64,000 bases of DNA from Cytophagaceae bacterium (GTDB lineage Bacteria > Bacteroidota > Bacteroidia > Cytophagales > Cyclobacteriaceae). Location: contig CP030886.1 in assembly GCA_006969745.1 (NCBI GenBank), positions 620,001 to 684,000 of the forward strand, given 5' to 3'. Shown here piece by piece: positions 1 through 64,000 of the stretch; the first letter of the stretch is position 1; each line of letters starts with the position of its first letter. A program made the position numbers and the translations under genes. The notes below the pieces were generated by a model that had not been told where the DNA came from, did no database searches, and saw only the letters and a list, made by a program, of their open reading frames with translations.

Positions 1-530
1 TTCATTTCAGTTTCTACCCACAGTTTGTCATTTCCATAGCTATAGCTGTACAGCAGCTGCTCATATGCATTGCTTACGGAATCAATTTTTGATTTGTATG
101 CAATAGCTGGAAGTGTGTAAATTTCTCTGACATCTTTCCAGAATTCTTTTGCTATTGCGCTTTTTTGTTCCTTATATGAAACGTAATCATATTTTTCTCC
201 ATTTATTTTAAAACTTTCTGCCAAGAAGTTTGAATCAAATTCTATTGAAAGTATATCTCCGGCATTCGCCATAAACATGACGCTTTGATTGTTATAATCC
301 AATGAGTAAGTTGATGAATTATGGATTGGCAAAAATTCAATTTGAACTAAACCGCCATTATCAAATGTGTCAATTGATATTATTTCATCATAGTCCGATA
401 GAGACAAATACCCTGATATTGGCTGATCAATTCTAATTTCAATTTTAATTTGACGCTGATAGTGTTCTTGACAAGAAAATAGGACTGATGTGAAAATTGT
501 CACTAATAAAAATATATTCTTCCCCATCAT
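1..530 (-). CDS. Partial lipoprotein, resembling the N-terminus of a DUF4369/TlpA-type protein
   Basis: An open frame runs leftward from ATG at 530 (or 527) and leaves the window without a stop, so only about 176 residues are visible. The N-terminus is a lipoprotein signal (MMGKNIFLLVTIF, then a lipobox ending SC near residue 20). The visible part is beta-rich and contains a segment like ANAGDILSIEFD, a pattern I associate with the DUF4369 domain that precedes a thioredoxin fold in Bacteroidota TlpA-like proteins. The thioredoxin half would lie outside the window, so this family call is an inference. The gene sits left of the integrated element, in what looks like resident chromosome. Confidence 0.6.
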   Translation of the reverse strand, partial: MMGKNIFLLVTIFTSVLFSCQEHYQRQIKIEIRIDQPISGYLSLSDYDEIISIDTFDNGGLVQIEFLPIHNSSTYSLDYNNQSVMFMANAGDILSIEFDSNFLAESFKINGEKYDYVSYKEQKSAIAKEFWKDVREIYTLPAIAYKSKIDSVSNAYEQLLYSYSYGNDKLWVETEM

Positions 531-680
531 TGTAAAATATTGATCTTTATAATAGGCATAGATTTGTAATCTAAAATGAGGGTTTACTACTTAGGTTCAT
601 TATTACGATTCTTCACATTTTCTAAACAAACCCAGTGATCATCCGCAATATGATTTAGACCTAAGATTATTGTTCAATTA

Positions 681-1640
681 TTATTTTATCCAGTATGGCT
701 GAACATCATCAAAAGAATCGTTGGTCATTTGAACCAATTCTTTAGTATGAAAACTGTATATGAACAACTCATAATCAGATCCGTCATAGACAGAAAACAC
801 TATTCTTGTTCCTGTATTATTCCACGAGGTTCTCATAAAGAATTGGTCTTCTCCACCAGGGTAAAGTCCTACATCCATGGCAAGAACCTGAAAGCTCCTA
901 TCAGCCCTGTCCATAATTCTCAACGAAACTCTTTTCTTATCATTTACAGTTAGCAGAGCGACTTTGGATCCGTCTGGAGAATATGATGGTGCAAAAGCGA
1001 GTTCTGATAAATTCTTTGTAAGACAATAATTTGATCCACTTTCAAGATCATGTTCAATCAAATCTGCCACCTTGCTTCCAGATGAATTATAATCGTATTG
1101 CTCAAATAGTACTTTTGAATCGTACGGTGAGAATACTGGCTTGACTTGGTGAAAATTTGCTTCTGTCAGTTTCCTTAAAAAGTTACCTTCTGAATCGGCT
1201 AAAAAGATTTTTGTGAATCCCCGACCTGGACCGTCTATTTTAGAGTAAACGACATGTTTGCCATTATTTGACCAGCTAGCACTAGTTTCGTATCCTCCCC
1301 CCTTACTGAACCTTCTTATATCGTCACCAAACTGGTTTGATATTCCTAGTTTCCAGCCCCCAAATCTATAAGTAGCAAAAAGCAATTTTTTTCCATCAGG
1401 AGAAAGTGCAACCATATTATCTCCTCTTATTGCATTCTTGGTAAGTTGCTTTATTTCTACACTAGATGGGTTCATTTTGTGAATAGACCTACCTCCTCCA
1501 GATCTGTTAGAGCTAAATAATATTTCTCCAGATTCTAAAAGTGAGTTTTCATATTTAATTCGTGGTGAACGTAATCCGACAGTAACAACAGAAACTACCA
1601 ATAGTAGCGTAGCGATCTCCCATGATTTAGAAATGTACAT
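681..1640 (-). CDS. TolB-like beta-propeller protein (PD40 repeats), membrane anchored
   Basis: 319 residues. An N-terminal hydrophobic segment (about residues 8-24) acts as a signal anchor or uncleaved signal peptide. The rest is built of repeated PD40/WD40-like blades with the signature SPDGKKLLF, SYSPDGSKVALL, FSPYDSKVLFE and SWNNTGTRIVFS. Such propellers in Bacteroidota are periplasmic or surface proteins that bind proteins or glycans; no catalytic residue is visible. A second, longer propeller is encoded at 3758-5521. The ATG at 1640 opens a protein beginning MYISKSW. The next gene in the same direction, an AraC regulator, ends upstream at 1719, leaving a gap of 78 bases, so co-transcription is possible but not shown. 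Confidence 0.75.
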   Translation of the reverse strand: MYISKSWEIATLLLVVSVVTVGLRSPRIKYENSLLESGEILFSSNRSGGGRSIHKMNPSSVEIKQLTKNAIRGDNMVALSPDGKKLLFATYRFGGWKLGISNQFGDDIRRFSKGGGYETSASWSNNGKHVVYSKIDGPGRGFTKIFLADSEGNFLRKLTEANFHQVKPVFSPYDSKVLFEQYDYNSSGSKVADLIEHDLESGSNYCLTKNLSELAFAPSYSPDGSKVALLTVNDKKRVSLRIMDRADRSFQVLAMDVGLYPGGEDQFFMRTSWNNTGTRIVFSVYDGSDYELFIYSFHTKELVQMTNDSFDDVQPYWIK

Positions 1641-1718
1641 AAATTAAGCATCATTTAAGTCGCTTAATTATACGAATCATTAAAACAGTCGAAGTACTTT
1701 ATCATGTTTGCCAACCAC

Positions 1719-2804
1719 TTAACCAACATTGGAAGTCATGCCAGCATCACTAAGTACCTTATTGCGATATTCGGTTGGAGTCTGGCCTGTAATTCGTTTG
1801 AAAGAGGTATTAAATGAAGATTTACTGTTAAATCCTACTTCGTACATAACTTCAAAAATTCGGATATCCCTTTTGGCATCATTCAAAATTTCAATTGCAT
1901 GATCCACACGATATGAATTAACATATTCATTGAAATTCTGCTTTTCTCGTTCATTGATTGCCTGAGAGATAAATCTCTTGTTTATACCAATTTCATTTGA
2001 CAGCACACTTAATTTCAATTCAGAGTCTAGATAAGGCATCTCTTCAGTCATGTATAGATTTACCTTCTCAATGATTTTAATGGTTTCTTCCTCGCTTAAA
2101 CCATTGTATACATATTTATTTGGATGAAGGATCACATCTTTTATACTCTTCAGATCTACGAACATTGATGGATGAGACATTGCTGTATATACCATACCTG
2201 TCACAAAAAATAAGATATAGAGAGATTCGAATATATTCAGGAGTTGGGCAATTAGCGTTTTTCCAGAAGAATAGCTAAAGAGAACAATTAGATGAAAGCT
2301 CGTAATTACCAGAAAGGAGAATATCAAATAATACAACCACCTCGAATTCGATGAATTTTTGTGGTTTTTAATAGAAAGTAATGAAAGTATAAGTAGTACC
2401 AGTAATGAACCATATATAGGCAATGATGCCCATGTATCTATGTAGGTGTCAGCAGATGATTCTCGATGAAGCTTATCTGTAAAGACCCACAATATAAGAG
2501 GGTATAAGGGTACGATTAGATAAAACCAATAACCTGTTTTGAATCTTCCTGTAAAGAACTTAGTGTATAAAAATATAAGAGGACCATATGACGCTAGAAG
2601 AATCCAGCTAAGCACATATCCTTCATAATTATTAATAATTCTACCTAAAATAAGGTTGATAAAATGTAAGCCTAAAACAACGGTGAAAGCTATCAGCGTT
2701 TTGGTTTTAGCGTCTTTCATTCCTTTTGACAGAAGGAAATAAGCAAAAAGAAAACTCTGAATTGACACCATCGCCAAGATTGCAACTATGACGCTGTTTA
2801 TCAT
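1719..2804 (-). CDS. AraC family regulator with N-terminal multi-pass membrane domain
   Basis: 361 residues. The first roughly 215 residues form about seven hydrophobic helices, followed by a linker and a C-terminal AraC DNA-binding domain (about residues 250-350). The second helix-turn-helix reads IFEVMYEVGFNSKSSFNTSF and is followed by RITGQTPTEYRN, the typical end of the family. This architecture is common in Bacteroidota, where the membrane part probably senses a signal and the cytoplasmic part regulates nearby genes. It is divergent from the gene at 2936, with about 130 bases between the starts, and so may control it. A paralogue with the same design lies at 7304-8413. The ligand is unknown. 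Confidence 0.85.
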   Translation of the reverse strand: MINSVIVAILAMVSIQSFLFAYFLLSKGMKDAKTKTLIAFTVVLGLHFINLILGRIINNYEGYVLSWILLASYGPLIFLYTKFFTGRFKTGYWFYLIVPLYPLILWVFTDKLHRESSADTYIDTWASLPIYGSLLVLLILSLLSIKNHKNSSNSRWLYYLIFSFLVITSFHLIVLFSYSSGKTLIAQLLNIFESLYILFFVTGMVYTAMSHPSMFVDLKSIKDVILHPNKYVYNGLSEEETIKIIEKVNLYMTEEMPYLDSELKLSVLSNEIGINKRFISQAINEREKQNFNEYVNSYRVDHAIEILNDAKRDIRIFEVMYEVGFNSKSSFNTSFKRITGQTPTEYRNKVLSDAGMTSNVG

Positions 2805-2935
2805 TTGGTCGATTCTATTTTAAATCATATACGAATAAAAGGATAAAAGTTCTAAGGTTCAAAAACATCTTTTTATACCTCTCATAAGTTTCATACCTGT
2901 AATTTGAAGTCATATTAAATTTCAATTATGTGTCC

Positions 2936-3664
2936 ATGCAATTACTCAAAAAAATTATACTATTATCAATTGTACCAATTCTTTGCAATTCAACTACCGC
3001 ACAAACTTCCTGGATAGATCCCAGCGTCATCCAATCTAATTTCGAATCTTGTTCTTACAAGTTCGACATGCTTAACAACCAGGGGGAAACCGTCGGAACA
3101 TGGAGACTAGCGCTATACCTTGAAGACGGCCTTATCACAATATCAGATACATCATTAATGACCAATGTGCTTGAAGAAGTACTCGTCCAAAAAACAGACC
3201 TAAAGACACTTCAGTTGATATCCATTGATCTTGAGATGGCAAGCAGTGTATCCAGACTAACTACTAATTTCAAATGGAATAACGATAAATATAACGGTCA
3301 GTATAATTTAGAAAGAGGCGACTCAACCATTACTATTCCATTGACTAATAATCTTGTAGACGCAGAAATAACTAGGTTGGAAGTATTTGCTTATATCAAT
3401 TTACTTCCGATTGAAAAGGTAGAAACTGATAATCTTAAAGTCTTTTCTGCTACTTCGAATAAGGTTTTAGACATGAAAATATCACTTCTTGGAGAAGAAG
3501 ATATTTCTGTTCCTGCAGGCGATTTTCAAACACATAAGATAGAAATGAGGACTGAGTCATTAACCAATATTGTTTATGTAAGTAAGGAGAATCCAAGGAT
3601 TGTTCGAGTAGATGTTGAAGGCATGGATTTAAGAATGGAGTTGGTGGCATTTAGAGCCCAATAG
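2936..3664 (+). CDS. Secreted DUF3108-like protein
   Basis: Reading from ATG at 2936 gives about 242 residues with a clean signal peptide (MQLLKKIILLSIVPIL, cleavage after TAQ); an upstream GTG at 2930 adds only two residues and is less likely. The mature part is beta-rich, with a block near the C-terminus, EEDISVPAGDFQTHKIEM, resembling the VPAG-F-T region of DUF3108/lipocalin-like periplasmic proteins. Its function is not known. It is divergent from the AraC gene at 1719-2804 and is followed after 93 bases by the TolB-like lipoprotein, in the same direction, so the pair may be co-expressed. Confidence 0.6.
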   Translation: MQLLKKIILLSIVPILCNSTTAQTSWIDPSVIQSNFESCSYKFDMLNNQGETVGTWRLALYLEDGLITISDTSLMTNVLEEVLVQKTDLKTLQLISIDLEMASSVSRLTTNFKWNNDKYNGQYNLERGDSTITIPLTNNLVDAEITRLEVFAYINLLPIEKVETDNLKVFSATSNKVLDMKISLLGEEDISVPAGDFQTHKIEMRTESLTNIVYVSKENPRIVRVDVEGMDLRMELVAFRAQ

Positions 3665-3757
3665 TCAATATGGCCAATGGAACTAAAAATGGTCATGAAT
3701 CATCTTTGAAAACCACCTGAACTTACAGCTCACGTTAATGTCTCGAAACAAGTCATT

Positions 3758-5521
3758 ATGAAAGTAAAAATCAATCTCCATGCAATTCTAATCACCTTGA
3801 TTGCATTGGGCTGCTCTAAAAAATCAGAACAAGATGTGGAAGAAATCAAACCGTGGGATTACAAACCATTATATAGAAGTACGGAAGATGCTGCTCCACG
3901 ATGGACTGAAGATGGTAGAATCCTATTTTACTCCTATCGATTTAATCATTCTGCAGAAATTATGTCAATGAGCGCAGACGGCTCAAGGTTAGAACGGATT
4001 ACAAATGATGAGACGGATCAATGGTGGCCTGACATGTCACCAACTGATCAGTCGATTGTTTTTACTTCCGATCAGGACATTACTAAAAAATTTAACGGTG
4101 GTAATCTGTATTTGCTAAATCTAGAAACAAAAGAAAAAAAGCAGTTGACACATACTGGTGAGGGGATATGGAATACCAATCCAATTTTTTCTCCAGATGG
4201 ACATTGGATTGTTTACAATCATGACTGGAGAGGACGTGATGGGGATGCCGAGATTTTCAAAATAAATCCTGACGGAACAGAAAACATAAATCTTACTGAT
4301 AATGCGTATAATGACTCATATCCATCATGGTCTCCAAATGGGGATAGAATTGCCTATGTAACAACTGTCGAAGAAACTGCACAGTTGATGCTAATGAAAA
4401 GTGATGGTACAGGTAAGGAATTGGCGTATTCATTTGAAAAAGGTAGCATTTACAGTACTAGTTGGGTCGCCGATGATGAACTAATCATTACACTTGAGTA
4501 TCCTGATATCCCAGCTCAGGTGGTTTCGGTTAACCTTGGAACAAAAGAATTAAAAACATTAACCACCAATGCACATGGAGATTATTTTGCTGATTACTCT
4601 TCTATACATCAAAAAATAGTCTTTACGTCTCGGAGGAACGGGCAAAACGATGTTTTCACAATCGACGCTGATGGTAGCAATCCAACAAACCTAACGCTAT
4701 TGGCTTCTTATAATCAAAAGCCGTCTGCTTCAGAAGATGGTAAAATCGTGCTATTTGTTTCTAGAAGAGATGGAAATCAAGATATTTTTCAAATGACAGA
4801 AGATGCATCTGACATTCAAAACATAACTTCTTCAAAGGCTATTGAAAACTATCCAAAAATATCTCCTGATGAATCAAGTGTGCTCTTTTCTAAACTTAAC
4901 AAAGAGCAGAATAATGAAATTTGGATCAAAGAACTTAAGACAGGTGACTCTTATTCCTTGATTGCAGACAACTTTGACAATGATGAACCATGTTGGAGTA
5001 CGGGTGCAAATAAAATTGCATTTAGATCTAATCGAGATGGAAACGATGAAATCTATGAATACAATTTGGAAACTTCTGAACTGACCCGCTTGACAAACAC
5101 ACCAAATGTGTCGGAATCTAATCCATCTTATTCCCCTGATAAAGAATCCATAGCTTTTATCAGCTCTGGAGCCAAAACAGGTATTGTAGTTCTAAATCGA
5201 AATAGTCTCGAAACTAATTACCTGACACCTGAGGAATCAACAGATGTGTTTCCGGCCTGGAGTCCAAAAGGTGACAAAATTGTTTTTTCGTCCAGAGTAG
5301 AAAATGGATTTGACTTATACATCATGAACAAAGATGGATCGGAAAGAAAACAAATAACTGATTTAAAAGAATACAACAACTTTTATCCTGTTTGGGCTGC
5401 AAATGATGTCATTTATTTTGAATCCAATATGGATACTCGATATCAAATTTTCTCAATCAATATCGAAGGTGATAAGTTGAGACGAATTAGTCATTTGGGT
5501 CAAATGAATAGAAAACTTTGA
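3758..5521 (+). CDS. TolB-like beta-propeller lipoprotein
   Basis: 587 residues. The N-terminus is a lipoprotein signal (hydrophobic core, then LIALGCSKKS, Cys near residue 19). The remainder is a long series of PD40/TolB blades, recognisable by repeated motifs such as FSPDGHWIVYN, WSPNGDRIAYV, FTSRRNGQNDVF and WSPKGDKIVFSS, enough for two propellers. These fold modules bind other proteins, peptides or glycans at the outer membrane; no enzyme motif is visible. It follows the DUF3108-like gene and is followed by a secreted hydrolase after about 75 bases, so 2936-6926 may be one transcription unit. Confidence 0.8.
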   Translation: MKVKINLHAILITLIALGCSKKSEQDVEEIKPWDYKPLYRSTEDAAPRWTEDGRILFYSYRFNHSAEIMSMSADGSRLERITNDETDQWWPDMSPTDQSIVFTSDQDITKKFNGGNLYLLNLETKEKKQLTHTGEGIWNTNPIFSPDGHWIVYNHDWRGRDGDAEIFKINPDGTENINLTDNAYNDSYPSWSPNGDRIAYVTTVEETAQLMLMKSDGTGKELAYSFEKGSIYSTSWVADDELIITLEYPDIPAQVVSVNLGTKELKTLTTNAHGDYFADYSSIHQKIVFTSRRNGQNDVFTIDADGSNPTNLTLLASYNQKPSASEDGKIVLFVSRRDGNQDIFQMTEDASDIQNITSSKAIENYPKISPDESSVLFSKLNKEQNNEIWIKELKTGDSYSLIADNFDNDEPCWSTGANKIAFRSNRDGNDEIYEYNLETSELTRLTNTPNVSESNPSYSPDKESIAFISSGAKTGIVVLNRNSLETNYLTPEESTDVFPAWSPKGDKIVFSSRVENGFDLYIMNKDGSERKQITDLKEYNNFYPVWAANDVIYFESNMDTRYQIFSINIEGDKLRRISHLGQMNRKL

Positions 5522-5597
5522 ATCGAAAAATAGTGGCATAGGTCGTTCATTAAAATTATTGAGTAATTATTGAGTTTTGATTTCTGCTTTTTTTGAT

Positions 5598-6926
5598 ATG
5601 AAAATGATTAAATGTATACTGACGATTTTTTCCCTTTTATATCTCAACTGTCAGCCATTTGCTCAAACAGACGAGGAAGTTTTCCAAATGTATTGGACTT
5701 CTAAAGATCAAAACGTACGAAAAAGTCTGGAGCCTAAAATCCAAGGACTAGGGTTCAGTTTTGACAGTCTTTATTCTAAACTAAAAAATGGACGCAAGTA
5801 TTCTGATAATGTGCCCAAGGGAAAATTGATTCGAACTCACAAAATTCAAGGAAAAAATCATCATTACATGATTTTTGTTCCTTCAAACTACAACCCGAAA
5901 TACCGTTATCCAATTCTCTGGGATTTGCACGGTGGTATGGGGCAGCCTGAATGGAAGAAGCCGGACGGGAGCTGGTCTGGTTATGGTAAAGTTACAACAG
6001 AAGAATATCGATCCAATTTGATCACTGTCGTCCCCGCGGGTTGGTGGGGATCTATGTGGTGGGAGAATAGTCAGGTGGAGAATTTTAGGAAAATACTAGA
6101 CGAAGTAAAAAGCACCTGGAACATTAACGAAAATCGAGTTTTTATAAATGGTAATTCAGATGGTGCAATAGCTACGTGGTTCTATGCTTTTAGATATCCC
6201 GATCCATGGGCTTTCTATTTTGGTTATGTAGGGTTTCCAGCACGATTAACGAATAACTACTTGAGGCCAGACGGGCAAATGCATCTTTCCAATTTAGAAG
6301 GCCAAAATTTCCGTCTTATCAACGGGGTTAAAGATCAGATAGTCAACATTGATGTGATGAGAAAGTACCTGAAGCTATTTGAAAATATTGACGTGAACAT
6401 AGACTATGATGAGCACGCAAATGATGGGCATGACCTGAGACTAACAAAAGATGAGAAAGAGGATTTTGGTATCTGGCTTAGAAGATATGTTAGGGATCCC
6501 TTACCAGACAAACTATCTTGGGCAACTGAAAGAACAGATAGGTATAATCGACATTACTGGATAATCATTGAGGAATTATTTCCGAGTCACCCAATAGACA
6601 AATCCAATATTCTACCTAGAATTTATGGAAAAAATGTTCACTCCTCACCTCCCCCACCTGCTAAATCGTGGGGTCAACTAAAGGTTAACAGAAAGGGTAA
6701 TACCATAGAAGTTAAAGCAACTGGAGTGAAGCAGTTCAAGTTACTACTCTCTCCAGAAGATTTTGATCTTGATTCATCAATTTCAATCATTGTTAATGGC
6801 AAGAATATTGTAAATAAGAAAGTAGAAAAAAGTATTGAAACCTTACTAAAATGGCACACCATAGACAATGATAGGGAAATGCTTTTTGCTGCTGAAATGG
6901 TCATTAATGTAGTCAGAGATAACTAG
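5598..6926 (+). CDS. Secreted alpha/beta hydrolase (feruloyl esterase/PHB depolymerase-like)
   Basis: From ATG at 5598 this is 442 residues with a signal peptide ending near PFAQ; an upstream TTG at 5577 would add seven residues ahead of the hydrophobic core and is less likely. The fold is alpha/beta hydrolase: an oxyanion-type strand YPILWDLHGGMGQ, a nucleophile elbow INGNSDGAIATW (Ser near residue 187) and a late His in DEHANDGHDLRL. The layout resembles secreted esterases of the PHB depolymerase/feruloyl esterase group. The last 100 residues form an extra beta-rich segment of unknown role. The substrate cannot be named. Confidence 0.7.
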   Translation: MKMIKCILTIFSLLYLNCQPFAQTDEEVFQMYWTSKDQNVRKSLEPKIQGLGFSFDSLYSKLKNGRKYSDNVPKGKLIRTHKIQGKNHHYMIFVPSNYNPKYRYPILWDLHGGMGQPEWKKPDGSWSGYGKVTTEEYRSNLITVVPAGWWGSMWWENSQVENFRKILDEVKSTWNINENRVFINGNSDGAIATWFYAFRYPDPWAFYFGYVGFPARLTNNYLRPDGQMHLSNLEGQNFRLINGVKDQIVNIDVMRKYLKLFENIDVNIDYDEHANDGHDLRLTKDEKEDFGIWLRRYVRDPLPDKLSWATERTDRYNRHYWIIIEELFPSHPIDKSNILPRIYGKNVHSSPPPPAKSWGQLKVNRKGNTIEVKATGVKQFKLLLSPEDFDLDSSISIIVNGKNIVNKKVEKSIETLLKWHTIDNDREMLFAAEMVINVVRDN

Positions 6927-6961
6927 ACAGCACTAGCTCCTAAAAATTTTTTTAATAAAAA

Positions 6962-6983
6962 AAGGGCCGACTTCTCGGCCCTT
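6962..6983. terminator. Hairpin terminator downstream of the hydrolase gene
   Basis: A perfect stem AAGGGCCGA/TCGGCCCTT with a CTTC loop, preceded by an A/T-rich tract. The T tract is on the minus-strand reading, but the position, 35 bases after the hydrolase stop, fits an end for that transcript. The rest of 6927-7303 shows no gene and nothing else I can name. Confidence 0.6.
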
Positions 6984-7303
6984 AACTTCTAGGTTTAACT
7001 AAAAGTATGAAGAGGATCTTTAAAATGACTTACTAAGAACGACTTTTTTAGATATTCAACTCCAGTTCATTCATTGCTCCAGCTCATTCATATTTTGATG
7101 AAACAAGTTTATAATCAAATCAAATCATTAAGGTTCATTTGAAGAATATTGAACTAAAAGATCGGCTATACAGAATTGACAAATTATTGAACAAAAACCT
7201 TAAAAGGTTCAATTACATGATTATGAACCTTTTACACAGCCCAATGATCAGGGTACCCGTTCAAGATCTGTTATACAAATGAATTTAACCTGTAAATCTA
7301 TAA

Positions 7304-8413
7304 ATGAGTCGTTCCGGAATTCTTGAAATACTTGAAATTATAGTGAGCTCCCACTTACTCCTTTTAGGTGGGTATTTGATTAGAGAAAAGAATCGTCGAA
7401 ATGTTGGCGTCAAATATCTTGGCGTATTTCTTTTACTTTTTGGGATTCATTACCTCTTTATTTCATTAAATAAGAATGAATTCTTCAGATCTATTTCAAT
7501 AATTGAGCTCTGGTTTGATTTAAAACTATGGGCAGTGGTCACCTTCTCACTAGGCCCAATACTTCTCATAACAACCCAATCATATGCATACGAAGATTTT
7601 AAATTATCAAAATGGCATCTTTTGCACTTCGCAGGGTACACAATTCCGCTATTTCATTATACAAATCCAGAATTTATGGCTGGTAAAACTTTAACCGACT
7701 GGACTTACCTAGGAATAACATCTGAACTACACAACTTGTCTTATTCTATTATATCTCTGGTACTCACAATAAAACTTAAAAAAGATGAATTCCAAAATCA
7801 AAGGAGATTGTTACTTCATCTCAATCTCACCTATCTAATACTTGTTACAGCCTGGATCACCTTTGAATTGGTTCGATTTCACGGATGGACAAACAATATA
7901 ATGATCGAAATCACATTCATAATACTATTACTTTTCCTTGCTGATGGCCTTATCATCATTTGCTGGAAATATCCGGACACCATAGTAAATAGTAAATACA
8001 TAAGATCCCGTTTAAAGGAATGGACTTCAGAAAAATATCAGGATTCTCGTGTGGAAGACAACTATGCGAGCATTATACTTGACTCCCTTAAAAAACATAT
8101 TGAGTATGAAAAACTCTACACAAATTCAGAGTTGAAATTGAATTCCGTCTCAGAAGTATTAGGTTTTCCGTCTAAAGATATTTCTCAGGTTGTAAATGTG
8201 CACCTATCAAAGTCATTCAATGAATATTTAAATAATTTGAGAATTAGGGAAGCTTCTCGTTTACTCACGGAAAAGAGTGAGTTAAACGTTATGGAGGTGA
8301 TGTATCAGATTGGTTTTAATTCCAAATCACTATTCTTCAAATACTTTAAGCAAGAATATGGAATGACTCCATTCCAATATAAAAAACTCGTTAATACATT
8401 GGAAGAAAGATAG
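7304..8413 (+). CDS. AraC family regulator with N-terminal multi-pass membrane domain
   Basis: 369 residues with the same layout as the regulator at 1719-2804: about seven hydrophobic helices over residues 1-220, then a linker and an AraC-type DNA-binding domain at the C-terminus. The second recognition region reads VMEVMYQIGFNSKSLFFKYF and the family tail reads YGMTPFQYKKLV. It probably couples a membrane signal to transcription. It is the last gene before the attachment-site copy at 8517 and so appears to be the last resident gene left of the integrated element. Its target is not evident. Confidence 0.85.
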   Translation: MSRSGILEILEIIVSSHLLLLGGYLIREKNRRNVGVKYLGVFLLLFGIHYLFISLNKNEFFRSISIIELWFDLKLWAVVTFSLGPILLITTQSYAYEDFKLSKWHLLHFAGYTIPLFHYTNPEFMAGKTLTDWTYLGITSELHNLSYSIISLVLTIKLKKDEFQNQRRLLLHLNLTYLILVTAWITFELVRFHGWTNNIMIEITFIILLLFLADGLIIICWKYPDTIVNSKYIRSRLKEWTSEKYQDSRVEDNYASIILDSLKKHIEYEKLYTNSELKLNSVSEVLGFPSKDISQVVNVHLSKSFNEYLNNLRIREASRLLTEKSELNVMEVMYQIGFNSKSLFFKYFKQEYGMTPFQYKKLVNTLEER

Positions 8414-8488
8414 CTGTTTCACTAAGCATAGTATTAAGTCCTTCCATGTTGATTCCTTCAATTAAAGTAACTCGATATATTAAACAAA

Positions 8489-8516
8489 AAAAAGCCACTC
8501 AGTTGAGTGGCTTTTT
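8489..8516 (-). terminator. Hairpin terminator next to the left attachment site
   Basis: Stem AAAAAGCCACTCA/TGAGTGGCTTTTT with a two-base GT gap at the apex. Read leftward it follows directly on the tRNA-Glu 3' end copy at 8517-8533 and continues into a T-rich tract, so it fits the original terminator of the tRNA-Glu gene, separated from it by the insertion. Read rightward it would also end the AraC gene at 7304-8413. Confidence 0.75.
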
Positions 8517-8533
8517 GCAGTCCGTAGGGGAAT
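8517..8533. repeat. Left attachment site (copy of tRNA-Glu 3' end)
   Basis: GCAGTCCGTAGGGGAAT, identical over 17 bases to 63944-63960, where it forms the acceptor and part of the T arm of tRNA-Glu. No tRNA body is present here, only the 3' end. An integrase gene starts 122 bases to the right. This is the classical signature of site-specific integration into a tRNA gene. Confidence 0.85.
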
Positions 8534-8634
8534 AGTAAAGTACAATCCTATTTTACAAAATATTACTCAATTTAACTGAAATAGCATTTTTTAAAAATGC
8601 CTTATTGGTATAATACAATATATTATACTATTTT

Positions 8635-8657
8635 ACGACAGTAATAGCGACAGTAAT
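8635..8657 (+). repeat. Tandem CGACAGT repeats at the integrase start (likely arm-type sites)
   Basis: Two tandem units, each containing CGACAGTAAT, the second running into the integrase start codon at 8656. A near-identical pair occurs at 63878-63900 and single units at 10165-10174 and 60408-60417, all in the same orientation. Binding by the integrase or excisionase here could also repress the integrase gene. The tract 8534-8634 between the attachment site and these repeats is AT-rich and holds a small GCATTTTT/AAAAATGC hairpin. Confidence 0.6.
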
Positions 8658-9867
8658 GTCTACTTTAAATTTTTTTATAGAGCAACATCTAGATAGGTTA
8701 ACCTACCCTATTTACGTAAGGTATGATCATGCCAGCAAGAAAGCCTTGTTTTCCACAAACATCAAAGCTTCAATTGATCAAATAAATTGGGTCATGGATG
8801 GAGCGAGGAAAAGAATTAAGTCTAGTGAACCGCTCAATAGAAAATTTATCGGATATCTAAGAGCCAACAAGGAGTTGATGGGTAATTATAAGGAAATACA
8901 AGACCTTGTGTTCGACGCAAGAGATCTCGGAGATCCTTCAGTTTATAAAGTCAAAGAATTGTACAACCGGAGTAAGAATCAAAGTGAGGTTCAAACTATC
9001 ATTCAGGGCATAGATTTTATAGTTGACAAACTAGAAGGATCAGGAGTCAGTGAGAGAACTTTGATCAACTATGATAAGAACTTAAGAAAGCATATTGAAG
9101 GCTTCAATGATTATAAAAACCATGACTACCTGCTAACGGAACTGGATAAATCGTTCGAATATGAATTTAAGAAATATCTATATAATAAAGATCAGCCGCT
9201 AAGCGATGGCTCAGTAGACAATCAGATAAAATACTTGAAAAGTCTTTGTTCCAAGCTGAATGAATTAGAAATACCTTGTAACAAACAAGTTCAAAGTTTT
9301 AAAAGAATTCCTATTAGATATGACATGGTCTACTTGACAGAAGATGAACTAGTGAGATTAATAGACTCACAGGTTCATAGCTCTGAAGCATTGAATAGGA
9401 AGAAAGATGTTTTTGTCTTCCAATGTTTAACCGGTGTTCGGGTTAGCGATTTAATGAGGTTCAGCGAAGATTTGGTGGATGACAAGAATAGATTAATAAC
9501 TAGATCCGAAAAGACTGGTTCTCCGATAAGAATTCCATTGGTTCCACAAGCCTTAGAGATCGCTCAAAAATACAAATACAAACTCCCACTTGAATCAGAA
9601 CAGAAATATAATAAAGCAATACACGAGTTCATGAAGGAGCTAGGCTTTGACCGAAAAATCGAAAGTAAAGACTTTAAGCCACTGCATGAAGTTTGTACCT
9701 CACATACGGCTCGCAAGACTTTTATCTCACAAGCTCTTAACAAAATGGGGTTAAGTGTAGCTGAAGTTTCTAAAATCACCGGCACATCTCAGGATACAAT
9801 CCAGAAGCATTATGCCGGTGCAAATATTTCAGAAATTGAGAAGAAGCTATTCAGCAATGCCAAGTAA
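8656..9867 (+). CDS. Tyrosine recombinase / phage-type integrase
   Basis: 403 residues. An N-terminal domain of about 100 residues is followed by a SAM-like core-binding domain (about 110-210) and the catalytic domain (about 220-400). Visible catalytic residues are the first Arg in LTGVRVSDL (about 261), a Lys in the beta-hairpin SEKTGS (about 285), HTAR (about 350-353) and the Tyr nucleophile in KHYAG (about 385). The usual GH box reads TGTSQDT, so the second His is replaced. The enzyme should excise and insert DNA between the 17-base sites at 8517 and 63944. The start codon lies in CGACAGT repeats, suggesting autoregulation. Its 3' end overlaps the convergent small gene at 9847 by 21 bases. 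Confidence 0.93.
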   Translation: MSTLNFFIEQHLDRLTYPIYVRYDHASKKALFSTNIKASIDQINWVMDGARKRIKSSEPLNRKFIGYLRANKELMGNYKEIQDLVFDARDLGDPSVYKVKELYNRSKNQSEVQTIIQGIDFIVDKLEGSGVSERTLINYDKNLRKHIEGFNDYKNHDYLLTELDKSFEYEFKKYLYNKDQPLSDGSVDNQIKYLKSLCSKLNELEIPCNKQVQSFKRIPIRYDMVYLTEDELVRLIDSQVHSSEALNRKKDVFVFQCLTGVRVSDLMRFSEDLVDDKNRLITRSEKTGSPIRIPLVPQALEIAQKYKYKLPLESEQKYNKAIHEFMKELGFDRKIESKDFKPLHEVCTSHTARKTFISQALNKMGLSVAEVSKITGTSQDTIQKHYAGANISEIEKKLFSNAK

Positions 9868-10104
9868 AATATGCAACTCACCACCCGCAATATCATCGTA
9901 GTACAACTCGATATAGTCTTGAGGATTTTCATTTAAGTAATCAATTTCAAAATCAATCATTCGATTAATCAGTTTTCTATAGATGGATAAATCAACAAGC
10001 GATCCGCTTAGATTATCATTACTTATCCAAGTCGGTAGAACTGAATTGATTTTATCTCTTAGCCATTCAAGTCTATCCGACTCGTCTTTAATAAAATGTT
10101 CCAT
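9847..10104 (-). CDS. Small acidic hypothetical protein
   Basis: 85 residues, start ATG at 10104 behind an A-rich leader. The sequence is hydrophilic and acidic, predicted mostly helical, with a C-terminal stretch of Asp/Glu/Tyr (IELYYDDIAGGEL). I recognise no family. It is convergent with the integrase and overlaps its last 21 bases; a CGACAGT repeat lies about 60 bases upstream of its start, which hints that it is part of the integration module and regulated with it. It could instead be a chance frame, though its composition looks coding. Confidence 0.5.
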   Translation of the reverse strand: MEHFIKDESDRLEWLRDKINSVLPTWISNDNLSGSLVDLSIYRKLINRMIDFEIDYLNENPQDYIELYYDDIAGGELHILLGIAE

Positions 10105-10164
10105 TTAATTTTTGTTTTTTTTAAACATACCAAAAAACCACATACAGATCGCATGATGATAAAT

Positions 10165-10174
10165 TAGCGACAGT
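10165..10174 (+). repeat. Single AGCGACAGT-type repeat
   Basis: TAGCGACAGT, the same unit as in the pairs at both ends of the element. It lies upstream of the small gene at 9847-10104 and could be a further recombinase arm site or an operator. Confidence 0.45.
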
Positions 10175-10282
10175 ATTTCTAAATAATGCTACTTCAATTA
10201 TTTTTATTCAACATTTTACAGTCCTTTTTCGGATTAGTTAGAACCTTGCGATTCATGTTTCTTTTTTTTGTATTTTTAAAAA

Positions 10283-10710
10283 ACTGGTATTGGCGGTCAC
10301 TGTTGTACGCTGAGGGTACTAGATAGATTAATCCTGAAACTCGGGCAACCACAGCACATCAGGAAAGGTTGAAACGAAAGGAGAAGACCTGCTGAAGCAT
10401 CTGCTACATAGATGAATATTCTCCGAGCGAGGTAACTGTAGATAAGTCCTCCACCCCATACTCATCAAAGAGTCGGGTAGAGTCTCTTAACAGGATTAGA
10501 GATAATTCTGCTAAGGGAAACTCTACCCCAGCCTATCAAAGAAGGGAGAGTAATTAAGTAATATTATATAGAAGTTATTAATAAGTATAATAATAATATA
10601 TATGGTAGGAAAAGTATAGAGATACTTACGGAGTTATATAGAGAGTATAGATAAGACTGAGAATGTATTTGTCATAAGGAATTGTGGGAGAAGCATAAAA
10701 TACATGTAAA
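10283..10710 (+). ncRNA. Candidate structured non-coding RNA
   Basis: The 940 bases from 10105 to 11046 hold no convincing coding frame, yet 10283-10710 contains several good hairpins: 10333-10337/10359-10363 (CCTGA/TCAGG); 10380-10385/10419-10424 (GGAGAA/TTCTCC) enclosing CATCT/AGATG; a 9-pair stem 10475-10483/10520-10528 (GGGTAGAGT/ACTCTACCC) extended inward by CTTAACAG/CTGCTAAG with one mismatch; AGTAT/ATACT at 10613-10626; and 10663-10670/10698-10705 (ATGTATTT/AAATACAT). Purine-rich unpaired segments separate them. Base composition is richer in G than the flanks. It does not match tmRNA, RNase P RNA or a group II intron as far as I can tell. Strand, ends and function are unknown; size and context recall large ornate RNAs of mobile elements, but no homology is shown. 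Confidence 0.4.
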
Positions 10711-11046
10711 CCAATAAATGTTGAGACTATCTCTGAAATCTACAAAAGCATAAAGCTTACAACTATTCTTAAGTAGCTATTGATAAATCTGAAATTCTGA
10801 GGAGATATAAAGAGAGGAAGAAATAGGAGATTAGCATAGTCATTAATTAGATATATCAATCTGAGATTGAGTATTCTTTCCAAGAAAGTGATTATGAAAA
10901 TGAACGTGATGGTAATCAATGGAAACCACTATTCTTTAAAAGGCTTTTGAGGTGCTACTAATAATTATGAAATAATCTGTTGGCAGCAGGAAATAACATG
11001 TTAAGCTAAGAAGGCATTGATGATCACATTTGATGCATTTTTTAAT

Positions 11047-11271
11047 TTAGAAATCCATTAATTCCTTCTTATCAACTCCTAATGTTTGAGCGATCTTGAC
11101 AATGGTGCATAATGTAGTATTGATGTTACCAGCCTCAATCCTTGCAACTGAGCTGAAAGCTATATCCGACTTAAAAGCCAAATCTTCCTGAGTCATACCT
11201 TGAGCTAACCTCACCTTTTTCAAGTGAGCACCAAAGGCTTTCATGATTTTTTCGTCCCTAACCCTATGCAC
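11047..11271 (-). CDS. XRE family (HTH_3) transcriptional regulator
   Basis: 74 residues from GTG at 11271, or 65 from ATG at 11244; the latter starts directly before the first helix. The whole protein is one lambda-repressor-like helix-turn-helix: AHLKKVRLAQGMTQEDLAF, then SDIAFSSVARIEAGNINTTL, then TIVKIAQTLGV. Such small regulators usually repress their own gene and a neighbour. It is divergent from the gene at 11344, and a perfect inverted repeat (11305-11322) lies between them. It could equally be the antitoxin-like partner of the 232-residue protein, but nothing in that protein looks like a known toxin. Confidence 0.85.
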   Translation of the reverse strand: MHRVRDEKIMKAFGAHLKKVRLAQGMTQEDLAFKSDIAFSSVARIEAGNINTTLCTIVKIAQTLGVDKKELMDF

Positions 11272-11304
11272 ACATCAAAAGTGCCAGAATGAGGTTTGTC
11301 ATAG

Positions 11305-11322
11305 TATAGCAACTATGCTATA
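11305..11322. promoter_or_regulatory. Palindromic operator between divergent genes
   Basis: TATAGCA-ACTA-TGCTATA, a perfect 7-base inverted repeat. It lies 34 bases from the GTG start of the XRE gene and 22 bases before the ATG at 11344. Position and size fit an XRE regulator dimer site. Confidence 0.6.
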
Positions 11323-11343
11323 TTAGTCATCAATATTCAGGTC

Positions 11344-12042
11344 ATGCGAATTCTCATTTTTCTAATAATAGCTATATCAATTAATGTCCTTAGCAATGCA
11401 CAATTCGAAAGGCTTGATGTAACAGACACCATTGAAGGATTGAGCGACGAGTACGAGAAGAAGTTTAGAACATATGTATTTGAAGTTCCAGAACTGCTTA
11501 ACAAATACGAAGTGTCTACGACAATAAAGCCGGTCAAACTACATGTTTTTTACAGTGAAGAGACAAGTTTTATTAGAATTACTGCAAATTTTGATAGCGA
11601 AGAGATCTTCGCGGAGTCAAAGTACAAACAGCATCAAGTGAGTATCAACAGGTATCATGAGAATGTTATCAGCGTATATCTGATCAACGAATTGATGTCA
11701 GTAATATCCGAATACAAAATGAAGGTGTCGAAACCTGGGTTTAGTATTGATATGGATATAATGAATTTTATAAATGCTGTAAGGCTCGTAAAAGAAAACG
11801 GTGATTGGGTTCAATTCCATTCTTACAATGAAATCGAAGCGCATGGTTATTTCCCTTTTTATTACTATTCGAAAGTATTTTTTCAAATAGATGGAGAGTC
11901 TTACGATCTAGATGCACTTGATATTAATGCATTGAATCAGCTGAGAATATTTGGTGGCCACAAGTTGGTTGGCATGGATGGGAAGAACACTTCATATTAC
12001 CACTTACTAAAGTTCTTTGGACTTGAAAAAGATCATGATTAA
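11344..12042 (+). CDS. Secreted hypothetical protein
   Basis: 232 residues. The first 19 are a signal peptide (MRILIFLIIAISINVLSNAQ). The mature protein is mixed alpha/beta without a motif I recognise; acidic and aromatic residues are frequent, and there is no Cys-rich or catalytic signature. The start ATG at 11344 follows the palindromic operator by about 22 bases, so the XRE regulator encoded divergently probably controls this gene. The leader seems to rule out a cytoplasmic toxin. Confidence 0.65.
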   Translation: MRILIFLIIAISINVLSNAQFERLDVTDTIEGLSDEYEKKFRTYVFEVPELLNKYEVSTTIKPVKLHVFYSEETSFIRITANFDSEEIFAESKYKQHQVSINRYHENVISVYLINELMSVISEYKMKVSKPGFSIDMDIMNFINAVRLVKENGDWVQFHSYNEIEAHGYFPFYYYSKVFFQIDGESYDLDALDINALNQLRIFGGHKLVGMDGKNTSYYHLLKFFGLEKDHD

Positions 12043-12067
12043 ACCCTACTAGTAAAACAGTTAATTG

Positions 12068-12160
12068 ACCATTTTCATAATGGTAAAATAGTCCACAGAT
12101 AAAGGGTCAATGCACTTCAAAAAGTATGTTTTGTTTTAATTCCCGTATGGTAAAATAGTC
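12068..12160. promoter_or_regulatory. Inverted repeat and 14-base direct repeats in an intergenic tract
   Basis: ACCATT-TTCAT-AATGGT is an inverted repeat at 12068-12084. ATGGTAAAATAGTC occurs twice, at 12080-12093 and 12147-12160, 67 bases apart. They lie in the gap 12043-12270 ahead of the small gene at 12271 and could be operator sites for it. No direct evidence links them to a regulator. Confidence 0.35.
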
Positions 12161-12270
12161 AAATATAGGGTTCGTTTTGTGAGACAATTATTGAATGAGT
12201 CTAGCATTCAACAGCTATTTCTGTAGCACTCTTCTATAGCTTTGGCTTACGAATTGGCTAACTTAGTTCA

Positions 12271-12396
12271 ATGAGTAAATCCAAAACTCCGAAGAAATTC
12301 GGGGTTAAGGTCATAGACCTTTTAATTCGGCTTTTGCCAGAACTCACCAAATTCATTCTTGCAATGGTCAGTCTTATAGCCATTATTAAGGCTTAA
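12271..12396 (+). CDS. Small basic membrane peptide
   Basis: 41 residues: MSKSKTPKKFGVKVIDLL, followed by one hydrophobic helix ending AMVSLIAIIKA. The start is ATG at 12271 and the stop TAA at 12394. A strong hairpin terminator begins 9 bases after the stop, which supports a real short transcript. A basic N-terminus plus a single membrane helix is the layout of type I toxins, small holin-like and regulatory membrane peptides; which, if any, applies is unknown. It is too short for usual gene cut-offs. It lies between the divergent XRE locus and the leftward resolvase locus. Confidence 0.5.
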   Translation: MSKSKTPKKFGVKVIDLLIRLLPELTKFILAMVSLIAIIKA

Positions 12397-12404
12397 CAAT
12401 TCTC

Positions 12405-12431
12405 AAGCCCTTACTATAATTGTGAGGGCTT
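12405..12431 (+). terminator. Rho-independent terminator after the small peptide gene
   Basis: Ten-pair stem AAGCCCTTAC/GTGAGGGCTT with one G-T pair and a 7-base loop, followed by TCTTTAGTTTTT. It lies 9 bases after the stop of the 41-residue gene. Confidence 0.75.
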
Positions 12432-12520
12432 CTTTAGTTTTTCAAGGTTATCACCTCTTTAGCTTTAAGTTGCTAGTAATTTGTGTGTGAGATTTTAAAT
12501 CACTTCTTTTATCTACCCTC

Positions 12521-14359
12521 CTACCAAAAAAACACACAAGTTCCTTTGTATAAGTCGCGAACGCCTATCAATAATTCTTTTGTATCGTTATCGTAGCTCT
12601 TATCAATCTGCCAGTGTATTATGCTCCCTACAAACTCGCAATCTGATTCCTCAATCAAACCCGCCTCATATATTTCTTTCAGTGCAAGTCCATATGTATA
12701 GATAGTAAAATTATGTTTCGTCCGAGTAAATGAATTATAAAGAAATTGAATATCCTCTTTTTTAGGATTTCTAACTATTGAATATGCTAAGCCTGAAAGG
12801 ATTCCTTGATTTTCGTCAGTGCAAAGATCGATAACCTCTTGTAGTGGGATTTTGTGCTTTTCTATATACAATGAAATTCGATCTCTAGCAGCTTCTTTAG
12901 CTTTTACTCTGAGTTCTTTGGTATTAGATTGATCGGCATTTTTATAAAGATCTTCCAAGCGAGTCAACTCCGCAATAACACGATCCAAATTATCACCATT
13001 AGTTTTCTTTTTGTTTCTAAAGATCCTAGTAACAGTTATCTCCAACAATGGGGATTGACTTGCAATAACTATTTCCTCATGGTCAGAGATAATTCCATTG
13101 CCTTCATAAAGTAATAGTGCTATCGAATTCTCTTGAACTTTCTTATGACTAAAATCAAATCCAAATACTCCACTTCTATTGCTCGGAGCAGTTGAAGCAA
13201 TTGTATCACCATTAATTACAATATTTAACTGAACTCCTTTGACACCAACTCCAGATTTGTCAATCACTTTACCGGATAATCTTCTTATATATTCTTCTTT
13301 AGATGATGGTTTAGCTTCTTCATTTGTTTCGGCTGACATTGTAATCAACGGCTTAATATAAAGTAAAATTATGGCGACAATCACCCCTATGATAATTCCG
13401 GTAATGATTCTCCCTATATATTTTTTGATCCAAGCAAGAAACCTAAAAAAGATTCTGATTCGACCATCATTACGTAATCGGTAAGGGGACTTCAACAGTG
13501 TGACTCCAACAGGATCGGTGATTTCAAAGGTAAAAGGTTCACCCTCCTTTATTCTGACTGACTTTAATGAGAGAAGTTGCTCCTTGATCTTGATTTGGAG
13601 TGCATCCTTCAATCCTTGCTCCTTCCATAGGGATTCTTTAACATTAATATAGCCTTGATTGTTAATCCATCTCAATGTCTTTAGAATAAGCTCTTTAAGA
13701 GAGTCTTTTACAATTTTCTCAGTCGATGAATCCATGCCTTCGGCTTTAAAAATGGTTTCAAGAATTTCTTTGTTCTCATCTCTTTTTCTTACGTTGGACT
13801 CACTCGATGTGACAGTTTTTTTGATTCCAGCAATCCAACTTTGAAGAACACCAAAACAATTTTCAAATCCTCTTTCCGATGTTTGATGAGAGCCATCTGT
13901 GAACAACAACTCACGCTTTATTTTGACACCATTTTCCTCGACTGGTACTAATTCAAAAAAATGGTCAGGATTAAAATAGCTTATGAATCTTATTCTGTGC
14001 TTGGTAATAATTTGAAGTCGACAATAATCTTCATTTTCTTCTCCTACTAACCTGAATCGTGACATATGATAGTCAGTAAAACTCTCGCTTCGTTCCGGTT
14101 GGAATTTCACAAACCAATGTTTAAGTGATTGAATTGCAGATTCATAGCTGAGTGTAATCATTCGAGTATCATTTCGAACGATTTCAACCTGATTGTTACT
14201 TAGTGATTTGAATTTGAAGAACTCTTTCGAATATTGCTTTGATTTAAAAGTGTAATACTCAACCCCATTATCGCCAGCTATACATTCTTTGCAATAATAT
14301 GAGTCATATTCTGAGAAAAGTTCCTCTAGCTCGACTACTTGATGGTCATTTAGTGACAT
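12521..14359 (-). CDS. Membrane protein with carboxypeptidase-regulatory-like domain, function unknown
   Basis: 612 residues. The N-terminal half is cytoplasmic-looking with two repeated beta/alpha segments (KSKQYSKEFFKFKSLSNN..., EDYCRLQIITKHRIRF...) and an early CxxC (YYCKECI). A basic patch leads into one membrane helix (about 318-340, IITGIIIGVIVAIILLYI). After it comes a beta-sandwich like the carboxypeptidase-regulatory/peptidase-associated fold (about 357-445, SGKVIDKSGVGVKGVQLNIV), then a helical C-terminal region of about 150 residues. I do not recognise the whole. The gene follows the resolvase by 28 bases on the same strand and was probably acquired and is expressed with it. A sensor or defence role is possible but unsupported. 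Confidence 0.65.
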   Translation of the reverse strand: MSLNDHQVVELEELFSEYDSYYCKECIAGDNGVEYYTFKSKQYSKEFFKFKSLSNNQVEIVRNDTRMITLSYESAIQSLKHWFVKFQPERSESFTDYHMSRFRLVGEENEDYCRLQIITKHRIRFISYFNPDHFFELVPVEENGVKIKRELLFTDGSHQTSERGFENCFGVLQSWIAGIKKTVTSSESNVRKRDENKEILETIFKAEGMDSSTEKIVKDSLKELILKTLRWINNQGYINVKESLWKEQGLKDALQIKIKEQLLSLKSVRIKEGEPFTFEITDPVGVTLLKSPYRLRNDGRIRIFFRFLAWIKKYIGRIITGIIIGVIVAIILLYIKPLITMSAETNEEAKPSSKEEYIRRLSGKVIDKSGVGVKGVQLNIVINGDTIASTAPSNRSGVFGFDFSHKKVQENSIALLLYEGNGIISDHEEIVIASQSPLLEITVTRIFRNKKKTNGDNLDRVIAELTRLEDLYKNADQSNTKELRVKAKEAARDRISLYIEKHKIPLQEVIDLCTDENQGILSGLAYSIVRNPKKEDIQFLYNSFTRTKHNFTIYTYGLALKEIYEAGLIEESDCEFVGSIIHWQIDKSYDNDTKELLIGVRDLYKGTCVFFW

Positions 14360-14387
14360 CTATAATGCTTTTAAAATTCAATTCGAG

Positions 14388-14954
14388 TTAAACCTTCACA
14401 CCCTCATTCCTTAAATATTGATACAATGTAGATCTACTAATTTTCAGTGAACCAGTTATTTCAGAAATGGGTAATTCCCTTTTGTATAAAGTTACTGCAG
14501 CAGCGGCTTTATTTTTATCATAAGAACCTTTTGGCCTTCCTCCTTTTCTGCCTCTAGCTCTTGCCGCTTCAAGTCCGTGCTTTGTACGTTCACTCAGTAC
14601 CTGAACCTCCATAGCCTTCAAGACTGCAATGATCTGAAATACAGCCTCACCCATTGGTGATGTTGTATCAAAGATTCCTTCTTGGAGGCTTTTGAATTGA
14701 ATTCCTTTTTCTTTGAAATCGGAAAGAAGTGAGATCAACTCCTTTGAGGTTCTACCTAGTCTGTCTAAGCTATAAACCACAACAACATCACCGTCTCTGA
14801 GCTTGCTAAGAAGTTCCTCAAGCTTTGGCTTTTTCTCGCTCCTTCCAGATATCTTCTCAGAGAAAACATCATCACATCCTTCTTTCAGAAGAGCGTCTAC
14901 TTGAAGATCCAAATTTTGATCTTTCGTGGAAACCCTAGCGTATCCAAATATCAT
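14388..14954 (-). CDS. Serine recombinase (resolvase/invertase family)
   Basis: 188 residues, the usual length. The catalytic domain starts MIFGYARVSTKDQ with the nucleophile Ser at about residue 9, and shows the conserved SLDRLGRTSKEL and the long E helix (AVFQIIAVLKAMEVQVLSERT). The C-terminal helix-turn-helix (about 140-188) follows the GRKGGRPKG linker and reads LPISEITGSLKISRSTLYQYL. It should invert or resolve DNA at paired sites; candidate sites are the AGTTCGA repeats just upstream (14956-15082). No transposase gene is nearby, so it may resolve multimers, switch an adjacent segment, or be a remnant of a transposon. Confidence 0.92.
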   Translation of the reverse strand: MIFGYARVSTKDQNLDLQVDALLKEGCDDVFSEKISGRSEKKPKLEELLSKLRDGDVVVVYSLDRLGRTSKELISLLSDFKEKGIQFKSLQEGIFDTTSPMGEAVFQIIAVLKAMEVQVLSERTKHGLEAARARGRKGGRPKGSYDKNKAAAAVTLYKRELPISEITGSLKISRSTLYQYLRNEGVKV

Positions 14955-14955
14955 A

Positions 14956-15082
14956 ATAGTTCGATTTAACCCAATAAATATAATTAATCAAACATAGATT
15001 AATCCAACTAGTTTTTCGAACTATTGATTAATTGTAGGTTTATTAATTTAGTTAAGTGTAATTAGAGTTCGATTAAACGAAC
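14956..15082. promoter_or_regulatory. Candidate resolvase (res) site cluster
   Basis: Three copies of AGTTCGA lie directly upstream of the resolvase start: ATAGTTCGA at 14956-14964, its inverse TCGAACTAT at 15016-15024, and AGTTCGATTAAAC at 15066-15078, which also forms the dyad GTTCG-N6-CGAAC (15067-15082). The first and third share 12 of 13 bases. Spaced dyads before the recombinase gene are typical of res sites that also control its expression. The remaining gap to 15444 holds only a weak 37-codon frame at 15212-15325. Confidence 0.45.
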
Positions 15083-15444
15083 GATTTATCAAACTAACTG
15101 GTAACCTTATTTAGGTTCTCAAATTTTTCTGTGCATTTAATCCTAAAGAAACTCGACAAACTTGATACATTCAATCCAGTTGACTGAGATGTCGGAGAGA
15201 ATTTATGGAATATGCTGATGAAGCAGAGGATACAAAAGTTTAATAATGAGAAGGTAGAGAAATTAAATTTAGCAATTGGTGTTGTTGAACATATTCAAAG
15301 ACACAATTCCAGAATTTCCAGATAGGTGCTGGGCTAGGTCAAACTTAATCTTAATATCAACCTTTTGTTTTTTCCTAATTAAATTCTAGAATGAATCAAA
15401 TAAAAGGTTTTGATTGTTAGCCTAGGGACTCCAATGATTGGAAT

Positions 15445-16296
15445 CTAATCTGATTTGATAAAAAACATTGTTGCTCCTTTCACTAACAAGCCAAGACATG
15501 CTTGCGCTGCATTTTCCACTTCATCCTTCAAAGCCTCTTTGGCTATATCCATTATTGCATCCCTTAATAGTTCTGACGACCACTTTGTAATTGAAGTGCT
15601 AAGTAAGTCTTTTACTTTCTCCTTAAACTGATTTTTAGCTAGTTTATCAACAAAATTGAGGTTAATTTGACTATTAAAATTGGAAACAAAGTAGTCGATC
15701 ACTCTCATCCTTTGGCCCCTGTTTAATTTGCTTATTGCGAGGATAAAGATGAGATCTAATTTTGCATCCATTTGTTTTATTCTGGATAATCCGATCTCCA
15801 GTATTTGAACCTGCTTGGACAATTCGTTAATGCTATCCCTTACATCGAGTGTCTTTGATTTATAGAAGATCTCATTTGCTACCAGCCAGGGCCTTACATA
15901 TGTTTTGATATAGCTAGTCATCAATTTTGGGAAGTTTGAGCCAGGTTTTTTAATTGCCCAGATTCCTGAACTTATGGCTTGATACTCTAGCAATTTTTCG
16001 GGATGATTTCCGCTTATGATCACTATTGGTATTATTTCCTTGAAAACTTGTCGGACTTCCTTAATGATATCTACTCCGAACTCTTTTTCTTTTTCATCAA
16101 GAATATCGAGTGCAATCATGTCCGGTTCTGCTTGCTCGATTGCATTAAGTATTTCCGTATAATTAGATTGTTTAATACAATCATGAAGAGTTGGTATGGG
16201 GATAATAGAAACATTAAACCCTGACTTGATAAAAGCCTCGGATATAATTTGTAATTGATCGGCTTGATCCTCAATAATTATCACGTTCTTTTTCAT
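15445..16296 (-). CDS. Response regulator (REC domain) with novel C-terminal region
   Basis: 283 residues. Residues 1-125 are a receiver domain: acidic pair E9-D10, phosphoacceptor D64 in IALDILD, S95 in IVIISGNHP and K116-K117 before Pro-Gly. The remaining 155 residues are mostly helical and match no output domain I know; there is no helix-turn-helix, and the tail (ACLGLLVKGATMFFIK) is rather hydrophobic. The ATG overlaps the stop of the giant kinase-like gene (ATGA at 16293-16296), so the two are translationally coupled, and the H-box of that protein is the obvious phosphodonor. Output through protein or membrane contact rather than DNA is my inference. Confidence 0.8.
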   Translation of the reverse strand: MKKNVIIIEDQADQLQIISEAFIKSGFNVSIIPIPTLHDCIKQSNYTEILNAIEQAEPDMIALDILDEKEKEFGVDIIKEVRQVFKEIIPIVIISGNHPEKLLEYQAISSGIWAIKKPGSNFPKLMTSYIKTYVRPWLVANEIFYKSKTLDVRDSINELSKQVQILEIGLSRIKQMDAKLDLIFILAISKLNRGQRMRVIDYFVSNFNSQINLNFVDKLAKNQFKEKVKDLLSTSITKWSSELLRDAIMDIAKEALKDEVENAAQACLGLLVKGATMFFIKSD

Positions 16297-19200
16297 AATT
16301 CTTCAATAAATGTGAGCTCAACTTTATAACCAGATTCCTTGGATGGGAATGGTTTATATTCTCCCTTGATAGCGTTGCTAAAAAGGTACTTAAGTACCGT
16401 GGATCCAACTTGAGTTGACTTTGAATTAGCTCTTGTTCCTATATTATCGTTTTCTATCACTACTCTCATTATCCCGTCCCCACCTTTTGCTATCGAGGTA
16501 GCAATATGTAATCGAGACACAAATTTTCCGTTCGAATCAGCATGCTTATAAACGTTCGTGATGAGCTCAAATAATATTGCTCTGAAGGTCTTAATTGAAA
16601 ATCCAAAAACAATATCATGTTTCAAATCAAAGGTCAATTCAAATGAGCCGCTACTCTTCATCATCTTAAATGAATTAAAAGCTTCAACAATCTGTTCAAG
16701 CTCTTCTTTCAGCTTGAAAGCACTAAACTGCTCTTCTAAATCTGGATTATAGAGAATTTGATCCTGGATGTCTTGTTTAATTTTCTTTGGTTCCAAACCA
16801 GATTTTATGGCTGAATATAGATTTCCAAAATGAACATTCGATGCTGCAAGTTGCAAGTTGATATAACTTTCCTTTGGGTTAAGAAGAATCTCATTTTTCA
16901 GATCAAACGAATTTGCAATGTTTACCAGAGGTATTTCCGCATTGTGTCTCGCACGCTGAATTATGTGTATGTGTCGAATCGATTCAATTCGTTGTTCAAC
17001 CGTTGAATTAAACTGGTCGTTTTCAAAATTCTTTCTTAACAATTCAACCAGGGAGTCCTTGAGAAAGAAAAAATATTTTAACCGTTCTTTGAATTCTGCA
17101 TTAAACATCTCACCTGGCAATTTTTCATCTTTTGGCAAATGTGAGAAGTACTTTCCGTGGTCACCCTCTCCATATAGGAATGTTATAGCACCAATATACT
17201 TTGCACTATCATGATCGCTATGGCCATGTCTATAATTAAGAAATCGAACAATGACAGTATCTTCATAGGGCTGATCCCTTTCTATTTTACCCTTTGCGAG
17301 ATCTTTCTTCCCATCTTCATTAATCGGATGAAAAAAAATATAGGTGTCATCTTCATGCTTGATGCAATGGTAAGTATGATACTGATCGTCTACTTCAAAC
17401 ATGTTTGGAGGTAAGTCACCTTTTTTACCAACCACATATGAATTCAAGCCTGGATCATCGAGTCCAATTCTTTTGAGTGAAAGAAACGCATTTGAACATC
17501 CCATTATTTCGGCACATAGTCCTACAATTTGATCAAAATATTGGAGCGGCTTTCCTTTGTCTGTCCTCCGAAGCCTCTTATCTAGTAAGAACTCTAAATA
17601 TTTTGACACAATGTAGGTTATTGAATAATGATGAATGGCTATATCTCCTGATTGGGTATCGCACTCATATTGACTTTTCAAGAAGCTTAAAATATACTGG
17701 TTATGAGGGTCAGTTGTCAGTGATTGATGAACGAGTTTTTTAAAATCTCTGTAGAATTGACTAGAAAGAATCTGAAGATTTTCTAAGTCATCAAAATTTG
17801 TTTTTAGTAGGGATCTAATTTCATATGAGTTATCAAGATTTTGGAATGACTTTCTCATAAGTGTATTGTTATCCAAATTCACCAGAATACACCACTTGAA
17901 ATAGTAATCACGCACATTCTTTCTTAAGAAAATGTTGAATTTTGATTTGTTACTGGTACTTCCAAAACCGTAGAAATCATTCTTGTATCTTACCTTGTAT
18001 TCGGGGAGTTTGATAGAATTATTAACGTCTTCCGAAATTTCAAAACCAACTCCAATTAAGAAACTCAACCAATAGCTTTTCATTTCATCATTGAAAATCA
18101 CTTTTTTTATCTGGGAAGCATACAAATATGGGAACAGACCTATATTTCTGAGTACCCCCATTTTGTCCTCCAAATTGAATTCAGCGATGGAGTCCAGATC
18201 GCTCATGAATTTGGTGAACAGATTTACCGAGAAAGGTGAAGCATCTGTATCGTCAAATTTCGACTCACCATTTGAAAGTATTAGCTTGTGATTGTTCTTT
18301 ATTGCAGCCTTAGAATCATCCCATTTCTTTGCTATATCTACTTCTGATTTATTATATACTGTTGTAATGATGCTTTTAAAAGAAGAGTATTTTGGATTGT
18401 TAAGGTCTCTGAAGAAGCGTATTAAGTTATCATCGATTCCATACTTTAATAGAATGGATTCAAACAAAATCCATAGATTCTTTATGACTTCATGCCGTAT
18501 AACTAATGTGGATCTTAATTCTACTAACTGGTTGATTAGGACTATAATTAAATTAATGTCAAGGACTGATAAATCTTCATTCTTTCTACTTGGATCAATT
18601 ATTTTTAAAAATTCCTTACTTAGGATATCACATGTTTCTTTCCTGAGAATGTGGTAATAAATCAACGGTGGACTGGAAATTGTCTTCACCATATCAATTT
18701 TTTCTAGTGTGTTAAGTGCTTTGTATTTGTTGAAATATGAGGTTCCGTATTTAAAGAATTTAGTTAATTCGGTCCTTTTAATACTCACAGGAACCGATTG
18801 TGTATCGGACAATAAGCCTATTCCGTTCTTTTCCGAATAAGGTGTGTTAAGGAGAAAGTATAACGAGTGAGTGTATTCTAGTCTTCTAAAATGCCTGGGC
18901 TTACAGTAGCCTAAGTCTTTTAAGCTTCTTGCCCTGTTCCTTCTTTGCTTATTTATCCAAACCATTCGGATGGGATCAAAAGACGTCTGTTCTGATATGC
19001 CACTTATGGAATCAGTATCCTTACATAAGAAACAAGGCGTATCCGGATACTTTATGGGAGGAAAATAAAGATCAATGAAACTAAAAAAATTCTTAGAAGC
19101 ACCTGTTCTCAATGAATCTCTAAGGGCATCTGCCTTCCGAAACTTGGAAAGCCGATTTATAAGTGTTATTACTCCTGTAAAAGGTGCTTTGAAATTTGTT

Positions 19201-22200
19201 GAATCTTCATCATTGGATAATTCAGATACAGACTGGCCATTGTCCAACATTGACTTCAAATAGCTTGAGGCCATATTTAATGTATTACCAGTAGCCAGGA
19301 CGTCATCAACATAGAAGAAGCAGATCTCATCTAAACCCTCACGGCTCAGATAGGAGAATTTTGATAATACATTATCTCGAAAATCGTCCCGAAAGTCAAT
19401 AGTAATTATGAAAGCCGAGCCGCTAAAAACAACATCATTTACCAATTGAACAAAATTGACATTGGATGGATGTTGAGAATTTATGATAACAATATTCTTA
19501 TCATAAATTTCTTCAGATATATTATCGTGGACATCTTTTAACCAACCACTGACCAGGTCAATATTGACTTTTGGTCTTAAAAAATTTTTAGAATCTATGT
19601 AATAAAGATGATGTGTATGATCCACTCGAATGTGACCATATTGCACGTAGCTCTTAAGGTATTTAATCCTGTCTAATTCCTCAAGAAAAGATTGGTAAGT
19701 TTTGTTTTCAATTACAGGAAGTCCTAAAATGTGATTTGGGACAACAGAAACTTTATTTGTTTCAATTAGTGGTTGATGGGCAGAAGAAACGGAAACTTCA
19801 GGAAAACATGTTTTACAATAAATAGGAACTGACCAATCCGTTGATTTAAGAATTCCATATTGCACCTCGAGTTGCGTTCCTTGGTTTACGCTGATAACCC
19901 TACTTTCAACGTCAATCGATTTCCAGCCATAGAAAGCCTCTTTTCGAGTAATTGAATTGATATCATCACCAAAATCATCTCGTACTACCACCAAACTAAT
20001 GGTCGTATCAAGAAACAAAGAATCCTCTGAGCGTCCATTCCGGTTGTTAAGGATAGATTTCCAAATTCTAGTAAACGTGGATAGACTACTTGCTATCGGT
20101 ACCACTATCACAAAGTGATAGGCAGTATTTTCTCTTAATAATTCATTAAATGGTTTTGACGGCTGCAAACTTTCTGAGTCTCTAATGACAGTACTACCAA
20201 TGAGTTTAGCCCCGCCATCAGAAAGGACCCTAGTAAGAATGCTTTCAACGTTAGAAATGGTTAATTCGGAATACTTGCCATAACCTACCAGAATAAAGTT
20301 TTTCTTTTCTGATAAAGCCGAATTAAGAATTTGATCAGCTATCAAATAGCTAAACCTATTAATGTTAAAGCTATTTAGGAAAAGAGTTGTTGCATCATAG
20401 AAATCTCTTATGTGCAGTTTCGATCCGAGTCTTACGTGTGTTTCATTGATTTGAAATCCGTAATCCAGATAGATATTTCTATCCAAATAATTAGAAGTTT
20501 TATGTTCAAATAGTGTAACCGGTCGATTAGATTCATTGCTTACAGGGATAATAATATCAAATGGAGTAGTGCTTAAGAATTCAGAATCATCATTAATGCC
20601 TTCACTATTAACCCCCTCTCCAGTCTCTTTAATGGAATACAGCTTATCAAAAAACCTGTGTTTCCTTCCATAGAGGCGAGTGGATTGGCTATTTGCACTT
20701 AAAAGTCTGGACTTGGAGGACCCGGTTAGGATTATCGGTGTAAATGAATTACTATCATCGAACAGATAAAGGAATGAATCGTTACTCCATATTATCCCAA
20801 GCTTTGAGATATTTCTTATTACAGCAATAAGTTGGTCTAATTCCCTTTCAGAGACGTTATAGATATATAGCTGTTTAACCTTGACTTCCAATTGGGAATA
20901 GGCCAATATTTTAAAAAGTGTGCTAAACGAATCTCTCGTTCCGATAGCATCATATACGTCTTTGGAATCAATAGAAACAGAGGTAATGTTTGAATTTTTT
21001 ATGTATTTTGAAATTCGCAGGCTTACATCAACGATGTAGTCATATATTCCCTCCCTATTAAATTTTTTAAATGGATTATCACCATGAATGGTGAAATCCT
21101 CGAATTTCTTTATTTGATGATAAAGGCTCTTGCCCTTTTTATTCCTTTTCTCATTTAGCCATTTGACAATTTGCTCGTTGATTGATTCCTTCTCAAAATC
21201 TATTTTATAAGTTACGGGTTCGTCAAATGAAATCAACGGTACTAGTCCCTGGAATTCAGTACCAGGCATATGGCTTTTGACCAATCGGCTTTTGCTAGGA
21301 TATGTATCTTTATAGATGAACCAAGTATCCTTTTGCTCCTTCGATCTATTTGATTTTATTTCGAAATAACCAAGTCGATCTTGAATTATTGAGGTGAATG
21401 TTTTTAGACCCAGATGGGCAAAATGTCGGAATTCAGGATATTCAATTTTAGTCGAGATGTTCTTGGGAGGTCTTGGAGTGAAGTAATCAATAAATGTTAA
21501 ACCATCACTTTTTGGCTGGCTCTTTTTAATTGTTTTCGCAATACCATTTACCTCGTAATCAAATATTGAAAACTCGAGAAACCTATGAAATCCATTTTCG
21601 TAGATTTTAAATTCATCACCAGATTCCTCAATATTATCAACATAGCTTTTGAAATCTTCGAAGTATAATTCGGACGAATTAATGACTTCATCAATTGGCT
21701 TTAGATGGAAGAAGAAATATCCTTTTCTATCTGAAGTATGATAAACAATGTTCTCTGCGAGTTCACGAACACCGGATAGAAATAATTCAATAAAACGAAA
21801 TAAATTCTCCAATTCAGAAATATCCTGAATGACTCGTTTGGTCCAAGCCTGTGTATAGTATGTCCTTGTTGATTTTGATAGCAGGCCATATTCACATATA
21901 ATACTATAGGCCAAAAACTGGACTAGAATCGGCTTTTCATTTATTGTGGTTATTACATCTAAAACATTTGTCGCATTTTCTATCAATGCCTTTTGAGTAT
22001 TTGACTTAAGTGCCTTTTTTTTCCACTTCCCACTCCATTTTTCAATGCAATCAACAATTTCTCTGTTTAGTTGATTAACAGATTTAGTAAGGTAGTTTTT
22101 TATATACCTGCTATCCTTAGTTGTTACATTAAAGCTTTTGCTGAAGTAGAATTCAAAAAGATCTGTAGTTATTGGAAGAAGTGGGGTAAACAGCCTGCTG

Positions 22201-22697
22201 ACAAGAATAGAATCCGCCTTTGTTATCTGTTCAAGACGCTTGGGCTTGCTGAATTGTCTTGTCAAGACAAACAAGTTTCGTAACTTGAGCTTGTTGAAGT
22301 TGTTTATTAGAAAAAAGAACTTTGAGACTTTGAATAAAAAGCGATCCGACTTTCCTCGGTCTGGGAACCCTCTAAGGTCAATGCCAAAGTTGATTTCTGG
22401 GAACTTGTCATTAAATCTTAGAATACTTATGAGTTCTGTGTAATGGATGTCTTTATGAGCAGGAATAAACAATACAGAAACTGCAGCCGGGATGAATTCT
22501 AAGTCAGCAAGTTTAATGCCCTTTAGGTCATCGGGCTTGACATCAATACCTTCTTTATCGGTTAAGAAATACCGGAAAGATTCAGTATCAAAATCAAAAT
22601 CATTCTCGATTTCACCATTTTCAATCAGGTTGCAAATGGTGAAAAGTTCAGACCACTTGGATTCATTGAATGATCTCGCTATAATGACTAATCTCAA
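16293..22697 (-). CDS. Giant multidomain protein: two HATPase modules, PRTase-like modules, GAF-like and H-box region
   Basis: 2134 residues, no signal peptide or membrane helix, so probably cytoplasmic. The start is TTG at 22697; an in-frame stop precedes it closely and no ATG fits. Visible order: unknown N-terminus; HATPase-like module with N-box RELAENIVYH (about 310), HLGLKTF (about 427) and MPGTEFQGLVPL (about 480); a phosphoribosyltransferase-like unit with RLGSKLHIRDFY (about 760) and ILVGYGKYSEL (about 806); CxxC in IYCKTC (about 961); a second PRTase-like unit with the PRPP-loop motif FYVDDVLATGNT (about 1132); CFLC (about 1222); a long helical region; a GAF-like region (about 1690-1890); an H-box-like RHNAEIPL (His about 1916); and a C-terminal HATPase with N-box ELITNVYKHAD (about 2048). 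It is upstream of and overlaps a REC-domain gene. I infer a phosphorelay-linked sensor that may make or sense a nucleotide-derived molecule, possibly in defence. I know no named system with this layout. Confidence 0.75.
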   Translation of the reverse strand: MRLVIIARSFNESKWSELFTICNLIENGEIENDFDFDTESFRYFLTDKEGIDVKPDDLKGIKLADLEFIPAAVSVLFIPAHKDIHYTELISILRFNDKFPEINFGIDLRGFPDRGKSDRFLFKVSKFFFLINNFNKLKLRNLFVLTRQFSKPKRLEQITKADSILVSRLFTPLLPITTDLFEFYFSKSFNVTTKDSRYIKNYLTKSVNQLNREIVDCIEKWSGKWKKKALKSNTQKALIENATNVLDVITTINEKPILVQFLAYSIICEYGLLSKSTRTYYTQAWTKRVIQDISELENLFRFIELFLSGVRELAENIVYHTSDRKGYFFFHLKPIDEVINSSELYFEDFKSYVDNIEESGDEFKIYENGFHRFLEFSIFDYEVNGIAKTIKKSQPKSDGLTFIDYFTPRPPKNISTKIEYPEFRHFAHLGLKTFTSIIQDRLGYFEIKSNRSKEQKDTWFIYKDTYPSKSRLVKSHMPGTEFQGLVPLISFDEPVTYKIDFEKESINEQIVKWLNEKRNKKGKSLYHQIKKFEDFTIHGDNPFKKFNREGIYDYIVDVSLRISKYIKNSNITSVSIDSKDVYDAIGTRDSFSTLFKILAYSQLEVKVKQLYIYNVSERELDQLIAVIRNISKLGIIWSNDSFLYLFDDSNSFTPIILTGSSKSRLLSANSQSTRLYGRKHRFFDKLYSIKETGEGVNSEGINDDSEFLSTTPFDIIIPVSNESNRPVTLFEHKTSNYLDRNIYLDYGFQINETHVRLGSKLHIRDFYDATTLFLNSFNINRFSYLIADQILNSALSEKKNFILVGYGKYSELTISNVESILTRVLSDGGAKLIGSTVIRDSESLQPSKPFNELLRENTAYHFVIVVPIASSLSTFTRIWKSILNNRNGRSEDSLFLDTTISLVVVRDDFGDDINSITRKEAFYGWKSIDVESRVISVNQGTQLEVQYGILKSTDWSVPIYCKTCFPEVSVSSAHQPLIETNKVSVVPNHILGLPVIENKTYQSFLEELDRIKYLKSYVQYGHIRVDHTHHLYYIDSKNFLRPKVNIDLVSGWLKDVHDNISEEIYDKNIVIINSQHPSNVNFVQLVNDVVFSGSAFIITIDFRDDFRDNVLSKFSYLSREGLDEICFFYVDDVLATGNTLNMASSYLKSMLDNGQSVSELSNDEDSTNFKAPFTGVITLINRLSKFRKADALRDSLRTGASKNFFSFIDLYFPPIKYPDTPCFLCKDTDSISGISEQTSFDPIRMVWINKQRRNRARSLKDLGYCKPRHFRRLEYTHSLYFLLNTPYSEKNGIGLLSDTQSVPVSIKRTELTKFFKYGTSYFNKYKALNTLEKIDMVKTISSPPLIYYHILRKETCDILSKEFLKIIDPSRKNEDLSVLDINLIIVLINQLVELRSTLVIRHEVIKNLWILFESILLKYGIDDNLIRFFRDLNNPKYSSFKSIITTVYNKSEVDIAKKWDDSKAAIKNNHKLILSNGESKFDDTDASPFSVNLFTKFMSDLDSIAEFNLEDKMGVLRNIGLFPYLYASQIKKVIFNDEMKSYWLSFLIGVGFEISEDVNNSIKLPEYKVRYKNDFYGFGSTSNKSKFNIFLRKNVRDYYFKWCILVNLDNNTLMRKSFQNLDNSYEIRSLLKTNFDDLENLQILSSQFYRDFKKLVHQSLTTDPHNQYILSFLKSQYECDTQSGDIAIHHYSITYIVSKYLEFLLDKRLRRTDKGKPLQYFDQIVGLCAEIMGCSNAFLSLKRIGLDDPGLNSYVVGKKGDLPPNMFEVDDQYHTYHCIKHEDDTYIFFHPINEDGKKDLAKGKIERDQPYEDTVIVRFLNYRHGHSDHDSAKYIGAITFLYGEGDHGKYFSHLPKDEKLPGEMFNAEFKERLKYFFFLKDSLVELLRKNFENDQFNSTVEQRIESIRHIHIIQRARHNAEIPLVNIANSFDLKNEILLNPKESYINLQLAASNVHFGNLYSAIKSGLEPKKIKQDIQDQILYNPDLEEQFSAFKLKEELEQIVEAFNSFKMMKSSGSFELTFDLKHDIVFGFSIKTFRAILFELITNVYKHADSNGKFVSRLHIATSIAKGGDGIMRVVIENDNIGTRANSKSTQVGSTVLKYLFSNAIKGEYKPFPSKESGYKVELTFIEEL

Positions 22698-23026
22698 ATT
22701 GCTGGGGGACTTATTTTACAAATACGATTAAATTAATTTAACATTTGTTTAGGATAATGACGAATTCTTAGATGCCGCATGGCTAAAATTGCTGGGATTG
22801 ATTCTAATGCCGACATGTTACGTAGATTAAGGTAAAAATATTATTTGTAATCTGTTTAAAGATCAATAACCGTGTCTAAAAAACCCATACCCATTTTTAG
22901 GTATTTTTCAGTTGTTTGTGTAACTAAATAAAGAAAGATTATAACGTAGTAAAGACTACATGAATAAACTCGTCGTATGACTACAATTCTTGAACCCTTT
23001 TATTTGGTATAGTATGAAGAGTTTAG
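22698..23026. other. Intergenic tract upstream of the giant gene
   Basis: AT-rich and without a convincing gene; it must hold the promoter of the 2134-residue gene (leftward). I see no clear hairpin or operator in it. Confidence 0.4.
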
Positions 23027-23230
23027 ATTAACTTAACTTCCCTTCTTATCGAACATTCATTAGACTTTTTGAGTTTTGCCAAACAATGGTTTTGTGAGTC
23101 TCACGAACCAAATCCCTTTGATGAGACTTTGACAGACTTTCGGGATTTTTGTGATCTTAGTTCATTGAGTGGCCAGATCAATCCACCGTTTCACTATACT
23201 TACAAATCAGCCATAAAGCGAAATAGTTGA
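23027..23230 (+). pseudogene. Truncated gene remnant (C-terminal fragment)
   Basis: An open frame of 67 codons without any ATG, following an in-frame TAG at 23024. It reads coding-like: IEHSLDFLSFAKQWFCESH, then NPFDETLTDFRDFCDLSSLS, ending KSAIKRNS and TGA at 23228. The Trp/Cys/Pro-rich composition is unlike random AT-rich DNA. I take it for the 3' end of a gene cut by an earlier rearrangement; a TTG-started small gene is the alternative. The family is unknown. Confidence 0.35.
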
Positions 23231-23267
23231 AAATATAAGAAAAACGGAAATACTACTTTCATGATAC

Positions 23268-23819
23268 TTATTCAATTGGTTCTACGATCCAAGTACCTGT
23301 GGCCGTACCTAGTGTGTCAACCCATCCTCCTTCGTAAATATCAAATGGAGCACAGGTCCATCTTCCCTCAATTGTTCCATTCTCCAATAATTTGCCTTTC
23401 CAGAACTCCGTTTCATCATAAAATCTGCTTCCGGTAGTTGGGAAATTACTCACGTCCATTACTATTGAATCACCAAATACCTTAACCTCTACATAAGGGA
23501 AGTATAAGTCAGGTATTAATGCAATTCCTTCTTCGTTTTCATCTAATGACTTTCTTGAGATATGACCTCCTCCGGTTCCACGATAAATTACGGTGTCTTT
23601 TCTCAGTGAGTAATTTGAGTCTATTTCAAAAATTAATTCACAAACACATTCGATGTACCTTCCCTCCGAATCACCAGCTGCATTACCTATTACCCAAAAA
23701 TGGAGTGGCAAATCAAATTCTGTAGAATTTACTTTTTTTGAATTAGGAACCTTTTCTAAATCTTCATTGCATCCCATCATCCAGATGAACACAATAACTA
23801 ACAATCCAATCTTTTTCAT
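23268..23819 (-). CDS. Lipoprotein, function unknown
   Basis: About 183 residues from ATG at 23819, which places the start directly before a lipoprotein signal (MKKIGLLVIVFIWMMGCNED, lipobox MMGC); the frame is open seven codons further upstream. The mature part is beta-rich with two Cys (ECVC) and a C-terminal segment (APFDIYEGGWVDTLGTATGTW) that looks like a lipocalin-type end. It lies alone, upstream of which (23820-24327) I see no gene. A decayed paralogue with the same C-terminal block is present at 37235-37404. Confidence 0.65.
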   Translation of the reverse strand: MKKIGLLVIVFIWMMGCNEDLEKVPNSKKVNSTEFDLPLHFWVIGNAAGDSEGRYIECVCELIFEIDSNYSLRKDTVIYRGTGGGHISRKSLDENEEGIALIPDLYFPYVEVKVFGDSIVMDVSNFPTTGSRFYDETEFWKGKLLENGTIEGRWTCAPFDIYEGGWVDTLGTATGTWIVEPIE

Positions 23820-24327
23820 TTTTAATAGTATTCGAACCAAATCAAGGACACTCTTTTCGAGAAAAATAAACGGCCGTAAATAACTATTAAAATTGAATGG
23901 TCAATTTTTTCCATTGAATGGGTGTTCTTTATAATAAATAAAAGTGGGAGCGTACATTCAATGTGCCATTAGATTTTAAAAATAAACCCTTGCCTATAAA
24001 GTCTCGATTACTCTTGACGAAGAAAAATAGTCTTACGTTACATTCATTTTATTAATGAATTATTCCAGAAAAGTGAAAAGGACGATTAACTAAGTTTTAT
24101 GCTCACATAACATTAAAGCCTTACATCAGATTAGAAAAGGAAGCGTATAACACTTGACGGAATTATAATTAATTGATGACGTTGAGAATGCTTGAGTAAT
24201 TAAGCTATATCACAAATTTGGTTTTGAGGTGGTACAGAAAGAAGCTTATATATTAAAACTGGATAATGATACACGGATGCAACATGATTCTTGAGGTTTA
24301 AAATAAGAAACACTAATTACAATTACT
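23820..24327. other. Intergenic tract between divergent genes
   Basis: About 500 AT-rich bases between a leftward lipoprotein and a rightward DUF2911 gene. No gene found; a small dyad CATTCATT/AATGAATT is present near 24040-24060. Promoters of both genes must lie here. Confidence 0.35.
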
Positions 24328-25434
24328 ATGAAAATTATATCACTATGTACGATTTTACTGGCGGGCTTGCTTTCTTTAGGGCAAGCTCAGGAACTACCAA
24401 CTGTTAGTCCAAAAGCTTCAGTCTCGCAAAGAGTAGGCATAACGGAAATCTCAATAACTTACTCTAGGCCAAGTGTCAATCAAAGAACAATATGGGGCGG
24501 CGTCGTTTCTTATGGATACAACTCTCCTGCAGCAGACAGGACAAGAACTGCTCCATGGCGAACTGGAGCGAACGAAAACACTATTATCGAAACAAGTCAT
24601 GAGATACAAATTGGAGAAAACACTTTACCTGCAGGTAAATATGGACTCTTTATGGCAGTGTTTGAAGATGATTCTGCAGATGTTATTTTCAGCACTAATT
24701 ATCAAGGTTTTGGAACTCTTAATTTTCAACCTGAGCACGTACTGTTCAAGCTCAAGGTATATACATTAAACTCCGAGAATTTTAAAGAACAATTAGAATT
24801 TTACTTTACCGATATAACCGCACAATCTGTTACTACAAACTTACATTGGGGAAATAAAGTTATTCCTTTTAATATGAGTGTCAATACCAATGAAATAGTT
24901 TATGAAAATCTTTTAGCGACTCAAGGTTCTTTCCAAGCTGTCAATGGTGCAACAACCGGTGGGTGGAATCAAGCCGCAGCTGTATTTTGTATGAATAATA
25001 AAATCCATTTAGATCAGGCACTTCTGTGGTCCGAAAATGCTGTTAATCCGAATTTTGGTGGATTGGCAAATTTCGCAACTCTTACGACCAATGCAAACAT
25101 CCGGAAATTGTTAGGTGAAGAGAAATCTGCTGATAGCATTTTAAACGAAGCGTTCAATTTAGAAGGCATATCCCTAGGTGCATTTGTTTTTTATGGTCGA
25201 CAAGTTATCAACTTAGAGCTTTATGATTTTGCCATTAAAACTTATGAAATTTCAGCCAAAAAATTTCCAGACCAGGTATGGGTGTCAAAAAATGGTATGG
25301 CTAACATTTATAAACGAAAAGGAGAAACAAAAAAGGCATTTAAACTTCTAGATGAAGCCATAAAAATAGCTCCCGCGAACAGGAAAGAAAGATTAATTAG
25401 TAAAAAGGAAAATTGGGAAAAGGAGAATCGTTGA
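24328..25434 (+). CDS. DUF2911 domain protein with C-terminal TPR-like repeats
   Basis: 368 residues with a signal peptide (MKIISLCTILLAGLLSLGQAQ). Residues about 25-190 form a DUF2911 domain: SPKASVSQRVGITEISITYS, RPSVNQRTIWGG, PWRTGANENT, LPAGKYGLFM and a TNLHWGNKVIPF end. The C-terminal part is helical and TPR-like (FAIKTYEISAKKFPDQVWVS, KGETKKAFKLLDEAIKIAP). The domain is widespread in Bacteroidota, periplasmic, and of unknown function. A paralogue lies at 36071-37162 next to a thioredoxin-like protein, suggesting a shared role in the envelope. The gene stands alone, with 500 bases of gene-free sequence after it. Confidence 0.85.
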   Translation: MKIISLCTILLAGLLSLGQAQELPTVSPKASVSQRVGITEISITYSRPSVNQRTIWGGVVSYGYNSPAADRTRTAPWRTGANENTIIETSHEIQIGENTLPAGKYGLFMAVFEDDSADVIFSTNYQGFGTLNFQPEHVLFKLKVYTLNSENFKEQLEFYFTDITAQSVTTNLHWGNKVIPFNMSVNTNEIVYENLLATQGSFQAVNGATTGGWNQAAAVFCMNNKIHLDQALLWSENAVNPNFGGLANFATLTTNANIRKLLGEEKSADSILNEAFNLEGISLGAFVFYGRQVINLELYDFAIKTYEISAKKFPDQVWVSKNGMANIYKRKGETKKAFKLLDEAIKIAPANRKERLISKKENWEKENR

Positions 25435-25936
25435 GGTGGTCTTTATCAAATGTTAACAAAGACTGTTTAAAGAATAGGAGGTGTAAGTCACAGAAAAAAA
25501 TTAATCAAAGCGAAAATTGACGATTTGACAAAATCAATTGAGTAGGTCTTTCATTTTTTGTTAAATATCTATTGATTTAAGCAACTTGAAAGTGATTGAA
25601 CCATTCTTCGGAAGAAATCCTGTCAGCCCTTCTAAAGTTACACTGTGGACTTATTAAATATGGTAAGACTAATTTCTTAATTAAAAGTTATTTTGCCTTA
25701 AGTGAGATCGACATACTTTATTGGTAACCCAAATTTACAACTTAATAGGACTCAACCTTTAGCATTCAGAATGTATAACTGTAGATTTCGTCTCTAAAGA
25801 AGCTCCTAATAGCATTTTAAAATTAAACATGCTTGCACTGCATCGTTGAGAGTGACAAATAGAGATATTTATCCATATTTATCCTATAACGTTAATGCAA
25901 TACAAGCATGTAGTTCAACTTGAAATAATTAATTTA
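25435..25936. other. Gene-free intergenic tract
   Basis: About 500 AT-rich bases between two convergent genes. I see no coding frame, clear terminator or repeat in it. Confidence 0.3.
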
Positions 25937-26263
25937 TTAATTTGGAATATCGAATGGTCTTATTTGAATCCGCATTGGATTAATTAATGGACATTCTTGA
26001 GCTATTGAAGTCGCCTCAGCGATGTCTTTAGCTTTTAAATGTACATACCCTCCGACAATTGTATCGGCATTCAGGAATGCACCATTGTCTGCTACATTTC
26101 CATTTTCATCAATATGTCTACCCACTGGTTTAAATGGGGCTCCACTAATGTAATTCTCAGAATACTTGGCTTGCCATTCGGCATACGCTCCAAATTTTTT
26201 CATCATTTCTTCCTCAGAGCAGTTCCTGCCATCCCCCTCAACTATTAACATAAATTCTATCAT
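25937..26263 (-). CDS. YciI-like protein
   Basis: 108 residues, ferredoxin-like alpha/beta fold of the YCII-related family: MIEFMLIVEGDGRNCSEEEM at the start, a central YVHLKAKDIAEATSIAQECP and an end MRIQIRPFDIP. Members are small cytoplasmic proteins, some fused to sigma factors; the catalytic role is mostly unproven. It lies downstream of the SusC/SusD pair on the same strand, 61 bases after SusD, so it may be read through with them. Two other YciI-like proteins are encoded in the element (47614-48117 and 53678-53992). Confidence 0.85.
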   Translation of the reverse strand: MIEFMLIVEGDGRNCSEEEMMKKFGAYAEWQAKYSENYISGAPFKPVGRHIDENGNVADNGAFLNADTIVGGYVHLKAKDIAEATSIAQECPLINPMRIQIRPFDIPN

Positions 26264-26324
26264 TGCTTTTGTTTTATTATTAAAAATATTGTTCAGTTAT
26301 TTAGTTATTAATACGACTGGAAAT

Positions 26325-27713
26325 CTATTGATCCCACCAAAATCTAGTTTGAAGATTAGGAGTCTTGATGGGTAAATTGTCAAGATTCAGCAATCTCTCC
26401 TCCTGAGGATATGGAAGTCTTCTAGGAATTTCCCCGTTAGCATTAAATGCATTTTGTCCTTGAGGATTAGGTGTAAGTACAGGCAAGCCAGTCCTTCTGT
26501 AATCGTTCCAGGAAATTATTCCATGTGAATAGCAGCCTATGAACTTTTCATCTATTAAAATTTCGAGTCGTTCTGAATTGGTTGTTGCTGCCGCCCACCT
26601 TGAATCTAAATCAGCCTGATAAGCAACAGGTGTTGTTGTATTAGTTATCTTGAGGAATGATGCTTCAACAGCTGCATCAAGAGCTGATTTCGATGCTGCT
26701 AAATCGGATGCTGATTGCATCAATTCAGCTTCAGCTTCGATGAATTTTAATTCAACGTAGCTCATAAGAATTACAGGAGAAGCACTTACACTGTAATAAC
26801 CACTGTTTTCTTCTCCAGTCTCGAAATCAGGATTAATGATCAAAGGTTCTCGTGTATCGGACGCTATAAACTTAGTAGCAAAGGTAGCATCCATCCTTAT
26901 GTTTCCAGCCCGATCCTGTGAAAACTGAAACTGAGGGTTTACCTCATTTCCACTGTTCCCAAATATCATCTCAAAGTCACCTGAGTTATCAGAGATTGCA
27001 TTAGGAAGAAATGAGAGAGCATCAGTATAAGCTGCATCTCCGTTGCGTTTTGACGTTTGAATTGCTAATCTCACACGAAGGGAGTTAGCTGCTGCTATCC
27101 AATTATCAAGATTTCCTCCAAAAATAAGATCATCTGTACTAGGCGAGCCTCCAATACTTGTTGTTTCACTAAGATTGCTAATCGCATCAGAAATCAACGC
27201 AGGTAAAATTGTACCATACAAATCTTCTTGAGAATCGTACTGCGGAGCAAAATTGCCATCTATAGCACCAAACGCATCTGAATAAGGCACATCGCCAAAT
27301 GCATCTGCGAGCACACTAATTCCGTATGCCATCATAACTTGAGCAACACCCTGATAATGTGGAGCATCCGCTTCTATTGCCTGTCTAATAATCTGATCGG
27401 AAGAAGTGAGAGCATTAAAGTAGGTTCTTTGCCATACTCCATCAGTATCAGCTTCTCTAATTAAGTATTGATAATTATCTTCTTGCTGAGCATTAATACC
27501 TTCAAATTGCTGCATAAGTAAGCCACCCATTCTGACAAACTCACCTCCTATAGCCCAACTAAGAGACACTTCTGCATTTGGTAGAAGAGCGGACATTGCC
27601 ACTTCTTCTGGTTGAGCAGGATTGATATTAGTATCTCCAAAATCGCAAGACGAAACTACCCCAGCTATCATAAAAGTGGCAATCCAAATCTTTTTATTGA
27701 TATATTGTTTCAT
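26325..27713 (-). CDS. SusD/RagB-like outer-membrane lipoprotein (SusD-like 2 type)
   Basis: 462 residues. The signal is lipoprotein type (MKQYINKKIWIATFMIAGVV, then SSC). The sequence follows the SusD-like group seen in Bacteroidota: NINPAQPEEVAMSALLPNAE at the start, TPR-type helices (VMMAYGISVLADAFGDVPYS), NLDNWIAAANSLRVRLAIQT, and FIGCYSHGIISWNDYRRTGLP with the end YPQEERLLN. It should cap the SusC transporter encoded 19 bases upstream and bind the imported substrate. No glycoside hydrolase or sulfatase gene is adjacent, so the substrate may be a peptide, glycan or other large molecule. Confidence 0.92.
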   Translation of the reverse strand: MKQYINKKIWIATFMIAGVVSSCDFGDTNINPAQPEEVAMSALLPNAEVSLSWAIGGEFVRMGGLLMQQFEGINAQQEDNYQYLIREADTDGVWQRTYFNALTSSDQIIRQAIEADAPHYQGVAQVMMAYGISVLADAFGDVPYSDAFGAIDGNFAPQYDSQEDLYGTILPALISDAISNLSETTSIGGSPSTDDLIFGGNLDNWIAAANSLRVRLAIQTSKRNGDAAYTDALSFLPNAISDNSGDFEMIFGNSGNEVNPQFQFSQDRAGNIRMDATFATKFIASDTREPLIINPDFETGEENSGYYSVSASPVILMSYVELKFIEAEAELMQSASDLAASKSALDAAVEASFLKITNTTTPVAYQADLDSRWAAATTNSERLEILIDEKFIGCYSHGIISWNDYRRTGLPVLTPNPQGQNAFNANGEIPRRLPYPQEERLLNLDNLPIKTPNLQTRFWWDQ

Positions 27714-27732
27714 ATTAATATTATTATTTTAA

Positions 27733-30700
27733 TTAAAAGGTCAGATTAACATTAACACCATAACTTTTTGTGTTAGGGTTGTTGAAATAATCGTATCCAA
27801 ATACATTACTAGAATCACCAGTAAGGTTAGTTTCAGGATCAATACCTGAGTAATCTGTTATTAAAAACAGATTCCTAGCATTTACTGTGATAGAAGCATT
27901 ACTAAATGGAGTTTTAGTTAGAAGGTCCGTTGGTAGATTATAACTCACCGAAATATCTCTCATTCGAATCCACGAACCATCTTCTACAGTTAATTCTGTT
28001 AGGTTGACAAAACCATAGTTCGAATAGAAATTGGTACTGCCAATTGGCCCTCCGCCATCTTGTCCTCCTTTAACAACTTCAATATTATTAGGTGTTGATG
28101 TCGGAATGATATTTCCATCGCCATCGGTTGATCCAAGAACTCCTGGGAACACCACCCGTTCTTCTCTATCTAGAGTTTCAGCTCCTATTCCAAAGTTGTT
28201 TAATACACCTTTTGTTCCATTGTAAATATCTCCACCTTCTCTAATATCCAAAAGGAAGCTTAATGTGAATCCTTTGTAAGAAAAGCTATTTCTGAAACCA
28301 AGTAAGAAATCTGGATTTGGATCACCTACAACTCCCTCTGTTGCGTCCTCATATGGCATCCCGTCTGCAGGGTTAATAACCATGTTTCCATTATCATCTC
28401 TTAGAAATCGAGTCCCAAAGAAAGTTCCGAACGCGAATCCCGCAACTACTCTCTGAGTACCAAATGGGTCAATGGTTAAAACATCAATTCCATCAGCTAG
28501 TGATATTACCTCATTTCGAATACGAGTGAAGTTCAAACCAACATTGTAAGAAAATCCTCCCACTTTTAATATCGAGGCACTTAATGCGGCTTCAATTCCC
28601 TTATTGGAAATCTCGGCTGAATTCACCGCCCTTTCCTGAAATCCGCTGGTACTAGGGAGAGTAATATTCAAAATTGCATCGGTGGTTTTCGCAACAAAAT
28701 AAGTAACGTCAAGACCAATTCGACCGTCCAAAAACTGAAAATCGCCACCAAACTCAGTTGTTGTAGTTATCTCTGCGACTAAATCCTGATTTCCCAAAAG
28801 TCCGTTAGAATTAAACGAATTCACTCCAAAAGCCGGAAACAATACTCCATTGGGAGTAGTCCATCCATCGTCAACGACAGATTGCTCAAAGCCATTTGAA
28901 GTAACTGCAAACCCTGGATCATTACCTACTTGCCCCCATGAAGCTCTTAACTTACCGTAATTAAGAATTGGACTGTTGATATCGAAAGTTTGAGTAAAAT
29001 CCCATCCTAAACTAGCAGCAGAATAAAAAAACGAGTTATTTGATTTTGGAAGAGTAGATGACCAATCGTTTCTTCCACTTAAGTTCACGAAAAGTTGATT
29101 ATCATAATTAACAGTTAGTGTACCATAAAGTCCAAATAGCTGCCTTTCCTCCGTCCTTTCAGAAGCATTAACAGATTGTGCTGATGCAATATTGAAAAAA
29201 TTTGGGGACGCTAAACCTCTACCATCAATTCTGTTCAGATTGATATTCTTTTTATAATAATTGTGCCCTACCGTGAAACTTGTATTCAATTTCTCTCCGA
29301 AATCTTTCTGTACAGTCGCAAGTAAATCCGAATTCAAATCAGTACTTTGAATAGTCTGATTAATAACTTGCCCATCACGTAGAGTAGAGGAATTTATAGA
29401 GTTTCTAAAAATACGATCATCACCATAAGTATCAGTTCCTATTCTGTAAGTCATATTCAACCATGGTAATGGGTCATAAGACAGCTGAGTATAGCCTATG
29501 AAACGATTGACCTCATCAGTTGCAAAGTTCTTATTAACAGTAAAAAAAGGATTGTCGTAAATACTTCCGCCTCTGTACGCTCTTTGAGATCCATCCGGAA
29601 ACTCATATCCAGCACTATTATCAAAATTAGGAGACGTTCGAAGTAGTCCAAGCATCACACCAGAAGTGTTTGAGCCATTTTGCACTTTCCTTCCCCCTGA
29701 TTTAATATAAGTTGCAGAAAGTGTAGCATTTAAGTTTTTTGCTACTTCAGTGGAAGAAGTAAATTTCAAACTTGTTCTTCCAAAATCACTATTAGGCATA
29801 ATTCCTGTTTGATCAAGTCTACCCACAGAAAAATAATAAGACGTCTTCTCTGTCCCTCCTTGAACACTTACATTATGCGTGAAAGTTGATCCATTTTCAA
29901 AAAATAAATCTGGGTTATCATATGAACTTGGAGTAACACCTGTCGCCGATGGGTCATTGATCGGTACAATAAGACCATTTGTATCCCAAATAGAAGGTAT
30001 AGAGGAGTAGCTTAATTCTGAAAATCTTGGACCCCAACTTGTTCTAGCAGTAGAGCCTGTCATCGCTGCGAGGAAAGTAATTGAGTTGTCAGGATACCTA
30101 GGATTTCCTAAAATTGTTCCATCATCGTCGACCTGATCCGTCACAAACCCTCCTTGAGCATAGGTTCTTTGTAGTTCGGGTAGCTTATTAACCTTATCAA
30201 GTGTATAACCGAACGCATAACTTACCTTTGCTGTACTATTTCTGGAGCCTTTTTTTGTCGTAATTACGACAGCACCATTTGCAGCTCTGATACCGTATAA
30301 AACGGTGGCAGCTGGTCCTTTCAGAACAGTGAGAGATTCTACATCATTGGGATTAATATCAATTGCTCTGTTCGAATTAGTTACTCCTCCAGAACCTCGA
30401 TCAGATGGGGAATCATCAGGTGCATCATCGGTATTAAAGGTAGAATTATCTATCGGAACTCCGTCAATCACAAATAAAGGAGCATTGCTTCCCTGTACGG
30501 TTTTATTTCCTCTAATTCGTATTTGGGCTGCAGCACCAGGACTACCACCTGAACTCGTTACCTGAACTCCGGCTACCTTACCACTTAAAGCAGAAACAAA
30601 ATTTGTTTCGTTTGCTTGACGAACTTCATCTGCGTCAATATTTTGAATTGAATAACCTAACTCTCGTTTGTTCGCTTCAATTCCAGCTGCGGTTACCACC

Positions 30701-31011
30701 ACTTCCTGGAGCTCTGTAAAATTTGGGGCCAAAGAAACATCAATTGTCGAACGTGTACCAATTGGTATTTCTTGGCTTTCAAAGCCAACAAAAGAGATCA
30801 CTAATATATCTCCATCAGAAACATTTAGGCTATAGCTCCCGTCAACATTGGTTACAATCCCGTTACTTGTTCCCTTAATGAGAACAGTTGCACCAGGAAT
30901 TCCTTCGCCAACATCATCAGTAACCTTACCTGTTACTGTTCTTTGAGCCATTACATTAGCAACCACCAAAAAGAACAATAAAATCAATGAGTAATTCTTT
31001 TTCATATGCAT
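27733..31011 (-). CDS. SusC/RagA-like TonB-linked outer-membrane transporter
   Basis: 1092 residues; the start is ATG at 31011, with a second at 31005 that also fits the signal peptide (MKKNYSLILLFFLVVANVMAQ). After it come a carboxypeptidase-like domain (VTGKVTDDVGEGIPGATVLI), a TonB-linked plug with the SusC signatures LSGKVAGVQVTSSGG and VLKGPAATVLYGIRAANGAV, and a long beta-barrel ending in an aromatic residue (VNVNLTF). It imports a substrate with energy from TonB/ExbBD and works with the SusD protein directly downstream. Two related segments of about 60 bases lie upstream, at 31086 and 31629. Confidence 0.95.
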   Translation of the reverse strand: MHMKKNYSLILLFFLVVANVMAQRTVTGKVTDDVGEGIPGATVLIKGTSNGIVTNVDGSYSLNVSDGDILVISFVGFESQEIPIGTRSTIDVSLAPNFTELQEVVVTAAGIEANKRELGYSIQNIDADEVRQANETNFVSALSGKVAGVQVTSSGGSPGAAAQIRIRGNKTVQGSNAPLFVIDGVPIDNSTFNTDDAPDDSPSDRGSGGVTNSNRAIDINPNDVESLTVLKGPAATVLYGIRAANGAVVITTKKGSRNSTAKVSYAFGYTLDKVNKLPELQRTYAQGGFVTDQVDDDGTILGNPRYPDNSITFLAAMTGSTARTSWGPRFSELSYSSIPSIWDTNGLIVPINDPSATGVTPSSYDNPDLFFENGSTFTHNVSVQGGTEKTSYYFSVGRLDQTGIMPNSDFGRTSLKFTSSTEVAKNLNATLSATYIKSGGRKVQNGSNTSGVMLGLLRTSPNFDNSAGYEFPDGSQRAYRGGSIYDNPFFTVNKNFATDEVNRFIGYTQLSYDPLPWLNMTYRIGTDTYGDDRIFRNSINSSTLRDGQVINQTIQSTDLNSDLLATVQKDFGEKLNTSFTVGHNYYKKNINLNRIDGRGLASPNFFNIASAQSVNASERTEERQLFGLYGTLTVNYDNQLFVNLSGRNDWSSTLPKSNNSFFYSAASLGWDFTQTFDINSPILNYGKLRASWGQVGNDPGFAVTSNGFEQSVVDDGWTTPNGVLFPAFGVNSFNSNGLLGNQDLVAEITTTTEFGGDFQFLDGRIGLDVTYFVAKTTDAILNITLPSTSGFQERAVNSAEISNKGIEAALSASILKVGGFSYNVGLNFTRIRNEVISLADGIDVLTIDPFGTQRVVAGFAFGTFFGTRFLRDDNGNMVINPADGMPYEDATEGVVGDPNPDFLLGFRNSFSYKGFTLSFLLDIREGGDIYNGTKGVLNNFGIGAETLDREERVVFPGVLGSTDGDGNIIPTSTPNNIEVVKGGQDGGGPIGSTNFYSNYGFVNLTELTVEDGSWIRMRDISVSYNLPTDLLTKTPFSNASITVNARNLFLITDYSGIDPETNLTGDSSNVFGYDYFNNPNTKSYGVNVNLTF

Positions 31012-32021
31012 TATTTTGATTGAACATTTAATTAATGCGCAACCTTATCATATGCCTCTCAATAAGAAATGGTAAAAGGAAGTAATGAGATTGAATGGTA
31101 TCAAAAATTGTTTGATTGGTATAATTCTTACTGAATCTTTACAGATAGTCTTCAATAGTTCGAACGGACATTCTCAATGTATCACCCTCTCTTTGCTAAA
31201 ACTGTTCGTGATTTCATTGATCAAGCAATAGTGATAGAATTGGTTGTGCCGATTATTCTTAAAAGAGACACACCAAATTCTAATTAACTAACTCTTACTT
31301 GGCCGACTGAAACAAAAGACTTAAAACCTCAATCTGATTGAGATATCATCATTTTGAGAATATAATGAATTCTATTAGCTACTCTCTTGAACGGTACTTA
31401 GTGACCGTTCTTTTCTTTTCCAAAAGCCAATTAGAGAAGGTTTACATAGCTATAATAAAAAAAGACCAGACAATGCTGGTCTTTAAAGCTTACCTATTTT
31501 ATTTTATTCAACTAATTAAATCAGATAAGCGGGAATGATTGCATTAGTAACACATTCTAAATAGCACTACTAATAACATTTGCAGTCGCAACTTAGCTAT
31601 ATAAGATACTTTAGAAGTTTCTTCAAAAACTGGAATAAATTGAATGGTATTAAAAATTGTTTGACTGGCGCATTTGGAGCTAAATCTTTACAAGCAGTAC
31701 ATTCTAAAAAGAAAGTATTGATTTTCATTAAATTGCTTTAAGTAGTTTATTCCTTGAATCCAATTGTCTCCATTCTCAAAAAGGTCATCTACTATCGAAT
31801 CCGGTAACCTATTATTGCTTTGAGAGACTATTCCTCAAGTCCGTTCTCAGTTTACTTTCTGTCTTTCTTCTTATCGGTCTATGGTAATGACCATTATCCA
31901 ACTACATTAACTACATAAAACGATTAAGGATTTTTTTTGACGAACATGTAGGCTTGACCAATTATGTTTATTCTAATGATAGAAGAGTTTTTAATTAGAG
32001 TTTCAGAAATCCAAATTTTAA
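31012..32021. other. Long upstream region of SusC with duplicated segment
   Basis: About 1 kb without a gene. Two related segments occur at about 31086-31148 and 31629-31690, sharing ATTGAATGGTAT, then AAAAATTGTTTGA-TGG, then AATCTTTACA. The copies are in the same orientation. They may be duplicated promoter or operator sequence, or a trace of a duplication with deletion of the gene between. A terminator hairpin lies between them at 31461-31484. Confidence 0.4.
31461..31484. terminator. Hairpin terminator in the SusC upstream region
   Basis: Stem AAAGACCAG/CTGGTCTTT with loop ACAATG, preceded by a run of A. It works in either direction; read leftward it could end transcription from the gene at 32022-32528 and insulate SusC. 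Confidence 0.6.
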
Positions 32022-32528
32022 CTATTTCTTCCTATAAACCTCCAGAGTTTTTGTCTCCCAACCATTGGTTTCCTGATTCATTATTTCATAATGCCTATGC
32101 ATATCACCATTGTTTTGAATTTCCCATGAAGTCCGTCCAAGGATTTTTTTTCCATCCCTTTCAGTTTCATTTAAGAAGTACCAAATGTTATCTACTTTTT
32201 CAGAATTGGAAATTCTAGTTATCCCTGGTCCAAACCAATATAATTTCCACATTTCTTCCTCTTCTTCCCATATTCTCACTGCAATAGATTTAAAAACCCT
32301 AACTCCGATATCGAACGTCCATTTTTCTTCATAAACTCCAGAATGCAGGGAGCTTTTTATTTCTAGATTAAACCCTGAATCTAATTGGTTATCGGAAACC
32401 AGAAACCAATTTCCTGTGAGGGTATTGTAATAGTCTTTATCATCAACCAATTTAACTTGGGAGAAGGTAGAAACGCTAAGTATAAACCCTAGCAAAAACA
32501 GATAAGTACTTTTTGAAAAATTTTTCAT
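32022..32528 (-). CDS. Secreted hypothetical protein
   Basis: 168 residues from ATG at 32528, which opens a signal peptide (MKNFSKSTYLFLLGFILSVS, cleavage after TFSQ); the frame is open 20 codons further upstream but that stretch is less likely to be translated. The mature part is beta-rich and acidic, with many Trp and Tyr (EEKWTFDIG, EEEMWKLYWFGPG, WEIQNNGDMHRHYEIM), consistent with a lipocalin-like barrel. I do not recognise a family. It is isolated, with gene-free stretches of 500 to 1000 bases on both sides. Confidence 0.6.
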   Translation of the reverse strand: MKNFSKSTYLFLLGFILSVSTFSQVKLVDDKDYYNTLTGNWFLVSDNQLDSGFNLEIKSSLHSGVYEEKWTFDIGVRVFKSIAVRIWEEEEEMWKLYWFGPGITRISNSEKVDNIWYFLNETERDGKKILGRTSWEIQNNGDMHRHYEIMNQETNGWETKTLEVYRKK

Positions 32529-33036
32529 GAAATTAAATTTTTTGAAAAGTAATATTCGATAAGCTCCTGCAAACCTGAAAACAGACAATAAGAATTCAAA
32601 TGGTCATTTTTTAACATCCAATGTCCAACTATATCAAAATCACTAATTCAATTAGTGGGATTTTTGGACAATGCTTTTGACTTTAAAGCATCTATTCAAT
32701 TTGATTTTCTTCAATTTGTTACTATCAAACCACTGTCCTCAGGATCTTTTAAACAAGTATCAATTAGTCTGTTAATCAACCTTTTCTTTAAAATCTATTT
32801 ATGCCTTAAATGAAATTATTAGTTCTCAAGTGTACACTCATTCAGAAAACCATACCACTCAATAATTTCCTATTGAAGTAATTAACAAATAAGCCCAACA
32901 ATTGAATTAATTGAGTTTCTATATTATTTGGATCTATCAAGAATATTATGTCATATCTACTTAAGGTGAAAAATGAATAGTACGGCAGAAAACTTGCAGC
33001 AGATCTAAATAACCTAAATCAGCAATATTCAGAGAT
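32529..33036. other. Gene-free intergenic tract between divergent genes
   Basis: About 500 AT-rich bases ahead of the permease gene at 33037. I see no coding frame; promoters for both flanking genes should lie here. Confidence 0.3.
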
Positions 33037-35520
33037 ATGTCAAAATCATCAAATATACTAAATGCCTCCTCTATACTCCTGAGCTTCAAGTTTATGTTCA
33101 GAAAAAGAAATAGAGCTACACTAATACAACATCTAATTGGGATGACTGTCGGGATTTTAGTTTGTACTGTCACATTTTATTACAGTCAATATGAATTAAA
33201 CTATGACAGTTATCATGCTAAAAAAGATCGATTGTTCAGAGTTAGAAATCATACAGTCATAGTTGAAACCGGTGAGGAACAGAATAAAAGAGCGACCTCT
33301 TATTTTGGAGTGGCTGAGGCTTTAAAGCAAGAAATTCCGCAAGTTTTAAATGCTACAAATATTTATAGCGAATCCGCTACAATTATTAGTCAGTTAGAGA
33401 ATTATAGAATTAACAAGGTTTTATTCTCAAACTCCTCATTCTTTAATATGTTTTCGATTCAAATATTATTAGGCAATGTCCAAGATATGGATTCCCCTAA
33501 CGGCATTTTTATCTCATCTACACTTGCTAAAACTCTATTTGGTAACGAAAATCCTATTGGAAAACCACTCAAATATCTGGGTTTAAGAACGGAAGGACAA
33601 TTTGATCTGATCATTAAAGGAGTTTTTGAAGATGTCCCAGAAAACAGCTACTTCAAAAACACAGAAATATTCGTTCCCATGAAAATATTCAGAAATTTCC
33701 ATAGTCCTACTCTTCATTGGGCATCACTAACATTGAAACAGGTAAACTGGCGTTGGTCCGACTTTTATACTTTTATTGAACTTCAAGAGGATTTCGAACG
33801 AGAAGTTGTTTCTGAAAAAATCCAGAATCTGTTTGACAGAAACCGAAAGGAGTTGGACAACCAATCAGGAAGACAGCAATTGTCAATTATTGAACCCATT
33901 AATGAAATTCATTTAGTTACAGGACTGAACAACGAGTTAGAAGATAGTGTTAACAGAAGCACCTTAAACCTGTTCTTTGGTATTGGCATTCTCGTAATGA
34001 TGATTGCTTGGATTAATTTTGTAAATATTTCCACTGCGACAGCAATAAATCGATCGAAAGAAATAGGAATAAAAAAAGTAGTTGGAGCTTTCCATGGTCA
34101 GCTTATTGGGCAATTCTTGCTTGAATCTTTAATCTTAACGTTTATAACTTTTGTTTCTTCAATAATAATATTATTTATTTTTTCGAATCAAATTTCCTAC
34201 TTGTTAGGACTTCAACTATCAATTGATGTTAGAGATATCAAATTCTTTGTAATTCTGCTTTCATTCCTTCTATTAGGATCGACAATAGCTAGCTTTTATC
34301 CTGCAATCGTTTTGTCGTCTATCAATACTATTGATGTATTAAAAAACTATTCAAAGAACAATACGAGAAGATTTGTAATAAGAAAATTTTTAGTTGTCCT
34401 ACAATTTGCGATAGTTGGTTTTTTGATTACTTGTTTATTAGCAGCTAATAGTCAGTTCAATTACATGTTAAATAAGAATCTAGGTATCAATATTGATCAG
34501 AAAGTCGGAGTTAGATTACCTTCTTCAGTTTTTAGAGAAAGTAATTTTAAATTAAAAGCAAATCGATTTGCTGAGAACATAAACAAGCTAAAACAAGTAT
34601 CAAGTATCTCAAGTAGTACTGTATTACCTGGAGACATCAATAGATGGAGGCAAACTATAACTCTTAAGGGATATGAAGACAGAGCTCTTCATTTTAATCG
34701 AATAGCTGTGAGCATAGATTATATAAAAAGTCTTGATTTACAATTGAATGATGGACGATGGTTCGACATATCGCTAACTTCTGACTACTCTACGGCATTA
34801 ATCATTAATCAAGAGGGGATGAAACAACTTGGTTTCAATATTCCAAATGACATCATTGGCAAAAGAGTAAGCTTTCCTGCAGAACAAGAAGACTATGAGA
34901 TAATTGGTGTTGTTGAGGATTTTCATCATAGTAGTCTGCATTCTACAATTGAACCTATAGCTTTTCAATTGGACTCTTTATATCAGGGAAATTCCTATAT
35001 TATACAATTTTCGGGCGATCCTTCTAAATTAATTGAAGTTATTGAGCAAAGATTTGTCGAAGCCTTTCCTCAAGAGCCTTTTAACTATATTTTTTTGAAT
35101 GATCACTTCAAAAAGCAATATGATGATGACATTAGGTTTAGAAACCTTTTCCAATTTTTCACTTTTGTCGCGCTTTTACTTGCCATTCTTGGACTGATTG
35201 CCTTGTCTAACTATGCTTTGAAGCTACAAATCAAATCAGTAGGAATTAAACTTGTTTTGGGTGCTGGTAAATGGTCAATATCGAGGGAACTCTTCAAAGA
35301 ATATTTAGTATTGAGTGCCTTATCTTGTCTTGTCAGCATCCCCATTGCTTATTTCAACATAAATAACTGGCTCGATAGCTTTGAGTACCAAACAACTTTA
35401 AGTCCAATTATTTATTTAATACCTCTGTTTTCTTTGACTTTCATAGTCTTACTCACTGTTTCAAGACATATTTCAAAAGTTGTAAATACTAGCCCAACTA
35501 AGACTTTAAGAAGTGAATGA
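33037..35520 (+). CDS. ABC transporter permease, FtsX/MacB type
   Basis: 827 residues. One helix near residues 40-60 (IGMTVGILVCTVTFYYSQYE) is followed by a large extracytoplasmic MacB-like domain, then three FtsX helices (from about 305), another extracytoplasmic domain with the characteristic GVVEDFHHSSLHSTIEP, and a final FtsX domain (LLLAILGLIALSNYALKLQIKSVGIKLVLGA). These two-lobed permeases are frequent in Cytophagales; they pair with a LolD/MacB-type ATPase encoded elsewhere, as none is seen here. The likely task is export or mechanotransmission across the envelope. Related permeases lie at 57646 and 60512. Confidence 0.9.
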   Translation: MSKSSNILNASSILLSFKFMFRKRNRATLIQHLIGMTVGILVCTVTFYYSQYELNYDSYHAKKDRLFRVRNHTVIVETGEEQNKRATSYFGVAEALKQEIPQVLNATNIYSESATIISQLENYRINKVLFSNSSFFNMFSIQILLGNVQDMDSPNGIFISSTLAKTLFGNENPIGKPLKYLGLRTEGQFDLIIKGVFEDVPENSYFKNTEIFVPMKIFRNFHSPTLHWASLTLKQVNWRWSDFYTFIELQEDFEREVVSEKIQNLFDRNRKELDNQSGRQQLSIIEPINEIHLVTGLNNELEDSVNRSTLNLFFGIGILVMMIAWINFVNISTATAINRSKEIGIKKVVGAFHGQLIGQFLLESLILTFITFVSSIIILFIFSNQISYLLGLQLSIDVRDIKFFVILLSFLLLGSTIASFYPAIVLSSINTIDVLKNYSKNNTRRFVIRKFLVVLQFAIVGFLITCLLAANSQFNYMLNKNLGINIDQKVGVRLPSSVFRESNFKLKANRFAENINKLKQVSSISSSTVLPGDINRWRQTITLKGYEDRALHFNRIAVSIDYIKSLDLQLNDGRWFDISLTSDYSTALIINQEGMKQLGFNIPNDIIGKRVSFPAEQEDYEIIGVVEDFHHSSLHSTIEPIAFQLDSLYQGNSYIIQFSGDPSKLIEVIEQRFVEAFPQEPFNYIFLNDHFKKQYDDDIRFRNLFQFFTFVALLLAILGLIALSNYALKLQIKSVGIKLVLGAGKWSISRELFKEYLVLSALSCLVSIPIAYFNINNWLDSFEYQTTLSPIIYLIPLFSLTFIVLLTVSRHISKVVNTSPTKTLRSE

Positions 35521-35631
35521 GAGGTATAAAGAATTTTAACTATTAGGATTAATTAAAGAATAAAATGCTAGTTCGAAACGATAATTTACTTAGGTTGATT
35601 ACAAAATTTAGTTGTGAATAAAGATGCGCTT

Positions 35632-36090
35632 ATGAAAAACGTCTTTTCATTTTGCTTTTTAATCCTTTTTTCAGAGGTATTTTGTCAAGAGAACCATAAA
35701 CTTATTTGGTTTGAGGATTTCGATTTAGCACTGGAAAAAGCGCAGGAGACCAAAAAGCCAATCCTTTTAAGATTTCAAGGTTCTGATTGGTGTGCCAATT
35801 GCTTAAGATTGGACACAGTACTGTTTGAAACAAAACAGTTTAGTTATTTCGCAAAGAATAAGTTTGTTTTGTTGGTTTTAGATTTTCCGTCAAAACCTGA
35901 AAATCAATTATCTGAGAAAAGGGCCACCCGTAATAAAGAAATCTTTAACAAATATAAACCTCAAGGATTCCCTGCTATATACATTTTAGATTCTAATGGC
36001 CGGCAAGTTGAACAACTTGCAGTTACTCCAAATCCAACCCAGTGGTATATAGACCAATTAAAAAATTCCAATGAAATATTTCAAAATTAA
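35632..36090 (+). CDS. Thioredoxin-like protein, exported
   Basis: 152 residues from ATG at 35632, which directly precedes a signal peptide (MKNVFSFCFLILFSEVFCQ); a GTG at 35614 is in frame but less likely. The domain is thioredoxin-fold of the thioredoxin_7/DsbD-C type: KPILLRFQGSDWCANCLRLD with active-site Cys near residues 54 and 57, and the cis-Pro region PQGFPAIYILDSNG. It should reduce or isomerise disulfides in the periplasm. It follows the permease by about 110 bases and overlaps the next gene (DUF2911) by 20 bases, so these are one operon. Confidence 0.85.
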   Translation: MKNVFSFCFLILFSEVFCQENHKLIWFEDFDLALEKAQETKKPILLRFQGSDWCANCLRLDTVLFETKQFSYFAKNKFVLLVLDFPSKPENQLSEKRATRNKEIFNKYKPQGFPAIYILDSNGRQVEQLAVTPNPTQWYIDQLKNSNEIFQN

Positions 36091-37162
36091 CCTTGATTTC
36101 TTTTGTCGAATCTTTTTAGGGCTTCTTTTTTTTTCTACTTATTGTAGAATATATCCACAATTCTTAAATGCTCCACCTGATGGGAATAATCAACGAGTTG
36201 TTATAACACAAGGAGTTGGATTAGCTTCCGTGAAAATTGATTATCATAGCCCCGATGTTAATGGAAGAGAGGGTGAAATATGGGGACACCTTGTTCAATA
36301 TAATGAAATTTGGAGGGTAGGAGCAAATGAAAACACAACAATAACTTTTTCACATCAAGCTCTGGTAGAAAATAGAATAATCGATGCTGGAACGTATGGT
36401 CTTTTTATCATTCCCACCGAAGAGGAATTTACTTTCATCTTTTCTAAAGATATCAGTTCCTGGGGTTCATTTTCTTATGAAGCCGGTAATGATGCCCTTC
36501 GGATCAGTGTAAAGCCAGAAAAATCATCATACAAGGAATGGCTCACATTTGACTTTGATGAACGCCTTCCCGATAAGACTGTATCTACTTTAAAATGGGA
36601 AAACCTTAAGGTTTCTTTTGAGATATCTTTTGATGTCCATCAAATCGCTATAAAAAGTTTTGAAAACCAGCTAAAAGGAAGAATTGGACTTTTCTATTAT
36701 GAAGGTCCATTCCAAGCCGGGAAGTATTGTTTAGAAAACGATATCTATCTTGAGAAAGGACTGGACTGGGCTAACGAGTCTATTATTATAAACTCGAATT
36801 TCGAAAACAACTTACTTAAAGCACGTATTCTTGAAAAAATTGGAAATGTAAACGAATCAAACGCAGCTGAAGACTTGGCGGTTTCTTTAGGAACACCACA
36901 AGAATTATACTATTATGGACGAGAATTAATATCCATTAATGAGCATAGTAAGGCTTTAAAAATATTAAGATTCAATTTTGATAAATATGGAGGTGAGGTG
37001 TGGCCAACTCACTTCGGTTTGGGTAGATGGTATGATGCAATGGGTGATAAGAAAAAGGCTTTATTTCATTATAAAGAAGCTTTAAAAACTACAAGAACTG
37101 AGCGTCAAACAAAGTCGTTAAATGAGTTAATTAACTCTCTGAGCAAAAAAAAACAGGATTAA
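36071..37162 (+). CDS. DUF2911 domain protein with C-terminal TPR-like repeats
   Basis: 363 residues, paralogue of the protein at 24328. A signal segment (FFCRIFLGLLFFSTYC) is followed by the DUF2911 domain: GLASVKIDYHSPDVNGREGE, WRVGANENTTITF, DAGTYGLFIIP, and VSTLKWENLKVSFEI. The C-terminus is TPR-like (HSKALKILRFNFDKYGGEVW, GDKKKALFHYKEALKTTRTE). The reading frame starts inside the end of the thioredoxin-like gene (20-base overlap), implying coupled translation and a joint envelope function. Function of the family is unknown. Confidence 0.85.
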   Translation: MKYFKINLDFFCRIFLGLLFFSTYCRIYPQFLNAPPDGNNQRVVITQGVGLASVKIDYHSPDVNGREGEIWGHLVQYNEIWRVGANENTTITFSHQALVENRIIDAGTYGLFIIPTEEEFTFIFSKDISSWGSFSYEAGNDALRISVKPEKSSYKEWLTFDFDERLPDKTVSTLKWENLKVSFEISFDVHQIAIKSFENQLKGRIGLFYYEGPFQAGKYCLENDIYLEKGLDWANESIIINSNFENNLLKARILEKIGNVNESNAAEDLAVSLGTPQELYYYGRELISINEHSKALKILRFNFDKYGGEVWPTHFGLGRWYDAMGDKKKALFHYKEALKTTRTERQTKSLNELINSLSKKKQD

Positions 37163-37234
37163 ACAACCAATAGAAGATGATAGTAACAAGAAAATAGTAA
37201 TTAATTTTCGTGATTTGTCCCCCCTCTAAGAACC

Positions 37235-37404
37235 AAAGATCCTGAAACTATGTCAAACGTATCCATCTAACCAACTTCGTAAATATCAAAAGGAAAACAA
37301 TACTAAATATCACTAATTGATCTATCTCTATTAATTTTTTCATCACACTCTTCTATGTTAGAAGAGAACATCGATAAAATCAATACGAGTACTAATTGTT
37401 TCAT
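37235..37404 (-). pseudogene. Decayed paralogue of the lipoprotein at 23268
   Basis: ATG at 37404 opens a signal-like segment (MKQLVLVLILSMFSSN) that stops with TAG after about 33 codons. Beyond the stop the frame continues FPFDIYEVG, a further stop, then MDTFDIVSGSL, which parallels APFDIYEGGWVDTLGTATGTW in the intact lipoprotein at 23268-23819 (Trp codon changed to stop). The middle of the gene is missing. At DNA level the segment CTTCGTAAATATCAAA is shared. I read this as an internally deleted, disabled copy. Confidence 0.5.
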
Positions 37405-37411
37405 TACTTGA

Positions 37412-37642
37412 TTACAATTCGTCTTGAGAAAAATAATAAGCATTTTCCCTAGTCCATTCTGCGAAATCTATAAGTTCCAAAAGGGAAGATTCCAAAACAG
37501 TTATTCTACCATTAGGCTCCTTTCTGCCAAGCAGCAGTCCATTTTTAATCATTAACATTAAAAAATCAGGACTCCAATTAAACTTCTTAAAGTGTATGTT
37601 GTATTTTTCTTTTGCAAAAGAAACTTCTATAGAATTTAACAT
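37412..37642 (-). CDS. Small hypothetical protein
   Basis: 76 residues, ATG at 37642. Cytoplasmic-looking mix of helix and strand (IEVSFAKEKYNIHFKKFNW, then NGLLLGRKEPNGRITVLESS) with no motif I recognise. It lies 17 bases after the stop of the peroxiredoxin-like gene on the same strand, so it is probably the end of that operon. A real gene by context and composition, but unproven. Confidence 0.5.
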   Translation of the reverse strand: MLNSIEVSFAKEKYNIHFKKFNWSPDFLMLMIKNGLLLGRKEPNGRITVLESSLLELIDFAEWTRENAYYFSQDEL

Positions 37643-37659
37643 TAAATCATTATTTAATT

Positions 37660-38262
37660 TTATCCTTTATCCAGAGTTCTTAAAACTGCTAATAATAATT
37701 CCGCTGAAATGCGCTTCTTGTAATCTGGAGCTATATACTCAAATACAATAGTTCCATCTTGATTAACAATGAAAACAGAAGGGACTGGTAAAATTGAAGT
37801 AGGTTTTCCTTCAGATCTACTGCTTATAAATTTGCTCGTGACCTCATCAGTATAAAAAGCAATACCCATACCCTCTATGAGATCACCGTTTAAGTCCGAG
37901 TAAAGCTTATATCGTAAGTCATGTCTATCGTCCGTTGGTATTAGATTTTTAGGATCGTCTGGACTTATAGCAATAATTTGATAGCCTAGCTCACTTATAC
38001 TATCTTGAATTCCATTTATTTCTGATAGTTGCATATTACAAAACGGACACCAGCCTCCACGGTAGAATATCAATACTGAAGGTTTATTCTTTAAGTCGTC
38101 TAATAGATTAATACTATGACCTTTTGAGTTGAGAACTTCCAAGTCTGGAACAATCTCTCCGATCAAAAGAGGGCTGATATTTTCAGGAAGTTCAGAAACC
38201 TGAGCAAATCCAGAAACTTCTATAAGAAGGAGGACTATTATATTAATAATGTACTTTTTCAT
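37660..38262 (-). CDS. Peroxiredoxin-like (AhpC/TSA) exported protein
   Basis: About 200 residues from ATG at 38262, which begins a signal peptide (MKKYIINIIVLLLIEVSGFAQ). The domain is AhpC/TSA-like: SVLIFYRGGWCPFCNMQLSE with CxxC near residues 72 and 75, YQIIAISPDDPKNL, and a cis-Pro region VPSVFIVNQDGTIVFEYIAP. It should reduce peroxides or act as a thiol oxidoreductase in the periplasm. It lies directly after the DinB-like gene (stop at 38267) on the same strand and before the small gene at 37412. A longer start at 38319 would overlap the upstream gene and hide the signal. Confidence 0.85.
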   Translation of the reverse strand: MKKYIINIIVLLLIEVSGFAQVSELPENISPLLIGEIVPDLEVLNSKGHSINLLDDLKNKPSVLIFYRGGWCPFCNMQLSEINGIQDSISELGYQIIAISPDDPKNLIPTDDRHDLRYKLYSDLNGDLIEGMGIAFYTDEVTSKFISSRSEGKPTSILPVPSVFIVNQDGTIVFEYIAPDYKKRISAELLLAVLRTLDKG

Positions 38263-38266
38263 TTTA

Positions 38267-38791
38267 CTACTTTTGATTTTTATTCCATTTATAAAATAAT
38301 TCTCTAAGAGATATTCCACTTAAATTCTTTACTACTGATCCGATTTGTCCTAAATGATAACTTTCATGCCACGAATAAAAAGCGATATACCCAAGTATAT
38401 GTCTTGTGCCTGTAGGTAAAGGATTAAGATTTTCATTGAGCAAGACCGCTTCTTCCAAATTCTCGAAGGATAAGTATAAAAGATCAGTAGCGTTTTTGAA
38501 TTGATATAGAACTTTCGTAGGATGTGGATACTCTACGGATGAGCTGTAAGCTTGATCCGTCCCATAATATTCCTTCAAGAAGTTTACTGCAGCAATTCGA
38601 TCATTTCCCAGAACTTCGAGAAGAATATTTCTATAAAGTGTAATATGTCCAAGAGAGTATCCTATTGGATTCAAAAATTTGTTATTTATTCTTTCATGAT
38701 AAATGTTTGGTTCCAGAAGATTTAAACAAGCTTCAATCATCTCTTCGTTGAACTTGTATATCTCATAAAATGAGGAAATATGTCTATTCAT
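38267..38791 (-). CDS. DinB-like superfamily protein
   Basis: 174 residues forming a four-helix bundle of the DinB/YfiT type. Likely metal ligands are His in GYSLGHITLY (about residue 49) and His pair in FYSWHESYHLGQ (about 142-146). Members are metal-dependent, sometimes thiol-linked transferases or hydrolases; the substrate here is unknown. It heads a leftward operon with the peroxiredoxin-like gene and a small protein, which suggests a stress or detoxification role. The short dyad GTTTGA-N5-TCAAAC lies about 10 bases upstream of the start. A second DinB-like protein is encoded at 54562. Confidence 0.8.
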   Translation of the reverse strand: MNRHISSFYEIYKFNEEMIEACLNLLEPNIYHERINNKFLNPIGYSLGHITLYRNILLEVLGNDRIAAVNFLKEYYGTDQAYSSSVEYPHPTKVLYQFKNATDLLYLSFENLEEAVLLNENLNPLPTGTRHILGYIAFYSWHESYHLGQIGSVVKNLSGISLRELFYKWNKNQK

Positions 38792-39036
38792 TTTTCCAAG
38801 TTTGATTTATTCAAACTAATTATAATTTTGCTTGCATATTATTAAGAATTAGCTATGAAAAAATCGAATGGATTACAAATCGAATCAATAGGTTGATATT
38901 TAACCTCGTTTTAAAATAGAAACTTTGCAATTAGAAGTTTTGGGAAAAATATTTAAAAAATCGAAGGTTGGATATTTGATCTAATTAATAGTCCTGTTTG
39001 GCAGATAGATTCATATTTCAGAATTCAATTAGACTA

Positions 39037-39195
39037 TTAAAAAGACATGGATTTCTTTTTTAATTGCCATTCAAAAATGTGCCCATCGTCAAGATCAAAA
39101 AAAGAACCTACAAGGTTAAATCCGTTCTTTTTGAGAACCCAGACTAAGCATTTAATTTGCTTATGGTATACGTATTGAGTTAGAAGTAGATGTTG
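39037..39195 (-). pseudogene. C-terminal remnant of a GNAT acetyltransferase
   Basis: Reading leftward to a stop at 39037, the frame gives KQIKCLVWVLKKNGFNLVGS, then FFDLDDGHIFEWQLKK, the typical end of a Bacteroidota GNAT (KNGF-LVG followed by DDG-I-EW-L). In-frame stop at about 39196 and no start codon, so only the last strand and helix survive. The rest of 38792-39207 shows no gene. Confidence 0.5.
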
Positions 39196-39207
39196 TCACA
39201 AAAGCCT

Positions 39208-40020
39208 TTATTTCTTAATAGAAACAAAGGGACTAATTAGTATCCAAAGTGGATTGTTAACCCGTGAATCTCGTACCTCATTCAGGCCGAGTTCCATTAT
39301 TTTTTGTGTCTCCACCTCCTTGGTTTTAAATGTTCCAAAAATCAGGTCCCAAAAAGGGAATACAGCACCAAAGTTACTGTCCGTTTCTGGCTGAAAACTG
39401 CTGTGGTGGACTCTGTGAAGATTAGGAGTAACAATTAGGTACCTTATGTACTTATCGAATTTTTCAGGTACTATAATGTTAGAATGTGAAAATAGTGTAA
39501 TAATTATATCAAATAACTCATATAAAAGTAGTCCCCATATTGGTAATCCAAATAATAAAACAACAGGCACTCCGATCAACAAATTGATCACAAATTCTAA
39601 CGGATGAAACCTTACGGTTGTAGAAACATCCATTTCTAAATCTAGATGATGGACACGATGAACTCTCCAGAAAATCGGTACTTTGTGAGCTAAGTAATGG
39701 GTAAGAAATGAAATGAAGCTTCGAATGAACATAGTGATTAGGAATACAAATATAAAATCGATCTCAAGGGAGTTTAACAAACCCCATCCTATTTTAGCCG
39801 CGATTTCAGAGGCACTAAAGAAAGAAAATGGAATACCAATCAAAACGAACAAGGATAATAGAGTGAATAAATAATTCACCCACATTCTTCTACCTCGATT
39901 TATTTTTCTGAAGTGTTTGACGTTTTCAAGAAAAAAAAATGTGATAACTAAGGAAAAAAAAAGAATAATCTGTAAATCTTCAGAACTCTTAACAAGCCAT
40001 TTAATTAGGTCTCCCATCAT
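39208..40020 (-). CDS. Sterol desaturase / fatty acid hydroxylase superfamily protein
   Basis: 270 residues with about five membrane helices and the di-iron His clusters of the family: FLTHYLAHKVP (HxxxH), RVHRVHHLDL (HxxHH), HPLEF and PNLHRVHHS (HxxHH). It should be an integral-membrane di-iron oxygenase acting on a lipid or sterol-like substrate. The ATG at 40020 overlaps the end of the small membrane gene at 40001 by 20 bases, so both belong to one operon. A TTGGT-N4-ACCAA palindrome upstream of that operon (40279-40292) suggests control by a Crp/Fnr-type regulator. Confidence 0.88.
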   Translation of the reverse strand: MMGDLIKWLVKSSEDLQIILFFSLVITFFFLENVKHFRKINRGRRMWVNYLFTLLSLFVLIGIPFSFFSASEIAAKIGWGLLNSLEIDFIFVFLITMFIRSFISFLTHYLAHKVPIFWRVHRVHHLDLEMDVSTTVRFHPLEFVINLLIGVPVVLLFGLPIWGLLLYELFDIIITLFSHSNIIVPEKFDKYIRYLIVTPNLHRVHHSSFQPETDSNFGAVFPFWDLIFGTFKTKEVETQKIMELGLNEVRDSRVNNPLWILISPFVSIKK

Positions 40021-40258
40021 TGGTGAAAATTTTATATGATTTATAGGAAAGTCTTATGATGATAGCTATTGCTAAATATTTTCTTAATTCCGTATTCATA
40101 GAAAAATCAATATCTTCATTTAAAGCTACTAAAATCACGAAAAGTAACATTTTCCAAATAATCAGGATTGTTATTAGGTTCCAAAATAAAGTTGACACCA
40201 ACCATTTCAAAAGTCCCATTTTGTTATTCAAACTCAGTACTTTATTGTCAAATGTCAA
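40001..40258 (-). CDS. Small membrane protein
   Basis: 85 residues from ATG at 40258, or 72 from ATG at 40219 (MGLLKWLVSTLFW), which places the start at the first hydrophobic helix. Two membrane helices are visible (about 15-50 and 65-75 in the long form). No family recognised. It overlaps the fatty acid hydroxylase gene by 20 bases and is probably its partner or a translation-coupled leader gene. The TTGGT-N4-ACCAA site ends about 20 bases upstream of the longer start. Confidence 0.5.
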   Translation of the reverse strand: MTFDNKVLSLNNKMGLLKWLVSTLFWNLITILIIWKMLLFVILVALNEDIDFSMNTELRKYLAIAIIIRLSYKSYKIFTNDGRPN

Positions 40259-40278
40259 CAGAATCTAAAAAATCCATT

Positions 40279-40292
40279 TTGGTATGAACCAA
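40279..40292. promoter_or_regulatory. Crp/Fnr-type palindrome (TTGGT-ATGA-ACCAA)
   Basis: Perfect 5-base half-sites with a 4-base spacer, the geometry of FNR sites. It is one of four such sites between 40.2 and 45.1 kb; this one precedes the small membrane protein and fatty acid hydroxylase genes. Confidence 0.6.
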
Positions 40293-40338
40293 TAAATTGA
40301 CAGCATTAACAATTAAAATGAAGCAAAAACCTGATGAG

Positions 40339-43300
40339 TTAATTAGAGATTACAAACTTTCGCTGAAAGGAATGTCCTTGTGAACTGATGAAAAGTATAT
40401 AGTGACCACTTTTAATTTCGTCCAAAGAAATAGATACTTCCCTGCTTAGATTATTGATGGTGAACTTCTTAATAATTTTGCCTGAAAGTGATTGAATTTT
40501 AAATGAAAGAGGATAATCGTGAAGTTCAAAACCAATTAATTCAAGATTAATTTTAGAGTTATATCTGGTCGGGTTAGGGTATGGAGTTAAGTCGAAAATC
40601 GCCAAATCGTTTCGAAGGTAAATCGAATTAAAAGTTTCTGATCGTCCATCATAATCAAATTGGACCAACCTATAATATGTCTTGTCTAAGTAAGGATTAT
40701 CGTCAAGGTAGACATACTTTTTTAAGCCGGAGTGATTACCTGCTCCCTTGATTCTTATTACTTCATTAAAAGTGACACCGTCCGCAGATCTTTCTATAAT
40801 AAAGTGGCTATTATTAATTTCGCTTAAGGTTTCAAACCAAAGTTCAACTTGGCCCCTATTATTGTACTTACCGCTAAATGTATGCAAAGTTATAGGTAAT
40901 GGATTTTCGCCGTTGACGGTTCCAAATGAAAATAATCCAAAATTTTGAACAGAGGATATCTCCACATAACCAGGATTATCATCAATATATGTGTACACGC
41001 CACCATCATAATCATTCCAATTACCACTACCAAAATTTGCTATTGAGAGGGCCTGAGATGAAACCGAATCAATTCCGCTCCAACTTTTGTTCTGCCACTG
41101 AAATCTTAAGGTGACTCCATTAGTTCCACTCACTCTTGATATATCCCAATATTCAAGACCACTTACTCTTTTCAAGTTACCAATACCATCAAGGCTCTCA
41201 TCTAAAGATTGATTATTTGGAGATTTATCTCTATTGTAGCGAGCCCTAAAATGTGAAGGTGTTGTCACATCTTTAATCTCAAGTATTCCTAAGGTGTCTT
41301 TGTTTGATAAAGGAAATTCAAAAGAAGTTTCAGTCGTAAAAATCTTCTCCACGTATCCATCTATATAATTCAAATTGGAACTTCCTAGGCCATCATAGGT
41401 GGCAAGGTCATTAAAAATGACAGCATTGTTTGAAGCTGATGTGATTGAACCATTAATAAAGCTTATGTGATCGTTTATCTGCAAAGGGCTCTCCAGAATT
41501 ATAATGCCTGGATCATCTTTATTAATAGTGACATCTATATTATCGAAGACAGTTTTTGCAGCAGCACCTGATAAGGTCTGATTTTGAGAGCTATTAAAAC
41601 TTATATTTCTCTTTTGGAACGATGACTTGAATGCTCCGTCACTATTAATTGAATTATTGATCAAATCTCCATGTAAAGTTAGATCAAAGGATTGTGTCAC
41701 GTTTTGAGATAGTTCTATGCTTGCATTCCCGTCTATGGTTAAATCTCCTGTAACTATTAGGTCATGATAGCTTCTTAGTTCTCTATCAGCTCCTGAGCTA
41801 TTTACTCTAAGATTTTTTAAGCTTAGAACGCCGTTATTTTGTATAAATCTATCACCAGACATATCAAATATCAAAGAACCATTCGACGAATCAAATAAGC
41901 TTCCGACATTTCGTGTGAAATTCCCACGCAAGCTTAAAGAACCATCACCTGAAAAAGTAGTTACTCCTCCATCGAGCTGCAAATGTCTAGTTAATACTAA
42001 CGATCCAGTACCGATATCTATAAAACCGTCGTTAAAAATCAAATCTCTCATCCTAATTCCTCCACCATTAACATTCAAAGTACCATCTTGAATTTCAAAG
42101 TCACCTTCAATTATAGTGGTTCCGGTAGGCGTCGAGTTAATGGTTACATTATTTCCCATTTTCATTATTACGTCGGGAAGTCGACCATCTGCCAACTGAA
42201 TAATTTGGTTAGAATTTCCTTCTATGAGTAGGTAACTATCTGCAGTAACTGATTCACCATCAAAATTAGAATTGTGAAAAACATTGTTACGGGCAACTAT
42301 TGCCAAATTCCTAAGAGATCCATTAGATAAAGTAAGGTCGTTGAGCACCTTTAATGTATCAAGCATATCTAGATTGCCTGGTCCTATTGAGTTTTGTAAA
42401 TCGAATTCTAAATTATAAAAATCAACCAGCTCGGAAGTTAAAGTTGACCCTAATTCTAGATTTGTAAAACTTGAAGAATTAAATACTAAAGTGCCATTAT
42501 TATGACTAAATGAAGTGGATCCATTAAGCTTAAATTCTTGTCCTCCTATGAATGCCGTTCCAGATGTAGATTGAAAAACTCCGGCCTGTAAAATGAAATT
42601 ACCACCGAAATCGATACTATTAGAGCCGCCATAAAAAAAACCACCTGTTTGCAGAAAATCGTTAATGATTAAAAGAGTGTTGTCCGGAGCTGTGAATTCG
42701 GCAGACCCATCAAGACTGAAATCTCCATTGATTGTGATTGTTGCAGACTCAGAGAAAAATTGAAACGTACCCAATAATGATAAATTTGCCTGTGTAGAGA
42801 ATACGCTTGATCCAGCATGAAATTCACCTCCCGAACCTGAGAATTCCCCAACATTAATTGAGCCATTGACCTTATTGATAATTCCACCACTTTGTATTAA
42901 AGAGCCTTCTACGGCTAATTCACAAGCAGTGCTGTGATAATCAGAATTAGAATCTATTATTAGATCGCCCGAAATATTAATCTTATCAGTACCAATTTCC
43001 TCAACAACTAAGTTACTGTCGCGGATTTCTATTCCAGGATAATACATTCCTGACTCAAGGTTCAAAGTTCGTGGGCTGGGAAACTGTTCTACTATAAGAC
43101 CAGCTAAACTGTTACCTCCACCGAAACTTGGTTCTATAGACAAGAATGAAGTTGATCCTATTAATTTTATATGTCCATCATGAAATTCTCCATCGGTTAA
43201 TGTTAACAAGCCGTTAACATTAAGTGTATCATCTACGCTGACAATAATATCATCTTGGTTATTTAGAACCGAACTTAAGTCAATTGATAGATTATGAAAA

Positions 43301-44355
43301 TCTACTTCTTGATTAACATCAATATTAATGGAATTCAACCCATTGAATCTAACAGTACCATTATTATGGTAAAAGTTGTTTCCTTCAATTGTTAGCTCGG
43401 TTCCCCTCACTTCTAATTCTTGCGAGGAGGATATAAGGTTTCCTTGATTTGAAATATAAATGTTTCCTAAAACGGAAACAAAAGCGTTGCTTAGATCAAC
43501 AGTCCCATCAATAATTGTTAAGTCTCCACCTATACTAGTAGAAAGAGCATCATTTTGAGCAGTAACGAGTGCTAAACTATTTTCTAAAGTAATTCCGATA
43601 AAAAAGGTATCCGAAAGTTCTAAAGAATATGGAACACTGATATGAAGGGTAGAATTTCCTCCAGAAAATTGCGAGTTATGTATTACTTGAGTTAACTCGT
43701 TGCCGATTACAATAACCCCATTATCTAATATCCCATTAAGAAAATTTACAGAAGAATTAACGTGTAGGGTATCATTTAAATTGAGAGATATCAATTTGTT
43801 GCTTTCAACTGTAGAAGTATTATTAAAAACGATATTCTCAAAAACTTGATTATTCTTAAAATCAACGGATCTTGACAGGGTTCCTTCAAGAACGATAGTA
43901 CCAGAGTTATTTACAAAATCAGAGATTTCACTTACTAAAATATCTGAGTTTATGAAAATTGAATCTGAAGTAGATCTAAATAAACCTGCTGAAACGTTAA
44001 ACTGTCCATTGACTACTATTTTAGAGTTCGCCCCTTCAAAAGAAGATCCATTTTGGATATAATCGTTAACTGTAATACTGTTTCCATTTCCTTGAACTAT
44101 TTTACCACCAAAGACATTGTCTATAAATATGTTGTTAACTGAAATTGACTCATCGATGAAGCAGTCATTAACAGGAGCTACTTCAACGAAATAAACATCT
44201 TCATCAATTGGTTTTCCAGCTCCAGGGCTTCCTCCATCACTATTTGCCCAATTATTTGGATCGCTAAAACTATTACTACTGCCACCAATCCAATATTTTT
44301 GAGCTGAAGAAAGATGAAAAAGTAAGACAAAGCTTAGAAAAAAAAATTTGTGCAT
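40339..44355 (-). CDS. Large T9SS-secreted surface protein
   Basis: 1338 residues with a signal peptide (MHKFFFLSFVLLFHLSSAQ). An N-terminal segment YWIGGSSNSFSDPNNWANSD is typical of Bacteroidota surface proteins with G8/beta-helix-like regions. The long middle, to about residue 1050, consists of degenerate parallel beta-helix-like repeats rich in Asn, Ser and Gly (for example GDLTIIDGTVDLSNAFVSV). A fibronectin/Ig-like segment LPITLHTFSGKYNNRGQVEL follows, and the end is a type A sorting domain (YPNPTRYNSKINLEL, then LDEIKSGHYILFI, then FQRKFVISN). It should be exported by the type IX system and attached to the surface; adhesin function is an inference. A Crp/Fnr-type site lies at 44412. 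Confidence 0.88.
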   Translation of the reverse strand: MHKFFFLSFVLLFHLSSAQKYWIGGSSNSFSDPNNWANSDGGSPGAGKPIDEDVYFVEVAPVNDCFIDESISVNNIFIDNVFGGKIVQGNGNSITVNDYIQNGSSFEGANSKIVVNGQFNVSAGLFRSTSDSIFINSDILVSEISDFVNNSGTIVLEGTLSRSVDFKNNQVFENIVFNNTSTVESNKLISLNLNDTLHVNSSVNFLNGILDNGVIVIGNELTQVIHNSQFSGGNSTLHISVPYSLELSDTFFIGITLENSLALVTAQNDALSTSIGGDLTIIDGTVDLSNAFVSVLGNIYISNQGNLISSSQELEVRGTELTIEGNNFYHNNGTVRFNGLNSINIDVNQEVDFHNLSIDLSSVLNNQDDIIVSVDDTLNVNGLLTLTDGEFHDGHIKLIGSTSFLSIEPSFGGGNSLAGLIVEQFPSPRTLNLESGMYYPGIEIRDSNLVVEEIGTDKINISGDLIIDSNSDYHSTACELAVEGSLIQSGGIINKVNGSINVGEFSGSGGEFHAGSSVFSTQANLSLLGTFQFFSESATITINGDFSLDGSAEFTAPDNTLLIINDFLQTGGFFYGGSNSIDFGGNFILQAGVFQSTSGTAFIGGQEFKLNGSTSFSHNNGTLVFNSSSFTNLELGSTLTSELVDFYNLEFDLQNSIGPGNLDMLDTLKVLNDLTLSNGSLRNLAIVARNNVFHNSNFDGESVTADSYLLIEGNSNQIIQLADGRLPDVIMKMGNNVTINSTPTGTTIIEGDFEIQDGTLNVNGGGIRMRDLIFNDGFIDIGTGSLVLTRHLQLDGGVTTFSGDGSLSLRGNFTRNVGSLFDSSNGSLIFDMSGDRFIQNNGVLSLKNLRVNSSGADRELRSYHDLIVTGDLTIDGNASIELSQNVTQSFDLTLHGDLINNSINSDGAFKSSFQKRNISFNSSQNQTLSGAAAKTVFDNIDVTINKDDPGIIILESPLQINDHISFINGSITSASNNAVIFNDLATYDGLGSSNLNYIDGYVEKIFTTETSFEFPLSNKDTLGILEIKDVTTPSHFRARYNRDKSPNNQSLDESLDGIGNLKRVSGLEYWDISRVSGTNGVTLRFQWQNKSWSGIDSVSSQALSIANFGSGNWNDYDGGVYTYIDDNPGYVEISSVQNFGLFSFGTVNGENPLPITLHTFSGKYNNRGQVELWFETLSEINNSHFIIERSADGVTFNEVIRIKGAGNHSGLKKYVYLDDNPYLDKTYYRLVQFDYDGRSETFNSIYLRNDLAIFDLTPYPNPTRYNSKINLELIGFELHDYPLSFKIQSLSGKIIKKFTINNLSREVSISLDEIKSGHYILFISSQGHSFQRKFVISN

Positions 44356-44411
44356 ATATGTAGGCTTATTGATCGAAGACTACAATTTATTGAGTTGTTT
44401 TTGTATAAATT

Positions 44412-44425
44412 TTGGTCTAAACCAA
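44412..44425. promoter_or_regulatory. Crp/Fnr-type palindrome (TTGGT-CTAA-ACCAA)
   Basis: Perfect inverted half-sites, 57 bases upstream of the start of the T9SS surface protein gene, a position suited to control of its promoter. Confidence 0.65.
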
Positions 44426-44460
44426 CAATAGATATTACTTTCGATTTTAAAAAAAAAGAA

Positions 44461-44484
44461 GGGAGGACCTTCGCGAGTCCTCCC
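44461..44484 (-). terminator. Terminator of the 66-residue membrane protein gene
   Basis: Stem GGGAGGAC/GTCCTCCC with an 8-base loop; read leftward it is followed by TTCTTTTTTTTT. It lies about 50 bases after the stop of the gene at 44533-44733. Confidence 0.75.
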
Positions 44485-44532
44485 ATACCACCATAGCTCC
44501 AGTAAGACACCCAGAGTTAGTTTTAAATATTT

Positions 44533-44733
44533 TCAGTGGATAATCTGATTAAAAGTAATTCTCAAAAATGCCGCCAGAGCTAAGCTTTGAGAAAACTTCC
44601 ATTCCGATATGCCTTCAATATTATTTGAATTCAGTATATAATGAATCAAAATTGAGCTACATATAATTATTAAGATTTCTAATAGGATAATTTTATTTTT
44701 TCCATGGTGATTTTTTTGTGAAATATTTTCCAT
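44533..44733 (-). CDS. Small membrane protein
   Basis: 66 residues from ATG at 44733. A polar N-terminus (MENISQKNHHGKNK) leads into one strong membrane helix (IILLEILIIICSSILIHYIL) and a second amphipathic segment (FSQSLALAAFLRITF). No family recognised. Support comes from context: a TTGGT-N4-ACCAA palindrome lies 52 bases upstream of the start and a terminator with T tract follows the stop. It is thus a monocistronic unit, probably controlled by the Crp/Fnr-type regulator at 45037. Confidence 0.55.
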   Translation of the reverse strand: MENISQKNHHGKNKIILLEILIIICSSILIHYILNSNNIEGISEWKFSQSLALAAFLRITFNQIIH

Positions 44734-44784
44734 AAATAAGATTGTTTAATCGTTTCAAAATATGTCATTAAAAGAAATAGCATA

Positions 44785-44798
44785 TTGGTTTAGACCAA
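44785..44798. promoter_or_regulatory. Crp/Fnr-type palindrome (TTGGT-TTAG-ACCAA)
   Basis: Perfect half-sites, 52 bases upstream of the 66-residue membrane protein gene. The spacing to the start resembles that of the site at 44412. Confidence 0.65.
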
Positions 44799-44884
44799 CT
44801 ATTTAATTTTCTTATACTAGAACGTGCACAGCTTGAAGAAATAATCATATCTCTACAAAATAGATATTTAGTTGATTGTCAGAA

Positions 44885-45010
44885 AAAATAAGAGGACGAC
44901 TCTCGACGCCCTCTAACTACCATGAACTCTAGTCTTCACTAGAGTTGAGAAAAATAAGTATCCGCTTATTTATTAGCTTCTCTGAAGGCAAAACAATGCT
45001 AAATCGGAGA
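44885..45010 (-). ncRNA. Candidate small RNA with terminator
   Basis: Between the Crp/Fnr-type site at 45019 and 44885 there is no usable coding frame, but a leftward transcript would contain a perfect 9-pair hairpin with GAAG tetraloop (44925-44946, AACTCTAGT/ACTAGAGTT) and then a terminator-like hairpin (44891-44914, AGAGG..CG/CG..CCTCT, one mismatch) followed by TTATTTTTTC. The operator at the right spacing before it and the absence of a gene suggest a regulated small RNA of about 120 bases. Alternatively both hairpins are just the terminator region of the Crp/Fnr gene. Confidence 0.35.
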
Positions 45011-45018
45011 ATTGCATC

Positions 45019-45032
45019 TTGGTCTATACCAA
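45019..45032. promoter_or_regulatory. Crp/Fnr-type palindrome (TTGGT-CTAT-ACCAA)
   Basis: Perfect half-sites 5 bases after the end of the Crp/Fnr gene and ahead of the hairpin-rich tract 44885-45010. No gene start is nearby, so it may control a small RNA. Confidence 0.6.
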
Positions 45033-45036
45033 CCTC

Positions 45037-45627
45037 TTATATTTTGACGCTGTTAATGAGCTTGGAAAAGTTAGTAGGATCCATTTTTAGATAATTTGCC
45101 AGATCCTTCTGCGAAATGTTATTTATCAAATTCGGACTATTATTCATAAGATCCTGAAATCTTTCCTCAATTGAAAAAGCAATAAGTCTATGATATTTAT
45201 TAACTAACCCATTAATAGTAGTAATTAATTGCTTGATTATAAGAACATTAAATTCCGGATTTTGTCTCATAAAAGAAGTGAAACTAGTGTTTGGAATTCT
45301 TAAGAATGAGCTGTCAGTTACACATTCCAGATTATATTTAGAGGGAGTTTGAACTAAAAAGGATTCAGGGACACAAGTATAGGAATATGGATATGAAAAG
45401 GCTATAATATGTTGCATACCATCACTGAAGTAATATGCTTTTTGGTAGCCCTTAACTATAAAGTATAAGTACTGATCGGTCTTATCAACATATGAGACCA
45501 AATCTCCCTTCTTACTTTCAAAGGTGGACCATAAATTAAGAAAATCTTCTATGAGGTCAACATTAGATTTATCGAGTTTTAAAAGCTGATCTTTAAGGTG
45601 TTCTATCATACCAATATTAATTAACAA
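45037..45627 (-). CDS. Crp/Fnr family transcriptional regulator
   Basis: 196 residues (190 from the second Met, MIEHLKDQ). Residues about 10-130 form a cyclic-nucleotide-binding-like barrel (KGDLVSYVDKTDQYLYFIVK, AFSYPYSYTCVPESFL), followed by the dimer helix and a short helix-turn-helix at the end (ISQKDLANYLKMDPTNFSKL). There is no Fe-S Cys cluster and the usual phosphate-binding Arg-Ala motif is not evident, so the ligand is unknown. Four TTGGT-N4-ACCAA palindromes with FNR geometry lie within 5 kb downstream, which makes it the prime candidate to bind them. Confidence 0.88.
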   Translation of the reverse strand: MLINIGMIEHLKDQLLKLDKSNVDLIEDFLNLWSTFESKKGDLVSYVDKTDQYLYFIVKGYQKAYYFSDGMQHIIAFSYPYSYTCVPESFLVQTPSKYNLECVTDSSFLRIPNTSFTSFMRQNPEFNVLIIKQLITTINGLVNKYHRLIAFSIEERFQDLMNNSPNLINNISQKDLANYLKMDPTNFSKLINSVKI

Positions 45628-45971
45628 TTATTATCTATTGATAAATTATCTTAAACTAAACCCCATAAAAAGTAGCTATTCTTTAAAAGAAATATATCTA
45701 CAATCTAAGGGCGTTGGGTTAAATGTATGATAGAAAAAGGGCTTTAGAAATCAAGGGGGTATTTGAAATATTTAGAGGATAAAATTCATTATCGAATGGA
45801 ATAAATTATCAATTGATAAAAAATTAAAGATTGCGTTTATTTCGTGGGAACTCAACTCACTTTCAAATAGAGTAAAAGTAACTATATTCTACTACTGATA
45901 ATGAGGTATTTAGGTTTGTCGTGTGTCTTCCGACAATTAAAATTGATAAAATCACCTCCTGGATCAAGTCA
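45628..45971. other. Intergenic tract upstream of the Crp/Fnr gene
   Basis: About 340 AT-rich bases without a gene. A perfect 14-base palindrome TTATCAATTGATAA lies at 45806-45819, about 180 bases upstream of the Crp/Fnr start; it has the same 5-N4-5 geometry but different half-sites from the other four palindromes. Confidence 0.4.
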
Positions 45972-46349
45972 TCATAAACCACAATCAACCTCAGTTTCAA
46001 CTAACCAATCGGGGTCAATAAATCTACTCACTTCCATAAAAGTGCAAACAGGACGTATGCTATGGAAAATTTCTCCATGAGCTTTGGCCGCTTCTTTCCA
46101 ACGACTGATGTCAGTCAAGAAAATTCTCGTTCGAAAAACATTGTTCCAATTGCCCCCTACATCTTCAACTGCCTTTTTTGAAATTTCGAAACACTTTTTC
46201 GTTTGCTCATAAACGTCATCAATACCTACTATCTTATTATTGTCACCAATTGGGGCTGTGCCAGATATCGCGATTTGGTACTTTGTTTTAACAGCTCTAG
46301 AAAATCCAATATATTCTTCAAAGGGAGAATTACTACCTATCCTTTTCAT
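45972..46349 (-). CDS. RidA family (YjgF/UK114) protein
   Basis: 125 residues, the normal length. Visible family features are KTKYQIAISGTAPIGDNN, the helix VYEQTKKCFEISKKAVEDVG, VFRTRIFLTDISRWKEAAKA and VCTFMEVSRFIDPDWLVETE with the conserved Arg in the first stretch and Glu near the end. RidA proteins hydrolyse reactive enamine/imine intermediates to keto acids. The ATG overlaps the stop of the amino acid dehydrogenase gene (ATGA, 46346-46349), so both enzymes are made together and probably handle successive products of the same amino acid oxidation. Confidence 0.85.
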   Translation of the reverse strand: MKRIGSNSPFEEYIGFSRAVKTKYQIAISGTAPIGDNNKIVGIDDVYEQTKKCFEISKKAVEDVGGNWNNVFRTRIFLTDISRWKEAAKAHGEIFHSIRPVCTFMEVSRFIDPDWLVETEVDCGL

Positions 46350-47581
46350 AATTGAAGAGCTTTAACACTTTGATTTGTCACCAATTTTTCACGGTTTGTC
46401 AAAATGAGTTCATTAGCTTTTTCTCTCATCTTAAACTTGTCAAATAATAAAGCCTTCATATTTGTTACAATCGTCGTTTCAATAAAGTTTCTCACCTTAC
46501 TTACTACTTCAGTATAATTAAGATCTCCATTAAGCAGTTTCTCTCGGTATCTCCACTCTAAATAGCAGCCTATCATTCCCCCACAATTAACTATAAAATC
46601 TGGAAGAACCAGTACACCTATTTCTTCCGCGTATTTCTCCGCTTTGTAAGTTAAGGGGTGATTGGCTGCTTCAACGATAACCTTCGTCTCTGAATCGTGC
46701 AGGAATCTCTCTATACTGTAAACATTAGGGTTTTCGTGTTTTAGCATATAAATTTCGTCTTGACAGGCAAATGAGGTAGTTCGAGCTGCGGGAATAAAAA
46801 TGTCAGTATTTATCTTAAACAGTCTATTTGGGGAGTCGTAGTATGAACCACTTACATCATTTCCTTGCATTAGGTAGTGACGAAGGCAGTCTTCTTTTGA
46901 TCTATCGTAGAATTTTCGTAATTCTGCTATATTGATTCCGTCCAGTTGAATTAAAGTTCCTAGGATATTACTTAATCCTATAACTGAATACTTCTCTTCA
47001 AATAGTATATCAGACAGATAGGAACCAACCTCCCCGTAACCTTGTATGGAAACTTTATATGGACCTATACTTTCAAGCTGAAGCTGACGAATTGTTTGCC
47101 AAACTCCATAAGCTGTGAATCCATTCTTGTCAATATCCAGACCTCCAACTTCATTGGGCAAACCTGTGATATTTTTGTAATCCATTCCTAACTCAACCAA
47201 CGCTACCTTCATTACTGATTCTGGACTTCCCATATCAGGGCCAAATATCAAGTCCGGCTCGTGAGAAACACATTTTTTTATATGATAAGCCAAAAGTTTT
47301 GCGCGGAGTTTCTCATCAGGAATACCATCTGGAGTAATTACAAGAGTCTTAAAACCATCAACTGGAACAAAACATGCCAGACACTTCTCACTCATCCCTT
47401 TAGCTAAATGAAAAGTCTCCTCAATAGAACCTTGCGTAACGAATCTTGTCCCACCTAACGCAGGTCCGAAATCACGTTTATGCCTAATTGAAATAATTTC
47501 GCAGTTTTGATCACGACTAATCATAACTGCTTCAGCTGTCTCGGTTCCAATGGTTACATTCCTTTTTATCTCAAAATTCAT
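46346..47581 (-). CDS. Glu/Leu/Phe/Val dehydrogenase family protein
   Basis: 411 residues. The N-terminal dimerisation/substrate domain contains RHKRDFGPALGGTRFVTQGS and a later VPVDGFKTLVITPDG where family members usually show a Gly-rich GGGK motif; the Lys is present near residue 76 but the glycines are altered. The Rossmann domain has QGYGEVGSYLSDILFE near residue 180. LPDFIVNCGGMIGCYLEW is the conserved C-terminal block. It should interconvert an amino acid and its keto acid with NAD(P)+, as leucine dehydrogenases do; the altered motif leaves substrate and activity uncertain. It is coupled to RidA through a 4-base overlap. Confidence 0.8.
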   Translation of the reverse strand: MNFEIKRNVTIGTETAEAVMISRDQNCEIISIRHKRDFGPALGGTRFVTQGSIEETFHLAKGMSEKCLACFVPVDGFKTLVITPDGIPDEKLRAKLLAYHIKKCVSHEPDLIFGPDMGSPESVMKVALVELGMDYKNITGLPNEVGGLDIDKNGFTAYGVWQTIRQLQLESIGPYKVSIQGYGEVGSYLSDILFEEKYSVIGLSNILGTLIQLDGINIAELRKFYDRSKEDCLRHYLMQGNDVSGSYYDSPNRLFKINTDIFIPAARTTSFACQDEIYMLKHENPNVYSIERFLHDSETKVIVEAANHPLTYKAEKYAEEIGVLVLPDFIVNCGGMIGCYLEWRYREKLLNGDLNYTEVVSKVRNFIETTIVTNMKALLFDKFKMREKANELILTNREKLVTNQSVKALQL

Positions 47582-47613
47582 ATTAACAAAATTTTATGAA
47601 CACTTTAGAATAC

Positions 47614-48117
47614 TTATTTAGGCCCAAGTCCAACAGGAGCCCACCATGGATTTAGCACCATTTTCAACACTCCTGCCTTTACTTTTGGATCTTGACTCAT
47701 TAAGCTGTCAGCTTCTTGGATGTTTCTTGTATTAAAAATGGTTATTCCCTTCACTTCCCCACCAATTGAAAAAGGACCAGAGCCCATTGTTAGACCTTTG
47801 TCATATAAATGCCACAAATAAGCTTCATGCAACTGTTGCAAAGTATCCATACGGCTCTTAGACAGGATGCGTATGTTACCAGCAAGTAAAAAAGCGACAT
47901 AGTATTCTTGCATGATAACTGTGTCTTTAGAAAATGGCTTGGTATAGTTTATTACATTATATCCTTGCTCAAGAAGACTTTCATAAGAATACATGGAACT
48001 CTCATAGAGACTAAATTTTCTATCTTCCCCTCTCTTTTCACAACAGCCTAGAAGAGCGACTATAAAAAAAGAAAGTGTTAAAATTTTAAATTCTGATCGA
48101 AACACCCCGAAATTCAT
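47614..48117 (-). CDS. YciI-like lipoprotein
   Basis: About 167 residues from ATG at 48117, which opens a lipoprotein signal (FKILTLSFFIVALLGC, Cys near residue 22); ATGs at 48141 and 48138 are possible but place the signal further inside. The mature part resembles YciI-like proteins: YYVAFLLAGNIRILSKSRM, then GGEVKGITIFNTRNIQEAD and the end VLKMVLNPWWAPVGLGP. An exported member of this family is unusual. It overlaps the end of the upstream lipocalin-like gene by about 30 bases, so it is part of the same leftward operon. Confidence 0.65.
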   Translation of the reverse strand: MNFGVFRSEFKILTLSFFIVALLGCCEKRGEDRKFSLYESSMYSYESLLEQGYNVINYTKPFSKDTVIMQEYYVAFLLAGNIRILSKSRMDTLQQLHEAYLWHLYDKGLTMGSGPFSIGGEVKGITIFNTRNIQEADSLMSQDPKVKAGVLKMVLNPWWAPVGLGPK

Positions 48118-48577
48118 CATCTTCAAAACCGTCGCCATCATAATCCATTAATGAAGTGAATGTAGCTCTGTTATTATCAATCTTAAAATGGTACTTCTGG
48201 ACACTTTGATTCGTGAGTGGTTTATAAATCGACATAATAACGGTATCACCTTTAATAAACCAATAGCCACTCTGAGAAAATTTAACAGTACCATCTGGAC
48301 CAATATACTTTTCTGTGTAGTCGTGATCCTTACCGTATTCAATAATCGAAGTTTTTAATCCGGTTTTTTCTAAGTAGTTCTCCGGATTCACATCCAGCAC
48401 CGCTGTGCTATCAGTCCCTTTGAATGTGTTTTTTTTCACGTAAAGAATCTCTGACTGCCATTGACCAATTAAATCATCTTTGAATTCATGCTTTGAACAG
48501 CTAGACAGTATTGAAAAAGCCATGGGGCCCATCAGGATTGAGAGTTTCAGTATTCTATTTAACAATATAATTTTCAT
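48086..48577 (-). CDS. Lipocalin-like lipoprotein
   Basis: 163 residues with a lipoprotein signal (hydrophobic core, then FSILSSC, Cys near residue 27). The mature part fits a small lipocalin-like barrel: DDLIGQWQSEILYVK at the start and SQSGYWFIKGDTVIMSIYK, VQKYHFKIDNNRATFTSLM, ending in an acidic stretch DYDGDGFEDDEF. A paralogue with the same layout (GSWCNLSMKV, SGTWYIKNDSLSLFS, DWNEDGIRNE) is at 50210-50668. Function unknown. It overlaps both neighbours slightly, indicating an operon. Confidence 0.65.
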   Translation of the reverse strand: MKIILLNRILKLSILMGPMAFSILSSCSKHEFKDDLIGQWQSEILYVKKNTFKGTDSTAVLDVNPENYLEKTGLKTSIIEYGKDHDYTEKYIGPDGTVKFSQSGYWFIKGDTVIMSIYKPLTNQSVQKYHFKIDNNRATFTSLMDYDGDGFEDDEFRGVSIRI

Positions 48578-49649
48578 TTAAATTGATTTTAAATTGGATT
48601 TGTTCATTACTAAGAAACGATAAAATTTTAGCTGCTAAATGTTCATATGAATCGCTCGCATCTGGATGGGTCGGTCCATTAAAATTACTTACCCTCCTAT
48701 TTATTAGAGTGCCAGATGTAAAATCAGCATGTCTAAGATTATTATAAATCAATGTCTCGAACTCAGACGAAGAGGCGTTTGCATGAAACGAATTATTTAA
48801 TCCATCGACATTTCGATATACTAAAAGAGTTGGAATATCCAACAATGGTAATTTGTAATTGCTGATAAACTGTTTCATAATAGCGTAAGAAATTGAGCCA
48901 TCGAGTGAAACAAAAGTTGATGCTTTGAAATCCATTGTGGCTAGTACCTCGTAAGATGCCAATGCTCCAGAGCTTATACCTATATAGTGTAATTCCTGAA
49001 GTTGTTCTGAATAATTACGTTTTAAAAAATCAAGTATGAATCTAATATCAGCGGTTTGACATTTCAAACTTGACGACAGATCATCTGTAAATTTAATGGT
49101 ATGGTTTATTTGTCTTGTTGGGAAAGAAACCACAACATATCCGTAACTAGCTAATAATTCAAATAAGGGGGTATTATTTATCGGAGTTCCAGTCGCTCCT
49201 TGTGAGAACAAAATAAGTTTTGCAATTTTCTTAGGCAGGGAGTTTGATTCATGAGCCAACATTCTTGTTTCGAGTAGCTCTAACAAATTAGTCGAATCAG
49301 CTTCAAAATGTCTTGCTGGAAATAAATGGATTTTCTCTCCAAAAGCTTCTGGATCTACTACTTCTCTATAGTTATCTTGTTTGCCAAGGTATTTCAAATA
49401 GTCCCTATACTTCATTCTGCTTTCTTTTTTTTGCTTTTCAACAGGGTACCATATTTGCAATTGAACATTTCTATGTATCCCTTCATCCTTATTCCAGAAT
49501 CGATTTTTATCTATTTGAATTTCTGAATAAAAGGACACAGAACTTTCGCCGTAAGGAATATGCTTAAACAGAGGTTGACAATACAATTTGTTGGAAAAGT
49601 AAATAAACTGTATTGTCAATAAACTGCTTAAATAAATCATTTTATACAT
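48555..49649 (-). CDS. Exported alpha/beta hydrolase
   Basis: About 364 residues from ATG at 49649, which precedes a signal peptide (MIYLSSLLTIQFIYFSNKLY); a longer frame to 49784 would overlap the VOC gene. Fold features: KIAKLILFSQGATGTPINN near the oxyanion region, LHYIGISSGALASYEVLATM with nucleophile Ser near residue 225, a strand LPLLDIPTLLVYRNVDG carrying the likely Asp, and HPDASDSYEHLA with a possible His. It should be a periplasmic or surface esterase/lipase-like enzyme, resembling platelet-activating-factor acetylhydrolase-type proteins in the opening YPVEKQKKESRMKYRDYL. The substrate is not known. Confidence 0.65.
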   Translation of the reverse strand: MYKMIYLSSLLTIQFIYFSNKLYCQPLFKHIPYGESSVSFYSEIQIDKNRFWNKDEGIHRNVQLQIWYPVEKQKKESRMKYRDYLKYLGKQDNYREVVDPEAFGEKIHLFPARHFEADSTNLLELLETRMLAHESNSLPKKIAKLILFSQGATGTPINNTPLFELLASYGYVVVSFPTRQINHTIKFTDDLSSSLKCQTADIRFILDFLKRNYSEQLQELHYIGISSGALASYEVLATMDFKASTFVSLDGSISYAIMKQFISNYKLPLLDIPTLLVYRNVDGLNNSFHANASSSEFETLIYNNLRHADFTSGTLINRRVSNFNGPTHPDASDSYEHLAAKILSFLSNEQIQFKINLNENYIVK

Positions 49650-49704
49650 ATGGATAATAAGATTTTGATTCCTCCCAGTTAATCCGGAAATTGAGAAATG
49701 AGTG

Positions 49705-50193
49705 TCAAAATTTACCCTTGTTGACAAACCTAAACACTTGTCCTCCTGGAGCATGGAAATAGTAAAATGTACTTTGGTCTCCATTCTTGATGTAAGGAGG
49801 ATAATGCTCTTTAATTCCGAACTTTTTCATCCTATTTTTTGCTTCCTCATAATCAGATCCATCTACCAATAAACCAACCTGCATCGCATTTATAAACTGC
49901 TCCTCATTCAAAAGATTATTTTCATTATCTGTGTAAACGAATGCAACAAAGCCTCCTCCATTAAAGTGAACTCTATCATATCTTTCAGCCTTTTCAATTT
50001 TCAGACCTAATACCTCTCCAAAGACTTTGTTCAGATCTTCTCGATATTTGGCGTGGCAGTTAACTTTTGTTCTTCCGCCAAATTCAATTGCCAGTGCATT
50101 CTTTGTTTGTTCCATTTTGTTATTTGTTTTTGTTGTGAATGAAAAGCTTAGCATAGATATTATTGCCAGCGGGAGTAATAATTTATTTTTCAT
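49705..50193 (-). CDS. VOC family (glyoxalase-like) exported protein
   Basis: 162 residues from ATG at 50193, which starts a signal peptide (MKNKLLLPLAIISMLSFSFT); frame open to 50271 but less likely. The mature domain is a glyoxalase/bleomycin-resistance-like fold: KVNCHAKYREDLNKVFGEVL, HFNGGGFVAFVYTDNENNLL, and HAPGGQVFRFVNKG at the end. His in the first strand and the last strand could bind metal. Exported VOC proteins are uncommon; a substrate cannot be named. It lies 17 bases after the lipocalin-like gene and is part of the leftward run. Confidence 0.7.
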   Translation of the reverse strand: MKNKLLLPLAIISMLSFSFTTKTNNKMEQTKNALAIEFGGRTKVNCHAKYREDLNKVFGEVLGLKIEKAERYDRVHFNGGGFVAFVYTDNENNLLNEEQFINAMQVGLLVDGSDYEEAKNRMKKFGIKEHYPPYIKNGDQSTFYYFHAPGGQVFRFVNKGKF

Positions 50194-50209
50194 GATTGTT
50201 AGTTTAAAT

Positions 50210-50668
50210 TCAAAGTTTTTTTTGTTTTCCATCATAGATTTCATTTCGGATTCCATCTTCATTCCAATCAATTATTCCGACAAATCGTCCAATATTTTTA
50301 TCCATTGAAAATTTGTAAGTTGAAACTGATCCATTGGAGAAAAGAGACAGGCTATCATTTTTAATATACCAAGTTCCGGAGGAGGTGAATAATGGCGATC
50401 CATCCAACTTAAAGTATTCAGATAGAAAGGACGAATCTTTTAAATAGGTAGTTCTTATTGGCTTAATTCTCAAAATCTCCTCCCATTGCCCCTCTGGAAC
50501 ATTGAAAACTGAATCTGAATTGAGATATGTTACTTTCATAGACAGATTGCACCAACTACCCACGATATCATTTGCAGAGTATTTTCCAGCATCTTCAGAG
50601 TTCTCTTGATCCGCAATTGAACAGGCCCCCATTATTATAAATAGCAGTATTTTAACTATTTCTTTCAT
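50210..50668 (-). CDS. Lipocalin-like lipoprotein
   Basis: 152 residues with lipoprotein signal (MKEIVKILLFIIMGAC, lipobox MGAC). Beta-rich mature part with the same order of segments as the paralogue at 48086-48577: ANDIVGSWCNLSMKVTYL, LFTSSGTWYIKNDSLSLFS, YKFSMDKNIGRFVGIID and an acidic end. The family function is unknown; lipocalin-like domains bind small hydrophobic molecules. The start overlaps the end of the preceding DUF4287/DUF5655 gene by 17 bases. Confidence 0.65.
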   Translation of the reverse strand: MKEIVKILLFIIMGACSIADQENSEDAGKYSANDIVGSWCNLSMKVTYLNSDSVFNVPEGQWEEILRIKPIRTTYLKDSSFLSEYFKLDGSPLFTSSGTWYIKNDSLSLFSNGSVSTYKFSMDKNIGRFVGIIDWNEDGIRNEIYDGKQKKL

Positions 50669-51218
50669 ACGCGATTCTTAAATATTTTACTAGATCCATT
50701 TTTAATTGTGACGAATCAATCAATTTAAGCGTATGGGCCATTCGTGAAGAATAGCCAATACCTTCCCTCTCTTTAAAGGGGAAAGAAGGTTCATCTTCTA
50801 AATCTATTACAAGTCTAATTTCATTTGAGATTATCTTAATAGCTGCGTATTCCCTTTTAGCACTCAGAGAGATGTAGGATTTTTTTACCATAACATTTGT
50901 ACTTGGTATATGAGTTAAAATAAATTCGATAAGCGATTGGTAAAGCGTTTTAAGATGTTCTTTATTAATAAATTGATCTGCTAATAATCCTACTTCATTA
51001 ACATAAACTGGCTGACCTCCATTCATAATTACTCCAGCTAATAAGGACGCATCGATGTGTTGAAAGCCGTATTCAGATTTAAGATGAGAAACAAGGTCAC
51101 TTCTCACCGAAAGGCTACAATTCCTTAGAATTTTCATCCAATTATCCAATGATCTCCCATGTTTTACTATTAGGTTATCAAGAAACTTCTTCTCGATTTC
51201 AAATGATGTTTTAGTCAT
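50652..51218 (-). CDS. DUF4287/DUF5655-like protein
   Basis: 188 residues. The N-terminal part resembles DUF4287 (HGRSLDNWMKILRNC, then LKSEYGFQHIDASLLAGVIM), the C-terminal part DUF5655 (MVKKSYISLSAKREYAAIKI, then RLVIDLEDEP). Both are small cytoplasmic domains found together in bacteria; DUF5655 is related to the DUF1801/YdhG fold. The activity is unknown. No signal or membrane segment. It begins 3 bases after the DUF1761 gene stop (51222) on the same strand. Confidence 0.7.
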   Translation of the reverse strand: MTKTSFEIEKKFLDNLIVKHGRSLDNWMKILRNCSLSVRSDLVSHLKSEYGFQHIDASLLAGVIMNGGQPVYVNEVGLLADQFINKEHLKTLYQSLIEFILTHIPSTNVMVKKSYISLSAKREYAAIKIISNEIRLVIDLEDEPSFPFKEREGIGYSSRMAHTLKLIDSSQLKMDLVKYLRIAYERNS

Positions 51219-51221
51219 GTA

Positions 51222-51620
51222 TTACCTCCAGACTCCAATGATGAGACCAATAAGCGTGAAATAAATTATTATAAAACCTGCGTTTACAAGTGCATACTTC
51301 CATGATTTTTGTTCAAAAATTGCCACAACGGTGAATATGCCTGCTGCCCAGAAACCTGTTAATAATCCTGCAATCATTCCCCATAATAAATCAGTTGATG
51401 GATCATCGAGAAAGAAAGCAAGATTATAACACATTAGAATGGCAAGAATCAGCGTGGTGGAGTATATTCTTCCCGATTTCCTCTTTTTAATATCCTTAAT
51501 ATCGAACGTCTTTTGTTCAAGCAATACACTGTAAAACAAAGTTGGTGAATACCATAAGGCACCCAAGACTAGAATAAAAAAAGAGGCTGAGATAACTGCT
51601 AAATGATTGATTCCGTCCAT
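51222..51620 (-). CDS. DUF1761-like membrane protein
   Basis: 132 residues from ATG at 51620; the frame is open 11 codons further. Four membrane helices: HLAVISASFFILVLGALWYS, TLILAILMCYNLAFFL, MIAGLLTGFWAAGIFTVVAI and AGFIIIYFTLIGLIIGVW. The WYSP motif after the first helix and the helix pattern fit the DUF1761 family, whose function is unknown. It heads the leftward run 47614-51620. Confidence 0.75.
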   Translation of the reverse strand: MDGINHLAVISASFFILVLGALWYSPTLFYSVLLEQKTFDIKDIKKRKSGRIYSTTLILAILMCYNLAFFLDDPSTDLLWGMIAGLLTGFWAAGIFTVVAIFEQKSWKYALVNAGFIIIYFTLIGLIIGVWR

Positions 51621-51812
51621 CACAATCTTTTGATAGCAAAATTCGATAATCAAATATGATTTCTATTGTAAAAAATTGACGTTGCTCTCCTGAAACTTAA
51701 CGAACGATAAATTTTGGACATATCCAACTAAGGTCAGATTAATTGAACGTCCGCATAATACCTCATTCAACCATTGTATATCTATTGATAATTTTATAAA
51801 GCTGGATCAAAA

Positions 51813-52613
51813 TTAATGTACACAATTTTCTATAGTACAGCCACTTCCGGCATAATGTAAAATAGACTTATTGAAATTGATTGTCGAATCTTTATTGATA
51901 ACTTTCTTGATCAATCGTATTTCAACATTATCATCATAATACATATGATAGGTTATAGAAATTAGTAATTCATTATTATCCTTAAATCTATAATTTTCTA
52001 CTCTTTCTTTCCTTCCAGTTTTGTCAAACAAAGTTTTAGATCTTGAACTTTTTTTCTTTGATTTACTGCCGATAGTATATCCGGTCAAAAGTTCTAAATC
52101 CTCAAAATGCTCGTAGCTACTTTCGTAAGATGCATTCCACGTACCATCCATTATTTGAAAACTTTTCTCAGACATTAATTTTTCATTGGAATAGTTAAGC
52201 AAGGTGGCTGAACTTAACTTCCAAGAACCAGAATCACTTACAATACCAATCATAATCGATTTTTTATCTGCATTGTAATATGATAAATACCTGTACGAAT
52301 CCATCCAAACAGAGTCTTGCCAAATCTTGCCAAGGTATTCTATTTCGCGACCCGTACTATCATTATCATATTCAATTTTATAATCATTCTTCCATTCAGT
52401 TCCGTTGTTGAATTCAAATAGAACTTCGATCAAATGATTTGACTCATTATATCTATTAGTAATTCTTTTATGATCAGACCATTTGCCGTCATCCCAACGT
52501 TTTTGCAATACCCATATCAAATCATCTTCGTTGAGTCTATTTTTCTTCTCAGTACAACCCAACAAACTCAAAGTCAGAACTAGAGTAATTATGATTATCC
52601 TTCTTATATTCAT
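51813..52613 (-). CDS. Lipoprotein with repeated beta motifs
   Basis: About 266 residues from ATG at 52613 (the frame is open seven codons further to 52634). Lipoprotein signal MNIRRIIIITLVLTLSLLGC. The mature part contains several repeats of the type WKNDYKIEYDNDSTGREIEY, WMDSYRYLSYYNADKK and WNASYESSYEHFEDLE, a pattern seen in Bacteroidota surface proteins with DUF3836/RHS-like strands (W-x-nsxxxxYxYd). Two Cys at the end (GCTIENC) may pair. Function unknown. It stands alone between the DUF1761 and AraC genes. Confidence 0.65.
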   Translation of the reverse strand: MNIRRIIIITLVLTLSLLGCTEKKNRLNEDDLIWVLQKRWDDGKWSDHKRITNRYNESNHLIEVLFEFNNGTEWKNDYKIEYDNDSTGREIEYLGKIWQDSVWMDSYRYLSYYNADKKSIMIGIVSDSGSWKLSSATLLNYSNEKLMSEKSFQIMDGTWNASYESSYEHFEDLELLTGYTIGSKSKKKSSRSKTLFDKTGRKERVENYRFKDNNELLISITYHMYYDDNVEIRLIKKVINKDSTINFNKSILHYAGSGCTIENCVH

Positions 52614-52761
52614 TGTCGTCTTTTCTTTAAACATTTAGAATAAAAACGATTAATTAGAATTTTAAACCGATAACAAAAAGTTAAAACAGTTAACCAAAAG
52701 TTAAATTTGTAGTAATTATTTGAAGAGACGGACAGTCCATGATATTAACAATCATGCGAAG

Positions 52762-53580
52762 CTAACTTTGTGAGTCAATTGGGACATAATTTGAATACTC
52801 TCCCTTCTCTATAAGGTATTCCTTAGGATTCAATCCTGAAAAGCTCTTAAACTCTTTGACGAAATGAGCTTGATCGTAATAACCACACTCCAACGAAAGT
52901 TTAGCCCAGTTGATACATTCTCCTCTATTAATTGACTCTAACACTTTATTGAATCGGACTATTCTTTGGTATTGTTTAGGGGAAATTCCAACAAATCTCT
53001 TAAACAGCTGAACAAAGTGACGATGGGAATATCCTATCTTTTTTATTAGCAGTTCTATATTAATCTCGGAAGGATTTTGAAGCGTTTGTTCAACAGCATA
53101 TTGAACTACTGATTCTGGAATTGATTGCTCCGTCACCCTACCCAATAACCAATTTTCAGCCAAGTCGATCCTCTTTCCAATCGATGGTTCTTCCAGCATT
53201 CGATCCCTCAATTCATAGATAGAATCACCTAAAATCAATCCTGCATCTACGACTAAATTACTTAGTTCCTTCACTGGAATGTGTAATATTGGATGTGCCC
53301 CTGAAGGATGGAATTGAATTACTATCATTCCTCTGTTAGCAGAACTTATTGATAGATACTCAGTCTGAATCCCAGATAACCAAACGCCGGTATGTTTACT
53401 TTTTTCCGACAGATCATCATTATCATAAATATATTGAGGTAACTCACCAAGCTCAATGATAAGATTAACTGTTCCATCTGGTATTAGTCTATCTATTTCG
53501 TGCGGAGGCTTGTACTCAGAATAGACTATAAATTGAACATATGTTCTTAACAATACCACAGGTTGATGAAACAAAACCAT
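52762..53580 (-). CDS. AraC family regulator with DUF6597-like N-terminus
   Basis: 272 residues. The N-terminal domain (about 15-120) shows YKPPHEIDRLIPDGTVNLII, SGIQTEYLSISS and FHPSGAHPILHIPVKELSNL, typical of the DUF6597-type sensor half. The C-terminal AraC domain (about 165-265) has IGYSHRHFVQLFKRFVGISP and LSLECGYYDQAHFVKEFKSF. Soluble, cytoplasmic. It lies upstream of the lipoprotein at 51813 and downstream of the small genes at 53678-55194, and probably regulates one of these groups. Confidence 0.88.
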   Translation of the reverse strand: MVLFHQPVVLLRTYVQFIVYSEYKPPHEIDRLIPDGTVNLIIELGELPQYIYDNDDLSEKSKHTGVWLSGIQTEYLSISSANRGMIVIQFHPSGAHPILHIPVKELSNLVVDAGLILGDSIYELRDRMLEEPSIGKRIDLAENWLLGRVTEQSIPESVVQYAVEQTLQNPSEINIELLIKKIGYSHRHFVQLFKRFVGISPKQYQRIVRFNKVLESINRGECINWAKLSLECGYYDQAHFVKEFKSFSGLNPKEYLIEKGEYSNYVPIDSQS

Positions 53581-53677
53581 AAATTCAATTTAGAATATAT
53601 TTAGAACAAAATCCCAAATCTTGAATAATCCTAGTAACAATTAACTATCCATGTCTGACAAAAAAGAATTGCAGACG

Positions 53678-53992
53678 TTAATTAAAATAGTTTACGATTC
53701 GAAAAACTTCAATATCAACAACGCTTTGTTGTATCATACTTTCTTTTATGATTTCCAGTACTGGGTTAATGTCATCTAATTCAACAATTATGTATGCAAA
53801 AGTTTTATGTGGAAATAAAAATTGTTCTATTTCGCTCATTTTCATGCCATCTTCAATCGCTTTTTTTACTTTCAAAACGCCACGATCTTCAAGGATTCTT
53901 ATATATCTAATTTGATCCTTTAAGGAGTGCTCCAATTCATTTGGTGAAGGAGGAATCTCTCCTTCTTTGAAAAGAACAATAAATTTCTCCAC
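53678..53992 (-). CDS. Small YciI/muconolactone-isomerase-like protein
   Basis: 104 residues. Alpha/beta pattern of a ferredoxin-like dimeric fold: MEKFIVLFKEGEIPPSPNE, a helix, LEDRGVLKVKKAIEDGM and a strand KTFAYIIVELDDINPVLEII. No active-site motif is evident and the family link is tentative. Its start overlaps the stop of the SRPBCC gene by one base (53992), so the two are an operon. Confidence 0.55.
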   Translation of the reverse strand: MEKFIVLFKEGEIPPSPNELEHSLKDQIRYIRILEDRGVLKVKKAIEDGMKMSEIEQFLFPHKTFAYIIVELDDINPVLEIIKESMIQQSVVDIEVFRIVNYFN

Positions 53993-54468
53993 TACAATTT
54001 TGTGAAATAGGATTCCATTGGTTCAAAATACTGTTTAACCCAACCTTGAACATATCTATAATCCAACTCGGTTAAGTTGCTGTGACTTAATACTAGTTTT
54101 GTACAACCATCCTCAAGGGATACCAATTTGATTTCCAAAATAGAATCTTCTTGATCTTCGCTAAAATCTTTCGTTCGCCAAGATAGCTTTATAAACTCGT
54201 TGGATCTTAATTCAATTATATTTCCCCAGATGTATCCATCGTAAAAAGAAAATTTTGATCCTATTTCTGCTTTAATACTTGCAGTTTTATTACCGGTCAT
54301 GGCAGTATGACCATCACTGCTAAGAAATGTGTTGTAGATCTTTGAAGCAGGTTGATGAAAAACATTGGTTAGTGAAAACTCTAATTTCGCAAGGGCAAAA
54401 TCTTCATCACTTTGCCCATAAGAAGTTGCTGAAAACAGAAGGATTGAAAAATATATAAATAACTTCAT
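53992..54468 (-). CDS. Exported SRPBCC (START-like) domain protein
   Basis: 158 residues from ATG at 54468, which begins a signal peptide (MKLFIYFSILLFSATSYGQ); the frame is open to 54534 but passes through the terminator hairpin upstream. The domain is SRPBCC-like: LEFSLTNVFHQPASKIYNTF, EIGSKFSFYDGYIWGNIIEL, FIKLSWRTKDF, and TKLVLSHSNLTE with the last helix WVKQYFEPMESYF, as in AHSA1-type proteins. It should bind a hydrophobic ligand in the periplasm. It is co-transcribed with the small gene at 53678. Confidence 0.8.
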   Translation of the reverse strand: MKLFIYFSILLFSATSYGQSDEDFALAKLEFSLTNVFHQPASKIYNTFLSSDGHTAMTGNKTASIKAEIGSKFSFYDGYIWGNIIELRSNEFIKLSWRTKDFSEDQEDSILEIKLVSLEDGCTKLVLSHSNLTELDYRYVQGWVKQYFEPMESYFTKL

Positions 54469-54496
54469 TTTGAATTTATTTTGACTTGTTAAAAAT

Positions 54497-54523
54497 GAAG
54501 GCTCCGATATTTTCGGAACCTTC
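54497..54523 (-). terminator. Terminator after the DinB-like gene
   Basis: Stem GAAGGCTCCGA/TCGGAACCTTC with one mismatch; read leftward it is followed by ATTTTTAAC. It lies about 40 bases after the DinB stop and ahead of the SRPBCC gene, so it separates the two transcripts. Confidence 0.7.
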
Positions 54524-54561
54524 TGGAAACCCAACTCGAAATCATACTCTACTATGAATTA

Positions 54562-55194
54562 TCAATTAGTTGGATAATCTTGATTCTCCATTACCTCTTT
54601 TATCTGGTAAGTATGTCTTGAACTATGAGCGGCCATAAATACGGTCCATAGATAACTATTCATTTCACCTAACTGAGGTATTAAAGGATTATAGTGAGCT
54701 AAAAGAGGCGCGTCCGTATTTTTAATAAAATCAATATTTTCATCTCTCTTTTTCTTAAAGTCTGAAACAAATTCTTTTGGTCCAGACCATCTTATGTTTG
54801 AGGGTTCTTCAGGTTCAGTACCTGGAGCAACCGGAATTTTCCTGGTTTTCCTATTTTTCTCAGAAATAAAATCAACTACAGACGCTACTCTGGCATCAAT
54901 ATCAATATCCTTTTCAAAATCTGGAGGTGATTGAAGCAGTCCTTTTGTTCTACCTGACAAATTTTCTTCAGCATTCATTAGGTGATCACATATCTGCGCT
55001 ATCGACCAAACATCGTCTGATGGCTTATAAGTCCACTGCTCCTGACTAACTCCTTTTAATGTTTTAAATAGATTTTTTTCAGTATCCTTTAAATAGCTAA
55101 CTAAATAATCTCTTTGCTCTTTTGTCATTTTGCCATCTCCTCCATCATAATTGAGAGAAAAGGTCATAACTATTGTGACTAATAGTGTTTTCAT
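54562..55194 (-). CDS. DinB-like superfamily protein
   Basis: 210 residues. A short hydrophobic start (MKTLLVTIVMTFSLNYDG) may be a signal peptide. The DinB bundle follows: YLVSYLKDTEKNLFKTLKGV, QWTYKPSDDVWSIAQICDHL with a likely metal-binding His, and FMAAHSSRHTYQIKEVM with two further His. Members bind a divalent metal; function here unknown. It differs from the second copy at 38267 in its PSDDVWSIAQICDHL motif, which is the classical DinB_2 type. Divergent from the LytTR gene at 55332. Confidence 0.8.
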   Translation of the reverse strand: MKTLLVTIVMTFSLNYDGGDGKMTKEQRDYLVSYLKDTEKNLFKTLKGVSQEQWTYKPSDDVWSIAQICDHLMNAEENLSGRTKGLLQSPPDFEKDIDIDARVASVVDFISEKNRKTRKIPVAPGTEPEEPSNIRWSGPKEFVSDFKKKRDENIDFIKNTDAPLLAHYNPLIPQLGEMNSYLWTVFMAAHSSRHTYQIKEVMENQDYPTN

Positions 55195-55331
55195 CGTTCG
55201 TTAAACTTTTAAATTAAAATTTTTCAATGAAAGCGAATCTTAATGGAGGTTAGTTACGTTTTTGCAACTAATTCAATCTAATGGACTAATTATATTATCG
55301 AATGGCACTTTTTCGACGTAAATAAAAAATT

Positions 55332-56177
55332 ATGGAATCAATATTATTGAAGAGCGATCTTTCATTGATACTGAATAAATCAAAAAAAAGTACGCTTGCT
55401 AACTGGATGAGATTTTGCATTATACCACTGTTAGCACTAATATTAACACACTTTGTATCTTATGGAAAGCTCCCATACGATAACTCCTATGAGTTCCCCA
55501 CCTTAACATTTCTTATTGTATTAACATATGGGTCTGTTATTTGCGAGGTAACTAGATTTTTCTATTATCAGAGCTTAGAAAAAAACTCATTGAATGATGG
55601 TATTCTTAGTTTTATTAAAAAATCATATTTTCTCACAATTGGGACCACTACCATAACATACACCTTGCTATTCTTCCTAGACAATATAATTTTTCCAAGT
55701 ACGCCTTCAGTTCAAGGATATTTATCTTATTTAATGATACTAATTGGCATTTCTAGTTTAGGTACTGGTGCTTATCTATTTCGAGATATAAACAATTTTA
55801 TCAAATCAAAGAATAAACCCGTCTTGGATAGAATTTATTTACTTAAGGCTGGTATATCCGAACTTAAAGTAATGGAGAAAGATATTTCATTTTTTGAATG
55901 GAGAAATGGATTGGCAGTAATGGTTACAAAGAATGGAGACTCGGTAACAACAAATTATCTTTCATTGAACGAGGTTGAAAGGCTACTCAACACAAATAAA
56001 TTCTTTAGAATTAGCCGTAGGTTTTTAGTCTCACCAGAAGCTGTAACATCCTTTAAAAAGGAAGAAAAAGGCAAACTTAAAGTCAACCTAACCTGCAACG
56101 GTAAGGATATAACTGTGTTTGTCAGTAGGCATAAAAATAAAAATTTCAGAGAGTGGCTGAAAGCAAATGCTTCCTAG
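55332..56177 (+). CDS. LytTR family regulator with N-terminal membrane domain
   Basis: 281 residues. Four membrane helices occupy about residues 25-150 (FCIIPLLALILTHFVSY, TLTFLIVLTYGSVIC, TIGTTTITYTLLFFL, YLMILIGISSLGTGAYLF). The C-terminal 110 residues are a LytTR DNA-binding domain: DISFFEWRNGLAVMVTKNGD, SLNEVERLLNTNKFFRISRR, LVSPEAVTSFKKEEKGKLKV. There is no REC domain; signal input is presumably through the membrane part. It is convergent with the beta-lactamase-fold gene, separated by only 1 base, and divergent from the DinB gene, which it may control. Confidence 0.85.
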   Translation: MESILLKSDLSLILNKSKKSTLANWMRFCIIPLLALILTHFVSYGKLPYDNSYEFPTLTFLIVLTYGSVICEVTRFFYYQSLEKNSLNDGILSFIKKSYFLTIGTTTITYTLLFFLDNIIFPSTPSVQGYLSYLMILIGISSLGTGAYLFRDINNFIKSKNKPVLDRIYLLKAGISELKVMEKDISFFEWRNGLAVMVTKNGDSVTTNYLSLNEVERLLNTNKFFRISRRFLVSPEAVTSFKKEEKGKLKVNLTCNGKDITVFVSRHKNKNFREWLKANAS

Positions 56178-56178
56178 T

Positions 56179-57390
56179 TTAAAATCCTAAAGCATCATAT
56201 ACCATTTTATTAAATTCCCAAGGCAATGTGAATTTCCCAAAACCCTGAAACTGAGAAAAGGCTATGCCTATCAATTCGTTTGTTGGGTCAATGAAGAAGT
56301 AGGTATGACTTGCACCTATCCAACCTATTGTACCCGGAACTTTACCCATAGCATTCTCTTCGTACGAAACTGAGAAACCATAGCTAAAGCCTAAACCTGC
56401 CCATTCAACTGACCCTACTTTTAGTGGGACAAGTTTGGTGGGTAACTGATTTTTAAACAATTTTTCCATCAGATTTTGTGATATCAATTGTGTGTCTCCA
56501 ATTTTACCTTTTTTCAATATAAATTGAGCAAATTTTAAATAATCCTTAACCGTTGAAATCATTCCTGTACTTCCTCTTGGATAATTTCTTTCAGACATAT
56601 ATAATGATTCAGAATTAAGCTCCACCAACTTTAAACTGTCGTTATTTTGTTCATATAATGAAGCAAAATCAGACTTACGATTCTGAGGTACTCTATAGAA
56701 AGTATCATTCATTCCTAGTGGGACGAAAATTTCTTCGGCAAGGAATTCATCCAATGGCATGAAAGAAATTAATTCTATGATTCGAGCTAAAACGTCAGTG
56801 CTATACCCATAAGAAAACCTTTCATCTACTTTATGAGCAAGGGGTATTTGGGATATACCATCAACTAAATTTTTTAGTGAATTACCGTTATCTTCATGTA
56901 ACTTCAAATAAAGTTTACTTTGCTCGTCACCCATCAAAGGTGATGAAATGCCACTTGTATGAGTAAGTAAATGTTTGATTAGTATTTCAGTTGAATTGCC
57001 TCCATTGTGTTGATAATATTTTGCTGAATTAAATTGAGGTAGATAATCCACAACTTTATCTTCAATGGATATTTTGTTTTGATCTATTAGTTTTAATATC
57101 GCAACTGAAATAATAGGTTTGGTTAGAGATGCTAGTCTAAAAAGCGTTTCACCGTTTATTTTATCACCAGTTTCAAGGTTTTTCACTCCAAGGTATGTTT
57201 CAAAAACAATTTCATCTTTATGCTTAATTATTGTTCCTATACAAGCAGTTTTTTTTTCCTTTAAATAGATTTGAAGCTCGTTTTCCAGCTGGCTAAATCC
57301 AGTTTGACCAAATAGAATTTTTGGTACAAATAATGAAATAATTACCAAGAAAATCTTTACTAGTAATTCTTTATGTGTGAAGTAAATCAT
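56179..57390 (-). CDS. Serine hydrolase of the beta-lactamase (class C/PBP-like) family
   Basis: 403 residues with an N-terminal signal (IFLVIISLFVPKILFG). The first motif SxxK is in LFRLASLTKPI (Ser near 87), the Tyr motif in RFSYGYSTDVLARII (near 192), and the third region in IGWIGASHTYFFIDP (near 360), where the usual HxG reads differently. Such proteins act as esterases, peptidases or transesterases rather than true beta-lactamases. Exported to the periplasm. It is convergent with the LytTR gene; a truncated ORF lies 14 bases upstream on the same strand. Confidence 0.88.
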   Translation of the reverse strand: MIYFTHKELLVKIFLVIISLFVPKILFGQTGFSQLENELQIYLKEKKTACIGTIIKHKDEIVFETYLGVKNLETGDKINGETLFRLASLTKPIISVAILKLIDQNKISIEDKVVDYLPQFNSAKYYQHNGGNSTEILIKHLLTHTSGISSPLMGDEQSKLYLKLHEDNGNSLKNLVDGISQIPLAHKVDERFSYGYSTDVLARIIELISFMPLDEFLAEEIFVPLGMNDTFYRVPQNRKSDFASLYEQNNDSLKLVELNSESLYMSERNYPRGSTGMISTVKDYLKFAQFILKKGKIGDTQLISQNLMEKLFKNQLPTKLVPLKVGSVEWAGLGFSYGFSVSYEENAMGKVPGTIGWIGASHTYFFIDPTNELIGIAFSQFQGFGKFTLPWEFNKMVYDALGF

Positions 57391-57404
57391 GATTAATATT
57401 CTAG

Positions 57405-57548
57405 TTAGTTTACTTCAAATTGCTTCAGATTTTCTTTTCTCCGCTTCTTAAGTGCATCAAGTAAATCGAAAGGATTAATATAGTTATCAAATGGTGTGTC
57501 TAAAAAATGAATATTGTTGCTATGATTATAGAGCCATTCAATTCGCAA
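57405..57548 (-). pseudogene. Small gene fragment upstream of the beta-lactamase-fold gene
   Basis: Leftward open frame of 47 codons ending TAA at 57405, from a TTG at 57548 that follows an in-frame stop. It reads coding-like: EWLYNHSNNIHFLDTPFDNY, then INPFDLLDALKKRRKENLKQ. The aromatic and charged composition and lack of an ATG suggest the 3' end of a deleted gene, though a TTG-started small protein is possible. I recognise no family. Confidence 0.4.
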
Positions 57549-57645
57549 TTAATGCCTTTGAATAAAATCGGATAATTACCCGAGGTTACTGAATTGTAGA
57601 CTCCGTACATTATATGAAGAATAGATAATCATTTAAACATATTGC

Positions 57646-60063
57646 ATGCTACAAGTAATTCTTCAATTGGCTAAATGTCATCTTGTAAAAGAAAGATTGC
57701 ATTCGAGCCTAAATATCTTGGGACTATCGCTTGGACTCACATCCTACCTTCTTATTAGTTTCTATATAAATAGCGAGAAAGAATTCGATCAATTTCACTC
57801 AAAAATTGATCGTACCTTTCGATTGATATCCTCAGTAGAAGGACAGAAAAGGGCAATAGTACCATATACTTGGGGTGAAAAATTAAAGAGTGTTTGGCCT
57901 CAAGTGGATCAGCTGGCCACTGTTCACAACATTACTACATCTTTGTCAGTTTTTCACAAAGAGGAAGTTTTTGCTCAGCATGGTATTATGGCAGTAGATT
58001 CTGCCTTTCTTGATATTTTCGATTTTCCAATCATAGAGGGAGATAGAAAGACGTTGTTTAAAAAACCTAATGGTATAGCTATAACATCAAGTACAGCTAG
58101 TAAATACTTTGGTAATGAGGATCCTTTGGGGAAGCAGCTGAGTGTTAATTTATGGGGTGAGAAGATTATGTATGAAGTTGAGGGTATCATTGAATGCCCA
58201 ATCAACTCTCATTTACAATTTGAAATGTTGTTACCAATATTTCATGTAAGAAATAACTTCTTTAATCCTCGCGTTTTTAGCTCCTGGAAAGCTCATTTTA
58301 CGTACACCTATGTTACCCTTGTAGATGGATCAATCGTTAAGGAAAACTATTCATCTGTCAGAGATTATTTAGAGTCTTTTCTCACTACCTATGGTGGAGT
58401 GGAGGTTAGCGATAAGTATGATCCGCATTTAGAATCGGTGAAAAATTTATACTTAAATTCTGATATTTTATTTGATTTCGAACCAAGAGGAAGTAGTTCA
58501 CAGCTTGAAACGTTGAAACTAATTGCTTTTGGTATCCTATTAATGTCAATGATTAATTTCACTAATATTAATTCTGCTCAAATCCTGAAAAGAAATCATT
58601 CACTAGGCATTCAAAAAATTCTTGGCTCTTCAAAAAAAAATCTATTGTCTCAAGTTTTTATTGAGTCTCTATTTCTCATAATAATAAGCGTTTTAATATC
58701 AATAATTTTGATCCTTATGGTGATTCCATTTTTTAATGAGATTACTGATAAATCATTCAAAATCATAGATTTTCTTACAATAAGCAACTTATGGTTAGTG
58801 ATTTTATTGACTTTTGCTCTCAGTTTCCTTTTAAGCCTTTACCCATCTATATTGGCAATCAAATCTAGAGCCTCTGTTGTTGGAGGTAACAACTATTCGG
58901 TTCGGAAAAGAAGTGTAATAAGTAGAAAAGCTCTGGTTACCATTCAGTTTTCAGTTGTCATTATGCTGTTGTTTGGTTTGGGAGTAGTGTATCTCCAGGT
59001 ACATTATATGGAAAGTAAAGAACTTGGTTTTGAGAAAGATCAAGTACTTGTTTTACCAAATGCTCGAGAAGTAGCATCCAACCCTTCTAAGACCGAGCTT
59101 TTTAAGAAGACCCTCTCTGGTCTTGCAGGAATTCAGTCAATTACTTCTAGTTCATCATATCCGGGAATTGCCACATGGTCATCAAGATACAGACCCGAAG
59201 GGTATCAGGTTGGCGAATCAGGCCTCACAATATCAACATTTTATGCAGACTTTGACTGGCCTTCTACATATTCTCTAGAATTCACAGATGGTCGCAATTT
59301 CGATAGGACAATGTTTAGCGATTCAACAGGAATTATGATTAACGAAGCAGCTCAAAGACTATTTGCGAGTGCTGATACTTCATGGCTCTCCGAACCTCTT
59401 CAGAAAAATGTTTACAACATACCAGCCAAGAAAGATCTGCACGTAATAGGTGTTGTGAAAGACTTTCACTTTGAGAATTTTGAAAGTGATATAAATCCAG
59501 CTATTATATCAAATGATCCCAGTAAGTTCTTCAGTCTTCAGATAAAAATAAATTCAAGTAACGTCCAAGAAACAATAAAGAAGGTTGAAGATTCATGGAA
59601 GGCTTTATTTCCTGAGATTCCATTTGAATACAGTTTTCTTGATTCTGAATTTGACAAACTATTTCAAGTTCATAAAAGGTTAAAAGATATACTGTTAGTT
59701 TTTGCGGTAATTGCAATTGTAATCTCAATCATGGGTTTATTTGGACTTACCAATTTCTTGGCTCAGGAGAAATCTAAAGAGATGGGTATAAGAAAAATTG
59801 TCGGAGCTAACGAAAATCAACTCTTGTTGTTATTGACAAAAAGCTTTCTAGTGTTAATCTGCCTAGCCTTGGTACTTTCAATACCTACTTCATATCTTCT
59901 TATGGATGTTTGGCTGGACCAGTTCGCCTTCAGAATAGATATTCCATTCTCACTAATTACTTTAGTAATCCTAACAATTGTATGCGTTGCCTTCAGCACA
60001 ATTTTGCATCATATGGTTAAACTGACGAAAACTAACCCTATAGAAGTTATTAGAGATGAGTAA
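57646..60063 (+). CDS. ABC transporter permease, FtsX/MacB type
   Basis: 805 residues. N-terminal helix ILGLSLGLTSYLLISFYINS (about 23-42), a MacB-like extracytoplasmic domain, FtsX helices from about 285, a second extracytoplasmic domain with the signature GVVKDFHFENFESDINPAII, and a final FtsX domain (LVFAVIAIVISIMGLFGLTN, then SKEMGIRKIVGANENQLL). It lacks its own ATPase. It is similar in build to 33037 and 60512. No regulator gene is adjacent. Its likely task is export or envelope signalling. Confidence 0.9.
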   Translation: MLQVILQLAKCHLVKERLHSSLNILGLSLGLTSYLLISFYINSEKEFDQFHSKIDRTFRLISSVEGQKRAIVPYTWGEKLKSVWPQVDQLATVHNITTSLSVFHKEEVFAQHGIMAVDSAFLDIFDFPIIEGDRKTLFKKPNGIAITSSTASKYFGNEDPLGKQLSVNLWGEKIMYEVEGIIECPINSHLQFEMLLPIFHVRNNFFNPRVFSSWKAHFTYTYVTLVDGSIVKENYSSVRDYLESFLTTYGGVEVSDKYDPHLESVKNLYLNSDILFDFEPRGSSSQLETLKLIAFGILLMSMINFTNINSAQILKRNHSLGIQKILGSSKKNLLSQVFIESLFLIIISVLISIILILMVIPFFNEITDKSFKIIDFLTISNLWLVILLTFALSFLLSLYPSILAIKSRASVVGGNNYSVRKRSVISRKALVTIQFSVVIMLLFGLGVVYLQVHYMESKELGFEKDQVLVLPNAREVASNPSKTELFKKTLSGLAGIQSITSSSSYPGIATWSSRYRPEGYQVGESGLTISTFYADFDWPSTYSLEFTDGRNFDRTMFSDSTGIMINEAAQRLFASADTSWLSEPLQKNVYNIPAKKDLHVIGVVKDFHFENFESDINPAIISNDPSKFFSLQIKINSSNVQETIKKVEDSWKALFPEIPFEYSFLDSEFDKLFQVHKRLKDILLVFAVIAIVISIMGLFGLTNFLAQEKSKEMGIRKIVGANENQLLLLLTKSFLVLICLALVLSIPTSYLLMDVWLDQFAFRIDIPFSLITLVILTIVCVAFSTILHHMVKLTKTNPIEVIRDE

Positions 60064-60169
60064 TCAGTAATTAGAAAGATTTTTTTTGTTGGTGAAAGCT
60101 ACAGCTCTTTTTATTAGATCTTACTTTCGATAACATGTTCTTCCTGTCCTTGTTATCTGATGATAATTT

Positions 60170-60333
60170 ATTTTGCCTGCTTTTGTCCAGTCATTTAAAG
60201 TTGGTAATGATATACATTGAAATTCAGCATCCTTCTGCTTTCTATATAATTGCTCTTCTACTTTTGAGGGTGATTATAGTTCATCTCCCATTGTCTTTCT
60301 TAACTCTTCAAGAGTATAAATTGATACATCCAT
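60170..60333 (-). pseudogene. Broken copy of the excisionase gene
   Basis: The segment 60170-60420 is homologous to 63640-63890. Reading leftward from ATG at 60333 it gives MDVSIYTLEELRKTMGDEL and then a stop, against MDASIYTLEEFKEAMRDEF in the intact gene at 63546-63803. Further on it keeps ISLPTLNDWTKAG in another frame, so it is frameshifted as well. The flanking sequence with one AGCGACAGT unit is also kept. The rest of 60064-60511 shows no gene. It is the remnant of an earlier element end. Confidence 0.75.
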
Positions 60334-60407
60334 TGTGATGTTAACTCATTTGTTCCATTGTAATAAATCCAAAAAAACAATCGACCATAGTGGTAGGTGA
60401 GAAGAAT

Positions 60408-60417
60408 AGCGACAGTT
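60408..60417 (+). repeat. AGCGACAGT repeat next to the broken excisionase copy
   Basis: Single copy of the unit found in pairs at 8635-8657 and 63878-63900, here followed by TATA where the right-end copy continues with a second unit. It marks the truncated end of the duplicated segment. Confidence 0.5.
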
Positions 60418-60511
60418 ATATATCAGAAAAATCGGGATTTAATCCATACCTCCACTAGCTGATTTAAACAGGTTAAAACTTTAATTTTTTATATACGTAC
60501 CTTGCTATACG

Positions 60512-63157
60512 ATGTATTATTCCCTGACAAAGAAACAGGTTCAAAGAATTGAAAAAATGATCCTTGACCAAAGGATTCATTACCAACCCTTCATAGATGA
60601 GATGGTGGATCACTTATCAGTTAAGGTAGAGGGTCTTATGAATGAAGGTCACTCCTTTGATGAGTCATTAAAAATCGTATTGAGTAAAGCCCAGCTTCAG
60701 GAAGTTAAAAAATTAGAATACACAACCAAACGTCATTTAAACTTCAATTACATGCTTAAGAATTACTTCAAGTTGGCCTATAGAGCCTTGAAAAAATATC
60801 CAGGTACGAGTTTCATTAATCTTGTTGGTCTTTCATTAGGTTTCACTGTGGCAATTCTCACTTTTCTATACGTGAGCAACGAGTATTCATATGATAATTT
60901 TCATCACGATCCTGATAATATCCAACGTGTGGCCACCAGTATTCAATTTGATAATGGTGATCTTTATGAAACTGCTTTTTCAGGAGCTCCATGGGGGCCG
61001 GCTTTTGTAAGCGATGTGCCTGAAGTGGAAGAAATGTGCAGGTTGATGAAATATCGTTTGCCGGTTATGATGGGAATATCCAACATGGATGTGAAGTTTT
61101 ACGAGAAAAACATGATATGGGCAGACTCCACCTTCTTTTCACTGTTTAATTACAAGTTAATAGAAGGTGACCCGAAAAGCGCCTTGGGTATGAGTAATCA
61201 GGTGGTGGTCACTGAAAGTACAGCAAAAAGGTATTTTGGAGATGAAAGCCCATTGGGTAAGGTTATTACCTATGAAAATAATCAGGAATTATTAATTACA
61301 GGGGTGATCGAAGATTTCCCTGAAAACACGCATTTTAATGCGGACTTGATTGGCTCCTTTGCCACGCTACCAAAATTCTGGAGGATTCTCGATCGCTGGG
61401 GTGTAGTTTATTATTACACCTATTTACGCATGAATAACAGTGTTCAGGAAGCAGAGATTATTGATAAGCTGGAAGATGTTTTATCGGCCAACATGGGTGA
61501 AGATGCTTCTGATTACACCTTGTCGTTGAAGGCAATCAATGACATTCATACCTCTGGAAATCTTGAGAATGAACTAACCAATAATAGTTCTACAAGGTAT
61601 TTGAATCTGGTCGTGCTAATTGCTTTAGTGGTGTTGGCTGCCTCGGTCATCAACTACATAAACCTGGCTACTGCCAGATCATTGAAGAGAGTAAAGGAGG
61701 TGGGTATCACCAAGGTGATGGGAAGCGGAAAGATCCTAGTAATTACCAAGTTTATCGCAGAGGCGTTTATTGTAACTTCTCTGGCATTTTTTCTTAGCCT
61801 CATCGCAACAGGCTTATTGGCAAATGGTGTTTCTCAACTATTTGATGCTACTATCCGACTCAGATGGTCACCCGGAATAGTGTTATTCTCATTTGTTCTC
61901 ATTCTGGTTTGCACATTCCTTTCAGGAGGGTACATGGCCATGAAAATGTCAGGGATTTCCCCTCTGAAAGCACTCAACGGACAGTTAAATTTAAAAACCG
62001 GAAGAGGGGTTGATCTGAAAAAGGTGTTGGTTACCTTCCAATTCATGTCATGCATTGGATTGATAGCAGCCAATCTTATCATTCAAAAGCAGGTGAAATT
62101 TTTGTTTACCAGGGAACTTGGTTATGACAAAAGCCATGTTGTAAGCATTCCTGTGTACAGTACCCAGTTGGTACCAATTGACAAGTTTCCCGTGCTTAAA
62201 AATGATTTCACCGAATTAGCTTCGGTCAAAGATGTAGCGATATCCAGTCACAACCTTATCGGAGACCAGCCTTACAATGCTGCTTATGCAGTTGACCGAT
62301 ATGACACCCTGATCATGGGTAGGTTGCACGTGGATCATGATTTTGTGGACGTGTTTGATATTGATGTATTGGCAGGCAGAAACCTATTGAAGACGGTTAC
62401 CAACGACACATCAAATTTCTTAATCAACGAAAGTGCGGTGAAAGCCATAGGGATAAAAAGTCCTGAAGAAGCCATTGGCCATACCATGAGCTACACTGCA
62501 CAAAACAGAAATGGGTCGTATCGCAGAACGGGAACAATCGTAGGAGTGGTGAAAGACTTTAACTTTCGCTCCCTACATTCCGATATTGGCCCCATAGTCA
62601 TGGACATTCAGCCTTCCCGAACTCATTTCATCAATGTCAAACTCTCAACGAATGATTATACGAATACTATTGATCAGCTACGAACCAAATGGAACGATAT
62701 ATTCCAACACGGGCCGTTTGAGTACGTTTTTCTGGAAGATAAATTTGATACAGCCTACAAGTTTGAAAGCAGTTTAAAACAACTCTCTTTTTGGTTTGTG
62801 ACCATCTCGGTTGTAATCGCTATATTGGGTTTGATAGGACTCACACATTTTGACACCTCCATTCGGTTGAAAGAGATCAGCATTAGAAAAGTACTAGGCA
62901 GTTCTACCACAGCTCTACTCATTCTTTTTTGGAAGGATTACATCAAAATGATCGCCATCGGTGCATTGATCGCATTACCGGCAGTTTGGTATATCCTTAA
63001 TAAATGGCTTAGTGGTTATGCATTCAGAGCGGAGATGTCATTTCTTCAATTTGGATATTCCATTTCACTTACAGTTGTTCTTGTCACCGTTAGCACTGCG
63101 ATTATCATTTTCAGAGCTTCCAACACCAAACTAACAGAGATACTGAGAAATGAGTAA
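60512..63157 (+). CDS. ABC transporter permease, FtsX type, with N-terminal prefix domain
   Basis: 881 residues. About 75 N-terminal residues (SLTKKQVQRIEKMILDQRIH, EMVDHLSVKVEGLMNEGHSF) form the helical permease prefix found in PadR-linked Bacteroidota permeases. A helix INLVGLSLGFTVAILTFLYV follows, then the MacB-like domain, FtsX helices (VLIALVVLAASVINYINLAT), the GVVKDFNFRSLHSDIGPIVM block and the last FtsX domain. The base composition is visibly richer in G and C than in the neighbouring genes, suggesting separate acquisition. It overlaps the PadR gene by 8 bases, an operon. It is flanked by the broken and intact excisionase copies. Confidence 0.92.
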   Translation: MYYSLTKKQVQRIEKMILDQRIHYQPFIDEMVDHLSVKVEGLMNEGHSFDESLKIVLSKAQLQEVKKLEYTTKRHLNFNYMLKNYFKLAYRALKKYPGTSFINLVGLSLGFTVAILTFLYVSNEYSYDNFHHDPDNIQRVATSIQFDNGDLYETAFSGAPWGPAFVSDVPEVEEMCRLMKYRLPVMMGISNMDVKFYEKNMIWADSTFFSLFNYKLIEGDPKSALGMSNQVVVTESTAKRYFGDESPLGKVITYENNQELLITGVIEDFPENTHFNADLIGSFATLPKFWRILDRWGVVYYYTYLRMNNSVQEAEIIDKLEDVLSANMGEDASDYTLSLKAINDIHTSGNLENELTNNSSTRYLNLVVLIALVVLAASVINYINLATARSLKRVKEVGITKVMGSGKILVITKFIAEAFIVTSLAFFLSLIATGLLANGVSQLFDATIRLRWSPGIVLFSFVLILVCTFLSGGYMAMKMSGISPLKALNGQLNLKTGRGVDLKKVLVTFQFMSCIGLIAANLIIQKQVKFLFTRELGYDKSHVVSIPVYSTQLVPIDKFPVLKNDFTELASVKDVAISSHNLIGDQPYNAAYAVDRYDTLIMGRLHVDHDFVDVFDIDVLAGRNLLKTVTNDTSNFLINESAVKAIGIKSPEEAIGHTMSYTAQNRNGSYRRTGTIVGVVKDFNFRSLHSDIGPIVMDIQPSRTHFINVKLSTNDYTNTIDQLRTKWNDIFQHGPFEYVFLEDKFDTAYKFESSLKQLSFWFVTISVVIAILGLIGLTHFDTSIRLKEISIRKVLGSSTTALLILFWKDYIKMIAIGALIALPAVWYILNKWLSGYAFRAEMSFLQFGYSISLTVVLVTVSTAIIIFRASNTKLTEILRNE

Positions 63158-63497
63158 GAAAAACAATTACGATAAAGAATTGCTAAGAGGATTGTATCCT
63201 CTTTTGATACTCAAACTACTGAAAGGGTACTCACCCCAATACGGTTATCAGATTGAAAAGAATGTGCGGATTTTAAGCAATTCGAATTTTGTGATCACTG
63301 AAGGTAGTCTTTACCCCATCCTGCATAAGTTGGAGGAAAAAGGCCTGATAAAATCGCATCATAAAGAAATTAACAATCGAATCAGGAAATATTACTCAAT
63401 CACGAAAAAAGGCATTAATGAATTTGAGAGCCAATCTTCAATCGCTATTGATGTGATTGAGAATTTTAAGGCTTTTATTAAACTTGAAACATCGTAA
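63150..63497 (+). CDS. PadR family transcriptional regulator
   Basis: 115 residues, normal for the small PadR group. Winged-helix features: LLRGLYPLLILKLLKGYSPQ, GYQIEKNVRILSN, ITEGSLYPILHKLEEKGLIK and RKYYSITKKGINEFES. It starts 8 bases before the permease stop, so the two are coupled; in Bacteroidota such pairs are common and the PadR protein probably represses the permease operon until an inducing compound is bound. Confidence 0.92.
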   Translation: MSKKNNYDKELLRGLYPLLILKLLKGYSPQYGYQIEKNVRILSNSNFVITEGSLYPILHKLEEKGLIKSHHKEINNRIRKYYSITKKGINEFESQSSIAIDVIENFKAFIKLETS

Positions 63498-63545
63498 AAC
63501 AGGTCGTGGATCAACCAACTACTTGATGATGAGTCTGCAGAATTA

Positions 63546-63803
63546 TCATTTTGATGAGGTCGAGCACTCAACCAAGCTATTTATTAAATCAGACTTCAAA
63601 TAGTAAACACGAACCGTATTTGGGATGCGATAACATTTTAGCTTACCAGATTTTGTCCAGTCATTTAAAGTTGGCAATGATATACTTAAAAATTCAGCTG
63701 CTTGCTCTCTAGTCAGTAATTGTTCATCCTCTTTTGATAAAATTCGAAATTCATCCCTCATTGCCTCTTTGAACTCTTCAAGAGTATATATTGATGCATC
63801 CAT
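63546..63803 (-). CDS. Excisionase-like HTH protein (HTH_17)
   Basis: 85 residues. The core is a MerR-like winged helix of the excisionase type: LLTREQAAEFLSISLPTLND, then WTKSGKLKCYRIPNTVRVYY, then LKSDLINSL. Such proteins act as recombination directionality factors or small regulators. The location, inside the right attachment site and about 75 bases from the CGACAGT pair, fits an excisionase for the integrase at 8656, although the two genes are at opposite ends while integrated; after circularisation they would be neighbours. A broken copy lies at 60170-60333. Confidence 0.8.
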   Translation of the reverse strand: MDASIYTLEEFKEAMRDEFRILSKEDEQLLTREQAAEFLSISLPTLNDWTKSGKLKCYRIPNTVRVYYLKSDLINSLVECSTSSK

Positions 63804-63877
63804 TGTAATATTTATTCATTTAGCCCATTGTAATAATACCCAAAAAAACAATTGACCGTAGTGGGGTAAGAAGAATA

Positions 63878-63900
63878 ACGACAGTTATAGCGACAGCAAT
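63878..63900 (+). repeat. Tandem CGACAGT repeats at the right end
   Basis: Two tandem units matching the pair at 8635-8657 with two differences over 23 bases, in the same orientation. They lie 44 bases inside the right attachment site. Likely recombinase or excisionase binding sites. Confidence 0.6.
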
Positions 63901-63909
63901 AAAACAAAA

Positions 63910-63938
63910 AAGCCTGTAAATCAATGACTTACAGGCTT
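63910..63938 (-). terminator. Terminator downstream of tRNA-Glu
   Basis: Stem AAGCCTGTAA/TTACAGGCTT with a 9-base loop; read leftward it is followed by TTTTTGTTTT. It directly follows the tRNA-Glu gene and lies inside the element, so it was probably brought in to end tRNA transcription after integration. Confidence 0.8.
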
Positions 63939-63943
63939 AAAAA

Positions 63944-63960
63944 GCAGTCCGTAGGGGAAT
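63944..63960. repeat. Right attachment site within tRNA-Glu
   Basis: GCAGTCCGTAGGGGAAT, identical to 8517-8533. It covers the discriminator, the acceptor 3' strand and part of the T arm, so insertion rebuilt a complete tRNA 3' end here. Confidence 0.85.
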
Positions 63961-64000
63961 CGAACCCCTGTTACCAGGATGAAAACCTGGCGTCCTAACC
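63945..64000 (-). tRNA. tRNA-Glu(UUC), 5' part beyond the window
   Basis: Read leftward the sequence gives GGTTAGGACG (end of the D arm), the anticodon stem CCAGG/CCTGG around TTTTCAT (anticodon TTC), the T arm AGGGG-TTCGATT-CCCCT and the acceptor strand ACGGACT with discriminator G. CCA is not encoded. The first roughly 17 bases are off the right edge. The anticodon and the T-loop are unambiguous. The gene is the insertion target of the element. Confidence 0.93.

Follow-up and report, generated by a model that had tools for sequence, protein, structure and literature searches.

A giant protein with two kinase-type ATPase modules and a pair of phosphoribosyltransferase folds: candidate sensor of a mobile, defence-type two-component system

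Introduction

The question raised by this locus is what role a single bacterial protein of 2134 residues might play in which ATPase modules of the histidine-kinase type are joined to folds of phosphoribosyltransferases (PRTases). Its gene lies on a 64,000-nt stretch of a Cytophagaceae bacterium (GenBank assembly GCA_006969745.1, contig CP030886.1, positions 620,001 to 684,000), which was analysed as a whole and is referred to as the window. The initial annotation had described two HATPase and two PRTase-like modules in one protein on a mobile element, and had proposed a defence or signalling system that makes or senses a nucleotide-derived signal. These domain calls rested on motifs, because the giant protein itself yielded no match up to E 1 in Pfam, NCBIfam, PADLOC or a PDB sequence search; a scan of the whole genome with the Pribosyltran profile listed six other places and not the giant's gene.

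Features of the giant protein

The open reading frame runs over 2134 codons without a stop. The following features were assigned:

16293..22697, minus strand: giant protein, 2134 residues, TTG start; HATPase, PRTase, PRTase, helical stretch, possible GAF-like region and histidine-kinase-like module, from reading of the frame and family alignments
21222..21914, minus strand: N-terminal GHKL/HATPase-like module (residues 262-492), with N-box N316/H320, G1 D380, G2 H428-x-G430 and GT 479-480
19827..20552, minus strand: PRTase-fold unit 1 (residues 716-957), PRPP loop replaced by VPIASSLST
19065..19679, minus strand: PRTase-fold unit 2 (residues 1007-1211)
19281..19313, minus strand: PRPP-loop motif YVDDVLATGNT of unit 2 (residues 1129-1139), from the sequence and family alignments
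17121..17513, minus strand: possible GAF-like alpha/beta region (about residues 1729-1859), from the secondary structure of a model and a weak phytochrome match
16296..17030, minus strand: C-terminal histidine-kinase-like module (residues 1890-2134)
16944..16946, minus strand: codon of H1918, candidate phospho-acceptor histidine of the H-box

Profile searches of the PDB with the HATPase regions gave nothing significant (a match to VanS had E 1.2), and family-aligned regions of the giant (up to 24 rows, with L012 and the split L033 omitted) were therefore compared by hhalign with ATPase regions from the window's own genome, taken from the 14 kinases that ranked best among its 78 HATPase_c places. 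The N-terminal region matched at 95.9% (P 6.4e-9, 116 columns) and the C-terminal region at 94.6% (P 6.8e-8, 109 HATPase columns), whereas six other regions of the giant reached at most 0.2%; both of the HATPases originally proposed are thus upheld. The two regions do not match each other (2.8%). Pfam found HATPase_c in the N-terminal module in one of 11 rows (E 0.0062) and otherwise in single relatives only, with P0005 at the cut-off for the C-terminal module and two of 18 sequences matched in another scan. In the N-terminal module the N-box asparagine (N316) and the G1 aspartate (D380) are invariant across an 18-row family alignment, which together with the profile match identifies a GHKL ATPase.

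At the C-terminus the HATPase follows a helix with a candidate phospho-acceptor histidine, as expected of a histidine kinase. The H-box column holds histidine in 20 of 26 aligned proteins and lacks it in P0005, P0009-P0011 (sequences that are possibly incomplete), L032 and L012; this conservation lets the C-terminus be read as a kinase feeding the adjacent receiver (REC) gene. In L012 a REC gene is present, yet the column lacks the histidine. The G2 box of the C-terminal ATP lid reads STQVGST in the window rather than GxGxGL, so ATP binding is not assured; as read from the alignment, the glycine box is degenerate in most family rows as well and canonical in P0005 and P0017 only.

Regarding the PRTase-like modules, fold searches with the predicted structures (two models, mean pLDDT of about 60 each) matched both units to PRTases with the type I core fold, at 6-17% identity in the rows of the search, and PRTases were returned around residues 750-1160, where the initial annotation had placed them. 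The fold-search lists were filled by PRTases, and the absence of other fold families from them is not counted as evidence. Unit 1 was missed by profile comparison (0.1%, hhalign), and the two units do not match each other (0.9%). In unit 2 the acidic pair of the PRPP loop is present in the window (VDDVLATGNT), VDD occurs in 14 of 18 rows with VDH or VT in the other four, and the loop glycine is absent in 4/18. Unit 1 lacks the acid pair in all 18 rows; the distant L012 has CDVVDTRTS at the corresponding position. The composition noticed originally is thereby confirmed, and the overall reading built on it is supported in part: the loss of the acid pair from unit 1 throughout, and of VDD from unit 2 in four rows, speak against the portion in which the protein makes a nucleotide signal.

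The GAF-like region at about residues 1729-1859 is suggestive only, on the strength of the model. A RING-like reading of the CxxC region was considered and the match to BRCA1 (E 0.02) judged to be due to chance. In L033 the motifs of the N-terminal ATPase stand in one frame and the PRTase-kinase part in a separate adjoining frame, which marks a module border of the giant. The 1147-residue relative P0016, on a contig of 39 kb, ends just past the second PRTase unit and may be a member that is split naturally or has no kinase.

Family size and distribution

A search of about 5.8 billion proteins returned four relatives of the window protein besides itself, and a three-row alignment query that included two new loci returned 11 more besides the window's own. 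The invariant columns of the 18-row alignment fall in motifs of the N-terminal ATPase and both PRTase units. Among the genomes of close relatives a match was found in one of 59, the window's genome itself, and among 395 sampled genomes of its phylum in two (itself and one weak match, E 2.9e-5). In the family of the Agathobacter genome G450, 11 of 397 genomes gave matches (eight strong, G450 included, and three weak), and in the sampled phylum of G450 two of 398 did (G450 and one more). By eye, the weak matches L022 and L024 resemble serine recombinases and are therefore false. Relatives of the giant were absent from the viral contigs and the plasmid and phage collections searched. The giant family is real, rare and mobile.

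A search of limited reach for PRTase pairs that stand alone, in proteins of about 300-960 residues, found none among 7993 candidates scored. The weak genome match L023 (946-3132) contains what looks like a canonical PRPP loop, VDDEISTGKT, in a frame of 729 residues; this frame looks unrelated to the giants and was set aside.

Operon organization

The gene behind the giant overlaps its stop codon by 4 bp:

15445..16296, minus strand: receiver protein, 283 residues, with E9/D10, D64, S95 and K117 and a C-terminal part of about 160 residues

The acidic pair (E9/D10), phospho-acceptor aspartate (D64), S/T (S95) and lysine (K117) of a receiver are all kept, and Response_reg scores 22.6 bits, below the Pfam cut-off of 30.2. 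The C-terminal part (15445-15927), of about 160 residues with a hydrophobic stretch at its end, has no family match in Pfam and is a possible effector. The plasmid collection gave no relatives of the receiver.

Twelve loci were read (the window, L008, L009, L012 and L026-L033), ten of them from the Bacillota side. A REC-like gene follows the giant in 11 (the exception is L032), so the REC gene beside the giant recurs in the loci read. A DUF2971-like third gene follows the REC gene in nine, all within the Bacillota-side loci. The operon has accordingly three genes in 9/12 loci and two in the window and L012, and in L032 the giant has neither REC nor DUF2971 behind it. The acidic pair and the aspartate are kept in all 11 RECs, as read by eye from the alignment, and the lysine is not in all. 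Four RECs were scanned with Pfam: L012 passes the Response_reg cut-off, the window (22.6 bits) and L009 (12.8) fall below it and L008 gives no match; the remaining seven were identified by alignment. A DNA-binding output domain was found in none of the four receivers scanned.

The nine third genes have 21 invariant columns in common. By hmmscan, DUF2971 passes the cut-off in four (L028, L030, L031 and L033), lies below it in L008, L026 and L029 and is absent in L009 and L027; in the genome search the third gene of L008 scored above the cut-off (24.1 bits). DUF2971 occurs in 17 of 299 sampled genomes of the Bacillota-side phylum, two of which are trio genomes, and no DUF2971-like gene adjoins the operon of the window. 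A sequence search of the PDB with the DUF2971 alignment gave nothing significant. The pattern YHYT...E.E is suggestive of an ADP-ribosyltransferase, which is not claimed, the profile test not being significant: against DarT, hhalign gave 1.8% over 15 columns with a 29-row set (one row empty; controls 0.1-0.4%) and 0.7% with the nine operon rows (controls 0.1-0.8%).

The receiver of L012 (6711-8363) carries about 400 further residues, in which HD-like motifs are seen by eye; Response_reg is its sole Pfam match. As the same gene pair occurs there with a different REC-fused part, the missing DUF2971 looks like a variant rather than decay. In L032 (1129-8031) the C-terminus of the giant carries, in place of the kinase H-box, the metallophosphoesterase-like motifs DLH, GDV, GNHD, HHTPL and GGHTH; no PDB relative was found for this end. 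Judged from the sequence of L032, with no H-box, REC or DUF2971, the output module of the giant family seems swappable.

Directly downstream of the window's receiver gene (12521-14954) come a serine recombinase of the Mpi type (14388-14954) and a protein of 612 residues in which a membrane helix is likely. An invertible promoter was considered because this recombinase adjoins the operon, but no convincing flanking inverted repeats were seen and the idea was rejected. An Rfam scan of window positions 7000-26000 gave nothing.

Mobile element and genomic neighbourhood

Three features bear on the claim that the operon is carried by a mobile element:

8517..8533, plus strand: left 17-nt copy of the tRNA-Glu 3' end, a likely attachment site
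8656..9867, plus strand: tyrosine integrase of the operon-bearing element (Phage_integrase 35.6 bits, cut-off 27.1)
63944..63960, plus strand: right 17-nt copy, the 3' end of the intact tRNA-Glu(TTC) gene

The 17-nt sequence occurs twice in the whole genome at up to one mismatch. The integrase lies just inside the left copy and an HTH_17 excisionase-like gene (63546-63803) just inside the right one. From these paired repeats and the genes at their ends, the operon looks as if it sits in an integrated element of 55.4 kb (window 8517-63960), and the mobile element claimed at the outset is borne out by the repeats and the intact tRNA gene. Comparison with genus relatives did not help to place the ends, the flanks being too diverged; the tRNA repeat settled them instead. 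The same element holds permease-like genes and, judged by eye, SusC/SusD-like genes for nutrient uptake. To the left of the element, at a distance of 34 kb, the terminator and part of the tRNA end recur over 52 bp as a 92% copy (L044, about 2267-2318; genome 594266-594317), which may be the trace of an older insertion, in tandem, at this tRNA.

The scan of neighbours used hand-picked ORFs, so that its defence-gene finds are supportive and not statistical. Defence-type neighbours were found at six loci (L008, L033, L012, L027, L031 and L030). In L008, AbiH (128.6 bits, Pfam) stands ahead of the giant and PDC-M38A/B behind it. L033 (1322-19899) holds a PDC-M54A-like ATPase, an AbiH/LmuA-like gene, the trio with the split giant and then brxA and brxB of BREX, and is by its gene content a dense defence island. 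A type II C5 methylase neighbours the giant in L012, a methylase with a NotI-like nuclease plus PDC-S01 in L027, and a mad3-like ATPase in L031, and in L030 (1259-3100) a 613-residue effector-like protein of PDC-M60C / the PN superfamily lies near the trio on the opposite strand. Serine recombinases are seen by eye near L009 and L026. L029 gave a weak mad8 match only (20.4 bits), no defence gene was found in the two ORFs scanned at L028, no clear one was seen beside the giant in the ORFs read at L032 (outside the PADLOC scan), and PADLOC on six proteins of the window gave weak matches of 13-16 bits only, on two recombinases. Homologues are not confined to core housekeeping loci, and such confinement would have spoken against the initial reading; some neighbours are of that kind, as L029 adjoins ribosomal-protein-like ORFs (by eye).

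Proposed function and alternatives

The giant is likely to be a sensor of an antiviral alarm, because its distant relatives stand in a repeated gene trio, several of them beside known antiviral genes. The proposal in full, put forward with about even confidence, is that a mobile two-component system of defence type has the giant as its sensor kinase and the PRTase-fold pair as the sensor. The two-component part is argued from the conserved histidine and aspartate and the fixed gene order, the defence part from the neighbourhoods, and the nucleotide-sensing part from the PRTase folds and one intact PRPP loop. Infection would alter a nucleotide-type ligand bound by the pair, be it PRPP, an alarmone, a base or a nucleotide; unit 1 would be a pseudo-enzyme and unit 2 a binder or an enzyme. 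The change in ligand, helped by the N-terminal ATPase, would release autophosphorylation at H1918; the phosphate would pass to D64 of the receiver, and the receiver would activate an effector that halts growth or kills the infected cell. For most Bacillota loci the effector would be the DUF2971-like protein, and for L012 the C-terminal extension fused to the REC; by analogy, this role would fall in the window to the C-terminal part of its receiver.

Three other explanations were weighed. The PRTase pair might be catalytic, with unit 2 yielding a small molecule that carries phosphoribose, either as a second messenger or as a toxic analogue of a nucleotide; the kinase would then only be a gate, and the system would produce a signal as CBASS does instead of acting as a classical phosphorelay. 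The intact VDDVLATGNT, the VDD in most rows, the PRTase folds of both units and the retention of the pair with the N-terminal ATPase in L032, where the C-terminus is not kinase-like, agree with this; it is nonetheless held to be unlikely, as VDH or VT replaces VDD and the loop glycine is missing in four rows each, unit 1 has no acid pair, and the conserved histidine and REC gene point to a phosphorelay output. A similarly small chance is given to a stress or metabolic regulator of the element or host (sensing, e.g., PRPP, purines or ppGpp) that has no antiviral role and meets defence genes only at shared insertion hot spots. PurR-like PRTase sensors do exist, L028, L029 and L032 show no clear defence gene (L032 from outside the PADLOC scan), and the window's element carries SusC/SusD-like (by eye) and permease-like genes; against it stand the four scanned receivers without a DNA-binding output domain, the very patchy distribution (2/395, 11/397 and 2/398 genomes) and the defence-type neighbours at six loci.

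Least probable of the three, and rated very unlikely, is a device for toxin-antitoxin action or inter-element conflict, with the giant holding back a DUF2971-like toxin and the window's operon being a decayed remnant without it. The fixed order, with the DUF2971-like gene last in nine of ten Bacillota-side loci, and the absence of this gene beside the window's operon would fit; a frame open over 2134 codons, the kept signature residues of the REC and the occurrence of the same gene pair in L012 with a different REC-fused part do not suggest a remnant.

To return to the antiviral sensor kinase, a broader version of it is offered more tentatively, as a possibility somewhat short of even: the giants may form a new class of immune sensor that reads the nucleotide economy through a PRTase pair (one dead and one live PRPP-loop unit) and drives swappable outputs, namely a histidine kinase, receiver and DUF2971-type effector in most loci and a fused phosphoesterase-like end in another. 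If the sensor-kinase proposal is right, the family is one of defence-type signalling whose sensor uses metabolic-enzyme folds, infection would seem to be sensed in bacteria through PRPP or nucleotide pools, and DUF2971, named in a single paper of the literature searched, gains a candidate effector role. H1918, D64 and D1131/D1132 are the residues through which each proposed step can be addressed singly.

Comparison with known systems

The giant shares 6-17% identity with type I enzymes such as orotate and adenine phosphoribosyltransferases, and differs from them in the loss of the acid pair from unit 1 and in the fusion to kinase modules. PurR, a DNA-binding regulator, has the PRTase fold too; that of Bacillus subtilis is a small repressor (1o57, titled purine operon repressor), whereas no DNA-binding domain was found in the giant.

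In figure legends of the DefensePredictor report (PMC13092281), PRTase is named for validated systems and HATPase with REC for predicted ones. These passages do not say that the three share a protein or an operon, and overlap with the giant family is possible. Among the titles and abstract openings listed in the literature searches, none described a defence protein with both PRTase and kinase modules.

The closest logic is that of Detocs, the defensive two-component system, in which a sensor kinase and a receiver share a small operon with an effector; three genes, the last of them a candidate effector, are seen here in nine of the 12 loci. The Detocs genes are ordered kinase, REC, REC-PNP. A glossary passage presents Detocs as a three-gene family with a PNP effector (PMC11249213). 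A PNP family was found in none of the giants, RECs and third genes scanned here, and the PN-superfamily gene near the L030 operon lies outside it. The present family differs from Detocs in its giant kinase of about 1900-2300 residues with PRTase folds, and in an effector candidate that is either DUF2971-like or REC-fused.
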